Of a stretch of DNA of 64,000 nt, positions 1-64,000 are shown piece by piece (within the stretch, counting starts at the first letter, position 1; each line of letters begins with the position of its first letter). The DNA is from Lineolata rhizophorae (taxonomy: Eukaryota; Ascomycota; Dothideomycetes; Lineolatales; Lineolataceae). The notes beneath the pieces were generated by a model. It was not told the DNA's origin and searched no databases. It was given only the letters and a program-made list of their open reading frames with translations. Location: assembly GCA_010093515.1 (NCBI GenBank), contig MU001685.1, positions 475,851 to 539,850 on the forward strand. Direction: 5' to 3'. The position numbers and the translations under genes were made by a program.

Positions 1-760
1 GGTAGGTACGTATGGTGTGAGTAGGTAGCCTTCCGGCCCGCCCTCGCTGCCTATCCTACTCGCTCAGCTTCGTCTGGCACCGGGTCCAAGCCAGAAAAGG
101 CGAAGCAGAAAAGGAAAAAAATTAAATAAAAATGCCCATCAGGTAATGGTGGACCGAACCGGCCTTGGTAATTCATTTCCGTGGCAAGGTCTGGACGTCC
201 CCTGCCGCGCCACGGCCATCATGTCGCAATCTCTCCCAATGACGGCCCTCGCGAACCACATGCGCGAGGCGGGCAAGACGCGCTGCCCTCAGCTTGCATC
301 TTTTCGTTAAGCTGCAGGTCGCCCTTAGGCCGTATGCACGACTTAAACAAGTCTTATGCAGGTTGATGGGGCTGGGTAGCCGTAGTGCGCTGACCGTTCG
401 GCAAGGCCTGCTGTGCGCCGGTGGGTGGCCACACCCCAGGCCGCGGGCCAACGACCGATTTAAAGACTTACTCAACCCACCCCACCGCTAGCCTTTCCTT
501 GCCCTCACCCTCACTCACCCTCCTCCCCCCATCTGATTCGCCCGTCCCTTTCCTCTCTCTCAGACAAGGCGCGCAAACTAATTCCCTTCCTTGGGACCAC
601 CGCCTTCGAGCATTTACAAAACATTCTACTTTTTTTTCCACAATCTCCTTTGTTATATCGTCATATCGTCGCCTACTACTGTCGTTGACCGCCTAGTCCC
701 ATAATATCGCCGCATTTTCCCATTGCCGTTCTCACTTCACAACCACGAATACGTCGCAAC
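1..760. other. Gene-free left edge and CT-rich 5' flank
   Basis: No recognisable coding region. From about 480 to 640 the + strand is strongly pyrimidine-rich (runs of C and T), which is the usual look of a filamentous-fungal promoter and 5' UTR just ahead of a + strand gene; it leads into the start codon at 761. Short open frames on both strands here have no family resemblance. Confidence 0.5.
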
Positions 761-1867
761 ATGCCCATACAACTGCTGCCTGCGTCGGCCGCGGCCTTCG
801 CCCCGCGGTCAGCCCCGACCGTCGTCCTCAATTCCAAGGTGGAGCCGTGGTTAACCCAGACGCTGAAGCGCATCAACCGCATAAAGCGCCCGTTGAATAG
901 CGTGCCGCAGCACTTCCGATGCCTGACCGAGACTCTGTCCGGCGCCAACGCCATCTGGTCTCTGTGCTCCATCATGGTGCCCAAGGCTCCCGACTCGGAA
1001 CTGCGCAAGGACTCCAACCCGCTTGTTGAGGCTCTGTTCAACTATCAGCTCATCCACATCGAGGCCTATGTCGTGCACGTCGACATGGTGTCGCAGCACG
1101 AGGTGGCCTTCAAGCTGACTCAGGATACCATTGACGCCCTAGTCGAGTACCACAAGGACATCTACTGCGTCGACGTGGCCGCCAGCACCTGGAATTGGGC
1201 CGAGAAGGAGGTGCAGCTGAAGAAGCTTCAGGAGGAGTTCGTCCAGGCCGTGAACCGGTACGTGTTCCGCACCGGCGTGCGCGCGCTCGAGGGCATGGAG
1301 GAGGAAGGGGCAGGGGAACTTCTGGATGGGAGGAGTGAGGACGTCAAGAACGCCATCATGGGTCTTTTCCTGCCCCTCCTGCCGCCGCCGCCGCGCATCG
1401 TCGACGTCGTCCGCCCAGCGCCAATCCTGCCTAGCTCGGACAACACTGCTGGGGGTCACTGGTGGCAGCCGACGCATAGCCTGCCGACGCAGAGCCTGCC
1501 GACGCAGAGCCTGCCGCCGCCGCAGCCGGCGCCCGTTGAGAGCTGGCGCGTGCTGCCCTCGACTCCCAGCCCGACCATCGCTTCGCAGTGCACGGCCGAG
1601 TCGCAACAGCCCAGCTTCTGGACCACCATGGCCGACGTGCCCAACATGCAGCTACCGTCGCCGACGCCGTCTTTCAGCCAGCCCTTCAGCTCCTCGTCAG
1701 ACATGTACAATTCGCCGACGCCGTCGACGGCCATGCCCGCCGCCCCGCTGCCATTGCCTAGCGTGCTCGCCCAGCAGTGCGGGCCTGCGGCCGCCAACAA
1801 CAACTTCGGCGGCGGCTTCTCGTGGAGCTACAACGACTTCGCGCCGCAGTACGCGGCTACCATGTAG
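761..1867 (+). CDS. Hypothetical Pro/Ser-rich protein (368 aa)
   Basis: Single-exon open frame of 368 codons starting at an ATG preceded by a purine-light CAAC context, after a CT-rich leader. I do not recognise a domain. Residues 1 to about 210 look folded and helical, with a charged amphipathic stretch (EKEVQLKKLQEEFVQAVNRY) near residue 150. Residues 215-368 are low complexity, rich in Pro, Ser and Thr, with a three-fold SLPTQ-type repeat near residue 240 and no membrane segment or signal peptide. The split into a helical half and a disordered half would fit a regulatory or scaffold protein, but that is only a guess. Codon use is GC-rich like neighbouring real genes, and a long T-rich 3' flank follows, as at other genes here. 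No function is assigned. Confidence 0.7.
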   Translation: MPIQLLPASAAAFAPRSAPTVVLNSKVEPWLTQTLKRINRIKRPLNSVPQHFRCLTETLSGANAIWSLCSIMVPKAPDSELRKDSNPLVEALFNYQLIHIEAYVVHVDMVSQHEVAFKLTQDTIDALVEYHKDIYCVDVAASTWNWAEKEVQLKKLQEEFVQAVNRYVFRTGVRALEGMEEEGAGELLDGRSEDVKNAIMGLFLPLLPPPPRIVDVVRPAPILPSSDNTAGGHWWQPTHSLPTQSLPTQSLPPPQPAPVESWRVLPSTPSPTIASQCTAESQQPSFWTTMADVPNMQLPSPTPSFSQPFSSSSDMYNSPTPSTAMPAAPLPLPSVLAQQCGPAAANNNFGGGFSWSYNDFAPQYAATM

Positions 1868-4830
1868 CTCGCAAACCGAGAGCGCATGGCAGAGCGAAAG
1901 AGAGCTTCACGGACGACGATGGCGCCGACCTCGACAAGCAGCTGGGCCAGCTGGTGATCCCTTCCCAAATTCCTCCTTTAGCTTCCGAACTACAATTTCA
2001 GCACCTCCCGCATATTATTTCGACAATCCGTACACCTCCTTTGGGATATCCGGGCATTTTGCGACGCCGAAACGAGAACGAGGGACTTTTGCGACGCGTA
2101 TGAAGTTATGTTCTCCAGTGTTATCCAACAGCCATCATAACTCATTCAGCAATCATGGGACCGGCGTTATTCATCGATTTGGGGGGAATCTCCTATTTTA
2201 GCGATTTCGACTTTTCGTACACTTTTCCCGTATACTTTGTTTTTCCTTTTTTATATCCCTTGTTTCCTTTGTTTACTCAGCGTCCTTTTTAGCGATGGAG
2301 TCTTTGTTTCGTTTGCTGATTTGCATATACCGGCCGGACCTGGCATTTCACTCTCTGTGGCTCTCGTTGCTGTTTCTCTTTGTTTTTCAATTGCATCTCT
2401 GGGAGGTTTGCATGTCGGGAAGCATTTACAAGAGGATTAATGGCCCCACGGCCGTTTTCTTGGGATTAAAAAGGGGTCAGGCATACCCTTTTTTGGTTTA
2501 TTACACACGGCGCCGCCCTCAGGAACGGGGGTTTACATGGGTTTCGAAGGTGGAAAGGCATCTGCACGATCATTGTGGTTCCCTCCCTACCTCCAGCGGA
2601 GGGGGATTGTTACCGCAGCAGCTCTGTCCTAGTTCCTAACGTGCCCTATCCTCGTCTGCCTATATTTCTTTTTTCTTCCTCGCTTTTGCGCTCACCGGGA
2701 ACATTTTCCCTAGCTTCAACCAGGTTGTTGAGTCATCGGGTAATGTCTCTTTGGAAGCTGCAATGGGGAAAGGACGGCGCCGGAAAACACCTATAACGCA
2801 TCTGGCATGTCGGTATAATGTGTTTTATTGGTTCTCCTTTACGTTCGCTCTACTAGTTCCCAACTCGCGCTTTATCCGACGCCCATCCGAGGCGCACCGA
2901 GCGACGACTTCTCTTCTTTTCCGAGCGTGGGCGCTGCTGAGACGTCTCCCTTCTGCTTGCGGAAGCCGTGCAGACGTCGCCGAAGCGCGTTTAACTACCT
3001 CGGAGCAGCCCTGCCGAGAGGCACGGCGGAGAGAAACTCGTCATGCGGTCTCGGTCGCCGTTTGCAGGGTGGGAGCCCGTCGGGGGGCCTTGTTGGGTTC
3101 GAGGGATCGTGGGAAAAAGGAGGACCATGTCGAGTGGGGCATCATCCTCCCTGCTACTTCGGGCGGGACACTGGTTTGTTCTTGGGGCCCGAAGGAAATT
3201 CCTCGCCTCCATTGATTGGGGGGAGTATCGAATTGGATGCTGGGAGCTTTTCTTATGTTTCCTTTGTTTTTGGCAGGTCTTTGTTCCCTCCTTCGGGAAA
3301 GGGGGGGAAGGCCTTGCGCGAGTACAAAGTTCGTCGTTTCAAGTAATTTTAAACATACAAGAAAACATAAGAAAAAAAAGAATTTTTTAAAAACTCTCTT
3401 TTTTGCATATTGTTTGGCTTAGTGATGCGTCCAACTGCTAATGGCTAGAAAGGTTGACTGATGATTAGAGGGGTGGTACTTCATGATGTTGCACGACGTG
3501 GGTGGTTGCAAGTTAGGAAGGTGTGGGCGAAGCGCCGCGCAACGGCGTTTGCAATCATTACACAGGTCAGGGCGCCTATTCTAGCATCTGACGTCGCACA
3601 AACTACTATATAGAGTCGCAAAGCCTATATACACAGAGTCAGGTATGCGCCGGGGTGCACTAGCGTCGCCGCCTCGGCCGTAGCGTGCGTGCGTGCTCTC
3701 ACCTTTCCCCGCCATTACCTGAATATGCGGAATGAGGATCCACGCCGGCGGCTGCATAGGGTAGTTGGTAGCGGGGTCAGACAGCAGCTGGGCAATATAT
3801 AGGTACGCAGATGCCCAAAGCTCCGTACGGAGGAGAAGCTTCGCGACACAGGATGAGGGCATTGGCGCGAAGGGAGATTGGCGTGGTGATACGCTTGGCT
3901 GGGCTTTAGGCAGTTGCTCGCGAAGGGGACGTTGCCCGACGTAGGCGCTCCTGTCAGACAACGAGCCCCGGGACGGCCATGCTGGGGAAGCGCCGTCTGG
4001 ACGAACAAAGGAACCGCAAGGAATTGAGAATGCGAAGATGGCTCTTTGGGCGCGCGGAGCGCAGGGGTTAGACGTGGACGGGAGGCCGCGTGCGATGATG
4101 GATCGCTACGGAGCACACAGGTTGGCTTGCATAGCGGGCGTGAGCACGCAGCGGGCGGCGGGACGCAGCTAATATGGCCCGGATGCCGCTGATCGGGCGT
4201 TCGCGGGAAGAGCCAGCCTCAGCGCTAACATGTGCTTTCTCAGCCGGGAGGCGTCCTTTCCCCGTTGTTCAGTTGAAGGGAGGCGCCGTCGGAACCAAGG
4301 CAGCCCCTCCCACCTTACCAAGCCAAGCGCGGAGGAGCCCGCCGCCCGACGGCCTGCTAGCGCCCGGGTCGCTCCAGCCCGGCCGGCCAGCCTTCCGACC
4401 ACACACGACGCCCGCAGCGCGGGACGACAACACCGCACCACCACTCACGGCCTCACACACCTCCGCCCATGACCTCGCTACTACACAACCCTCGTGCATT
4501 CAGCAGCCTGTTGCCTCCCTCTCACGAGAACCCGAACCTATGAGCGCTAGCTGCGCACGCTGCGGCCTGCTCTGCCAACGCCTTCTCTTCTTTCTCTTTC
4601 TATCCAGCACACGCGGCCACGCATCGCCACAAACGCTCTCTTGAAACAACGCTCGCTCCCAGCATAACCCGCGCCTGACCAAGCTCTCCCTTCCCTTCCA
4701 CCGCCAAATAGCCACAGCCCCAAGACATCCTATACGTTATCTCGTCGCCTGTCAACTGCGCTCGCTTTTGCCACAAGGGAACGAGCCTAGGGGGAAGGTA
4801 CGATCCTTGCCTCCCGGCCCGGCCGCGAGG
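1868..4830. other. Long intergenic region, T-rich then mixed
   Basis: No convincing gene. From 1868 to about 3420 the + strand is T-rich with many T runs and looks like the long 3' UTR or 3' flank of the upstream gene; the composition changes near 3420. From about 3600 to 4800 it is GC-richer with open frames on both strands that I cannot support. The last few hundred bases, C-rich on the + strand, are probably the promoter and leader of the Vid24-family gene. Confidence 0.5.
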
Positions 4831-7800
4831 ATGCCGCCCGCGAACTCGCGCGCTCAGAGCAGAAGCCCTTCCGCCACTCCGGTGTGTACTCTCTCTTGTT
4901 TGTTCTTTGTGCCCTGACATGCCTATCCCCCTCGCTTGCATTATTGCCCTTTAAGACCGGTTGGGCCCCCGCGATTGCCCTTGCGCTAGTACATTCGGGC
5001 GGAGATGAGCAGGGAGGGGATAGAAGGAGGATATATATGGCATGGGGCGGTGATGGAGATTCTTGATGGCTTCACCCACCAGAAGGATGGATCATCTTAT
5101 GGAGTGGTTGCGCACGCGCTTTCACACGCATTCGCAGCTTTGATCCTTACCTCGCACCTTCTTTCGTCCTGTCCTCGTTTACACGCACCACAGCCTACAC
5201 AACCAATGTCTGCCATCTTGCTTTCTCTCGCCTTCCTCCTGCCCGGTAGTTCATTGAACTATCTAGCTTCTGTTGCATGGAAGCTAATATTTTCTCGCCA
5301 TTCCGCCTGTGCGCGCTTATGCGCCGCGGGTCTTGGCATTGCCTTCAACTCTCAGGATCTTTACAATCCCACCAATCCTACCAATACGAACCTCCCTCTT
5401 CCGGCGAGCGCAAGCGTCCGCACCCAAACACCACCGTCTTATCTCTCCGCCCTCCACGCTATCGAATCCCCCACAATCGACTTCGCCGCCAGCCTCCGCT
5501 ACCCGCCCACCACAGCCACCGGCAGTTCTACCGGCCCCGCGGGCGCCGCCGCGACGGGCTCCGAGGACGAGGCTGAAGCCGACAACATTAGCTTTCTGCG
5601 CACCCCGATCGACCCGCAGGACGAATGGCGCGCTCAAAACGCATCTTCCCGGTCGCCGGCCCCAACCGGGCGACATAGCGCGCGCCACGCCGGCGCGGCC
5701 GATAGGGCTGAGGGAAGTGCTACGGCTGACTTCGCCGCGGCGGAGGATGAGTTGGTGGAGCAGGTGAGGGCGGCTCGCCAACGGCTGTCAAGGGCGCAAC
5801 AGCAGCAGCCTAACGGCCGGCGGGGAGATGGGCTCACGGCACGAACTACATCGAACGAATCGCCTAGAGAGCGGCTGCAGCGGATACTCAATACTTTGAG
5901 TACGCGCCGCGAATTCGTCGCGTACGGTGATCGGATCAATGGTTCGAACAGCTTGTACGGATGGGCGCCGCCGGAGGGTTATTTGCAGCAGCAAGGACGA
6001 TGGAACGGCAGTAGCGGCGGCAACAGCGAAAGAAGAGGCGACGCGAGAGGTGCAGGTGCGGCGGGAAGTGGCGCCGGGGTTGGTCTAGACGGCGACGACG
6101 AAGCCGAACTTCATCAGCTCCTAACGACTCTCCGCGACCAACAACCGACCACGCACCCAGAGATCCTGCGCGTGCTCGCGCGCTCCCAGCTCGACGCGAT
6201 GCGCGAGGCGCAGCGCGGCAGCAACGGCAATGGCAGCGGAAACAGGGCGTCTACCGGGGGGTTTACGCCATCTACGTCACAGCAACAACAGGAACAACCA
6301 ACGGCGACGACCGACGACCCCACCCCAACAACAGCAACATCAACCCCGTCACTGCGTTCAGCCACCATCCTTGGCTCGGTCCGCCGCTCCGGGCCCCACC
6401 TTTCGACCGGCTTGACACCCGTAGCCACGGCGACGACAGCCAGGGACAGCACACAGCGTTATACGACGGAGCGGGAGCGGGAGTTGCTCTCGTACGTGGA
6501 TGATTGGGATGAGACACGTGATAGGGAACGAGAGAGGAATAGGGAGAGGGAGTGGGAGAGGGAGTGGGAGAGNNNNNNNNNNNNNNNNNNNNNNNNNNNN
6601 NNNNNNNNNNNNNNNNNNNNNNNNNNNNNNNNNNNNNNNNNNNNNNNNNNNNNNNNNNNNNNNNNNNNNNNNNNNNNNNNNNGAGGGAGAGGGAGAGGGA
6701 GAGGGAGAGGGAGAGGGATAGAGACAGGGACACGTTGCCCGGCCATCTCGCCCGCATGCTACCACATCTTTCATCAATGTCGCGGTCGAATCTGCTTTTA
6801 GGCGGTGAGCGGGACCGGGACCGGATCCGCCAGCGCATTCCAGATCGGGACCGGATCCGCGAGCGCACTCCAGATCGCGAACCGGCCATAGTCGGTCGAT
6901 ATGGGCGCCGTGGAGCTCAAACACCTATCATGCCTGCGAGTTTACAGCACCGCTTCACACCAGGAATCTCTGCAGATGGGGCCGGAACGACCAGCGCGAG
7001 AGCCGCTGGAGACGCCCGCATGGCGGCATATCGACACTACCTCGACAGTCCGATGCGCGAAGCCGCGGCCGCAGCTAACGCAAATCTCAGTAATAGAGGC
7101 GCGTCGGCGGCGGCGGCGCTGTTGCCGTCGCCCGAGGGTGCATCGCCGTACAACGGAGCCCTCGAGCGCGCGATTAAATATCTGTCTAGAGTGAGGTGGG
7201 CGAGTTCGTGGGAAGAGGCTGTCGCGATCGGAGTTGAAACGGGAGTGCTGGATCGGGGAGCGGTCTTCGACTTGGCCAGCGATCGTGGCGATTTGAGCGA
7301 TACAAGCGCCACCGGCAACGTGCCTGTCGGAGGCGTCGCCTGGAAGGACTTGGTCCTCGATCCGTGCGCGCTGCCGCGGCCCAGCGAGACGTCTTGGCTT
7401 GTCCCCGGCGCGGTGTTCAGCGGCAGTCAGCACGCGACGAGCGGGAGGCCCGCGGCGGGCAGGGATCTGGAAAGGACGTACGCGTTCGAGTACGTGCAGG
7501 AGCCGGGAGTTAGCAGCTCCGTCATGAATCCGCGCATCGCGCACGCGCAGCGGTACCATCACGGGCGTAACGTCGCGGGTGGGCGGGATGCGCCTAGCGG
7601 TGCTGGAGCGAGAGGGTCCGCGTATGGGTACGGAGCCGCTCCGTCGGCGGCACCGCCGGTCTCGGCTTGGGCGCAGGAAAATTGGCCGGTTAGGGTCACG
7701 ATTCACGCGGTCGATTACGAGCACATGACTGTGGCGGCGACGATGGAGGCGTATAATGTACCGTCGGTGGCAGGAGTGGGGTACGTCGGTGCTGGTGGTG

Positions 7801-8831
7801 AAGGGGCCATGCGGGAGGCTGGTGCGGATACGGATAGGATGGAAGGGGTGGAGAGGACGGGGCCGGCAAGAACGCAGGCGGCGTCAAGCGGCGACAATAA
7901 TAACAACAACCACGGCACGCACCCGCCGTCTACATCCGGCCCGACAACGGCTCCATCGGCACCACCCGCGTCGACATCGTCGCCACGCACCACGTCCATC
8001 ACCACGTACCTCGAAGGCGAGATCCTCGACTTCACCACCTACACGCTTCGCACAGAGTCGTTCCGCTCCTCGCTCGAAAACGACGCGAAGTACTGGCGCA
8101 AGCTTCCGCCATTCCGCGACGCGGGCTCGGACGACGAGGTGGTGCGGACACTGCTGTCGCGCGGCGCCATGGAACACCTCGCTGAGAAGTACGTCCTCAT
8201 GCGGTGGAAGGAGCGGTGCTTCGTCGCGCCGGACGGCGGCGTGAGCGGCGGTAGTAACGCTACCGCCAACGGCACCGCCGGCGCCACTGCCTTCGGCACC
8301 ACGGCCTTTGGCAGCGCGACGGGCAGGAGGAGGCCATTCCTCGGCGCCGGCCGCGAGGGCGGCAGGCGCTGGAGACGCAGGGCCGAGCGCAGGGTGCGCG
8401 AGTGGGAGCTCCGCGAGCTGCTAGCGGACGCGTCCGAGGACGACGATGAGGGTCCCGACGTCTACGACGTGCTGGGCCAGGGCCCGCCGCTCTACCGCAG
8501 GGGCGCCCTGGACGATGCCTTGGAGTTCTACGAGGCGGGCGGCGGGCCCTGGGATGGCGGCTTCAGGAATAACGCCGCGGCCTTTGGCGGCGGCGGCCCA
8601 CAACGGTGGTTCTCGGGCGGCGCGGCGGGAGCGGGAGGAGTCGGTGGCGGGAACGCGGAAGCGGGGCCGGGCGGCTGCGGGCTCACTATTAGTGGGTTTT
8701 ACTACGTGGCGCTGAGGAGAGCGGATGGGGTCGTCGAGGGACTGTATTGCGATCCGAATAGTAGCCCGTATCAGCACTTGGAGTTGAAGGCGGTGGAAGG
8801 GGGGGCGGTGGGGAAGTGGGAGTTTACATAG
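4831..8831 (+). CDS. Vid24/GID4-family protein (GID/CTLH E3 ligase substrate receptor), interrupted by assembly gap
   Basis: Vid24/GID4 proteins are substrate receptors of the GID/CTLH ubiquitin ligase, known for Pro/N-degron recognition and turnover of gluconeogenic enzymes. Proposed exons: 4831-4881 (17 codons) and 5356-8831, with a 474-bp phase-0 intron (donor GTGTGT, acceptor CTCTCAG). The join gives an N terminus running from SPSATP into DLYNPTNPTN. The C-terminal third carries the family core: YLEGEILDFTTYTL, then DAKYWRKLPPF, VLMRWKERCFV and GFYYVALRRADGVVEGLYCD, ending in a stop at 8829-8831. These are spaced by long Gly/Ala inserts. The N-terminal half is disordered. A run of 110 Ns (6573-6682) lies inside an Arg-Glu repeat, and the frames on its two sides do not agree at that placeholder length. 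An alternative start at 5005 reads through the intron and adds a hydrophobic stretch; I think it less likely. Excluding the gap, the product is about 1140 aa, larger than yeast Vid24. Confidence 0.8.
6520..6729 (+). repeat. Purine GAGAGG-type microsatellite encoding Arg-Glu repeat, with N gap
   Basis: A near-pure GGGAGA/GAGTGG hexamer tract flanks and evidently fills the N-run. In the coding frame it gives alternating Arg-Glu residues, ending in Arg-Asp pairs. All-purine repeats of this kind are prone to slippage and sequencing dropout, which fits the gap. Confidence 0.9.
6573..6682. other. Assembly gap (110 N)
   Basis: 110 unknown bases inside the Vid24-family coding region. Upstream codons start at positions equal to 1 mod 3 and downstream codons at positions equal to 0 mod 3, so the true gap must differ from 110 by a number equal to 1 mod 3 (for example 108 or 111). 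The N-run is a placeholder, not a measured length. Confidence 0.97.
6816..6875 (+). repeat. Two tandem 30-bp units in the Vid24-family gene
   Basis: Two adjacent 30-bp units (6816-6845 and 6846-6875) differ at a few positions and encode RDRIRQRIPD and RDRIRERTPD; a partial third unit starts RE. They extend the Arg/Asp/Glu-rich segment downstream of the gap. In-frame expansion by slippage is the simple explanation. Confidence 0.85.
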
Positions 8832-11800
8832 GGTGTGAGAGGGAAGTGCGTAGTTTGGTTGCTCACTGTTATCAGGTTATGGACTGGCGCTTGTCAGGAA
8901 TTCTGCGGTACGCCTTTTTCCTCCTTTTCCCCCTCTCCTCTGAGTCTCTCTTCCATTGTTCCTCCTGCATGGTGTGCTAGGTTCAGGGCTGGTGTTCATT
9001 GCTTTTCCTGTGAGCTCCCTGCGGAGAGGTTTTAGGCTTTACTGAGTCTATCTTCCTCCCTAGTGCTTCCTGTTTCTCTTGTCTCTCCTTCCTCTCTATG
9101 ACTCTCTATCTCCGCACGCGGGAAAGACGGACGGGCTTGCATGGGATTGTGTTTGCGTGTACTGTGGCTGTGTAGCCCCTGACTTTTCCTTGTGTGTCTT
9201 CTTAAACGTTCTTATCCTCCTCACCTATGTGCATCCATCCATCCATACATCATATGTCTATCTGTTTTCCTGAGAGTGGGCGAGTTGTGTGAGCCGCCTA
9301 GACTCGGGGTACCTAGGAAGAGAGAACATAGAACTTTAGGAGGTGCCGATAGAATAAATTTTATTATTATTGAATTTTTGCGTGATGTGAGTGGGTGCGG
9401 TTGAAACATAGATAAGAGGAAGATAAAACGGACTTTTTTAGGCTTTGCCGGCTATATTTGGCATACTTTGCGATCAACAGAATATACTGTGCGGTAGAGC
9501 ATCTTACCTTTAGGTCCATATGTACATTCGGGTGTTTAACATCCACACGTAAGGTCCGCCACATGGATTAACACCAAATTTCATCTCTTCACCTCATTAT
9601 ATCCAAACCTTGGATGAGAACAGCGCAAACATTTGATCCAGTCCCGTTTATTTCCATAGGGGCATCTGGGTCGCCAACGGCAATAAGGATAGGATGGACA
9701 AGAAGGCGACTATGTATGTGATGAATGACGGACAGGACGGACTATGAGTAAGTTGGGAGCCACAGCCTAGGGAAGAAGACGAGGCACTTGTGCTGAGCAA
9801 GTCTGCCTTAGTCAATAAACTATGCCGAGCGCGAGATGAGGGCAGATGAGCAGATGCCAAGGGGCCTCTTGCGATGTACTACGTATGTACGGCTAGCTAT
9901 CTCGATGCACCGGTGTATACTTAGTCTGCGAGAGCCATGTCGATCCCGGTTCCTTGGCACAAGTCGCGGTGATATCTAGGTTGGCCTGTTTGAGGGGGCG
10001 GACAAGTGGGACTGGCTGGGCTGAAGTCGAGACCTTGCAGTGTGCGACCGAACGCGTCATCGCCAGGCGGGTAGATGAGCTAGACTATCGCTTTGGCTTT
10101 CTACACTACATGATAAGTACGCTTATGATGATATTGTTATATGCTATTCAACCTTTGTTCTCTCATATAATAGCAAAGTTGGTCAGTGACGATCTTGTCC
10201 CGTAAATCAACCCGTCTTTTCGATCTTCGAAGGCTACATGAAGCCTGATAATAACAGCACTGGAGTTAATGATGTAGCTGTGCAGTCATTTGATCAAACG
10301 TGAAGCATCATTCCTTGGGCAAGATAGTAGTGGTGTCTGATTTTCAAATTTCGTTGATCTGCTTGCCAAGTCTTGTGCTAGCATGATTTGCGCGCCATAC
10401 GTGCTGTGTCAAGCACGATGTAAATCTTCAGTGCCTCACCTCATGGTCTTTAATATTGATAGAAAGCTCATAAGCCCTCTGGGCCAATCAAAAGTTCTGC
10501 TAGCGTACTAAGGCGCCTTGAAATGCAGTTTGCTTGTTATTGCTTTTAGAAGCGAATAAGAATTAAAGAAATCTACTGGTATGGGGCGACAGAACCTCAG
10601 CCCACGATTCGTTCAAACGCATCTTCGCAGCTCCAGTTCTAGAAGCTTCGAACATCGCGCGTATTAGAACCGAGATGAAGGTAGTCGATCTTGTTCTCGA
10701 AAGCGCATTTCTATATACCTAAAACGCTCCTAGAGAATACCGCAGACGGAGTGTAACCCGTTTTGGTTTAGCGTACTCGTCCAATGAACGCAAGTCGACT
10801 CCTTGAAATTCATGACAAATGACCAGCCAAACACTTTCCTCCCCGGACCATTACAAACCTACATATGGGCAACAAAATTTTTATGCCAAGACAGTGCGGC
10901 AGTTTTAGGCCATGTAAGCCTAGTGAAAGTCTCTACAATTTGACGCGGGCCTCGTCATCTGGACTACCACGATCCGCATAGATTTGCAAGCTCAGAGTGG
11001 GATAACAGACAAGGCACTAAATAACATTTTAGCAATAAATGTATCTCACCAGAGGTTGTTCGGGCAACCGGACCAGCTTCCTGAGCCTGATGCCCAAGGT
11101 CCTTGTATGTAGCTTAGGTTCGAGGTTGGTCGCCAAGTCAATTGGAATGCCGACACCCTACGGAGTACAACTACGCCCCTCAGCCCTTTTTGTGTGTCAG
11201 GACACGCAACGCAGTATAGCCACTTCTCCACCCCGTTCCTGTCTCAGTCTAGCGGTTTCCCTTTCTCGACGCAACAGACGCCTTTTAGCCACTAGCTAGT
11301 AGCCAGTCGGCAGTGATTGGTGCAAGCATTCTTTCGCCCTGACGGTCTTTGTCCGTTAATAAATGGACAGTATGTGGTCTTGGTTCTATGCCCGCAAAAG
11401 TAAACGCTAAACCAATTTCTGTCGCCAAAATGTGGAGGTGGCTCGAATTTCCCAGTTGGCCAGCTACTATACTTTTAAGTTGCACGGCCGGGGTTTTCCC
11501 CGCGCTTGGCACTCTGCACTGGGCGCCCACTGGCTGCGAGCCTCTTCGCATCCCTACCCCATGTCAACACCATGCCGATCGCCCGCATTCCTGTCCCGAG
11601 CAATTGCCGGCTCCCGCCGGCGGACCTCGTACCGCCGCATAGTGGCTTTTTCAATCAAAACATCTCGGCGACAGTCAAAATCGCCGGCGTCAAGTGATCC
11701 AGATGGCGGCGCAAATATGTTCGCCTTTGCATATATGGACGAACGAAGAGCGCAAACTGCCACCAAGCAGCCCAGAAGATCTAACTTTTAAATACAATTT

Positions 11801-12184
11801 AGTCATCAACTACAGGTCCTTCGCCCTAGGATGCCCTAAGGCATGCGCAATAGGACGCCAGTTCTACCGTTTGCAAGACGAGTAACCTACACTTGACCTG
11901 CGGTTGTAGACGTCCCAATCTGCGCGAAGTCGAGGAATTGGTGCAGCTCCTACGATCAAGTCAAGCAATGATCCTCTTCACCAAGACCTCCGCGCCGAGC
12001 TGTGGGGTTCGGCTCTTTCCCCAGGTTTCATGTAACCTTAATTAAGCTTATAGACTTGAGCATATTAAGTGGAATATCCCCCGCAAGACGAGCCCCCGCA
12101 AAAGAATTTCCGCCGAGACAAGCGCAGGACTTTGCCGTCCGGCGGCGGCCGCTCTGACGGGTTGGCAAAGAAAGCATGAGATCG
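8832..12184. other. Gene-poor intergenic stretch, AT-richer from about 9.4 kb
   Basis: From 8832 to about 9300 the + strand is CT-rich and looks like the 3' flank of the Vid24-family gene. From about 9400 to 12000 the base composition becomes more AT-rich with no open frame I can assign to a family. No tRNA, rRNA, terminal repeats or transposase motif was recognised by eye. It may hold decayed repeat DNA. Confidence 0.45.
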
Positions 12185-12190
12185 TATAAA
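12185..12190 (+). promoter_or_regulatory. TATA-like box of the small secreted protein gene
   Basis: TATAAA about 107-112 bp upstream of the start codon at 12297, followed by a short leader with CTCC and an A-rich stretch. Position and sequence fit a fungal core promoter. Confidence 0.5.
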
Positions 12191-12296
12191 GTGACCAGCT
12201 CCACCGCATCATTTTACCCAGCGCTGGTGTTTGAAGTCTCTGTGAGAAAAAGCTAAAGGAAAAGAAGAAATCTGGTCTCCCCTTTCGCTGTCGACA

Positions 12297-12889
12297 ATGA
12301 AGTCCGTCGCTTCCTACCTCCTCTTCGCCGCCCCGTTCTTCGTGGGTCAGGCTCTCGCCTCGCTCAACTGCACTGTTGCCGATGGTGCTATGGTCACCGA
12401 GTACGCCTGCGAGTACCTCGCCTGCGCTCCACTCGAGACCGCTTCCGCCGGTGATGTCCTCCATGCCGGTTGCCGTGCGGACTGCAGCAACATGGAAGAG
12501 TACGTACACGCAAAATCCCGAAATCTTTGTAACCCCTTCGCAGCAATTGACTAACTTGTATTTACGTAGTGTGTGGTTCAAGTTGTACAACGGCATGTTC
12601 TCGTCCGGCGAGGACCTGGTTGGCTGCAACTATGAAGGCTACCCCTTCGAACAAACCGGTAAGTCCGAAGTTTGATGATTGGGCCAGCGAAATCTGCACA
12701 TATTCTAACCTTTATATCCAACGCTCAGGCCTTCCCTTCTGCTATGAGGAGTCCATGATGCCGTCCCCGACCACCTGCGTTGGTCGTGCTGAGACCCCTG
12801 CCGAGACGAACCCGCCCATCACAACGCTCAACGCCCCGCCGCCAGGTGTTGGCCCCGTTATTCCCGAAGCCCCCCCGGGCAAGGAGTAA
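12297..12889 (+). CDS. Small secreted cysteine-rich protein (150 aa), effector candidate
   Basis: Three exons: 12297-12499, 12570-12658 and 12729-12889. Both introns are exactly 70 bp, start GTACGT and GTAAGT, contain CTAAC branch sites and end in AG; phases match (phases 2 and 1), giving 150 aa. The first ~20 residues form a signal peptide (MKSVASYLLFAAPFFVGQAL then ALA-S), so the product is expected outside the cell. The mature part has eight Cys, an even number compatible with disulfides, plus a possible N-glycosylation site (NCT) near the N terminus. The last ~40 residues are Pro-rich and probably disordered. I do not recognise the family. Small size, signal peptide, cysteine content and location in an AT-rich gene-poor block are typical of fungal effector or niche-specific secreted proteins; that role is inference. 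Confidence 0.85.
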
Positions 12890-13629
12890 GTTAGTGATGA
12901 AGTGATTGGAGGGATGGATTGAACATAGAGGATGGATGAGAGCAAAGCTTAAGATGTTGATTTACAAACAAACATGCCAATTTGTAATCCAAGACGTTTT
13001 GCGCATCGTTCTTCGTCCCGCTAGGTTGGAAGTTGACATGACCGACCTCGATCTTTGCATTTGTTGTAAAGAGTTGTACTTTCGATTTTCATGAGACCTA
13101 AGGTACCCCTCCCGAGAAAATTAGATACCGATGGAAAAAGGCGTAGAACCAAAGTCCACTTATTGAACCCCAAGCACCAGTAATTAAGGGTGTCCAATGA
13201 CGTCTTTGCTTGACACTGCACTATGCACATAGTAAACAATAGTTCGTACATATACTCGCTGAATCGGTGAATCAATTTCCGTCCAATTATTTGATTGGTT
13301 TGACTAATTAGTCAATCAAATTTTGGCTCGCTATACGATGGTAGGTATACAGTTTTCCAACAGGCAATGTTGACTCCCTTCGTACTTACTCGAGATAGAG
13401 TTCGTACTAAATTGCCCTTGTGTACTAGAGTTGCATGCTCCCAGTACACTACTATTGCAAGTAGCTGACTTTTCCGAGAAACAATCTATGACTTACATAT
13501 TGGAACTGGTGTTCTATTAATTCTTCTAGTTGCTCCTCGCGTAGCTTAATATAGCTGACCTTCAGATTTCCCAGACATCCTTGCCTTGATTCCCTCGAAC
13601 GCCAATTCGTCTCCCTAGAGTGAAAGCCA
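12890..13629. other. AT-rich spacer between convergent genes
   Basis: No gene seen. It is AT-rich and separates the 3' ends of the secreted-protein gene (+) and the GT25 gene (-). A perfect 14-bp palindrome lies at 13301-13314. Confidence 0.6.
13301..13314. repeat. Perfect 14-bp palindrome (TGACTAATTAGTCA)
   Basis: Two head-to-head TGACTAA half-sites form a perfect palindrome. It is flanked by partly complementary arms (TTTGATTG on the left, ATCAAA on the right), so a longer imperfect hairpin is possible. TGACTAA resembles the binding site of fungal AP-1-like bZIP factors, but the site lies in a spacer between 3' ends, which argues against a promoter role. Confidence 0.6.
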
Positions 13630-14962
13630 TTACTCCCCACTCTTTAAGCATCTCCCTTTTCGGCCAACTTCTTCCCTTAGCAACTCTAGATAAGCCATGT
13701 CCTCTCCAAAATCAATCGACTTATTCCAAAATCCGCACCCGATATTGACCGTCTCCTTCCGGACGTCCACCTGCTCTTGGCCGGTTCGATCCACGGGCGG
13801 GATCCCAATCTTGCTCGGATCATCCGCCTGCTGCTTGATTAGGCTATCGCCGGGCATGTGGTGGAACAGCTCCGGCTGCAAGCTATAGCAGCGCAGCTTG
13901 GAATCGCACCCATTCTTGAGCGCAAGATCGTACGCAAACATGCCATCCTGGACCGTGGCAGGGGCGATGTCGTCAAGTAGGCGGCGTGCAGTCGCGCGCG
14001 TGATCGCGTACCCAAAACTACACAACGGGAGCACTGACTTGTGGATGATGCGGTGCTCAGGTGACACGTCGAGCGCGGCCAATATTGACGCCGTCCACGG
14101 GTGTAGGTTGTACCGAAGTGGCATGGTATCATCGGCGTACTTGATGTAGGCGCCCTCTGTCAGCCGCGAGGGTCGAATGTGGCCCACGCCAACGACATCC
14201 TTTGTCTGGTCAAAGTAGTCACCGCAGTGACCGACGTAAAGGAGATCCCAGTTGGAAACATCGCCATAGTATTGCTCCTCAGGCTCGCGCGATTCGTTCA
14301 TCAGAGTGCGGAATGCCTTCGCCGCACGGGGAATTTGTAGACTTCGCAAACGGATATCCCAGTCGACGTCATCTTCTAGGATGAGCACCGTCTCAAGGTC
14401 AGTCTCTAAGAACCTATAGTCGTATTAGAGATACAATATTTATGATCAAGTCACGTGCGATCTAAATCGAGCCGCCGTAGAAAAGGCACGCAAAGAGCCA
14501 CGGCAAAAGAAAATTCTGTCGTGGATGGCGGCTTGCCAACATGCACAAACTTGCAAGCTCTGATCGTCACGATGTCTTAACGCATACTGATCCGTACCAT
14601 TCGAGGACGAGCCGATGAGAAAGCCAGGCGAAGAGAGACCCGCGCCCGATCTTGTAGTCCTTCCCATCGCGAAACGCCGCTTCGTCGTCATCCCCCCATT
14701 CCCTCTGCTTAGGGATCGAAAGGTCCAGCTCGGTGATATTTGCCATCTGAATAAGGTGAGTACGACGAGTCGAGCCGGGCGCAGACACGACCGCGACGGC
14801 ACCGAACCCTAGCGTCGCATTGGCGGCTTCATGTCGACCGAAGCCGTCGAGCGCCCCCGAACGGAGTCCATGAGGGACAAATAAGAAAATGAAGACGAGA
14901 AAAATGAGTACCGAAGCAAAGATTACGCGGCTGCGTCCCACCAGCATCCTGCGCAGCTTCAA
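13630..14962 (-). CDS. Glycosyltransferase family 25-like type II membrane protein (382 aa)
   Basis: Two exons on the minus strand: 14962-14598 and 14413-13630, with a 184-bp intron (donor GTACGG, acceptor CTATAG). The Trp codon is split and the frame is kept, giving 382 aa. Residues ~14-34 form one hydrophobic segment (VIFASVLIFLVFIFLFVPHG) preceded by Arg residues, the pattern of a type II Golgi membrane protein. The segment after the junction carries LETVLILEDDVDWD; the EDD acidic motif is the metal/nucleotide-sugar site of GT25 (LPS-type) transferases. Further conserved-looking parts are GHCGDYF, TASILAAL and CSFGYAITRATARRLLD. GT25 members add galactose or glucose in lipopolysaccharide or collagen; the fungal acceptor is not known. 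Distance from other glycan genes suggests it stands alone. Confidence 0.85.
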
Positions 14963-17900
14963 GTCCTAGTGATGCCTGTAAAAGGCGAAGGATGGGTGGG
15001 CAACGACGTCTATCGTCTGAAATAGGGGTGTGGCTGAATTACCATCGCTTAGGAACTCAGGGGCTGTGGTTCCACAGACGGCTCCAAAAAAAAGCCACGT
15101 CGGAGTTACCTTACAATCCTGCGATCTGAAGGTGCAAACCGTGTACAACATCCTCAATGAAATAAAAATACAGCTCCTGAAAGATCCTTATATCGTGATT
15201 AATATTCGGTATAGTCTCCGCAAGAATGATAAATGATCGGTATGCTGGAGTCCTGTAGGTATTTTACCGGGAAAGGAATGTCCACGTGACTAAAATTACA
15301 CGTGACCTTCGGGTGCTGCTATACTGCTGACTTCCCTGCATTGACCGCTCGTGGAAATGGGCAGTTATACATGGGCTTCTCTGACGCCGATGTCTGTGAA
15401 ATAACTTGTGGTAGCGTTAGTCTGACTCCTTATCTGGTGTATAATGAAGTCCGTTCTAGTTCTAGCACATTGCAGTGCAAATGGCCAAGGACGCTTCGTA
15501 GAGCCTTAGAAGCGTTTCAACTTCTGTTGCTGCAATAATATTAACTAATCTCCTGCTGTGCCAAATAACACTGTCTATTGAATCTAACAGTTTTAAGTCT
15601 TAGCTAGGGCACGCTGAGTTCCTTAGCAAGAGACAGAAAGCAGAGTATGCTAATAGCGAAACCCGAGCTTCTCTACAGCCACGCTGCCATTCGTCTCTCT
15701 GCCCCCGGACCAACGGTGTGTATCGCGGCTCCACTGCAATTTCCCGTCATCTATGACAGCAGCCAGGTGAAAGTGGGAACTCAACGACAGCTTGTTCTAC
15801 TCGACCATAGCATATAGATAGGGTGAGCCAGTCTTGCTGTGGTTAGATACCATTTTCTTTGGCTAGGTAGAAAAGGCTAAAAATTAAGAGCAAGTTTCAC
15901 TTATAAGCAAGATAGTCAACAAATCTGTAAGCGTAGCCATTATCTTCTTCCCAGGCTTATTTTTGATTGCTGGCCAAGTTAGGCCGGTGATATGCGTATA
16001 TGAGGTGCAACAACTGACGTTAAGATCCTTTTTGGGTAAAAACGAGCTCAAAATTATTCGATTCTTTAGCAGGGCATGGCTTCCTCGACCTCTGGCTCTC
16101 TAAGAAACTATTCTTGACTAGCTGAGTCTACCTTGGTATTCCGCCAGTCTAATTTCGTCGACCTAAAACGATGAATCGCCGCTCATTGAAGGTCACATTA
16201 CGAGATAGCTATAAGCAAACGGTGGTTGGCTCCTCCGAACACTTAATCGAGTCAGGGAGGTATACCGCTAAATTGCCACTCGGAATCTCGACTTCGATCC
16301 TCATAAGAACGTAGAAAGAAGTTACACATTTAAATTTTAGGCCAGTACGTTCCGATGATTTATTAGAAAGTTCTCGGTTCTTGATTTGTGGAGTCCACCT
16401 CGATATAATGCTTCCTACTTTAGTACACGCCATAGCTCAAAAGCTCTTTTGGGGCTTTACAGTTGCTCCTAAATTTAAGTTGCAAATCATCTGCTAATCT
16501 CCCAAAATCTGTGGCTTGGCGTTATCCCTCTGGTTCAGGCTACCAAACATGTCACAACACCCAATAATCAGCAGGACTATTTTATCAAAGGGAGCAAGGA
16601 AGATTTTAGACCAGTTTGCTCAAATAGAAAAAAACTTCTTGAAGATCCTAAATGCCATAGGTACATTGATATCAACAGCAACCCTTTTTTTTGTTTTTAA
16701 TGGCAGATATTTCTTGTCAATGCTGCTGCAGGTTGCAGAAACCTGCAGACTGCCTCACAGGCCTTAAAAGCTTAATAGGAATCAACAAGAGATAATTTAA
16801 CGCTGCTAGAAGGCCAAATTGGCAAGCAGCTACGGAGCTGTTGTTTCTTCTAAACAGTTTGATTCTATCAATTCCATGGCGGCGTAGATAAAGATTTGGA
16901 CTGCTGTGTTTTGAAGAAAATGACATGATGTTCCTAGATTGACAAGCTAAAGCTTAAGATTCGCATCATCCTCTTCTTTACCAAGAACTGGGCGCACTCA
17001 CCCCCCAATTAATGGGTTAGGCAGTTAATTCCAAGATAAAACATCAGGACATAGGAAACTATCACTGGCCGGATTTAACCATATACATTGCTTTCATTTG
17101 AATACAATGAAGAAAGCAACTAGGCTTATTTGGCAACTAATATGTGATTTGGACTATTGCGTGACTGGCCATGGCAAGTTGGGGAAGAAACTGATATTTA
17201 GATCTAGGTGTCTGAGATTCATCCCGTATCGATTGGAGTTGTCAAATAATAGGTAAAATGTTCATCAAATACCCCAAGAACCCGGCTTTACACATGAACT
17301 AAATAGTAGAAATAGATATAGTGAACTAACCGAGTTGTTGTTTCCTAATTGAAAAAAAGCCTATCCTGAAAGCAAGTGCTTGTCTATAGCACGGGGTTCT
17401 ACTCTAAATATACTCTTGCTAATTATATGATATAACGGCTAGTAAGCTTAGACTTAAAGTTGCCTATTATTTTTGGTCCCGGCGTTATAGAGCATCGGAT
17501 TTTGGGTGAAGAGAAATGTCACTAATTCTGTTTAGGTTGGTAACGTGAGAACTTTTATTCTAGCCGAAAGGGATTTCCGATTTGGTGTACATGTCTTTCA
17601 TCGTCTTTGAACATGACTAAAATGTGACAAAACTACCCTACAGACCTAATTAGTGCTAATGGCATGAAAGTGAGCAACAAGATGCTAGGGATCGAGAAGG
17701 GAGAGGTTGGGGAAGTATCTATTTGGAGGGCTTTTGAAGGGTTTGCTTCTGTGAACTAGATATTCTATGCTTCTATTACTCGACATCATGAGATAGTGAG
17801 GCAATGTAGAAGCTAGCTCAGTATAAAGCAATTCTTAATGGCTGCGGCTGGTACATTATATGAATGCTCATCTAGATTACTTCAGAGGCGAGTAACTTGA

Positions 17901-18610
17901 TATTTATGCGATATTAACGATTCATCAGTTTCGCTGTATTGTGTGGTAAAGAGAGTAGTACTTTAACATTTACTTAGCATAGGAGTCTATTATCTTCTAA
18001 ACTAGGCAAATCATAAATATTAGTGACAAGATAACCCTTTGTGGGTCTATTCTATTTATCAATAAGACACAAAAGGAGGCTGCACTAGGACGATATCTTA
18101 AAAAGGGAAGAGAACTCTCGATTACAATATTATTGCAAAGTGCTTGGCCCAGAGCCTTACCAGACTAATTGATAATAGATGCCCTACATAATCTTTCCTA
18201 AAGCTTTCCGGCATCCGTCTGTACTATTCCATGTTCCAATCGATTTTCATATTAATCCTAAGATATGCCTAACACAAACTAAGAAGGTTCTTAAGTCAGA
18301 TCTCCCATGGTTCCAAATATTGCATACCTTCAGATGGTAAGTCCAGTGTCTGTACCTAGCTTATCGGCTTCAAAGCAGCTAAATCAGGATTTCTTAAAAG
18401 CTTCAAGGCTCCAACAACTATGGAGAAGACAGCGGAGTCAACGGCTGACTCTTCGCCTATAGTCATTGTGGCTTCGCGCGAAGGGCCATTAATTTCAGCG
18501 ACTTGGCCAAGTGTTGTCTTGACAGAGGGCTTTGCACTTTTCAAAGCTGCTTGTGGAGACCCGCCAGCAATTCAGCTAGCGCACTCAAGCATCGCAATCC
18601 GTCCCACTCT
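14963..18610. other. AT-rich, TA-rich gene-free block
   Basis: About 3.6 kb with low GC, abundant TA dinucleotides and only short open frames, in sharp contrast to flanking genes. No protein family, terminal repeats or target-site duplications were recognised. The composition fits repeat DNA eroded by repeat-induced point mutation, a known fungal process, but the original element cannot be named from what I see. Confidence 0.5.
16726..16748. repeat. Perfect 9-bp inverted repeat with 5-nt loop
   Basis: CTGCAGGTT at 16726-16734 and AACCTGCAG at 16740-16748 are exact reverse complements separated by GCAGA. It sits in the AT-rich block and is the only GC-rich hairpin I noticed there. It has no U tract following it. 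Confidence 0.6.
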
Positions 18611-19243
18611 TCAACCCGCTTTCGCTTCACCTTCTTCAACCCCCTCCTCCTTTTTTATGTGCAACCCCTGATCTTCCGTCCTTCCGTCTTCCCTATCCAG
18701 CACCTCAGAACCCACACCCACACTCTCTAGCACTCTAACCACCTCCCCTCTCATCTCGGGCATCGCACCCGCAATGTCTGCGGCTAGGATGTCGCGGAAC
18801 GCGGCTAGGGCGTCCGACTTGCCTTTGAGCCTCTGGTTGTTGCGCTGGACGAGCTCGACGAATTCGCGGGTGTAAATGTCCGGATTGCGCCCATCCTCGA
18901 CGTATTGAATAATATCTGGCGGTATATTCACAGAGACGGAGGGCGCAGCACGGTGGAGATGCGCGAGTTGGGCGGCGAGGTTAGAGCTGTTGGGAAGCAA
19001 GGCGAATAAGCTCCTGTGCTGGGCTGGATGCCTAGAATTCGGGGAAAGAAGACACCTACATATCTCGCCTGAGAGCATCCTCGCTAGAGGTGCCTTGGAA
19101 CTCGAGCGGCGTAACGATGAGGTTGTAAAGAGTTTGGACGACCGTCTTCATTTGGTCTAGTACAGGTCTGAGTAAGGAACCTCGAATTGGAGCCGAACGT
19201 GGGTGGGCGCACCTTCTACGCTATTCATAGCTGACGGAGCCAT
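18611..19243 (-). CDS. nut2: Mediator complex subunit 10 (Med10/Nut2), 176 aa
   Basis: Med10 belongs to the middle module of Mediator and links activators to RNA polymerase II in the nucleus. Three minus-strand exons: 19243-19213, 19156-19060 and 19013-18611. Intron 1 is 56 bp (GTGCGC...CTAG); intron 2 is taken as 46 bp (GTAGGT...CACAG), the only nearby acceptor that keeps frame with a workable length. The spliced start gives VEDQMKTVVQTLYNLIV, like the Med10 N terminus. The core VNIPPDIIQYVEDGRNPDIY followed by TREFVELVQRNNQRLKGK is diagnostic, and the helix FRDILAADIAGAMPEMR follows. The last ~25 residues are acidic and Lys-rich. It is divergent from the PXA gene, with start codons about 394 bp apart. 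Confidence 0.92.
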
Positions 19244-19637
19244 TTTCGTAGTTTATAAGGGCTAAATTTCGAGGCAATCCGACGTCGGGCGATTGAGCCG
19301 CTTGCGCGGAGTTTGAACGCGGATGCTTAAAGGTCACGATGCGCGTGAAAACGCGTGGTGGAGCAATTTATTCTGCCGTCCGCCACCGCCTCGGGCGGGC
19401 CGGGGCCAGCCGCGCAGATCGTCGCAGCCAACTCCATGGCCGCTGCAGCGTGGCACGGTACAGGCGCCCCGGTTGACGTCGACAGTGCATTTGGCTTGCT
19501 AAGTTCAACGTCCACTGGCCAACGCATCACCCGCAAAATACCGTAAGACCGAGAAAACCTATAAAGAAAGGCCCATCCGACTTAATTTTGAAGGAAAAGA
19601 AGAGGGCCATGTGCCCTCTCCAGCAACTTCCGCCGCC
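19244..19637. promoter_or_regulatory. Bidirectional promoter between Med10 and PXA genes
   Basis: The two divergent start codons are about 394 bp apart. On the + strand a TATA-like TATAAA lies at 19560-19565, about 75 bp before the PXA start. A CRE-like TGACGTCG lies at 19474-19481. No other gene fits in this space, so the two genes must share it. Confidence 0.5.
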
Positions 19638-22600
19638 ATGACCACCCAGGACCCGCGCAACAGCAGCAGGACCCGCGGGCAGCAGCCGCCCATTCCCAAC
19701 TCCACCAGCAGCAGCGGGTCGTCGCTTGCGCCCTCAGCGGCGGCCACGGCCTCGGCCAGGACCGCGGCCGGCCTCCCACCCATCTCCTCCCAGGTCCGGT
19801 TTTCCGAGACAGGCGCGACAGCGGGGACGGCGGGGGTCAGCAGCTCCAGTACCAACAGCAATAGCGGCGCCGCCACGCCGCGGACGGCGACCTCCGCATC
19901 ACCAACCACGACGACGGCACCGGCAGCGGCAGTGCCCCCGATGGCCGCGGACTGGAGGTCCGACGCTGCGACGGCGGCCTTTATTCGACGGACGCTGTGC
20001 GCGCATCACGGCGGTCTGGACAAGGGCCGCAGCACGCCTCGCCCACTGGAGGAGCTGCTCCCGCCATTGACGAGCTCCAACGACGTCGATCTGCAATTGT
20101 ACGCCATTATCGCGGTGGTGGTACGCGAGTTTGTGCTGTCGTGGTACGGCAAGATTACGACGGACCATGTCTTCGTAGACTCGGTCGTGCAGGTTATTGC
20201 ACACTGCACGCGCGCATTAGAGCAGCGGTTGCGCAATGTTGATATGGAGGCGCTTCTGTTGGACGAGATTCCTGCGCTCTTCGACGCGCATATCACCGGT
20301 GAGTTTGCTTCTTTCGTTCGGAACTTTGTTCTGTGCTAGGAGAGGGCGCCTATGTTGGTGCTGAGTTGTGCCTGTGGACCCTTCCTTCTGAGTCTGAGTA
20401 AAAAAGTAGTTTAAAACGATCCTACACGATAGCGTATATGCCATACAATCCCGGCTTCGTCCGGCGGTTGGTCAGCGACGACCTCACTAATATCTGCCCT
20501 AGCATATCGCGTCGCGCACCGGCCCATTCACGCCCCGCCGCTGACATCGTCTCCACGCCAAATATACCACATGCTCCATCCCCACCCAGCGCTGTCGCCC
20601 GTTCCAGAAGTGGATGATCCGGAGGCCGAGGCGGCGCAACGTGAAAACGAGGCGGCGTGGTGCCAGTTGCTGGTCCAAGGCGCTTTGGCCGTCCTACTGC
20701 CCACCGAGGATCTCGAAAATGGGTGTCTGCGCACGCTCGTTGGTGAGATCTTTGCCGAAATGGTACTCCGAAACGGCGTTGGCGGCCGCGCGTGCGAGGG
20801 TTGGCTGCTGTGGGAAGGTATCATCAAGATTGTCGATGTGTTGCGGCCCTCAAGTGGGCCCGATACAGATGTTGGGAGCGAGGCCAAGGAGACGGCCGGG
20901 TCAGAGCAATCGAGGAAGGTTGCCAGTCGTCTTGAGCAATACGGGCTCGTGTCGTCATCGAAATCATCGTCCGCATCCGCGCCGTCGCTGTCGTCGGCAA
21001 CAGGGCCATTAGAGGTTCCGGGGCGGGCATCGAGTCGTTGGGAGGGCAAGTCCGTTTCCTCCGTGTTCTGGCTAATTGTCCAGTATGCATTTTGGACATT
21101 TGCAGCAGCGCGCTATTTGGTGGTTACAATCGCAACATCCTCCTCGCTTCCTGCGCGGTCGAAATTGCCATTGACGATGATAGCTGGAATGGAGGGGTCG
21201 AGTGGTGTCTCACAGACGAACGAGAAGGGCCAGCTGCGTCAGGCCGGGTCTGGCGGCCAGACTGCGACTGCGAGGCCTACGTCGGGGCTTGCGCGGCCCG
21301 TGCTCAGTATGAGCGTGTGGGGGGCTGTTGGGCGGATTGTTGAGCTCGACGCTCGTATGCCATGGCTAGCTGGGCTGCTTGGGCTGCTCCGTCACGGATG
21401 TGTGGCCGGCCCACGACGGGTAGGTGACACAGATGGCGTATTGGACAGGTGGGTACATGCTCCTATTTTTGCAGTCTCTTTTCTCCGCATCATTCCCTTG
21501 CGTCCTTCCGTTTTGTGTTTCCTTGGAGTGCGCTCCGTCAAGGGCTCCTTCGGGGCGTGTCCGCGAGGGGGATCGGGCCCGCCTGGAGGAGGTCCGTGCC
21601 GGCCCTGGAAGGCGTGGCGCTTTTAGTCCCGCATGAGCTGGCGGTCACTTGACTTAGGGCGGAGAGGGAGCACCGGCCCGCGCGGTTTCACTGGCCCGGC
21701 CCTCTTATCGGCGTGCATGGTGGCGCCCACCGGCCCCTGGGCACGACTCCACTCGCCAGCCCGCCCGCCCGCGGCACGCGCTGACTGGCTGTCGCCGCCA
21801 CCACCAATCAAATCACCACCGTCTCGTTGCCCGCAATCATGACGATGCCCGCTTTCCGCCGGCCATCCCGTCCGATCTCACACGTCGTCTCGCCTTCCGC
21901 TAGCCTTGTTATGCCCGTCCTCGTGCCGGCCCTTGGAGCTCGAGCCACCGACGATTGACGGAATGCGCGCAATGCAACGCCGCGAGGAAGCCCAAAACTC
22001 TAAATGAAGCGTCACGATCCTTCATCTACGAAACGGCACGGCCTGATTTTCGCTTGCAAATCGCCCGGCGAGCCGTTGGACTAGTCGGCCCAGGGGGGGG
22101 TTCCTCCCGGGATTCGGCAGCCTCGCCATTGCCATTGGCTGGGCCAGTACTTTTTACTCTTTGGGCGATTTGCAAAAGGTGTCCGCCGCCTATCTGTTTC
22201 TGGCCCTTCATCCTGGTCTTCCTCTCATCGGCCCCGTATAGGCGCCGGGCTGATCAGTGCTCCACCTTGCATGGGCTCGGGACTGGCCGCGCTCGCATGC
22301 GCCAGCCCCGGTCGACCAGGGTCTGCAGCGCCCCCTGTCAGCCCAGAGCTGACCAGTCGCGGCAACCCGGCTCGGCCACGGCGCCTCGAGCTCCCCGTTC
22401 CGATGAGAAGGGCTAAGAGCAGTGCAACTTCCAAGGGCCGATGTGTTTGTGTGTGTGTGTGGGTGCGTGTGCGCACGCAAGCGATATCGCACATGGGCCC
22501 TTTTTGACCTTAACCCCGCAACGGCAGCCGCAGGCCTAGTTCCCGGCCCGCCCCTCGTCCACGTCAACTGACCGCTCTATACTGCAGCGTTCTGCAGCGG

Positions 22601-25600
22601 TGATGCATCAACGGCTCGGATAGACACGCGTTCGCAGAGCGGGCGACGAACGAGAGACGGGCGCACTCCTCCCCTTCGGCCCTTGATGCTGGCCAACAGC
22701 CGCTTCCTCGTCCGCTGCCCTCTCGCCAAGCTCCAGTCGAACGGTCCGGCTGGCGCGAGCGCGCCCTTTTGCGAAAACGATACCCCGACCGTTCGAAAAG
22801 ACAGGCGGCGCGTGCGCGCACTACTGCTTGTTTCACCCGTCCGGGCATACACGCTCCCAAGCCGCGGTGCCCGTAGACTGGCGACCAGCGCCGCCACACC
22901 TGTCGCCGCTTTTGGCGCTTGCCTCGAAAGGTCGCGACCGCTGCCGTGCTGCCACACCCCCGGGCCCCGTGCAAAATTTCTCGTCGATGCTATTGGGTCA
23001 TGCCGAATCAATTTGCACATAAGCGCGCCTGTGCTGGGAAAGAAGAACCGAGCCCTTTTCTTTTCCTTGCGCGCCTTTTAGTGCTTCCGTTCTCCGATTC
23101 CTCGTCCTTAGGCGATTCTGTTTAAGATTTTGTCTTACGCGGGAAGGATGGGAGGGGTGAAGAGGGGCATGGATTTGCAAGAGTGGGGAGACGGACGAAA
23201 TGGCATGGTCGTCAGTTTGCTGTCGATCGCACACAATGGCCAGACTTTTCCGACAGTCTGGTTGACATTGCAATGATGCGACTTGCTTCACGATGCGACC
23301 AAAATACAGCCACCCCCGGAGAAATGCAGCGTAGAAGAGAATCAGCTTTTTACGGGGTTCGTTGGCTGCTGGCGGCGCTTTCTGCTGCGTCTAGAGGGCT
23401 TGCTTGCCGGGCTGAGGGCTTCGCAACCATTTCGCTGGGAATATGCCATCCCGGCATCTTTATCGGGCTTTTTGTCACGATCGAAGAAAGACTCAACCAG
23501 AAGGCACGTTGAGTTGACGTCCTGGTTCCTGCGGGCTCGCAGGAAAGCTGATGGCTGCGTTGCATGCTTAGCTCCCCACCCATTTGCACTTGCTCAGTCC
23601 ACCCAAAAGCTCCCCTGCAATCCGGAAGCAAGCCCCCAAATGCCCCCCTTCCCCCCGCGTCTCCACTTCAGATTGGCGCCGCAGATGTGAACAAACTCCG
23701 CGGAGCGCATGGGCGCCTGTCTGCTTGTCTGCCTGCCTGCCTGCCTGCTTTTGATGTGCGGGCATTGAGATTGCCAGGCCAGGCCAGGGTAGGCCAGGGC
23801 CGAGGGTAGCGGCGGCGGATGGGGACTAGGTACCTTGTTTGCCTGGTCGTAGCCTCGTGCCTTGCAAGCAGAGCCTTGGGGAGGGTGGAGGAGGAGGGGC
23901 TTGACCTTCTCGTTTCGGCCCAACCCGCGAGTCCTTCCCCCTGCCAAACAGTCTCGGGACGAATTTGATACGGTACGAACCAATGGGGTACCCTGTATTG
24001 TTATGTTTCAATACCGTTTTTTTCTCTCGGCTCTCCTTGGGACCCCGCCCTCGTCAGTCTCTGTTTACAAGTGTCTCACTTTCGACTATCTACCCGGGCT
24101 GTACCCCAGATAGTCGCGACGCACTGAGCAATTGAGCACTGAGCACCGAGAGACGCCCCACCCCGACTACTGGACCGCACGACATTCGAGAAGCCTGGTC
24201 CGTCAATCATTCGAGCCACACAAGGCAATTGTCCGGTCCAAAACGGACAGGACCGTGTGTCACTACTTCCACGATCGTCCGGCTGCGAGACACGTTGATT
24301 TCTCTCGTCTATTGGTTGTGGCGGTCCAGAATTGCACATATGTAGGGCGACTGTTTTCGCTCGGTCGGAAACCGCACCGCTCTCTCTCCTCGCTGCCGAC
24401 GCCGTTATTTTTTACCGCCGACGCCGACGCTGCCGCCGCCGCCGCAACCTAAACGGGCTGCCGCCGCCGCTGCACGCCCGTATGCCCATCATATTCTCGT
24501 CTCGCTTCGGCCGGCGCCTCGATTTGGCCCCTTCCCTTGCCTTCCCTTCCTTCCCGCGCCCGGGTTTAGCCAGCTAGCCTTAATTACTAGCTAGGTAGCC
24601 CTAGTGCGGGGACGTGGGAATGGCTGGGGGAAGGATCTGCCTCGAGGAACGAATGCCAGTGTGGCATTCTAAGTATATACAGGGCTAAGGGAGCGGCGCT
24701 TGGCGAGAAGAAAAATGGCGAGGCGTGGCTTGCTATGCTTAAGTCGTCCACTCAAGCCCCGGCTCCTCCGACGATCGGTGCCGAGACCTGTACCTGCGCG
24801 GGTAACCCAACTTAGAAAGATAGGTGGTGGGACTTTCTTTTTCACGGTCTTCCATTCGCCTTGTCTGCGCGCGGGTTTCGTCCTTTTGCTGCCCAACTGC
24901 GGCGGGCGATCAGTTGCAGGGCAGGGTAGGATAGGCAAGGCAAGTAGAGCGGATGCGTTTCGAGCGGCCCGTTTTTGAAACACAATCTTGGCTTTTCCGC
25001 AACGAGCTTCTTGCCTCGGTTGCTAAGCTTACTTGCTAAGCTTGATTGTCCGCTCCGTGGGGGTTGGGCGGTTAGGGTAGACACTTTGCCTGCCCGCCTT
25101 GGTCGAGTCCTTTTCTGGGTTTTCTTGTCCTGTCCATCTACCTCACACTCCATAGTGTGGTGGTGATATACGACCGGGTTATGGTCCGGGCTGGTGGGGG
25201 ACTGGACATACGTAAACCCAAGATTAGGCGGGCCGCGACCGGACACTGATCTTGTGCTAATTTGCCCGCGCGGCCCGCCCGCTAGTCTGCCGTTCTGGTC
25301 TGATCGGCCAAAGCGACGCACGACACGGCCATCGGCTGTAGCGTGCCCCTCAAGTTCTTCGCGACAAGGCAGTGCGGGAAGGTCAAAATACGTTTGAAGT
25401 AGCGCGAGCGCGGGAACGGCGCTCGCATATGGCGTTTGCATTGCGGCCCAAGCATGTCAGGTCAAGCCACAATAGCGCACGCAGTTCGGCATGGTGGAGG
25501 GAGGTGGTGGAGCTAACGGAGAACGGGGCCGTGGCAGGCCTCACGTGGACCCGGACGTACGTTGGGTTAAGCGCCCGGCTCTCTTTGCGTCTCTCTTCCT

Positions 25601-27423
25601 TGCACAAGCAGAGGAAAAATGTGTTTCACGACCCACGCTTTTTCTCTTTAATTCGCGATTTGATGCCCGAAGAGGGGGGAAAGAAGGGGGAGGGAGGAGA
25701 GGGAGGGGAGGACGCGGAAACGCTTGGCAGGCGGACTCCTTTGGCAATTTCATGTCGGCACCGACAGACTGGTTGCGAACGAGCCGCGAAACTCTCTTCG
25801 ACGCCTTCGGCCCTTACGAAGTACGAAGAAAGCCCTCTCGCAACCGTCAAATGTCCGACGGGCGACGCACCGCGAGTAATAGTCTCCGGGCATGGACGAG
25901 TGACCTTGCAAATCCTGGACTGGTGCTTGCTCTGGGTCTATTTTGGCCCTGATGCTGCTACCCGAACCTCGGGCGAAGGACTGACTTGAGGCGGGCGGGG
26001 GGGAGGGGGGGTGTTGACAAGCCGCGGCCGTATGCGGACTCGAACTGGACCAGGAACTGGACCGGACTGGACTCGAGGGACACGACGCTACCGCCACTGG
26101 CACGCGGCAGTCGTCACTCCACTCGGCATCTACAAACTCAAAGCCAGTGTTCCCAATCTATAGGGGACCGGATGACAGATTTACGCGTTGCACAAGAGAC
26201 AAGCCTATTGTGTCCAGATCCCAATAGACCGTCCATTTCATCTCTTTTTTGGGCGTGAAAGAGACTCCCAACCCATGGCTGTCCTAGGAAGAGACTCAGA
26301 CAGACCAGCGAACCTCTTCCGCATCGGCACAATCCTGCAGGCTCCCTTTCTCCATTCACATCTGCTCGAAGCGCCGGGCCGAAGCCAAGACCCGATGGAT
26401 GGATGGACCCCTTGCAGGGACCACCACAGACGCCATGCACACCAAACCCATCCACTCACTCACCCACCACCCCATGGATCTTCGTCGCCGCCCCCCCCCC
26501 CAGCCCTACCGCCGCGCCACCACCCCTTCAGGCGAAAATCTGCAGGCCCGCTCCTTCCATTTTTACTGGTTTCTGCATTGCGCATCGCATCGCATCGCCG
26601 ACGCAAGATGTAGCTTCCCGGCGGCCGTCACAATGCCTCCGTCTTCATCATCCGCCTCATTAGGGGAGAGGGCTTGCCTCACTCGGATACTCTTCTCCCG
26701 TCATCGAAGGGCCCTTGTCCTTGATCCACAATTTTTTTTGCGTCGCCATCGTCAATCCCGAATCGCTTACCCCTAACACGTACTCTCCGTCTCTTCCATG
26801 TCTCTCCTCCAAGCCATCTGCCCGCCCCATGCACCTACCCGTACATTCATTTGTACCACCCACCGTCGCATATACCGTCCATCACCTGACGTTATTCTCT
26901 TTTGCTGTTATGTTGCCTTGTTCACCAAGGCGGCTGACTCGGATCCTAACGCCACGGTCGTCTTGACAGGTTCCTCTCCCACCAGATACACACGCACCTC
27001 CTGTCCGCCGCGCGCCTGCCGCCCTTGCTCCGCGCCCTCCGCTCCGCCCTCGCACCGGGTAACGCCTTCGCGCCGCCCCGAGCCGCGCCGCCCGAGCCCG
27101 AACAGGCCGCCTTGAGGCGCCGCGCTGCCGAGCGCATTGTCGAGGCGTTGCCGCCGCATGTCGTGCGGCTGATCAAGCCCACGCCGCGTGCGGCTAGTCG
27201 TCCGGGTAGTTCTCGTGGTAAGGTGCATTATGACGGCAGTGACGAGAAGGCCGTCAGGGAGGCGGCGGTGAACGAGGTGCATGAGGTGCTGGGCGTCTTA
27301 GCGGACCAATACTTGAATCGGCATGTTGTGTTTGGCATCGTGGAGCTGCTCGTCGTAAGGTTGATGCCAGAGATGGCTGAGCGTGGGGTGGAGGCGCTTA
27401 TGGCGGAGAGGTTGGGGACCTAA
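19638..27423 (+). CDS. PXA-domain membrane protein (686 aa) with a 5.5-kb intron
   Basis: Exons 19638-20298, 20503-21448 and 26970-27423; 2061 coding bases. Intron 1 is 204 bp (GTGAGT...CCTAG). Intron 2 is 5521 bp: donor GTGGGT at 21449, a CTAAC branch near 26946, acceptor TTGACAG. The phase-2 junction rebuilds an Arg codon and continues the family sequence as LDR then FLSHQIHTHLL, as expected for the conserved PXA region. PXA (PX-associated) domains occur in sorting-nexin-like and ER/endosomal membrane proteins. Seen here: residues 1-110 disordered; IRRTLCAHHGGLD, AIIAVVVREFVLSWYGKI and FVDSVVQVIAHCTRAL in exon 1; IYHMLHPHPALSPV and ENGCLRTLVGEIFAEMVLRN in exon 2, followed by a hydrophobic segment (FWLIVQYAFWTFAAARYLVV). 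Exon 3 ends with a helix like the family C terminus (HVVFGIVELLVVRLMPEMAE). The start at 19638 is the first in-frame ATG. Confidence 0.85.
21449..26969 (+). other. Giant intron of the PXA gene (5521 bp), no recognisable nested gene
   Basis: The segment is GC-rich, with many open frames of 60-205 codons on both strands and none resembling a known family. The 5' end is T-rich. The last ~550 bp is CT-rich on the + strand and resembles a fungal promoter/leader rather than an ordinary intron. The splice ends are normal (GTGGGT, CTAAC, CAG). It is more than ten times longer than any other intron in the window, so it may contain inserted or translocated intergenic DNA. Confidence 0.75.
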
Positions 27424-30400
27424 TAGATAGTAGTAGTTCAATTTACCTGAATAGAGAGCGGCTTATTGAGTGCCTAAGTTTAAGATGAGTCGGGTGAGAG
27501 TCGGTTAGCTGCTTGGGGAATTGGCTTGATTGTTGCACTGGGCAGGTAGGCTGCGGACGTAAGGAGAGTCGCACTGGGTCCGTACGTAGCAGATAGGAAG
27601 GTATTTGTGGTAGGAGTAAGTGGCCGGGCATCTCACGCATACAGAGCCAGTCGCTACACACGAGTTTTGAATGGAGAAGAAGGATGGCCAGGTAAAATGA
27701 GAGCAGTAGAAAAAAAAATAAAGGTTGTCGAAGCAAGCTCCGGTATTGGTTGGCGGCCTCCTTATCTCTCTTCGGAGGCCACCAACCAGCAGCGGAGACG
27801 TTGCACCTTCCCATTAATTCAATTTCTTGGAACTTTCCGCTGAGATCTTGCCGAAGCGCTATTGTGTGAGAGAAACGCCTGCCGTAGTAGTAGTAGTAGT
27901 AGTAGTGGTAGTAGTAGCCCTTATGCATGCAGAGCGCACAATAGATGTCGAAACTGAAGGAGACCCAGGACGGAGGACTCGCTCGCTCGTTCGCTCGCCA
28001 TTCGCTCGCCCCGACGGAAATGGGGTAGGAAGGAAGAAGGGAAGGAAATCTGGCAAGGAAAAGAAGCTGAGATATAAAGAGACAAGGAGACCGTAACGAT
28101 GATTCCAGATGCTATTGATGGAAGATGACGAGAGAGAGAAAAAAGAAAGAATAGAAAAACAACCCTTGCGCCACCTTGGATTCCTCCTTCCCTTCAGTCT
28201 CCCGTCTTCCTCTTCCCCTTATTTCCCAGCCCCATCCACGTTCGGCCTCTCCCGAGTCCGTCCATCAGACGGCAGCTGGGCCACCACCACCATCGTCAGC
28301 ACACCTGAACTCCATTCGTCCATCCTGGGCTCAACCCACGCCACGCCACCCACCGCATGCCATCTGGCCTCGCCACTCACTCACTCACCCACCCACTCAC
28401 CACCTTGCCGCCCGCCCGCAAACCCGCACGCAGCACACTCCTCCCCCCCGCCTCGATCTCTTCGACACCCGCCGTCCGCTCGACGCCGCGCGGCCCGCTT
28501 CGCCGCCCCGGCCCCGGCCCCCCCGCCGCCCCCACGACGCCAGGCGGGCCGGCTCGCTTCGCGGCGCGCAATCAGCTCGGCGGCGCGGCGACGCCGAGCA
28601 GCGAGGCGGGGAAGGACGGGTTTCTCTCGGCGGCGGCGGCGGCGAGTTGCGGAGGCGGCGCGGCTGAGGGGGCGCGGGGCGCGGGGCGCGGGGCGATAAG
28701 GCGCGGTTGCGGATGTGTGGATGCGTGCGGCACAGCAGATGTGCGAGGAGAGGATGGGCGGGCGGGCGAGCGGGCGGGCTGGGACGATGGCGGTCGGGCG
28801 TGCGTACGGTTGTCGCTGGTGGGGTCCGGCAGGGGGGGACTGGTGTCGCGTAGGCAGGCGGGATGGCTGGCTGGATGGGTCGTTCGTTCGTCGTTCGGGG
28901 TGGTAGAGCAGACGGACGGATGGACGAAGCAGAGGCTGCGGCGAAGGCTGCGCTAGGTGCGGCGCTGGGATGATCGCCGTCGCCCCCACGATGCTTTCGA
29001 TGTGCCGGATTGATTAGACTCCTAGGAGAGCACCCTGGCACGGGCCGAGCGAGGAAAACGCGAAAGAGAAGAGACGGAGAGAGCAGAAGACGACAGGACG
29101 AAAGAGGCGCACTACAGAGGGCCCGCGCGAGCGGATTGCAACCAGTCTTTTTTAAGTTTCTGACGAATGATCCCCGGGAAGGGAAGGGAAGAGAGCTGCT
29201 GGGTATTTCCAGACGCTCCAACCCCCCCCCAAAACCACCTCCCTGGAGTACAAACAAAACATGCGAGTAGTAGTAGTAAGGATAATGGAATAAAGGCCGT
29301 CATAAAAGATGATACTTGCTGCCGATAAAAATAAATAACTCTGAATTTGGTCCCCGCTCGCAAAGGTCCTCCAGGCAGGCGGCGCGGAACCGTGCCGCCT
29401 ACCCTCCTAGCCCTCTTCACTCACCCAACCCTCGCCTCCCTCCTCCCTACACCGAAGATCAACACAAAGAGCCTCCTCTAGAACGATCTGAATGACTGAT
29501 GGCATCGCATGATCTTGTTGGGAGGCCCTCACGCCTCATCTCTCCCCTTCTTGTTGGCTGGGAGCCTCGACGGGAGGAGTAGAGGCCTCTCAGCCCCTCC
29601 TCACACGTGCCATCTCCCAAAGCCTCCAACCGCAGCCGCAAACATCGAACAAGCTAGCGACCGACAAAACGTCATCGTGCACGTTTTCGATCCGCAACCG
29701 CCGACGCCGCTGCGATGATGTTGTATGCGCCTGTGGTGGTCGTGCGCGTTTCGTCCCGCCCTGGCCTCGCTTCGAACTATAGGCCGACAAGCGTTCGCCC
29801 CTGCACAGCGAAAGGCGCCCGGGATATTTCGTCGATCGTGCGCCCGTCGAGGAAGAACGGCGGGGGGAGGGGAGCGGTAGCCATGGCTAGAAGGTCGAAA
29901 CGAGCCTGCGGGGGAGAGGGATGGGGTGAGGGCTGGGTCATTTGCCGTGCTGTGCCGCAGACGCGCAGGCAGCGAGGCGCCCGGCTCTAGACACGCGCTT
30001 CTTCCACGTCCGAGGTAGATAACGATGTCCCGACTATAGCTGTGCGATATTAAGGAACATTTCCGATTCCAGCTATGCAGGCGCACTTTGAGGGTTGTCG
30101 GTGTAAGAGAGGGCGGGTGGAGAGCGAGAGAGAGGCGGAGCAGAGAGATAAGGAACCGAGGCTAGCAATGAACAGCAACAGCATCATCAAAAAAAAAAAA
30201 AAATAGGAAATACAAGGAAATAAGCAGAACAAAACCGAAATCGACGATAGCCTCCCAGAGGATTGGATATATGTGTGCAAGTTCGAGCGATACAACAGAG
30301 TTGCGACAAAATAAAAAAGAGTAGAAAAGGGAAAAAAAAAAAAAAGAAGTGGGCATATCTCAGCTCGCGAGAGCGATCAACACCACGTATGGAAAGGGTC

Positions 30401-30739
30401 TTAATAAAGAGAGGAGTAAGCAAGCACACGAGCCAGAAGGAGAAAATCGTATGAAGAGAAGTAAAAGAAGAACACACAGATTCAAAGGCGCTTCGAGCCC
30501 GCCCCGGCTACGTGGTGGTTCCCGGTTCCCTTCCCAAAGATGTGCCCAACCAGCCAACCAACACAATCGATCAAGCAGTCCACCGCCCATTTTCCCACTT
30601 TCCCCGTGATACCAACCAAAAAAAAAAAAAAAGGGGGGGGTCAATACAACAGAGCAAGCACACAGAGGAAAGGGGAGGGAGGTGCACCAGAGCAGCAAAA
30701 AAAGAAGAAAAAAGCAAGCAAAAAGAGGAGAAACAGTCC
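27424..30739. other. Gene-free GC-rich spacer with A-tracts at its right end
   Basis: No supported gene. It contains a GTA microsatellite (27884-27917), C-rich and CGG-rich low-complexity DNA around 28.2-28.7 kb giving long spurious frames on both strands, and an A-rich segment (30.15-30.75 kb) with several A11-A13 runs. The latter is the 3' flank of the minus-strand CENP-B-like gene, where the transcript would be U-rich. Confidence 0.5.
27884..27917 (+). repeat. GTA trinucleotide microsatellite
   Basis: About eleven GTA units with one GTG interruption, in the spacer downstream of the PXA gene. Not in a supported coding region. Confidence 0.9.
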
Positions 30740-33151
30740 CTACTCAGGAATACTCCCCATCTCCATAGCGGGCGTCCCCTCCCCACTCCTGACCCCCCCA
30801 TCCCCACCACCACCACCACCGCCGCCGCCGGCGCCGCCGCCGCTACCGCCGTGCCCGACGCTCCCGCTCCGCTTGATCTTCAGCTTCTCCATCAGCTTCC
30901 CGATCGTCACGTACTCCTGCGGCTCGACGAAGCCGGACGGCTGGTGCTGGAAGAAGGCCATGACGAGCTCGAGGGCGCGGCGGGCGTCCTCGCGCGACGG
31001 CGAGCCCGGCGACGCCGACTCGGGGCTCGGCAGCATCGCCGTCGCCGTCGCCAGCGAGATCGACGTCGTCGACCCCGCCGCGCCCGGCGGCAGCGGCGGC
31101 GGCTGCATCGCGCTCGCCAACGGGCTCAGGCCGCGCTGGTGCGGGTGCGGGTGCTGGTGCTGGTGCTGCGGGCGCGACCGCACCCCGTTGAGCGTCTCCT
31201 CGACGCCCGACATGGGCGGCGGCACCTCCGAGATGGGCGAGTCGAGCGCCGTGCTGCTCAGGTACTTGGGCGTCAGGGGCTCGGAGCTCTGGGGCGGCGA
31301 GATGTACGACGGATCGATGCCGAGGGCGGGGAACGTCTGGCTTCGGGGCCGGTGGAAGTTGCTGCCGGCGTTGGTGTTGTTCGGCTGGCCTCGGCTCTGC
31401 TGCTGCTGCTGTTGTTGATGCTGCTGCTGCTGCTGCTGCTGCTGTTGCTGCTGTTGCGACGACGACGATGACGACGCTGGCAATAAGGGGTTAGTAGTGG
31501 TTCCGCAGGCGGAGTCCGGCGTGAAGAAGGGCGAGGTCGGGCTCGTCGGGCCGGCCGAGAAGGAACTGGGCGCTGTGTCGGTGAAGACGCTTGATAGGGA
31601 CGTGTTGCTCTGCGAGTGGAACGGGCCGTGGTGGTTGTTGTTGTTGTTGTGATGCTGGTGAGCGCCAGGCTGCTGATGCCCGCCGCCCCCGCCCGAAAAG
31701 TCGATGTAGCTGTCCGGGCTCTCGGGCTTAACGCCCTCGTCGCTCTTGGACGCCGTCATCGTCATCGGCGACGGCGACGTCACCCCTCTCCTCTCGTCCG
31801 GAGACGTCGGCGAGATGCCGTTGGGCGTCTGCGTGTTGGACGGCGGGTTTGACATGGCGCCCCCGCCGCCGCCGCCGCCACCCTCGGAGTCGTCGGCCGC
31901 CAGCGAGTTCTTGCGCGATTTCGAGCCCATGAGGTTGTTCTTTTGCTTGAACTTCTCGAGCCAATTGCCGCTGTTCAGCTTGAGGTGGCACTCCGAGTTG
32001 CCCACGGACGTGGCGAAGAAGTGCGCCTTTTCCCGAATCATCGAGTCCGACAGCGTCAGGCCTTGTCGCTGGTGGTTCCGCGCCCAATTGGAAAGTGCTC
32101 GCTCAATGTCTGGGAACTTGCCTTTGGAGCGCTTGATGGGCGACCGGCTGCCGTCGTCTTGATACAGATACTTTTCCTTCTGCCGCAAGACCTTCGAAAC
32201 AGTACTAAATGGAGAAAGAATTGTCAAGTCAACCCCCGTAATGGTATCTTTTTTTTTGTTTTTCGATCTACTTCGGATTCAACCAAAACAATCAGATAAT
32301 AGGACCAATTTACCTTCTCTCAACACCGAACATTGCTATAATTAAACTCTTCGTTAGTCTAAGTCCGTTCTATAAAAGCAGCTCCAGAAGACTCAATTGG
32401 AAAAGTGAAATCGAGTCCGTAAAAGTGAAAACCCCCCACACCCCCCCCCCAAAAAAAACAAAGGCACCAACCACTCAAACTCAGAAACTCAAAAAAAAAA
32501 AAAAACTAAAAAAAACTCACCTCCAATCTCCGTCTGCTTCGTGTGCGGATGCTCCTCGTGATACAGGCACATGCGCCGACGATCGGCGTCCGTCAGCGTC
32601 TTGCGGGGCGTCGACGAGGACCGCGTCGAGGAGGCCGAGATGGGCGTCGCGGCCGTCGTCGACACGGCCGACTGCGGCGTCGTCGCCACCGGCATCGACG
32701 CCGCCGCCGCCGCCGAGGGATACATGGGCGGCACGTACGTCGACTGGCTCGTCAGCATGCTGGGCCACTGCGGCATGATGAGCGGCTGGAGCTGCTGGTG
32801 CGTCGTGCGCGGCGGCGGCGGCGGCGGATGCATCGCGTACGGGTGCTGCTGGTGCTGGTGATGGTGATGGTCCATGGACATGGCGCTGCCGCCGCCTCCG
32901 CCGTTGCCGTTCCCGCCGTTCCCGCCGCCGCCGCCGCCGCCGAAGGAGAAGCCGCCATACTCGTGCACGGGCGACTGGTGGTGCGAGTGCGGGTGGTTGG
33001 GGAAGCCGCCGCCGGGCTGGGTGCCCTCGATAGAGCCCCAATGGCTCGTCGGGTCGTGCAGCAAGGGCGAGTCGTGCGGGTGGTGCTGGTGGTGGCCGTG
33101 ATGCTGGTGATGCTGCTGGTGGTGGTCGTGATCCATTCCCATCTGGCTCAT
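30740..33151 (-). CDS. CENP-B-type HTH DNA-binding protein (705 aa)
   Basis: Exons on the minus strand: 33151-32521, 32335-32314 (22 nt) and 32204-30740; introns 185 bp and 109 bp. All phases agree and give 705 aa. Residues ~185-235 form a CENP-B/Psq-type helix-turn-helix: LTDADRRRMCLYHEEHPHTK, then QTEIGAMFGVERSTVSKVLR, assembled across the micro-exon. A second CENP-B/Tc5-type HTH follows (FPDIERALSNWARNHQRQG, then SGNWLEKFKQKNNL). The family descends from pogo/Tc transposases, but no DDE nuclease domain follows, so this is a host DNA-binding protein, probably a nuclear regulator. The N terminus is His/Gly-rich, and the C-terminal 400 residues are Ser/Pro-rich with poly-Gly and poly-Gln tracts (poly-Gln at about 31400-31460) and a final Gly-rich segment. 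DNA target unknown. Confidence 0.88.
31399..31459 (-). repeat. CAG/CTG tract encoding poly-Gln in the CENP-B-like gene
   Basis: Plus-strand CTG/TTG repeats encode two Gln runs broken by one His on the minus strand. Length variation between strains would be expected. Confidence 0.85.
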
Positions 33152-36100
33152 GGTTGGCTGGTTGGTTGGTTGGGCCCTGGAGCAGATAAACAAGAAGCAG
33201 TTACTCCGTGGCTTTTCAATCGTGGAGAGAAGTGAGTGGGGAAAGAGTCAAGATCGAAACGATGGTCAGGGCTCGCTTCCCTCTCTCTCTCCCTCTCCGG
33301 TTCCCGCTTGGCTGTGAGGCTCAGTTGGCGGTTCTTTTTTCCCTTTTTTGATGCAGTTGCTTCCGCTTGCTTGTTGCTAGCTTCCTGTTGGCGGTTGCGG
33401 TGATGATGCTGCTGCCGCCGCTGCTGCTCTGGGCGGAGAAGGTGGTGGGGCGAATTGGGAGGGGGGGTGTGGGTGAGTGGTTGGGGGGAAACGGGGTCCG
33501 TGGGCAGCAGGAGCAGTTTTCGGTGCTAAGTTCACTCGGACGACTGGCGGCGGCGGCGGCGAACTCGAGCTGGCTCAGCGACAGGCTAGACGCAGACTCG
33601 GGGCAGCTGCAGCAGCAACGCCCGGGACTGGAAGGCGGTCGTCGTCGGTCGTCAGAGTGGGAGAGGCCGTTGTTGGCGCGCGTGCATGCATGAGCGGGCT
33701 TCCGGGTGGTTGCTGTGGGTGGTGGGAAAGGGCAGGCGGGCCACACAAGGCTTGGGGCTCCTCCGGGTTTAGGTAGGGCAGAGCAAGGCCGGCAGGCAGG
33801 GAGGGGAGGGTCCACGGAAGGGTACGGGCTGGCGCGGTAAGCGGGAGTGGTTGGGTGCAGCGCGGTGGGTGCGACGTTGAAACGTGGGGCCTCGGGCGCG
33901 GGCAGGGCGATTGCAGGGCGGGGGACCCTTTTTCTTCCTTTTTGCGTTCCCGGAGCAAGAGAGAGAGAGATCGACAGCAAAGCGCGAGCAGTGGCGGCGG
34001 GCGTATGCGGCGAGGGCGGAGGTTCTTTTAGAGCGGGCAGAGAGCGCCGTCCTTGGGGATGGCGGGCAGGGACGCACGCACCGAGGCCGGCCGGAGCTCA
34101 GTCGTCTCTCGCCCTCTCTGGCGGCGGCGGGTTCCCGGGGGAGGGCGGCAGCGGCGCGCGGGCGCGGGACGAGAGAGACCCATGGGCCACGGCCCCTGGT
34201 AGGTTTTGTTTCGAGGCCGGGCGGCCGGCGGCGCGAGCGGGCGTGAGCCGTGAGGACGAGAGGGAGCGTCGAGCAAGCCATCGCCGTTACTGTACAATAC
34301 GCCAGGAGGCGGGATCCGTACGGGCAGCGGAGGTAAGGTTAGCGCGTACGGTTACGGGCGCGGCGCGGCGCGGGCCACGGGGGGGAACCGCGGACGGCTG
34401 GGGCTGGGGGCCCGGCGGCCGGGACAGGGACCGGGGCCGCATGGAAGCGACGCTCCACCGCCAGGGCCTGCTCTTGCGGGCGGCGCCCAGAGCGTTTGGC
34501 GGCAGGAGGGCGCGGCTTGGGGCAGCAGCCGGGCTAGGTGCAGGCGGCCGCCGTCCCGGCCGCAGCTACGTCGCCGGCGGGCGAATGGGCGGGCCCGCCG
34601 TCGCCTGCGAGATGGGCCATCGGCCGGCTAAAGCGGGCGCCATTGCTGCTGCCACGGCCCCACGGCTCGCCGACGGGCGGGCGGCCGCAGCAATTCACTC
34701 GGGCCCGGCGCCGCCGCCGCGGTGCGCGCGCAACGCCCGGCCGTCCCGGGCAGCCAGCAAGCGGGCGTGGCAGCAGCGCAGGGCCGGAGCCTGCCGCGGC
34801 GAAGCAGAAGCAGGAAAAAAGAGGCTGACTGTCAACCGGCCGGTGAGGAGACAGCAGCGGCGCCGGCGCCGGCGGTGGTGGTGGTGGCGGCGGCCGCAGC
34901 CCCGGGCGCGCGCGCGAAGCGCAAACGGAACCTTTGACAGGCCCAACCCGCGTCGTCCAACCTACGTAGGGCCCCCAAAACGCCGCAGGTACGCCAAACA
35001 GCAGCTCAGGGCGGCGGGGGGTTTTGCGGAGAGGCGAGCGGCGCTAGGAGCGTCCGAGGAGTGGAGCGCCGCCCGTTGTTTCGCTGCTCCTGCCGCCCGC
35101 TGCTGCGCGCATGCCGCCGCGCCGCTCGCTGCACAGGCACGCGGAGGCGCGCTCGGCCGGCCCCGGCTGGCTTGTCGGCTGGGGTACCGTCGGCCGCAGG
35201 CGGCGGGAGGCCTCGCGGGCGCCAGCCCGGGGTGGCCCATCTCGCCCCGTGAGGCGCCGGCCCACGAGTCCCCTGGCCCGCTGGCCGAGCCCGCCTGCGC
35301 CGTCCGTTAGACGCTCTGGGGACCCCCCTCCGGCCCACGAGGCTGCCGGCCTAGGTAGCTCGCGCTCGCGCTCAGCGAGCAGCGCCTTTCGTTCGCGCGT
35401 AGCTCCTGGGATATGCCCAGCGCTTCGCCAGCCCACTCCCGTCGCCCGCCCGCCCGCTCTCGTCCCGGCCTGGCCTGGCCTGGCCCGACCTGGGCTTGCC
35501 CCGCCCGCTTGTTGCTGCCCGTCACCCGCCGCTGCCTCGCGCGGCCCGCTGCGCTCCTGGCCCGCGACGCCCGCGAGATGACGCCGTCAATCGATCAACA
35601 ACCGTCGTAGCCGGAGCGCGCACGCGGACCCACGGCCGAGCGAGGCGCCCCGCTGCCCCGTGCCCGCGAGGGCCGACGACGGGCGGGAGCGCCCCCGGCC
35701 GAGGGTCCCTGCCCGCTGCGCGCGCCCATCCCTCCCTCCCCTTGCCTTGGCCCTCCCCCCACCGGCCGCAATGCACGCCCTCCCACGCTTCTTGATTTGG
35801 CCTTGGCCCGAATTCTGGCCAGTCCGGCCAATCAGCGCGCCCGCCGAGCAAAAAGGATCGTCGCATTTGTGATTTTTCTCGACGCGGCCAACCGCATGCG
35901 TCGCCCGTCCCCAAAACGTCCGGCGAGCGGAGTCCGCACCGGTACATGCCGGCCCGCCCGCCAGAAATAAAAAAAAATCAGGCCGCATCCATGTTTTGAA
36001 GTTTTAGTTTTAGTGTTAGTTTTTTTTTTTATCCGTTGGAAAAGGGTTAGGACGGGGTGCGCCGGCCCCCGTTTCGATGGCCGGCGCGACAAGCCGCAAT

Positions 36101-36546
36101 CGCCCGCTCCGCCAATGGCCCGCCGTGGCCGGCGATTGCCGGGTGCCCGTCTGTTCCCCATGATCGCCGGCCGAGGCCTCGCACTAGCAGGTCGCGAAGC
36201 TTGGTGCCTTCTCCCTGCGGGTCTGGTCAATCGTCTTGCTGCAATCTGCCCGCTGCGGCTGGCCGTGAGCCACAAGTGGGGACGCCGGACTCGATTTCCA
36301 CAATCCAACCACGGTAACATGCTGATGTTCATGCGACATAATTGGGCACGCCGGGCTCGCACCTTGGCCTTGGCCGATCCGTCCGCGCCTTGCCATTTGA
36401 AATGACTATTCCATCATTTTCATGCTGTGATACGAGAGTCGAGACACCTTCCATGTCTTGCCGTCCTCTTATTTCGACGCCACGAGATCCCCCCAGCCCG
36501 GCTCCCGACCTTCGCCCATCGTGAATGGTCTCGTCGCCGCCGTGCC
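33152..36546. other. CpG-rich gene-free region upstream of the CENP-B-like gene
   Basis: About 3.4 kb of very GC-rich, CpG-dense DNA. It allows a 487-codon frame on the + strand and several 100-170-codon frames on the minus strand, all of low-complexity Arg/Ala/Gly/Pro composition without a known domain. It is the 5' side of the CENP-B-like gene and the 3' side of the DRG1 gene. I see no RNA gene or repeat family in it. Confidence 0.5.
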
Positions 36547-38361
36547 TCATCGCTTGATGATGGTGACTAGTCATGCTTAGCTTCCAAATATACTCTTGCC
36601 CTGGCCTCGTGACCCCAGATTCTATACTTACCCACGTCCTCGTCCGCCAGCTCGTGCGACAGGCCTACTCGCTGCGGTTGGTGCTTGACCGATTTGCCGT
36701 AGACAATAGCTTGTTTGAACTGCTCCACAATGGTCCGGTGGATCGCGTTGCACTGCCCAATCGTCAGCCCCCCGCCGCCATGCCAATATACCGTACCCAG
36801 CCATGTACCCTCAACAGGAGTCACATACGAAGTCCTCGACTGTGCACGCCGTCGATCGCAGCACCACTGGCGCCGTGTAGTCGGGCATTTTACCCTTCGG
36901 CTTGGTGTAGACCCGCCGGAGGTTCAGCTTATCCCACATTTGATCCAGCAGCTCGTCGATGTTCCACCCATGCTCGGAGCTAATGGGGCACGCGTTAGGG
37001 ATCCGGTACAGTAAATCCAATTCCTCGATCGAGATGGAATCAATCTTGTTCAGCGCGTAGATTACCGGGATGTAGCTTCGGCTCTTCGCTTCGAGGATGT
37101 CAATCAGGTCATCCACCGTCGCGTCGCAACGAATCGCAATGTCCGCATTCGCTATCCTGTACTCGGACATGACCGCTTTGACTTCCTAATCCCGAGTTAG
37201 CTTTCCTTTTGTCCTCTCAAACATTCCGACTCTTCCTCAACCTCGGGAGGGCTTCACCCAATCCATACATCGTGATCGATATGCGTCAAGGGTACCGTGC
37301 TCGTAATGTTAATACCACCCTTGTCCTTCTTCTTGAAATTAATATTCGGCGGGCTCTTATTGATTCGGATCCCGAAACCTTCGAGTTCTGCCTCGATGAC
37401 GCGCTTGTCGGTAAGGGGCTTGTTCACGTCCAGCACGATAAAAATCAGATGACACGTTTTAGCGACGGCGATAACCTGGCGACCACGACCTTTGCCGTCC
37501 TTGGCCCCCTGGATGATACCTGGAAGGTCGAGCATCTGAATCTTGGCACCGTTGTAGATCACTTGGCCGGGAACCGTTGTGAGCTGCGAGAAAGACATGT
37601 CAGATACGAATCGCATCCCTAGTACATCTAGGAAGGATTCCAGCCGTATTCAACGAACCGTAGTAAACTCATATGCAGCAGCTGCCTCAAAGATTAGCCA
37701 TATATCGCCTCACGCCAGAACAAACTGGATTTGCATACCTTCGGAGTGTTGTCCAGTGAGCCTGCTCATAAGCGTGCTCTTTCCGACGGACGGGAAGCCA
37801 ATGAAGCCGCTGTCGTGTTCAAACCACTGGTAAGCATCGTCCAGGTCCAGCCCGGTTCGGTTTTGGCCTTTTTGCTGATGCAGAATTCCGCTAGAAAAAA
37901 AAAAGAACTTACACGCTGGCAACGCCCGTCCTTGCAACGTCGAAGCCGACTTTTCCCACGGAGTTAATTTACCGCACACACAGGCAAAAGTGTAATAGGC
38001 AGAGCACATACCACCACCTCCACCGCCGCTCGACTGGGGAGTGAGAAGCTCCCGCTTCAGCTTCGCAAGCTTGGCTTTGAGCTGCCCTATGGGGGAAAGT
38101 CAGGCCTCCAAAACGCATGGATAACCGCTATCGGGTGGAGAGGAGTACCGAGATGGAACGACGTCGCCTTGTTCTTCTGAGTCCGGGCCATCTATTGGCG
38201 GTCAGCGCGAAGGAAGTCGTGCTATCGTGCGGGTTCCTGCAAGATACGTACTTCGGCCTCGATCTCTTTAATCTGCAGCCGCATGAATTGGTGGTCAGCA
38301 TGGTCGAGCGAAAGGCCAGAAAGAGAGCGGTGTGGAGCACCTTGTCGACCGTGGTCGCCAT
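36547..38361 (-). CDS. rbg1: Developmentally regulated GTP-binding protein 1 (DRG1/Rbg1), 367 aa, 11 exons
   Basis: DRG1/Rbg1 is a cytoplasmic GTPase that binds translating ribosomes with its DFRP/Tma46 partner. Minus-strand exons: 38361-38341, 38272-38252, 38191-38149, 38086-38012, 37949-37913, 37809-37739, 37681-37659, 37583-37269, 37185-36829, 36752-36632 and 36566-36547. Ten introns of 57-103 bp all have GT...AG ends, and phases sum to exactly 367 codons, the same length as human DRG1. Motifs: N-terminal helix [18 protein letters not shown]-loop GFPSVGKST (residues 71-79); Switch [22 protein letters not shown]4 motif NKID; TGS domain starting [16 protein letters not shown] terminus DEDVVTIIKR. 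The G5 region reads ISSEHGW where many homologues have ISAHHRW. The gene is divergent from cysteine dioxygenase, with start codons 708 bp apart. Four exons are only 20-23 nt long. Confidence 0.95.
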
Positions 38362-39069
38362 GATGAATTTCGATGCGTTCACAAGCGATGGGATTCGGCG
38401 ATGATGAGCGCACGAACGAAGACGTACGCCGGACACGATGCGGCTTCAAAAATCGTCGGTGGAGGTCGATGACGCCGGTGGGGTTCGGAGGCACATGCAG
38501 CGTGGCGGAAGCGACCGCCTTCGTCGCTGCACTGCGCTCGGCGCTAGGCGTGCACCTGCAGCCCGCTGACGTCCCTTGGTACTTTCGTCCCTTGCGCCGC
38601 GCCTTCACCGCCCAGAGTCGGATAGCAGCGGGAAAAGAGGGAAGTTCACACGCGCCCTCAGTGCGACCTCCAACCCTTGGCCTCGTCGGCTACCAATGCG
38701 CTTCGTGTGAGTTAGGTAATTAGACGTTCTTTCCAAGTTCTAAGCTAAGCCATGTACGACATCTAGCAAGTGAACGAAGCTATTCAGCGCGGTTCTTACC
38801 GGTGGTACCAACGTGTCCTCAGGCCTACCACGACCGGCGGTGGCGTTTGAACGAGGAAAGATGCGGCTGCTGGCGTCGAAAAGGTGGCCCACTTTGATTC
38901 CACTTTTGATACCGCCCTCTGCAAGCCGGTGACAACGCATCACCTATCACTCTCGCTTTTCAATTGCTGCATTGTTGCCCTACGGCTGTGCGACGTTTTA
39001 CCGCTGAGTGTCCCTATTTGTGCATTTGACCGGTCCTTTTCGAACTCCCACAGCAGAGCAAGATCCATC
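38362..39069. other. Intergenic region between divergent DRG1 and cysteine dioxygenase genes
   Basis: 708 bp with no supported gene; a 116-codon + strand frame starting at 38373 has no family likeness. It should contain both promoters. The 39.0-kb end is CT-rich ahead of the dioxygenase start. Confidence 0.5.
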
Positions 39070-39814
39070 ATGCCAGGCAAACGGGACTGTGTGGAGACGG
39101 CATCTACCGCGACCAGCAAGTTTCAACGGCTCGTCGAAGACCTACGAAAGGAACTTGGAGCCGGTGGCATTGACTCCGAGGATGTGGACCCCAACGTCCT
39201 CCAACTGCTGATGCGCCAGTACGTCTCGAAGGTAGACGACTGGCAGCAATATGCGCTGTCTGACTTCTCGCGCCCCTATACAAGGAACTTGGTGGATAAA
39301 GGAAACGGCAAGAGCAATCTCGTAAGGCATAGATTGTCCTCGCACGACTGTCCCTAACGTTGACGTTGTCCAGCTCGTCTTAGTGTGGACGCCCGGCCGA
39401 GGAAGCGCCATTCACGACCATGCCGGCGCGCACTGCATCATGAAGGTACTCAAAGGACATCTCAAAGAGAGCCTGTACCCTTGGCGCGAGCCGACTACCG
39501 GTGGAGAGAGCCCACGGGCGGCGCTCGAACCTATCCAGGAAACGCTCTACGACGAGAACGAAGTCACGTACATCTCCGACAAGATTGGGTTGCACAAAAT
39601 CTCAAATCCAAGCCGTGAGGAAGTCGCCGTTTCCTTGCATCGTGAGTGTCGCTAACGTTCTGATACCACTTCGAGCTTGAAGTTGACGAGTGAAACTGAA
39701 GTGTATACGCCACCGAACGCTGCCATGTATGGGTGCCACACCTTCGACGAGACGACCGGCCGCTGCAGTAAAGTTCACCAGCCCAACTTTTCGGAATACG
39801 GCCATCGACTTTAA
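39070..39814 (+). CDS. cdo1: Cysteine dioxygenase (210 aa)
   Basis: Cysteine dioxygenase oxidises L-cysteine with O2 to cysteine sulfinate using one non-haem Fe(II), the first step of cysteine breakdown to taurine or sulfite, in the cytosol. Exons 39070-39321, 39374-39641 and 39702-39814; introns of 52 and 60 bp, both with CTAAC. The cupin core is complete: iron ligands His98, His100 (IHDHAGAHC) and His158 (IGLHKI). Cys105 lies where the rat enzyme has Cys93, and Tyr175 (SLHLYTPP) matches Tyr157, the residues of the Cys-Tyr crosslink. Ser171/His173/Tyr175 form the usual catalytic triad. The C terminus [11 protein letters not shown] matches the family. Length is normal. Fungal homologues have been tied to dimorphism and sulfite release; that role is not shown here. 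Confidence 0.95.
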
Positions 39815-40750
39815 CGAACTCTATTGCAGCACACATGCCCAATCTCCCCTCAACTGTCTTTTTTAGTCTCACATAAGAACTTCCTAAGTTCTAAATTATA
39901 GTCTTTTGAAAGGGGGTCTCTATTTGGACTGGGGTTCTTGGAGTTTGGGTCTGGACTTATAGTCCAGTCAGTAGTTTTCAACTCCACTTCATGGAGACTG
40001 TGCACCATTGATGCTATCGCTAAGTTTAGGTCCAAGGTGTTCATTCAGTTGTATGGCACATCGTTACGGCGGAAGCTGTTGAAGTTCAACATCGCACCCA
40101 ATGATAATAGTAAAATCAAAAACTCATCAGTGCATCAAGTAGCTCTAAAATGAATAGATGATATGGTTATCGTCTTCTTTCAAAAGCCCTTTCTATTCTA
40201 ATTTTCTCAACTTCCAAAATTGCATGCGGCTGAAGAAAACTGTAATGCCCCGCGATAGAGGGCTGCCAGCGGCCACAGCGTCGGATTAAGGAACCAAGGA
40301 TCCAGGAGGGTAGCCAAGTTCAGAAAGTACGTCTCAACTGATTTCCTTCACCTGCCTCAGCCTTATAGAATTTCCCATGCATGAGGCTCAAGCTAAAAGT
40401 AATTCGCGTGGGCCCTGTCCTGGCACGAAGCGCTCTACACCCTGGCGCGATCTCGCCAAGAAAAACAAGATCCTCCTGCCAAGCTCGCCAGCAAATCCAG
40501 ATGGAGAACAAGCCCGAACGTTTCGAACATCCACGTTCAACAACAGCTTTACCTTTCTTCCTTGTACATGAACGACCGTGAACACACAACGACGAGTCGA
40601 TTTATCGCCCACCCCCTCCTCGATATTGCAGCATCCCTACCTACTGCGATGACGACATCCGCGACGCGACGATAGTGTAGACACCTCCCCGTCTCCGCTC
40701 CACCCCTTCCATCGGACCTCCCCTCTCGCCTCGCCGCCCCGGCCGACGGC
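39815..40750. other. Intergenic region, AT-rich to about 40.25 kb then CT-rich
   Basis: No gene seen. The first ~450 bp is AT-rich; the last ~200 bp before 40751 is C-rich and looks like the leader of the GT90 gene. Confidence 0.5.
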
Positions 40751-43700
40751 ATGCCACCGGCGCTGTCGGTGCTGGCGCAGCATGTCTCGGAGCATTGGGC
40801 GCTGCTGCTACCAGCGGCGTTTCTGCTGTCGTCGACGGCGGCGACGTTGACCGCGCCACGGGCGCACGCGCTTCTAACCGCGGCGCTCACCTGGGGTGTA
40901 GTTTGGGCATTCGGCGTGCTTAGGGTGGGCGTCGCGTTGCGTGGGGACAACGCGTCGCGCCGGCGGCTGTGCTGGGCGGGTGGGTGCTTGTTTGCGCTCG
41001 CGCTGGTGTGCGCGCGGGCCGCGTGGGATCCCGAAGGGATATGGTGGGCTATGGTGAGGGATTCTTCGGGCTTATTGTGTTAGATGGCAAAGCGCATGTG
41101 GCTAATGGATGTTTGGCTGGAACAGTCTTTGCTGCCTGGTACCTTGTTCGTCCTACTCGAAGGCCTCGCCGCGCCCTCCAGGTTCGGTTCTCTCGACGGC
41201 CCTCCTTCGTCCGCCGAACAGCGCTCGCATGCGAGCTCCGGTCTCGTGGCTATCCTGACGATAACTGCGACCGCGGCGCTGTATCCGCAATACATGACCA
41301 GTTCTGTCACAGCGCTTGGACTCTGCTACGCCTTGCTTACGGCTGGTTCACTAGTCCTCCTTGAACGGGCGATTACAAGTATCAAGGATGACAAGTATGC
41401 AGGCGGCGGAGGTTTTGTGTCCGCAAATGGATCCTTCTCTAGGAGAGATTCGGTATCGCAGGCCCAAGATAATGTCTCTGGCTTCTGCCTTCGAGACTTC
41501 TCCGGCGCGGCAGCTCTGGCGTGCCTTTTGGGCTCCTTTTGGTTCGAGAAATTTTACACCTCTAAGCGAATTGTATATGAGCCCGGTCTGCGTGGGGAAG
41601 TCGAGGACGATTGGAAATATTCGTTCTTTTTATGGGCCTTGTTTGGCTTGTTTGGCATTGCTGCTACGGTGGTGATGAATTTCTCGATGCTTGCAATGGT
41701 GAGTAGTATATTTCCGATTGAAATTGACTACTTCCACAACAGGATCGCATACTCAATCCTACAAGACAATTGAACTTTTTCACACCCTTGTCGAGAGTAG
41801 ATTTCGCCGGGGATAAATACCTATATTTTCAGGCCCCCTGGTTTGGGTTAGATGCTTTCCCTTATCGGTCTTGGCATGCGCAAGCCACCCAGGAGACGCG
41901 GGAAACGACACCCCATTGCGCGTCTGCACCTTCTATCTTTCTTCGGCTCCTGGCCACCTCATGTCCTCCTGCAGCACGCGACTTTCTTTTCCGCAAAATT
42001 CTTTGGCTTCTCTTACGGGTTACAGCATACCTGCTGCCGCCCGGGGCATGGCCTTTTGAAAAGGGCATTTAGCGGCGTCTCGTGCCCACTTGCCAATACT
42101 GTTACTGACGCGAACTTCCGCCACACAACCAGATTCCCAGTTACGGCGCATTCCGCCTTGGGCTGGTCGCACTCGGTGCACCTCTCCTTGCCCGCCTTTC
42201 CATCAGCCACTCGTTTACCCAGATCTGGTTCTCGCTCGTGTGCATTGCGACAGGCACGCTGCTCTTTCATGACTTAACCATCTCGTCTCCCGCCCAGCAG
42301 CTCACGTTCGGCACCCGACGCAGAATGCGGGCCCGGCATCTGGTCATCCTTGTCACGATTGTATCCTTAATTGGACTCACATTAACGCATCTCCGCCACC
42401 CCTTTTCGCACTCTAGCGGCGGTAATGGGAAGATATTTCCCCCGCCAAGGGCGACCCCCGAGAAACCTCTTGACCCGCTCCCGGTCGGCACCACGTCATC
42501 GCACCCGATTGATATCCTCATAAATCAGAATGATGAACAATTCGCACAGCTTGTCGAAAGGCAGTCGAAAACGCTAGAGGAAGCAGTGGCAGAGTATCGC
42601 CGGAGGTATGGAATGCATCCGCCACCGCATTTTGACAGGTGGTTTGAGTTTGCGAAGCGGAAAGGCGTGGTCCTAGTCGATGAATTCGACATGATATACC
42701 ACTCTTTGCTTCCATTCTGGGCCTTGTCGCCTGCTACAATTAGGGCGCGGGTCAAGGAGGCGCTAGGGTTTAGCAACAATCTAATCGCGCTCCGCATCCG
42801 TGACGGGCAGCCGGTGAAGATCAATGGAGGACAGGAGTGGCAACGCAAGGCTACAATGGGCATGATGAAGAGTTTCGTAGATCTCCTACCAGATATGGAC
42901 CTTGCGTTCAACATTCACGACGAGCCGCGTGTCATTGTCCCTCACGACCAGCTCTCGCGCATGATTGAGATTGCGAAGACAGAGCGTTTGCCGGCTGCCC
43001 TTGCTGTTTCTGAACCGAAAAATTCGTTTTCACCCAACCCCGGCGACCTAGGACGTGGAAATCGCGCTGATGATGTCAAGACGACACGATTCAACGTGTT
43101 CGCTCACCAGCAAACATGGACGCACTCCAGAATGTCTTGCTCGCCCAACAGCCCGGCTCGGTACTTTGATGAAAGCATATCGGACAACTACACCGCCTAT
43201 GCCTTGGGTGAACTCGGATTTGTTTACAACCACACAGCTTTTAGCGACATCTGCAATTCTCCGTCCCTCCGCCACACATACGGCTTCTTCGAACGTCCCA
43301 ACGCTTTCAACATCGTCCACGATCTTATCCCCATCTTTTCGCAAAGCAAGATTAGCAGTTTCCAAGACATCCTGTACCCGAGCCCGTGGTACTGGTTTGG
43401 CAAGGTCGAATACGACGAAAGCAAGGAGTACGCCTGGGAGCAGAAGAACAACTCTCTCTGGTGGCGGGGTTCAACGACCGGGGGCTTCAGCCGGGACGGT
43501 GGCTGGCGTCGGCAGCACCGACAACACATTGTCAAGATGCTCAATGCGCTCGACCACGCGAAGGTGCTGACCAACAAGGCCGGGACCGACTCAAGCGCTG
43601 GCGACTGGCACGTCAAATCTGTGCCGCGCCAGGAGTACGCCGACATCATAGACGTCCACTTTTCGCACGTCGGACAGTGCGACGAGGGCGACTGTGATGC

Positions 43701-44173
43701 GCAGAAGGAGTTCTTCGAGATCGTTAAGCCCTCGGACCAGCAGGATGCTTGGCAGTGGAAGCACTTGCTCGACATGGATGGCAATGCCTTCTCGGGCCGC
43801 TTCTACGCTTTCCTGCAGAGTAAGAGTCTGGTGTACAAGATGGCTGTTTTCCAGGAGTGGCACATGGAGTGGCTGCGGCCGTGGACTCACTATGTTCCGC
43901 TATCCCTCAAGGGCGATGAGTGGTTGGAGACTGTGCGGTACTTCTCCGGTGAGGAAAAAGGGAAGACGCAGGGGCAAAGAATCGCGCAGGAAGGAAGGGA
44001 ATGGGCTGGTAAGGTGCTCAGGAATGAGGACTTTGAGGCTTGGTTTTACAGGTTGCTGCTTGAGTAAGTGCGCGATGATTCAAATTCCTTGTTCTATCTT
44101 GCTAACGGACGCTTCCAGGTATGCTCGCGTTATAGACGATAACCGAGAAACGATCGGCTATGGTGGGCCATGA
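40751..44173 (+). CDS. Polytopic CAP10-domain glycosyltransferase (GT90), about 1006 aa
   Basis: Fungal GT90 (CAP10-like) enzymes are Golgi xylosyl- or glucosyltransferases related to Cryptococcus capsule proteins. Proposed exons: 40751-41053, 41126-41698, 41852-42018, 42141-44063 and 44119-44173. Introns are 72, 153, 122 and 55 bp; phases sum to 1007 codons. The middle joins (41698/41852 and 42018/42141) are the least certain since other acceptors exist nearby. The N-terminal ~400 residues contain many hydrophobic segments (for example WALLLPAAFLLSS, LTWGVVWAFGVL, FFLWALFGLFGIAATVVMNF, ARHLVILVTIVSLIGLTL), so the protein spans the membrane several times. The catalytic half has WYWFGKVEYDESKEY, LWWRGSTTGG and FYAFLQSKSLVYKMAVFQEW followed by LRPWTHYVPLSL, the CAP10 signature block. 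Acceptor substrate unknown. Confidence 0.85.
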
Positions 44174-45383
44174 GGCTGTACATTAATTTTTATTCTTTTT
44201 TTTTTTGAACTGTATGGATCACAGAGAACAATTATTTTGAGGTGAGCTTCAGGCGTTATGAAGGACTTTAACTAGGAGCATTTCATTGTTGTCCTCTGTC
44301 TCCTTTTCTTACTTGATAGGATCATAGTCGCTTCATGAGTTTTTTGGCATCAGATCCCTGCGTAGGTTGTATATAAGGCTTGTTTCCAGTAAGTCAATTG
44401 TTCGATATCGTTTGCAAATATCTCAGCTCGAAGACCATTGTGGCGCAGCAGCTAGCGCATTTGATCATAGTTCTTCAACAGCCAACGCCAAGTCAATCTT
44501 GCGCCAAATACTAGGTTTGCCAACAATCCACGCCAAGCTCTTGGTCAATCCCTTCTTCGGATTATCTTCCTCCTCGCAAGGCGCTTTCACGTCTGACTCG
44601 AATCCACTGCAGAGTGGCTCGAATCGACCACTCAACAGCCCTCGCTTAATTGGGTGCATAGCTCGTGCGTCGAGTCGCGCCTCCCTCAAGCTTCGATTTT
44701 CGCCAAGACCGAGAGTACCTTCTCTCTAAGCCTCACTATGATGGGAAACCGGATTAGAAATCCGGTGACGGTGTCGATGTTCCATTTGCTCTAGTTCCGC
44801 CAGGATGATAAGTACGAGAGTGATAAGACATAGCGGCCAATCGTAGACGCATTGATGTGCTAGCAAGTTTCTCAGCCTTGTGTGCCGCAAGCAGAAAAGT
44901 CAAACCTGCACTTTGGTGCAAGGCACACATATTCTTTCCACCGGTAAGGCGGAATATTCGGTGTCCTCTTGGGGCTAAGTCAGATTTCTAACACAGCCTG
45001 TCTTTTCCGAGTTTATAAGGTGGGTTATTAGGGCTTTCTTCTCGTGTTCCACCAACACGTGTTACGATAGTGGGTTGTGGCAGTGCTGAGCCCGAGAAAA
45101 GTAAAGAGTATGGAGGGATACGTATCCATGGTCTATCTTCAAGATGTTCTTCCATGAGGGCCTGTATGACAGCATTGTTTCATTCTATTGAAGATTCCAT
45201 TCAAAAGTCAGGTACCGATGGTCCACTCATGCTACCGCGGCACCTCTAAACCAAGGAACCTCTAACAAATCATTGGGTTCAGCCTGCCCGTCTTTTCGAT
45301 TCAGCCATTAGTTGGCTTGAAACAGCTTTCAGCCTGGTCGTAAGACTATCCGAGTCGATGAATTGATCTACGGCCTTCGGAAA
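44174..45383. other. AT-richer gene-free spacer
   Basis: 1.2 kb with no supported gene or recognised repeat. It follows the GT90 stop with a T-rich stretch and ends at the proposed start of the RBR gene. Confidence 0.5.
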
Positions 45384-48215
45384 ATGCAAAGGTCACAGCC
45401 AGCACGACCACTGTCGTACCAAAGCACGGCGAGACCGGATTTGAGAGTCATGCCGTCGTCGCCGGAGCCGCCGAAGAGCTCAATAGCGAGTACCAGCCCA
45501 CTGCATCCTCATGATTCCGGCTTCTTCGAATCATCAAGTTCTATGGGCAATGACAAGCGTGCGCCACAAGGTACGATGAGAATCCTGTCCTTTCATCATC
45601 ACGTTTACCGGCGGGATACTTTAGACTAACCTCCATATTACCAGACCCATTCAGATCTCAGATGAGATTGGCAAACCTCTCCACGACAACAGTAGCTACG
45701 GCCAGGCAGCAGGGTATCCCAAGCCAACACCAACACGGATCTACTGCTACTCCGGGTTCATGTCTACTTCCAGACCCACCATATCACCCCTTCAACTCCA
45801 TGGCACAAAGTTTCACCCTCTTTGAAGCTGACCCGCCGCCCAATACACCATCAATTCTCTCCCATCTTCAAATGGACGGTGGAAAATTGAGTTTTGAGAG
45901 ACAGGGACCTGGTGAAACAACAAGCAGTTCAGAAATGCCGAACTATAGTCGACCTTTGAATCTCGTGACAGGAACTACAGACCCGCCTCTGGATTGCTTT
46001 GCAGGGTTGAAAATCGATGGGTCGATGAATAGGCTAGCTGCATCAAAACATGATGAAGCAAGCACAAGACCGAAGAAATTCGACGGAAATCAAATTGGAT
46101 TGGAGTTGTTAGGGAACGCTCATATGAGAATATCTCAAACAGATAATGACAGCAGCTCTAAGTCCCAGGTTCTTGGCGCCCATCATCACTATTCTTCAAC
46201 TAGCTCGTGTCACGGACCTTTGCACGAGGACAAGTGGAATTCGTCGAATCATTGGGAAAATCCTCTTGAGCCCACCTCTAAGGCTGCTGGAAAGAAGGCA
46301 ATGAGAGGTGACAATAATGTCGCCCAGGGGTCGTCGGACAATTTGCCAACCACGGAAATGGCATTCTCGTCTCCCAGTCATCTTTATGCCTCTAAGGCCG
46401 CCGCAGGAAATATGAAGCTAGCCTCGCCAGCGGGACATGATGCTGCCGACCATCTAGATGCACGATATTTGTTCGTCGGTCCAGGAAGCGCTAATTACAC
46501 AAACCCGCCTCCGCCTAAGTGGAACAGCGTATCAACCAGAGCAGAATCACCTTACCCTGTCTCTGATACAGTTCGTTCGTACAAGCATTCTCAGGTGAGT
46601 CCAGAATCAAGAACAACATTGAGACAGTTATCTAACCGTTCACAGGGTCCGTGTACTTCAGTGCGAAGCCCAAGTCATGAGAAGAGGTTCAAGAACCTCG
46701 GTGGCAAAAACCCTTTCCGCGAAGTAATATCTAGATTTACATCTACAGTGGACACATCCCCAACCACTCGGTCACGCACACACGAGCATCGCAAGCACGA
46801 CGGCGAGGATAGTTTGGAGAGACGAGATCGACGACAGAAATGGGTTGACTATTCTTCCGAGCACTCCAATGGTTACGACCGAAGGTCTTATCATTCAGAA
46901 GAAATAAATTTCCTTCCAGGAGTAAATGGCGCGCAAACCAGGGGGATTTCCACAAAAGCTATCTGTTCTGTTCCGCTGACTAAGGCGGTTGGCAATTCCG
47001 GCACTCAGACTCGAAGCCTACCATCGAAGAGTTCAGCTCTTCCCTGGGCCGAAGAATTAGAGAGGGACGAACCAACGAAAAATCTGCCAAAATCTCACGG
47101 CAGTCAGAATGCCTTCGAACCGCACGAGCAGAAGAAGGGGAATCGATCTTCAGACACTGAGATTGATGATGAACTCAGCACACTCAAGAGACTCCAAGAT
47201 GAGAACACTTATTTTATGAACGTCTACGACTTGAAGCAAAAGACGGCTGCTGAATTACGACTTCGGTACCAAGAAGTGTGCAAGCCCACGATGAAAGGTG
47301 GCCAAGTAGAGGATTCCCGAGTGCGGCGGGAGCTTGAAAGGGCAAAGAAAGACCTGGACGCTGCTTCGAAGGGGGAGAAGGAAGCGTATAATGACATGGA
47401 GTTTGCTTATAACGAAATGCAAAAGGCTTACGAGGAATGGAACAGGGCGCTTGTTAACGTGAAACAAACGTGCGCAGTGTGCACAGACGACAGAGGTCGT
47501 TCGGCGTTTCCATCGAGGATCACCGTTAAATGCAAGCATAAAAGCAACACGTGCAGAGCCTGCTTGAGCCAGTGGCTCTCGTCCGAGCTGGAGTTGAAGG
47601 GCTGGGATAGACTGACTTGTCCGGATTGCGGAGAAAGCCTCGACTACAATAGTGTCAAGAAACACGCATTCCAGGAAACCTTTCAGCGGTATACCAACGC
47701 TTTCGCAGTACCTCCTCCATTTTCACCCTGGGACTGGAACGAGAAACTGATATTTACCTTTTTCGTCTAGGTACGACCAACTCAGCACCCGCGCCGCCCT
47801 GAGCACCATTCCCAATTTTCATTGGTGCCTCAAGCCCGGCTGTGGGTCCGGACAGATTCACGAAGACAGCGAAGGCCCTTTATTCCTTTGTACTACTTGT
47901 CAATCGCGTTTCTGCATTGTGCACAACGAGCCTTGGCATGATGGGGAGACGTGCGCACAATACGATAAGCGGCGAAGATACCAAGCCAACAACTCAATGA
48001 GAGATGAAAAGGCATCCGAGAAGTGGAAGAAGAGCAACTCGCGGCTATGTCCTATGTGCTGCGCGCCTATACAAAAGAATGGCGGATGCAGTGCCATGCA
48101 TTGTGGGTTTGCTGCGCGTTGCCGAGTCAAATCTGTTTACTAATTGTGTATTGTGTTAGGCTCAAAATGCCAGAGTTCCTTTGATTGGAGCAGGGCAAAG
48201 AAGTACAAGTACTGA
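45384..48215 (+). CDS. RBR-type (RING-IBR-RING2) E3 ubiquitin ligase-like protein, 855 or 872 aa
   Basis: RBR ligases accept ubiquitin on a RING2 cysteine before passing it to substrate. Exons 45384-45570, 45645-47688, 47771-48102 and 48160-48215, all phase-matched (872 aa). A further intron candidate at 46595-46645 (51 bp, GTGAGT...CTAAC...CACAG) is in frame and stop-free; if removed the protein has 855 aa. The first ~500 residues are Ser-rich and disordered. A coiled-coil (ERAKKDLDAASKGEKEAYND) precedes RING1 (CAVCTDD, CKH, CRAC, CPDC) from about residue 672. The IBR follows (WCLKPGC, CTTC, RFCIVHNEPWHDGETC). RING2 reads LCPMCCAPIQKNGGCSAMHC then SKC, containing the GGC cysteine that is catalytic in RBR enzymes. 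It stops soon after FDWS, so the last zinc pair of a full RING2 is absent. The first ATG after an upstream stop was taken as start. Confidence 0.85.
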
Positions 48216-48863
48216 TGGTTCCTTCTGAGCTGACATCAAGGCTTTGGGGAGGCCCAAAATTGTCAAAGATAAATGTTAGGGAAGTCAGTATTGCCACATT
48301 GGGTAATTATCGGTTCTCATTCGGGCCTTCGGTGGGGAGCCAAGATCTCGAGACGTATTTCGGACAATGTCACTCGTTCCTGCACGTTCATTCCAGGTAC
48401 CTCTGAGCTGAGGGTTCCATTGCTTTCCTAGGGCCGCGTAGCCTGCAGTACATCATATGTTCACATCACTCTTAGCCATGACACCCGCGTCCGTGCTGCT
48501 TCAGCTGTCGTGACCCCTCCGGCAATAATTTCGCGTGGTGTGACCTCACGCTTCCAGTTCCACACCGCAAAGCCAGTCTAGAACAATCCGAGCCCATTAA
48601 TTGCTCTTATGCTCTCTTCCCCGCTTTTCTGCGTGCTTCACGATGATCTTCGATCACCTGTTCCCCGCAGCTGGTCGCACGTGTCCTCAGCCCACCCAGA
48701 GCATTCCCAGGCATGTTGGGGCGCGTGCTCCACCGGAATTGGCCAGAATGCCACCTAGCACCATAAAAGCAGTTGAGCGGCAACGAATTGGCGCAAAGCC
48801 GAGCTCTGGTTTCACGCCAACCGTCATCGTACTAATAAATACATAAATACCCCCGCACTTCTA
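48216..48863. other. Intergenic spacer
   Basis: 648 bp between two + strand genes. No supported gene or repeat seen. Confidence 0.5.
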
Positions 48864-49850
48864 ATGCCCTCTCGTACCGGCTACACTCACAAGAGTGCTC
48901 ACAACAAAAACAACAGTCAAGTCTTCATCCGTAAGGTACGCGAAGTCGTCTCTCAGGCGATCAAAGAATTTTTAAAGTAAGCGTTTCTATTCCCGATCGG
49001 CTTTGGCCTTGCCTGTGTCACTCCGATCTCACTCCGATCTCCCCCCGCGAGGAATAGAGCGAGGTAATCCGGCGTCATCCGGAAGGACGTGGGACCGAGT
49101 ATCCTTCTAGCAGTACGTGGAAAGGTTAACGCGAGCATATATAGTCCCCGGCTGGACGCACCAAAGCACACCTCCTACCACCGAAGCAGTGACGAGTACC
49201 TCCGCCACGACTCGCCGTCACCATCGCGTCACCAGCAAAGTAAAAGCTACTCACCAGCTTACGGCTCGGACTCATACGACTCCGAGAACAACCACATCTA
49301 CCATCGCCGACCGTCATACGAGCGATCAAGCGCCCATCACTCGGGCTCCCACCACTCAAGTCCGCGCCACTCCAACACACATCATTCTAGTGCGCACCAC
49401 CGCTCCAGCACACACCACTCCAGTCCGCATTACGACCACCGCCACCACCGCCGCCACCACAACAGCAGCAGCAGAATGGCCACGGCAACCACCCACGACC
49501 CCCAAACGCACCCCGCCCCCGTCGGCGTCTTCCTCAGCCTGTCGCCGCACCCCGTGCACCCGATCCTGATCTTCGGCAACGAGACCGACGCGCACACCTT
49601 CCACGACCACAGCGCCGTCACGACGCACCAGCGGCACGGCGCGCCGACGCACCTGAGCGTCGAGGCACCCGAAGGCTTGGCCGCCGTGCACCCGACCGAC
49701 AAGGGCGGCTTGGCGTTCGTGTTCGAGTCGGTTGACGCGGCGATCAGGTGGAATGGGGAGTTGGGCGGCGTGGGGAGGATGTTGGGAGGCGTGGAGGAGG
49801 GGGATAAAGGGAAGACGGTTGTGGTTGGGGAGGATCCGCTAAGGGTGTAA
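48864..49850 (+). CDS. Hypothetical His/Ser-rich protein (272 aa)
   Basis: Two proposed exons: 48864-48976 and 49145-49850, joined by a 168-bp intron (GTAAGC...TTAAC...TATAG) that keeps frame, giving 272 aa. Residues 1-38 are basic and helical (SQVFIRKVREVVSQAIKEFL). Residues ~60-115 form an imperfect His-His-Ser repeat with Tyr and Arg. Residues 125-272 look like a compact domain with VGVFLSLSPHPVHPILIFGN and LAFVFESVDAAIRWNGELGG. I do not recognise the family. The His-rich segment could bind metal, or may just be a CAC/AGC repeat expansion. The exact 5' splice structure is less certain than the second exon. Its stop is 439 bp from that of the minus-strand LOR-domain gene (convergent). Confidence 0.65.
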
Positions 49851-50288
49851 GGACGGGGTTGGTTGGAGAGGGTTCGCTGAATGGGTCCAGATTGAAAAGC
49901 ATAAATACGCATTGGGGTAGGAGATTGGAGTTTTTTGTCTGGGAAGGGAGAAGATGAATTGTTCGTCGTAAAATGATACAATAATCTACGGAGGGTTAGT
50001 TGATAGTAATGTGATAGTCAAGTGGAGTTAAGGAAAAGCTAAGGAATATTTCAATGTCGCACTTCGTCCTCAAATTGTATCATGAATCTTACATGGTCAA
50101 GCATGACAGCTCCCAAATCACTCTAGAGCAGCAGATTCCGGATCGCTCCTGCGCTCATACTCTCAACCTGCAACAAATCCATGGCAAAACAAGAAAACCA
50201 AGGAAAAATCTCCCGCCTAGGGTATATCATCATACAAAGTCTCTCAAAAACAGGCCCAGTTCCCCGATCTCTGCTTTAGAGTTCTTCC
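49851..50288. other. Spacer between convergent genes
   Basis: 438 bp, AT-richer, with no gene seen; shared 3' region of the His-rich and LOR-domain genes. Confidence 0.5.
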
Positions 50289-50956
50289 TTAACCCTCGTT
50301 TCTGTGCTCATCCAAGGCGATGCACATGGCGACCATGAGGGCCATGTCGACACCCGGGGCGACGGTGAGGGCGTACGTCTGCTGACTGAACAGAAGCTCG
50401 CTCGCGTTCATGAACTTGCGGTCGATCACGGCGACAAGGTTGCCCGTGCTCTCGTCGACAATCTCGGCGCGCGAGTCGAAGAAGTTTCCCTTCATCAAGA
50501 GCGATTCCTGCTTTCCGGTGCCGGCGCTGATGAAGGTAGCGACCGCCTTGGAGGAGAGGACTAACAGGACAGTAGAGTTAGTGGAGAGGAAGTATAAGTA
50601 TAAATCTACGGAGCATGCAAACGGGGAGTCGTACATCTAATCTTGTTCTTCACCTCGAAGAACTCGTTGCCGCTAGGATCCTCGCAGTAGTAGGTCGAGT
50701 GCATGGTGAGATGGCGCTGGCGGATGTCGAAGAGGTGGTTGTCCTGCATGTCGGAGACGGCTTTGCGGCCGGACAGCGAGAAGGCGTCGCCCTTGACCTT
50801 GAAGATGGGCCGGCCGTCGACCGTCTTGATGTCGAAGCTGTCGCCCGACAGCGACATGACTTTCTCCTTCAGTATGAGTGTTTCTGTCCGCTGCGCCGTG
50901 AACTGCGGAAAGACGCCGATAGGCTGCGGCACCGGCGGAAGCTGAACTAGGGCCAT
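50289..50956 (-). CDS. LURP-one-related (LOR, Tubby C-terminal-like) protein, 197 aa
   Basis: Two minus-strand exons: 50956-50635 and 50560-50289; the 74-bp intron (GTACGA...TGTTAG) is phase 1 and gives 197 aa. The protein matches the LOR/DUF567 fold throughout: an N-terminal PQFTAQRTETLILKEKVMSL, the strand pair SFDIKTVDGRPIFKVKGDAF, the turn MQDNHLFDIRQRHLTMHSTY, then RAEIVDESTGNLVAVIDRKF and a C-terminal helix VAPGVDMALMVAMCIALDEH. The family shares a 12-stranded barrel around a central helix with Tubby and phospholipid scramblase, and its biochemical role is unclear. The length is typical and no signal peptide is present. The C-terminal hydrophobic helix is the usual barrel core helix rather than a membrane anchor. 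Confidence 0.9.
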
Positions 50957-53746
50957 GATGACAGGTCGAAGAAGAGCTTAAAATAATGAACGGGTGATAG
51001 GTCCGGGAGAAGAACTGAAGGTCGGATAGGGACTTTAAAGGATAAGTGAGGATACGGCGAAAAAAAGGAATTGGTGTTTTGGTGACAGATAGGAAGGTAT
51101 GACGTGAGCGAGATGACAAGCTCCTCAAATATCCCTCGACGAAGAGAGGCAAGCTATGTGAAGCTGTCTCAATCTGGCAAAAGCTTTTTACTATTCTTGC
51201 CGCAGAGTCAACCGGGGAAGTCACAGCACGCGCCCAATCGAGAAGGTAAATCTGTTCTTGGCGTAAGCACGTCGACCCTCTCCATGTCGATCGAAGGACC
51301 ATCAACCGACTTACCTCTCGCGATAAGGTCTCTCTACCAGTTGCAACGTTTTTTTGGGACTTGCCGCTAGAGCATCGCAATCGCAGGTGGACTCGAGGCA
51401 ATTATATATCTGGCAGATCCCTTTCAAAAATAAGGGCATAAGGCACAGCCTTGAAGTCACAGCCTCACCTAAACGGCAGGGGTGCGCCGCCAATCCCGAC
51501 GAAATCGTCGTTCATTCGCCGCGTCTTCTAGCGCGGATGCGTGCGGGGCAGGGCTGGCTATGTACATACATAGCCGGTGCCAATGACGACGCCTCCGATC
51601 AGGGAACGGGAATGGCCCCGTGGTTGTTGCACGGCCTGCTGCGGCCCCCAACTAGGTACCGTATGGGACGTGACGAAATACCTGCAATCCTTCGCGACGA
51701 CGAGAGACCATACACCTCTTTCAAGGCCCCGCTAGAAAGGCCGATGACGAAATGCTTCGCAGGTAGAGAAAGGACCAACCCCTACCTATAGTACGTACAA
51801 CGCTCGACTGCGAAAATCAATTCCTGGCGCAAATGGACCCCGTGCTTTGTTCCTGTGTGCCCGGTGGTGGCTGTGTGATGGCGTTGCCAAGGTTTCTTGC
51901 CCTGCCGTCCCTGCGATCTGCAGAACGCCATTGGCTCCTCCACGAGTCGACGGGACCCTCGCGATTCATCGGCCCCCGAGAATAGGGAGCGCTGTGGAAA
52001 GGTTTGTCGGGTGAGAAGTGCGCTGGATCGGCGTGGACAGCTGCGATTGCATGAATGATGAACGCCGGTGCAACTATTCCTTGAGCTTACCCCGGGCGAA
52101 TGACGAAGTCTGCCTTGCTGTTCGTTAAGGGCAAGTCACAAATCGCATCAGGAACGGACCGCTTTCAGGTGGAACGTGATGCTGGAAAACAGAATCCGAC
52201 GAAGCAGATATCTCTTAATTTAGGTTATTGATCCTACCGAGTGATGGCATACAAACGGGAAGACCTCGTATCGGGTCTACTGCGTAAGAACCGAACTAAG
52301 GATTACCCTTGTTGATGCCAGTTCATGAACTGTAAGCCCGATGTGGAGGTCCAGTGGACACCACATATCTGCCCATAGCTAGACCAAAAACGCACATGCG
52401 AACAACGGCTTGCCGTTGATATGCCGGAGTACTCGCAAAGACCACGCAAACTCGACTTAACCAACACACCAGATCATCATAAGAGTCAATTGAACATTTC
52501 AAGGACCAAAAAAAGCACCAAAACAAACTGGACCCATAACCTCCACAACGACGCAATAACCGTGCCATCAAAAGCCCAGCCACATAATTCCCCCTTCTCT
52601 TGAAACCATTGACCCCCTCATCTCGACACCCGCCAGCAAACAAGAGTAACAAAAAGTAAGTCCATTGCACAAAATCCACTCGCTGAGAGCCGAAAAAGAA
52701 CACAAAAAGACTAGTCACATGCAAGAGCCTCCGACCATTCCAAGCTAGAATCAACACTACTCGCTCGCTCACCGCTCTCACCACCGCCGGAACTAGGTAG
52801 TAAGAACATTCTCCCATATTATCCTGTCCCGTTCGGGCGCAGAGAAAAAGAAATAGGACTCAACATGTCGCCGGCTCTCCCTCCACAACCACGCACTACA
52901 ACCATACACACACCCAATTCAAATCCATTTCCCACAGCCAACCCCCCTTCTTAGTTCGTCACACCTCTCCCCCGCCATCTCAACCTCACCTACGCATTTC
53001 AGAAGCAGTCAGTCACCACACCACGCATCAGAAGCACCAATTAGCAGCACCACCGATCAGCACAGCATTTCGCACCCAGCCAGCGCCGCGTACCTCGCTC
53101 GCCAGCCAGCCAGTACCTAGCCAGGAATGCAGGCAACTTACAAGTCAAAGCGACAAACATCATAAAGCCTAAGGGGCGCGATTCAAGCGGGCACAGACTT
53201 CAGGGTACCCCGATCATCGACGTCAGAAATGCTTCAGTCCAAAACTTCAAAAGTGACGAGCAATAGGAGATAAAAAGAATTTTGATCCCGAGTTTTTGTC
53301 TTGCTTCATAGTCTGAAGGAAAGTGAAAAAAAGGGAGGAAGACAGAATATATAAATAAAAGGGGAGGGGGTGGGGGTTGGGAGGAAAGGTTTTTCGCGCG
53401 CTCTAGTGGCCTGCAGCCCGGAAGTGACCTGGCCTGACACGCGCCATCATTACATAGCGCACGTCAGTGCTACCGTCCCTCGCCAAATCTACAGCCCGTC
53501 CTCTCCGAACTAATCTGCCCTTGTTTGAATGGTTACCATTTTTATCCGTACCCCCATTGCCTACGAGTCCCGTCCGCCGCCATCAAGGATCCGCCAGTCC
53601 GGCTACGCAACCGTACCACTTGAGCACTCACCGCCCTATAAGACGTCCCGCAACACACCATAGCACACTCGATCTCACCCATCCCATCCAGCCAACAACG
53701 GTCTCTTAGCATTGGTGGTTATCGGACGCGAGCGCGCGAGAGGCTT
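50957..53746. other. Gene-free region of about 2.8 kb
   Basis: No supported gene. The part from about 52.4 to 53.7 kb is A/C-rich on the + strand, so the 3' flank of the minus-strand Stm1-like gene would be transcribed as U/G-rich RNA. A number of CAGCC repeats lie near 53.1 kb. Confidence 0.5.
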
Positions 53747-55620
53747 TTACGCGCCCAAGCTCGGGAAAGCGTTGGTGTCAGACACATTCGGACCCGACTG
53801 GCCGCCGCGGCCGCCCCTGGGGCCGGCGCCACGAGGAGGGCCTCCAGCACCACGCGGAGGACCGCCGGCGCCACGCGGAGGACCACCCTCGCCGCGGCCG
53901 CGACCGCCGCGTCCGCGACCCTCGCCCCGGTAGCCGCCGCCCTCGCTGCCACGGCGGCCGCCCCTGCCGCCGCGGAAGCCTCCCTCGCGCGGCTGGTCGC
54001 GCAGACGCGCATCGTCGAGCTCCACGAGCGTCTTCTCCTTGCGGGCGCGCTCGCGCTTAGCCTTGCCGCCCTGCCCGCTGAAGTAGACGTCGCCCTCCTC
54101 GTCGTCACCGCCGCGCGGGTGCAGCGCCTTGCCCTCCGGGAACTTGGATGACGAACCCTCGTTGGCCTTGCGCGCCTCGGGTGTTGTTAGGCCTAGGCTG
54201 AGCTTCTTCTCCGCCTGCTCGGCTAGATAGGCCGCGTACGACTTGGTCTTTTCCTCGGCCTCGGCTGCGGCTGCCTCGGCTTCGGCGGCGGCGTCGGCAC
54301 CCTCAGCAGGAGCGCCCCAATCCTGGCCTTCAAGGTTGGCGCCGGAAGGGAGCTCATCAACGCCCTGAGATTCTTCAGCCTTCGCTATAGCTTCACCAGC
54401 CTTCTCGTCGGCCAATTCCTCGGTACCGGACTGGCCGCCCCATCCGTGGGCCGTCTGCTTCTCATGTTCACTGAACTAGCGTTAACGTGTGTAGAACAAA
54501 ACAGCTGCGAGAATGCACGTACCCAATACCAGTCTTGCTATGGCGGTCATCGCTCATGCGGCCACCGCGGCCACGGCCGTAACCACGTCCACGTCCACGT
54601 CCGGCGCCCTCTGCACCAAGACATTCCGGTTAGCAACCCCCACAGCGTAAAACCACGTGTTGTGACCATCATCCCATGTATCTCATACCTCTAAACTGAT
54701 TCGGGTGGCGATCTTGGCGGTAGTTATCATTGCGGTTGCGGTTCTGCGGACGATCGGGCTCACGAGCTGAGTCGTCAGAATCGTCAGCATTGTGAACTGT
54801 TACAAAATGCCAAGAGCGATATCACAGGCCAGGTTTTGTTCGTAGCAAATGCAGGAACCCGAAACAGCGGTGTAGCCGCTTTCCAATGGGAAGGTACACA
54901 TGTGCTCGCAAAAGCGACCGGCACTAATGCACAACACCACGAATCTCGAAGAACACACCTTGATCGCCGGAATACGAATCCTGACGGGGGCCACGGGCGG
55001 GACCGCGGCCAGGAGCCTCGGGGGCGGCGTTGCGCTTACCGTGGCGCGCAGTGGGCTTGTCGATGGCCTTCGTAGGCGGCTCCGGCTCACGGCGCTCGGG
55101 ATCCTGCTCCGGGTCGTTGCCTGGAAGATGGGACGTTAGAAAGCTGGCAGCCAATAACTCGACGCGACTGCTGCTAGTGATCGGCGAGGAGGCTGTTGGT
55201 GATTGGTGATGATGCGAGGAGCGGCTGTTGCGGGCCAAACACCCTCGGTCGCGAAAATCGTAAAATGGACCGCGTACCTAGCAATTCGTAAAGGTTCTGG
55301 AAATTGAATCAAGTTAGTCAAATGGTCGTGGAGAGATAACACATGAGAGATAAGAAGCTGCGGCTATTTGCCCGCCGACGAAGGCAAAGTGCGTGGGTGA
55401 CGAAGACCGAAGGCATCGAGGGACGTGTAGCGCGATTCCCAACGTCACGTCGTCCGCCGACGCAGGCGATGAAACGATGACATCAATGCCTTCTAAAAGC
55501 TGCAGGCTGCACCCTCTCCAGTTCGCGCGGCAAGCCGCGATGCATCGCCAGCGGCGGCTGAGGGAATTGATGGTGGAGCGACACGGGACGACGACTGACC
55601 TTGGACGCGATGCTCGCCAT
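53747..55620 (-). CDS. Stm1/SERBP1 (HABP4/PAI-RBP1)-family ribosome-associated RNA-binding protein, 373 aa
   Basis: Stm1/SERBP1 proteins bind the ribosome mRNA channel and preserve idle 80S ribosomes. Minus-strand exons: 55620-55600, 55296-55278, 55120-54959, 54796-54689, 54610-54523 and 54470-53747. Introns are 303, 157, 162, 78 and 52 bp, and phases sum to 374 codons. The spliced N terminus is MASIASKNLYELLGNDPEQD followed by TKAIDKPTARHGKRNA, matching the Stm1_N region. Then come an Asp/Arg/Asn-rich stretch, an RGRGRGYGRGRGGRM segment, and the conserved DRHSKTGIG and HGWGGQ block of the HABP4 domain. An Ala/Glu-rich helix, SYAAYLAEQAEK, and a C-terminal RGG tail with three GGPPRGA repeats follow; RGG tails are typical targets of arginine methylation. 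The first two exons are 21 and 19 nt. Confidence 0.9.
53827..53889 (-). repeat. Three tandem 21-bp units (GGPPRGA repeats)
   Basis: Three consecutive 21-bp units in the Stm1-like gene each encode GGPPRGA within the C-terminal RGG tail, with a few third-position differences between units. Confidence 0.85.
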
Positions 55621-57941
55621 GGCTGCTGCGTCGACGAACTAGTTAAGCGCACGTGGCGCTGTTCTCTCGTGCGGCGCACAGTGCCGGCTTGAGGTGCGGT
55701 TCGGTTTCCTCGGTCGAGAAGCGTTGCGTCGAGCAGCGGTGTTGAGCCGACGGGTCCCTGTGGTTGACCGGCCGGCACGACACACTGACGATGCTTGCGT
55801 CTCGACAAAGAAAAAATGGGAAAAGGGCAGAGCCCGGGGTTGGCCCTCTGCTAGCCGATGGCGGAGCGACGGGGAAGGGGGGAAAAAGGCAAACGAAGCC
55901 AACGGCGGGCGCGGCGGCGGCGGGCACCGTCGGACAGCCTTCGCGCGACGCTGTCCTGATGGACTGCGATGCGGTTTCGCGGCGTTGCGCCTTTGGTGGT
56001 GAGGCGGGCGACGTGTGCGGAGAGCGTGGTTGGACGGGACAGAGTCGGCCCACGCAGGAAGCGGGAAGAGGGAGGAAGGGCGGGGGAAGGAGAAGGGAAA
56101 GGCGGAACGGCGAATATTGGCGGTTGGAGCAGGCCGGGGCCGTGTCGCCCGCCGGAGCCCGCTCGAGCCAAAGCGACGGTGGCCCAGCAGTCGGGGCCCC
56201 AAAGGGCGACGGGCCAAATTGCTGCGTCGGCTTGTGGTGTGCTAAGCGACGCCCTTCACCGCCCGCCCCAACCGCGTCATTTCTGCCGTGCTGGCCCGAC
56301 CGCTGCCCGAACGGGGTTGGCTGCGTCTCCCGGCGCGTGCCCCTCCCACCGCCAGGTACCGAGTACATGCCACATGTTCCTGCATCTGGGGCCTTTGTCT
56401 CGTCGGATGCCTACTTCTGGTGAGCACGAGTTGCCAAATCGAGCCTTTCCTCGACCGCAATTGGGCCACCCGACACCCTAATACGGGATTAGTACCTCGG
56501 CCAGGACATCTGGCGGCATCCGAAGGGGGCCCATGCACAAAATACCTGCCAGCCTCACGCCCTTTGATAACGGCCATTCCAAGTGGTACAGCCATGAATG
56601 CCATGGCGTGACGAATGCAGTCACTCTGAGACTTCGCAGCAAAGCCTTACGGGAAGAAAGTTCACCGCAACTATCATTCAATCGCCATCACTCATTAGCC
56701 AAGGGACTCCGGACCATACCACCCCCAAAATTCAGCCACCTGACTACCACAACCGTGCTCATTTCACTCCAGCATCAGCACCAAAGCAACCAAGACATTC
56801 ACACCACTCAATCAACGAAGAAATTCTAACCGCTAAACATTTCTCGATACCAACCCGTACCTACACAGAGGTCCTAGCAAAATAAGAGAAAATTCGCGTT
56901 CGGAACCAAAGAAACCAAGCATAGATACACCGCCAGTAACCAAAAGCCGACAAAGAAGAAGCCGTCATCCCCTACCTAGGTACCATTTCCTCACCTACCT
57001 ATCTGCCCTTCCAGGCCGAGCCCTACGCCCAACAGACCCGGATTTGACTTGTTATTCACTTCTTTCCTTTCCTTTCCTCTCCTTTCTCTCAGTTGCTGCG
57101 TAAGGGTATGTGGTCGTCCGTCCGTCCCTTCGTCGATCCACTAATCGATCAAGAAAAGCAGAGACAGACGGCACCCGGACATACCATAAGCGGCAATGAC
57201 CAGGTCCGAACAATATATCCACAGCAATAACAGCGGCAGCAGTACATATATGAAGATGGAAGGTCAACCGGCTCCTATTTCTGTCCTGGGAACCTGAGAA
57301 AAAAAAAACGAGGCAGACGGCTCCCCCACCGGACGCATTGACCCACGTCCGTATCTCAAAGCCGAGTCCTGTTATTCCTTGCGCTCGGTTTGTGTCCGCG
57401 CCACCGACCTGAGAACATAAAAACGCCACCCGGATGCAGGTTAGAGCGAGGTGACAGCCCAGGCCGAAGAGCAATACCAGTGGCGCGAAAGAGAAAAAGG
57501 AAAGACCGAAAACCTTCAGCATGCAAACAACCGAAAATTTCAGATAGCCGACCTTAAATAGTAGAAACAATGGCCCGTTCCTTTCCCCTCGGAGAACACC
57601 TTTCCTTATTCCGGCCCGAATATAGGAGGAGAGTAGAAGGCTCGTGGTATCAAAAAAGCAAAAGTATGCTGACAGCGGCGAGCTGGGGAATGCCGGCGTC
57701 TTTTTTTCTTTTTCCGAAGAAGTTTCGTCGGCCGTGAAATAAAACATTAACGTCGTGGCGTCTCCGCGAAAAGCCAAGGATGGATGAAGTCGGAATCCAA
57801 TGGGCGTCGATTGAAGTCGAATATCCTCCTGGAACCAAACCGAAGAGGACATGGACGCTAGACACCTTCCTGTTCCTGACCTTCTCCTCTTTCCCTCCGT
57901 GAAAGCCATCCCGTCATCTTGCTATCCAATCCATTACTCCT
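55621..57941. other. Gene-free spacer between Stm1-like and bZIP genes
   Basis: About 2.3 kb. The left half is GC-rich with spurious frames on both strands (5' side of the Stm1-like gene). The right half (56.6-57.9 kb) is A/C-rich on the + strand and forms the 3' flank of the minus-strand bZIP gene. No RNA gene or repeat family recognised. Confidence 0.5.
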
Positions 57942-58104
57942 TCACTTCGAGTCGTACGAAAACTGCGTCGGAAAATGCATACTTGCGGATAAGCCGAACG
58001 GATCCGCATCCAGCACCGGGTCGAACGGGTCGAACATCTGCCCCATGCCGGCGTACTGCTGCCCGTCCGACGTTTGCGACGTATTGGTCGGCGAGTGGTA
58101 TTGC

Positions 58105-58136
<32 letters not shown>

Positions 58137-59935
58137 ACTTGGGTCCTGCATGTGCGCCGTGGGCATGCCGTAGGGCGACATCTGCGGGTGCTGTTGCGGG
58201 TGGTGCTGCGGGTGCTGGTGCGGCGTGTGTTGCGGGTGTTGCTGCGGCGTCGGTTGCTGCTGCTGTTGCGGGTGGTGTTGCTGCGGCGGCGGTTGCGGGT
58301 GGTACTGGAAAGGGCCTGGGGGGGCCCCGGCGGCAGCGGCGGCAGCGGCGGCGGCGGCGGCGGCGTTCGCGTCGGCGTCGTCGTCCATGAGGTCGGCTTG
58401 CGCATCGTACTCCTGTTCTGTACTGACGGAATGAATCTAGGACGAACATAGTTCTATGCCTAAGGGGGGCGGAGGGAGAAGGGGACAACTTGCCGAGTTG
58501 GTCGATATGGTTCTGAAACCCTGACGGGTAGAAGGTGCCCGAGCCGGGGGGGTTTGCGGTGGCGCTACGGTTGCCGAGCGTCGCGGCCGACGATCCGGTA
58601 TGCGCAGGCATGAGAGGAGGCCGCTGTTGTTGCTGCGGCGCAGGCGGCTGGCCCGGGCGCTGGGTAAACTGCTGGAACTGGGTCCTGGGAGTGTGCATGG
58701 GGCGCATAGGTTGCGAGGGCGGTTGTTGTTGGCCAGCGAGGGGGCCAAAGGACGGCGACTGGAGGGAACCGGCGCTTCCCGGCTGGGCCATGAAGCTGGG
58801 AGACTTTGTGGAAGTTCCGGCGGGGGAAGAGGCAAGGGAAGTGGGCGTGGGTTGTGAACGGGGTGAACGGTTTGCTGAGAGCCCTTCGGCAGAAGGAGGG
58901 GCTGGTTGCGCAAAGGGCGCCATGCCTACGGAGTGCCGAGCCTGATGCTGAGCATGCGGCGGCTGCTGTGGTCCCTGCGGCCTGTTCATCAAGGCACGCT
59001 GGATAGGCTGAGGACCTTGAGGGCCAGCAGGTCCACCAGGCGCTGCAGGGAGGCCATGGGTCGTGGGACCCATGTGCGGGCTGCCAGTCTTCGCGCGAAG
59101 CTCAGCCTGGACATCGATGCCTGCGATTTTACCACGTGGGGATCGGCAGTTAGTCGCCGTTGAGAGTTTAAGACGGCACGTCGGAGATAGCTCCGGCGAC
59201 GTTGCGGATGAGAGAGATTGGGTGGAGGTGTGCAGGGTGAGTCTCGCAACGGTGCCATTGTGCCGGGAACCGCACTTACCCTTCTCCAGCAGGATACGCT
59301 CGAGCAGCGAGTTCTTGTACCGCAGCATCAGGCATTCGTCGGCGGCGCTACGATGGCTCTGCTGCAGGCCCTGCAGGCTCTCCTCGTGGCGCTTGATAGT
59401 GCTCTCGAGCTGTTTGATGTACTCGGTGCGGCGCTCACGGAAGGCGGCCTGGGCCTGCCTATTACGCTGCTTGCGCTCCTCCGACGTGGCGTAGATCTGG
59501 GCCCGTTTAGTGGTTAGTTGAAGGCGGGTCATTGTGTCACGCAATAGCCTTGTCACGCAACGTGTGGAAAAGCGAAAAGAGGCGGCAGGCGCGACAGCAA
59601 CGGCGGGAAATGTATTATCAAATCGAAACGGGAGAGGCTAAACGGGAAGCGGGCGGGCGTGTGGAGTGGAAAGAGCGGGAAGAGTGGGTGGGTGAGCTCA
59701 CGGGTTTACGTCCGCCCTTGCGCTTCTGGGTCTGCGGGTGCTCCTGGGGATAAGTCTCCTCAGGCTCCGGGGTCGAGGCGGCCGAGCTGGCCGAGGCGTC
59801 CCTGGAGGGCTCCTCGGCCTTGGGCACGACGGCGGGCGTGCCGCCGGCGGCAGGCGCGCCCGTGGCCATGGCGCCGGCGCTGGCAGAGGCCGTCATATCG
59901 CTGGGAGTCGGCGCGGCCGGGTTGCTATCGTCCAT
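57942..59935 (-). CDS. bZIP transcription factor (517 aa) with a GC-AG intron
   Basis: Minus-strand exons: 59935-59702, 59496-59280, 59120-58494 and 58417-57942 (1554 bases). Introns 1 and 2 are GT-AG (205 and 159 bp). Intron 3 is 76 bp with donor GCAAGT and acceptor TACAG, needed to join HIDQL to EQEYDAQADLMDD in frame. Exon 1 is Ala/Pro/Ser-rich and ends KRKGGRKP. The basic region RKQRNRQAQAAFRERR (residues 86-101; Asn90 and Arg98 at N-x7-R spacing) runs into a leucine-zipper helix (YIKQLESTIKRHEESLQGLQ) and RYKNSLLERILLEKGIDVQA. The remaining ~370 residues are Pro/Gln-rich with His-Pro-Gln repeats, poly-Ala and a poly-Gln tract, ending in an acidic and aromatic segment (MFDPFDPVLDADPFG) that could be an activation domain. 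It is a nuclear DNA-binding regulator; I cannot name the subfamily or target. A start upstream of 59935 is open, but MDDSNPAAP looks most natural. Confidence 0.9.
58102..58136 (-). repeat. CTG/TTG tract encoding poly-Gln in the bZIP gene
   Basis: Plus-strand TTG/CTG repeats encode about twelve Gln on the minus strand near the C terminus of the bZIP protein. Downstream His-Pro-Gln repeats extend the low-complexity zone. Confidence 0.8.
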
Positions 59936-62900
59936 CGGAGGCACCCAGATGCCGTTCTGGGAGGGTCGACGCGCGCGCCAAGGCAGGCGCGAGGGCGGGC
60001 AACCGCGGAGGGCGGACGCAGCGCGACGGCGCGGACACCGCAAGCGGCGCGGACACCGCGGGCGGCGCGGACGCCGCGGACACCGCGGACGGCGCGAGCT
60101 GCGCGGACGGCGCGCTCTTTCCCAGGGCGCCGGCAGCCGGGGCGGCGATAGCGATACGGCTGCCCGGGCGCTGGTGCTCGGTGCGCCCGTCGATAGGGAA
60201 GGGACGGGATCGAGGGGCCCGGCGTCGCCGCTGCGCGGTCGCTGGGGGCGGGCGGGACGGGCGCGCCTGTGTGCGCGTGCGTGTGCAAACGGTTTGTCGG
60301 CGCGTTTGCTAATGTCCAGATAACCTCGCAGAGGCCGAGTGCTTCGAGGGGAGGGGCAGTGCGTTGGGCGGGGGGCGACCGCGGGTGAGGTAATGGAAAC
60401 ACAGAGACGACGAGCAGGATGCCACAGGTCGAGAGCTTAAAGAGAGGGAAGGCGCTGCTGCAGGCTGGCCGACTGTCGCCCGTGGCAAGCGGTTGCTTTT
60501 CCCTTGGTCCAGTCCCAACGGCGGCAGGTTGCGGCTTCTGCTCTGGAACTGGGGAGGGCCGAAGGAAAAGCTGCGGGCAAGCCCATTCGCATTCGGCACG
60601 AGCCTCTTTTAATCGGAGCCGTTTTGCTGGGGCCAGCGCGCCCGCCCGTGCCCGCCGGTCGCCAGCCTGGCTGCGCGTGCGGCCTGCGCAGAGCGAGGAG
60701 GGTGGCGGCCCGCAATATGCTTTCCCGGGCGGGAGCTACCACGGGCCACTCGGCCAGCGCTGGGGCTGCTCTGCGGCGCAAGGACGCTTTGGGGGCAGGC
60801 AGCAAATGGCAGCGCGAATGGGGCGCCGGGCTGCAAAGTTTTTCTAACGGCCGCCACTACTAACCCCCAGGGTGCAGCGCCCCGGCGAGCGCTTGCAGCC
60901 CTCAGGCTGCCGCGGCCAGCGGGCAGGGCGGGCGTGTGGGGGAGCGGGCGCGGGCGTCGCAGGCCACCGTCGCAGACGCCGAGCAGCGCGGCGACGAGGG
61001 GCCGCGCGAAGTCGCATCGGGGAGCTGCAAGCGGGCGGCGCGCGTCGCCCGGGGCGTTGCGATCTCAACACACAAGGGTGCGCCGGGCCCCGGGCGAGGT
61101 TGGCAGACGCCGCGGCGGAACGGGATCCAAGAGAGGGGCACCAGGGGGGGCCGAACCCACGGCCCCTTGCCCCGGGAACCACGCGCCCTGGCTTCGCGGC
61201 TGGATAATGTTGCCCGGCGCGGTTAGACGTGGCGCTCGCCGCAGAGCCTTCTCCTCGGAGCTCGCCTGACCCCACGTTTTGGCCGCCATTTGGCTGGCCT
61301 TTTGGCCGCAGACCGCCCTGCGCGGCACTTGCCGAGGAGATGCGCCCGCGGCTGATCGTCGCCCCGTCGCGCGCGCGCCCTTGCCTCATAACCACCGCGA
61401 CGGCCGCACCCCGAAACCCAGCGCCGCCACCGCTGCGCGCGGGAGAAGAAGCCCGTTTCCCCAAAGTCGACCTCCCCATCCCCTTCCCCGACCATCACCT
61501 CTCTGGGTTCTCCGTGTCGGATCCTCGGGTGCGGAACGCTCTGGAAGCTAGGAACCAAACACCCCCCCCCCCCAACCGCTAGCCTTCTCGCTTCGAGACG
61601 CGGCCGCGCGCCCCAGATGCCGCCATGATGGGATCGCGCGCGCGGATCTGCCACGGTACCGACGGAACCGCTCCGCTGGGCGGAAAGGGTCTTGCGATTT
61701 CGGGCCAGAAAATTTCCCTTTCCATGGGACCCAACGACAACGCTTGATGGAACCCGCCGACGGATCCGGACTTCCAGCACGGCCTAGCCTTCCCGACTTT
61801 CCTTTCCCTTTCTCGGGCTTCCCTCCCTCCCTTCCTCCCTCCCCACCGGCCCGCCCACGCCGCCCACGCCCAGTCGCGCCTTGATTCTCGCTCGCTCTGC
61901 CATCCGCGTGGTTAAATGCCGCCCAGGGCGTTCGAGGGCGGGAGGGAAGGAGGCTGCGGCGGCCGGGAAAGGGAGGGCTTGTCGCCCAGGGCAAGTGGCG
62001 CGAAAGCGATTAACTCGGACTCGATGGGTCTCCTGGAAATTTTTTCATTTTCTGTTTTATTTTTCGTTTTTCGTTTTTATTTATTTATTTTATTTAATTT
62101 TATCGGCGGCTGCAAGTTGCGCGCGCCCACGACCTTCCCACTTGGCACCGAACCCAGGCCCTTTGCCAGGAGGACGACGTCGTCCACCCCCATGCGCCAA
62201 GACCGGCTAGAGCGGCCGACCTCGGTTCGCTTCCCACCTCATCGCGTCTGCGAGGCAAGGGCTGCTCACGTTGCCGGCAAAAGATTTTCTTGCTCCGGCC
62301 TTTCCCTTCTGCGCCGACCCTGCACGCGACTCCAGGCGATAGCCCTAGCTGACCTTCAAGGTCAGAGATACATATGCACATGTGATCGGCGTCCCGGAGT
62401 CTCGTCCGATGCGGCAGCCATCTGGACTGCTGGCCTCCTGGACAAAACAACCACCCGCGCCAGCGCAATCGGGGCCCGAGCGGAGCGTCGCTGCAGGAAG
62501 GAACCATGGTCGCGCATTGCTCACCAGCCCACCTGCTCCTTCCTGGCCGTTCCCTCGTCCCACGCCTCGCTGCCCGAAAATACGAATCGCCCGTGACCAG
62601 CGAGGCAATTCCCTCGCGACCGGTCCCAGCCCGCGCGTGTGCCAAAGCGCCGCCTTCCCCAATCAAACGCGCTCGAAGGGCGACCCCCGCGCTTCGACGT
62701 CCGATCGCGGACCGCGGACGCCGCGGGACCCGCATCGCCGCGGCGAACGCTCGCGAACTGCGCGGAGCACCGGCGCTTCAAGCTCAAGCCACTTTGCACG
62801 CACTACCAGTGGCCCGGGGGTTCGCCATTTAATGCTCAGCAGATCTCGATCATGTGGAGCGCTCATGATGCGCCGCGAGCCTTTTTTGCTCTCATTTTTG

Positions 62901-64000
62901 CTTTGCTTGTCCCTTTTGAGTTTCCTTGGTATCCGTTTGCTGGGAGGCGTTCCCGAGGGTTCCAGTCTCCGCGTTTTGGCAAGCGACGCCGTTGGATGCC
63001 TGCGGCCACGCGGTCGATTCCTGCTGCGTCGGTCGGGGTCCAACGCTCCGATCGGGCATCTCAATCGGAGAAGGCCCGGGCAGAAGCGAATGCGCAGTGC
63101 CCGATCCGAGAATGCGACTCGAGGACCCTTGCTTCCCCGGCATTCCGACCATCCCTTCCCGTAGAATATATATGATGTACGCGTTCCGGGCCGCGTGCAC
63201 CGCCGAAGCTATCAGGTAGGTGAAGGATCGGACGCATCGAGCGCGATTCCGTGCCATCGACACTTGTGTAATGAGCACTTAACATACAGGTGCGATCTAA
63301 AGTCATCTATATCGCGGAATGTTCCACGCTCCTCTGCTTCCACTGGAGCAGCTCAGTCTCAAATATACAATTGGTCTTTTTTCAAACAAAAAAAAAACTT
63401 TTTGGGAGAAATGCCCACTTGATGCGCAGTTACATATTGCACATGTAGTTGCATTACTGACCTCGATTTAGCCCTCATTAATGCTGCAAAACCCTCTGTT
63501 CAAAGCTCCAAAGGGCAAGGTTTACTAGGTGCACTTGACACAGCCAAGGCATTGCTCTCCTACTAACAGCTCCTCCATGTTACTCACTCCTAGGCCGAAT
63601 GATTAGCGGAAAGTACGCGGCAGTGAGATCGATGTGTTTTCGGCCTGCCCGGTTAACTCTACTGGCCTGGCCTCAGCTCTTGCCTCACTTGTGGCACTTT
63701 GAGAAGTCGCAAACAGTCATGCGTAGGAACCGTTAACAGACTCCGTGGTAACGCCTCTTCTCACGAGGCAACGTAACCGCACATGGCAAGAACTATCCCC
63801 AGCGCCAGCATCGGTCCTCTGCAACTCAACCTGTTCAGATATCGTGAGGCATTCATGCCACTTATTCCCCCATATTTGCTTCAGGATACCTCAGAGCGCG
63901 CGTTGGACGTTGGCTCGCACTCTTCGGTGGCGGTCCAACTCTTAAGGATCATTTACACAACATTCGGTCGCTTCTCATCGCCACAATATCCAACTCGAGG
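59936..64000. other. Gene-free right end, GC-rich
   Basis: About 4 kb with no recognisable gene. Up to about 62.0 kb it is very GC-rich (5' side of the bZIP gene). A T-rich, almost unbroken T/A tract lies at 62.04-62.10 kb. The last ~800 bp is closer to 50% GC. Open frames up to 260 codons on both strands show no family resemblance. Confidence 0.45.
60031..60086. repeat. GCGGACACCGC repeats upstream of the bZIP gene
   Basis: Four copies of an 11-bp word GCGGAC(A/G)CCGC at 60031, 60049, 60067 and 60076; the first three are exactly 18 bp apart and the last only 9 bp on. They lie about 95-150 bp upstream of the proposed bZIP start, in promoter or leader DNA. Confidence 0.75.

What the first reader, a model, noticed from the sequence alone, without database searches (positions are those of the whole stretch)
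21449..26969. 5.5-kb intron inside a conserved PXA-domain gene
Seen: exon 2 ends AG at 21448 and exon 3 begins at 26970. Donor, CTAAC branch, acceptor and phase are all correct, and the join restores an uninterrupted PXA-family sequence (LDR to FLSHQIHTHLL). Known: filamentous-fungal introns are normally 50-200 bp; the next longest here is 474 bp. Inference: either a normal short intron received several kilobases of DNA, or a rearrangement moved an intergenic region into it while splicing survived. No transposon ends were recognised.
Basis: partly seen in the sequence, partly recalled or inferred. Interest (0 to 1): 0.75.

Follow-up and report, generated by a model that had tools for sequence, protein, structure and literature searches.

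The report
Giant intron splits fungal lipid-transfer-like gene
A gene of the fungus Lineolata rhizophorae that probably makes a lipid-carrying protein is interrupted by a 5,521-base stretch that looks like one very long intron sitting at an old, shared intron position; it matters mainly because databases often cut this gene at that spot.

Summary
Exons 19638-20298, 20503-21448 and 26970-27423 join into a 686-aa protein without stops, and 102 of 114 NCBI-labelled homologs cross the 536|537 junction unbroken. The 5,521-base segment is gap-free and single-copy, without significant Pfam or Rfam matches, tRNA, RIP or transposon signal. The genome matches Lineolata rhizophorae (Dothideomycetes); its database entry holds exon 3 as part of a separate 251-aa gene (P0121).

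New here: the intron position is old. Of 120 listed homologs of at most 546 aa, 115 end exactly at ..LDR/LDK, as the stop hidden in a phase-2 AG|GTRA donor predicts. All 25 NCBI-labelled models in that length-limited list break there. Pyrenophora and Boeremia models carry 85- and 71-residue inserts there, so the intron may be long elsewhere too. It separates the PXA domain from a probable Nexin_C/PXC part; such halves are predicted to form one lipid-binding fold (PMC8864675).

Best reading: one real, very long intron at a conserved site, extreme in this genome (57 sampled gaps: median 69, largest 303). How it grew is unresolved. A split gene with an internal promoter is not excluded. Splicing was not observed. 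Multi-kb introns are already annotated in Dothideomycetes, so interest is moderate.

The parts
19638..20298 (+). exon 1 (CDS start ATG 19638)
   Evidence: open join with exons 2 and 3, 686 aa; PXA Pfam hit over aa 147-330 of the joined protein, E 3.1e-52
20299..20502 (+). intron 1, 204 nt, donor GTGAGT
20503..21448 (+). exon 2, ends ..TDGVLDR in phase 2
   Evidence: 115 of 120 homologs in the list end at the corresponding residue
21449..26969 (+). intron 2, 5,521 nt, donor GTGGGT, acceptor ACAG
   Evidence: one match (itself) in the genome; six frames with stops read as X: one Pfam match only, CFC at E 0.41 below its cut-off; no Rfam match at gathering score
26946..26950 (+). CTAAC branch-point box, branch A 26949, 20 nt from the 3' end of the intron
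26970..27423 (+). exon 3, probable Nexin_C/PXC-like C-terminal part, stop TAA 27421-27423
   Evidence: Nexin_C matches in 17 of 46 homologs at E<=1, beginning near the junction in those looked at; no such match in this protein itself
26451..27050 (+). stretch holding the most pyrimidine-rich 500-nt windows on the + strand of the window (its last 81 nt are exon 3); possible internal promoter or 5' UTR of a separate exon-3 transcript (inference)
26399..26716 (+). intron stretch used as 5' exon by the public split model BDY21DRAFT_422699 (P0121), joined to 26986; donor GTCCTT (read from the sequence)

Best explanation
21449-26969 is one spliceosomal intron at a position shared at least among Dothideomycetes and some other Pezizomycotina, and in Lineolata rhizophorae it has reached 5.5 kb. 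Shown: intact donor, branch box, acceptor and phase; a contiguous conserved protein across the join; a conserved intron position (from protein ends, not DNA); single-copy DNA inside without a recognised gene. Inferred: the pre-mRNA is transcribed through all 5.5 kb and at least some of it is spliced 21448|26970, giving an Nvj3/Pxa1-like PXA-PXC protein whose two halves form one lipid-binding fold. Unspliced RNA would give a product that ends 58 residues after LDR and lacks the PXC half. The length most likely built up in an intron that was already longer than usual, by gain of host-type single-copy DNA rather than by a recognisable transposon.
For: Open 686-aa join. 102 of 114 NCBI-labelled homologs cross the junction unbroken. 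23 of 28 exon-3 columns that are at least 90% conserved are kept, so exon 3 is still constrained. Conserved donor position and phase: 115 of 120 listed homologs end at LDR/LDK; P0233 reads K-Y-V as AA|GTAYGT would, and this gene reads R-W-V from AG|GTGGGT. No second copy of this gene type seen: PXA hits fall at three loci, and the other two also have a clear Nexin_C hit nearby, which this locus lacks. Relatives' models carry 85- and 71-residue inserts exactly here. No N in the gene, one match along all 7.8 kb. Chaetomium thermophilum is also reported to have three PXA-PXC proteins, one of them with these two domains only (PMC8864675, section 13).
Against: No RNA evidence. The public annotation holds exon 3 in a separate gene (P0121), and no public model of the first half appeared. 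The donor GTGGGT is not a common one (recalled). Exon 3 is somewhat more diverged than expected: 7th lowest median identity of 111 and 8th lowest exon3/PXA ratio, while PXA ranks 45th. A pyrimidine-rich stretch just before exon 3 looks like a gene start. An intron about 80 times the sampled median should be hard to recognise by intron definition (recalled). Length in relatives rests on gene models, not DNA.
Confidence: 0.72

Rival explanations
1. Gene fission: exons 1-2 end in the segment, and exon 3 has its own promoter near 26.4-26.9 kb and makes a separate PXC-like protein, which may pair with the PXA half.
For: The public model P0121 is such a gene. The most pyrimidine-rich + strand windows of the 64 kb lie just upstream of exon 3, and by eye several other extreme windows lie at gene starts. 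One Kozak-like ATG at 26633 (whose printed coordinate is one too high); it is in the frame that P0121 uses. Mild excess divergence of exon 3. A Xylariaceae relative also has a C-terminal-only model (P0122).
Against: The acceptor, CTAAC box and phase that fit exon 2 are intact. TAA at 26947-26949 closes the exon-3 frame, so no ATG leads straight into it. The public model's donor GTCCTT is poor (recalled). Of 47 in-silico joins from ATGs at 24001-26940 to the true acceptor, 6 use a hexamer from my recalled list of donors, and none of the six donors lies within 1 kb of exon 3. The most pyrimidine-rich minus-strand window (30001-30500) lies past the 3' end of a minus-strand ORF, not at a gene start. 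P0122 may merely start at a Met inside exon 3.
Confidence: 0.15
2. A recent insertion or rearrangement placed about 5.4 kb into a normal intron of about 60 nt in the Lineolata lineage only. (A version of how the intron grew; it overlaps with the best explanation.)
For: The 57 sampled gaps of this genome imply introns of at most 303 nt. The Dothideomycete median is 57 bp (PMC7181583, passages).
Against: No second copy, transposon domains, clear terminal repeats or RIP signature; an old, decayed insertion is not excluded. Models from Pyrenophora teres and Boeremia exigua need at least 255 and 213 nt of DNA between the two exons.
Confidence: 0.3
3. Assembly artefact: unrelated sequence joined between the two halves.
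For: The assembly does contain runs of N: 110 in the window and 11,755 in a 200-kb sample of the same contig.
Against: No N in or near the intron, intact splice signals at both edges, one match along the whole 7.8-kb gene. The latter two do not exclude a clean misjoin.
Confidence: 0.04

Closest known systems
Yeast Nvj3 / fission yeast Pxa1 (PXA-PXC-only lipid-transfer-like proteins)
   Same: PXA domain plus a probable Nexin_C/PXC-like end; no PX or RGS match in this protein or its scanned homologs. PMC8864675 describes Nvj3 and Pxa1 in these terms (passages and section 13).
   Different: Here the two halves are separated by a 5.5-kb intron. Fold and lipid binding were not tested for this protein; a relative (P0001) is predicted all-helical.
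Multi-kilobase annotated introns of Dothideomycetes
   Same: PMC7181583 gives longest introns of 1,356 to 42,135 bp in the other species it compares (passages only).
   Different: Those are genome-wide extremes without detail in the passages seen; this one is placed at a conserved position and near a domain boundary.
Stwintrons (spliceosomal twin introns)
   Same: Fungal introns with another intron inside them (PMC6616335, search listing and start of abstract only).
   Different: No nested intron chain was found; apparent mini-introns were a GT microsatellite artefact.

Membership tests
Spliceosomal (GT-AG) intron | GT donor, CTRAY branch box, AG acceptor, frame kept | tested here: met
Spliceosomal (GT-AG) intron | spliced RNA across the junction | not testable with these tools
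   no RNA data held
Spliceosomal (GT-AG) intron | same position and phase in relatives | tested here: met
   115 of 120 listed homologs end at the donor residue as a phase-2 AG|GTRA donor predicts; inference from proteins, not DNA
Nvj3/Pxa1-type PXA-PXC protein | PXA domain | tested here: met
   PF02194 E 3.1e-52
Nvj3/Pxa1-type PXA-PXC protein | PXC/Nexin_C domain in the C-terminal part | tested here: inconclusive
   No Pfam hit in this protein at E<=0.001 and none at exon 3 in the genome search; 17 of 46 homologs match at E<=1, best 1.8e-4 at 22.3 bits against a cut-off of 22.3
Nvj3/Pxa1-type PXA-PXC protein | one interwoven PXA-PXC fold with a lipid pocket | tested here: inconclusive
   AlphaFold model of relative P0001 all-helical, mean pLDDT 79.2; no PDB match at E<=0.001; contacts between the halves were not examined
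Transposon insertion | terminal repeats, other copies, transposase or RT domains | tested here: not met
   the longest inverted pair found is 29 nt at 72% and lies inside the intron, not at its ends
Nested gene or RNA host intron | known protein domain or RNA family inside | tested here: not met
   Below threshold: Rfam MIR2950, 27.1 bits against 76, E 0.017 (a plant miRNA family as I recall, taken as chance), and Pfam CFC, E 0.41. An undescribed RNA or gene is not excluded

The most novel reading that the evidence does not exclude
The intron is a long-standing switch point. In many Pezizomycotina transcripts end or stay unspliced here, giving a PXA-only product whose stop codon lies in the donor itself; in Lineolata the gap has grown to hold an internal promoter, so the PXA and PXC halves of one lipid-transfer fold are made from separate transcription units and must reassemble.
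Probability: 0.12. Interest if true: 0.7.

Novelty: new member of a known kind. Interest (0 to 1): 0.38.

Why it matters
It shows one intron position where fungal gene models repeatedly break, leaving a probable lipid-transfer protein as a PXA half with its C-terminal half lost or placed in another gene. If real and spliced, it is a simple test case for how a splicing system used to introns of about 60-70 nt handles one of 5.5 kb.

Tried and rejected
Transposon or repeat origin: one match in the genome, only short repeats, CpG o/e 0.99 and no RIP signature.

Nested gene: six frames with stops read as X gave one Pfam match, CFC at E 0.41; the two longest intron ORFs match only themselves in the genome. 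A home-made coding-potential score failed, because the known exons scored near zero, and is not used.

Structured RNA: no Rfam match at gathering score, one sub-threshold match, MIR2950 E 0.017, taken as chance, no tRNA, no telomere repeats in the intron.

Chain of mini-introns: six pattern hits against 0.8 expected collapsed to one acceptor beside a GT microsatellite, P about 0.35.

Pairing of the intron ends: no stronger than random interior pairs.

Relatives' DNA: no PXA relatives in viral contigs or genome contigs, as expected, since neither collection is of fungi; metagenome scans were capped at 0 and not tried. The bacterial promoter and terminator scan is not informative for a fungus.

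A first regular-expression count of direct joins was too strict (55 of 120) and was replaced. In one search the control junction, intron 1, was odd in 4 of 114: three lack residues just after it and one has low identity; none ends there and none has an insert of 6 or more. In one search, 10 of 120 homologs were dropped for lacking enough of exon 3. One of the 57 gaps is only 2 nt and the largest, 303, spans 190 missing profile positions; the 39 gaps with at most 10 missing or overlapping positions have median 67 and largest 224.

Paper searches. None named this gene's intron as a term; two searches found no paper. The listings seen do not show that it is unpublished. Three papers were opened: PMC8864675 (passages and section 13), PMC7181583 and PMC8476143 (passages only).

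Full report
What is there. The gene runs 19638-27423 on the + strand with three coding exons; the join is 686 aa without a stop. Pfam finds PXA at aa 147-330. The 5,521-nt intron has donor GTGGGT, CTAAC at 26946-26950 with its A 20 nt from the end, and acceptor ACAG. It contains no N and matches only itself in the 30.97-Mb, 48-contig assembly (that search skips simple repeats).

Which organism. A search with exon 3 alone gave three proteins. P0121, Lineolata rhizophorae BDY21DRAFT_422699 (251 aa), is 100% identical over 97% of the query and lies on a contig of 850,132 bases, the length of the contig that holds the window. Its first 106 residues come from inside the intron (26399-26716), joined through a GTCCTT donor to 26986. 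The public annotation therefore holds the C-terminal half in a separate gene. No public model of the first half appeared in the searches that accept lengths of about 377-1200 aa and 172-547 aa; P0124 is only the window's own open frame.

The junction is right. Of the 114 NCBI-labelled proteins among the best 120 homologs, 102 cross the 536|537 junction with fewer than 6 inserted residues. Twelve do not: eight end there (P0074, P0077, P0092, P0095, P0105, P0111, P0113, P0120) and four have inserts of 9, 42, 71 and 85 residues (P0048, P0044, P0067, P0082). At the control junction, intron 1, four were odd, none by ending or by an insert of 6 or more. Only 120 of 813 hits are listed, ranked by score, which disfavours truncated models.

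The intron position is old. A search with aa 224-536, whose length limits favour short proteins, listed 120 of 629 hits; 115 of the 120 end exactly at ..LDR or ..LDK. In phase 2 the donors GTGAGT and GTAAGT turn AG|GTRA into Arg-stop, which explains this end. Single-exon ORF callers on metagenomes would stop there whatever the intron's length, so most of the 115 speak for position only. The 25 NCBI-labelled models in the list are more telling: 22 end exactly there (one of them marked partial) and three run into unrelated residues directly after it. The length limit selects truncated models, so 25 of 25 is not a rate among all models; it shows where short models break. The named species are mostly Dothideomycetes, with two Candelariales lichens and Botrytis (classes recalled). 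P0233 reads K-Y-V, as AA|GTAYGT would.

Is it long in relatives? The inserts in P0082 (Pyrenophora teres, 85 aa) and P0067 (Boeremia exigua, 71 aa) lie exactly at the junction and need at least 255 and 213 nt of DNA there, against a Dothideomycete median of 57 bp (PMC7181583, passages). Other models of the same two species, P0132 and P0105, end at LDR. This suggests, but does not show, a longer than usual intron in relatives. The same paper reports longest introns of 1,356-42,135 bp in its other species, so 5.5 kb is not unprecedented. In this genome, 57 gaps between adjacent Pfam pieces imply introns of median 69 and largest 303 nt; these are estimates, and in the 39 tightest gaps the largest is 224.

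What the intron separates. 17 of 46 homologs have a weak Nexin_C match (best E 1.8e-4); in the seven of ten homologs that show it it begins near the junction. This protein itself has none, and the genome search found Nexin_C only at the two other PXA loci. PMC8864675 (abstract, passages and section 13) reports, from structure predictions, that PXA and PXC domains fold into one structure with a hydrophobic pocket, and that Nvj3 and Pxa1 lack the other domains of the family. The AlphaFold model of relative P0001 is all-helical with mean pLDDT 79.2, and the junction, after its residue 451, falls in helix 448-461 (position). No PDB match had E<=0.001. A protein cut at LDR would lack the whole exon-3 part.

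Is exon 3 still functional? It keeps 23 of 28 strongly conserved columns, against 86 of 96 for aa 147-536. Its median identity to 110 full-length homologs is 0.43 (7th lowest of 111), while PXA ranks 45th. It is constrained, with a hint of relaxation.

What is inside the intron. No significant known domain, RNA family or repeat. Its GC, CpG and RIP indices are like those of the GC-rich non-coding stretches at 27500-30500 and 33300-41000. The pyrimidine-rich stretch before exon 3 is the most extreme on the + strand. By eye, from ORFs, several other extremes lie at gene starts (451 and 41901 on +; 33401 and 59951 on -), but others do not, among them 30001-30500, the most extreme on the - strand. 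It is a lead for an internal promoter, not a test.

Verdict. A real, extreme intron at a conserved site is the best reading (0.72). Recent insertion (0.3) is one version of how it grew and overlaps with the best reading. Fission (0.15) needs RNA data.

Noticed in passing
window 30740-33247: Minus-strand gene with a Tc5-type transposase DNA-binding domain (HTH_Tnp_Tc5, E 8.4e-15) and long Q/G/H-rich stretches, probably two exons.
   Followed up: partly
window 33300-41000: About 7.7 kb with no clear gene by long ORFs (a 489-aa ORF has no Pfam hit); multi-kilobase apparently non-coding stretches occur outside the intron too.
   Followed up: no
window 6573-6682: A 110-base run of N inside a low-complexity part of an ORF with a Vac_ImportDeg domain: probably an assembly gap at a repeat.
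   Followed up: no
window 15000-18500: AT-rich stretch (GC 0.41, CpG o/e 0.71) that differs from the rest of the window; possibly a decayed repeat.
   Followed up: no
P0122 and P0123: C-terminal-only models in Xylariaceae sp. AK1471 and a metagenome contig, starting at a Met just inside exon 3: the same gene may be split in the annotation there as well.
   Followed up: partly
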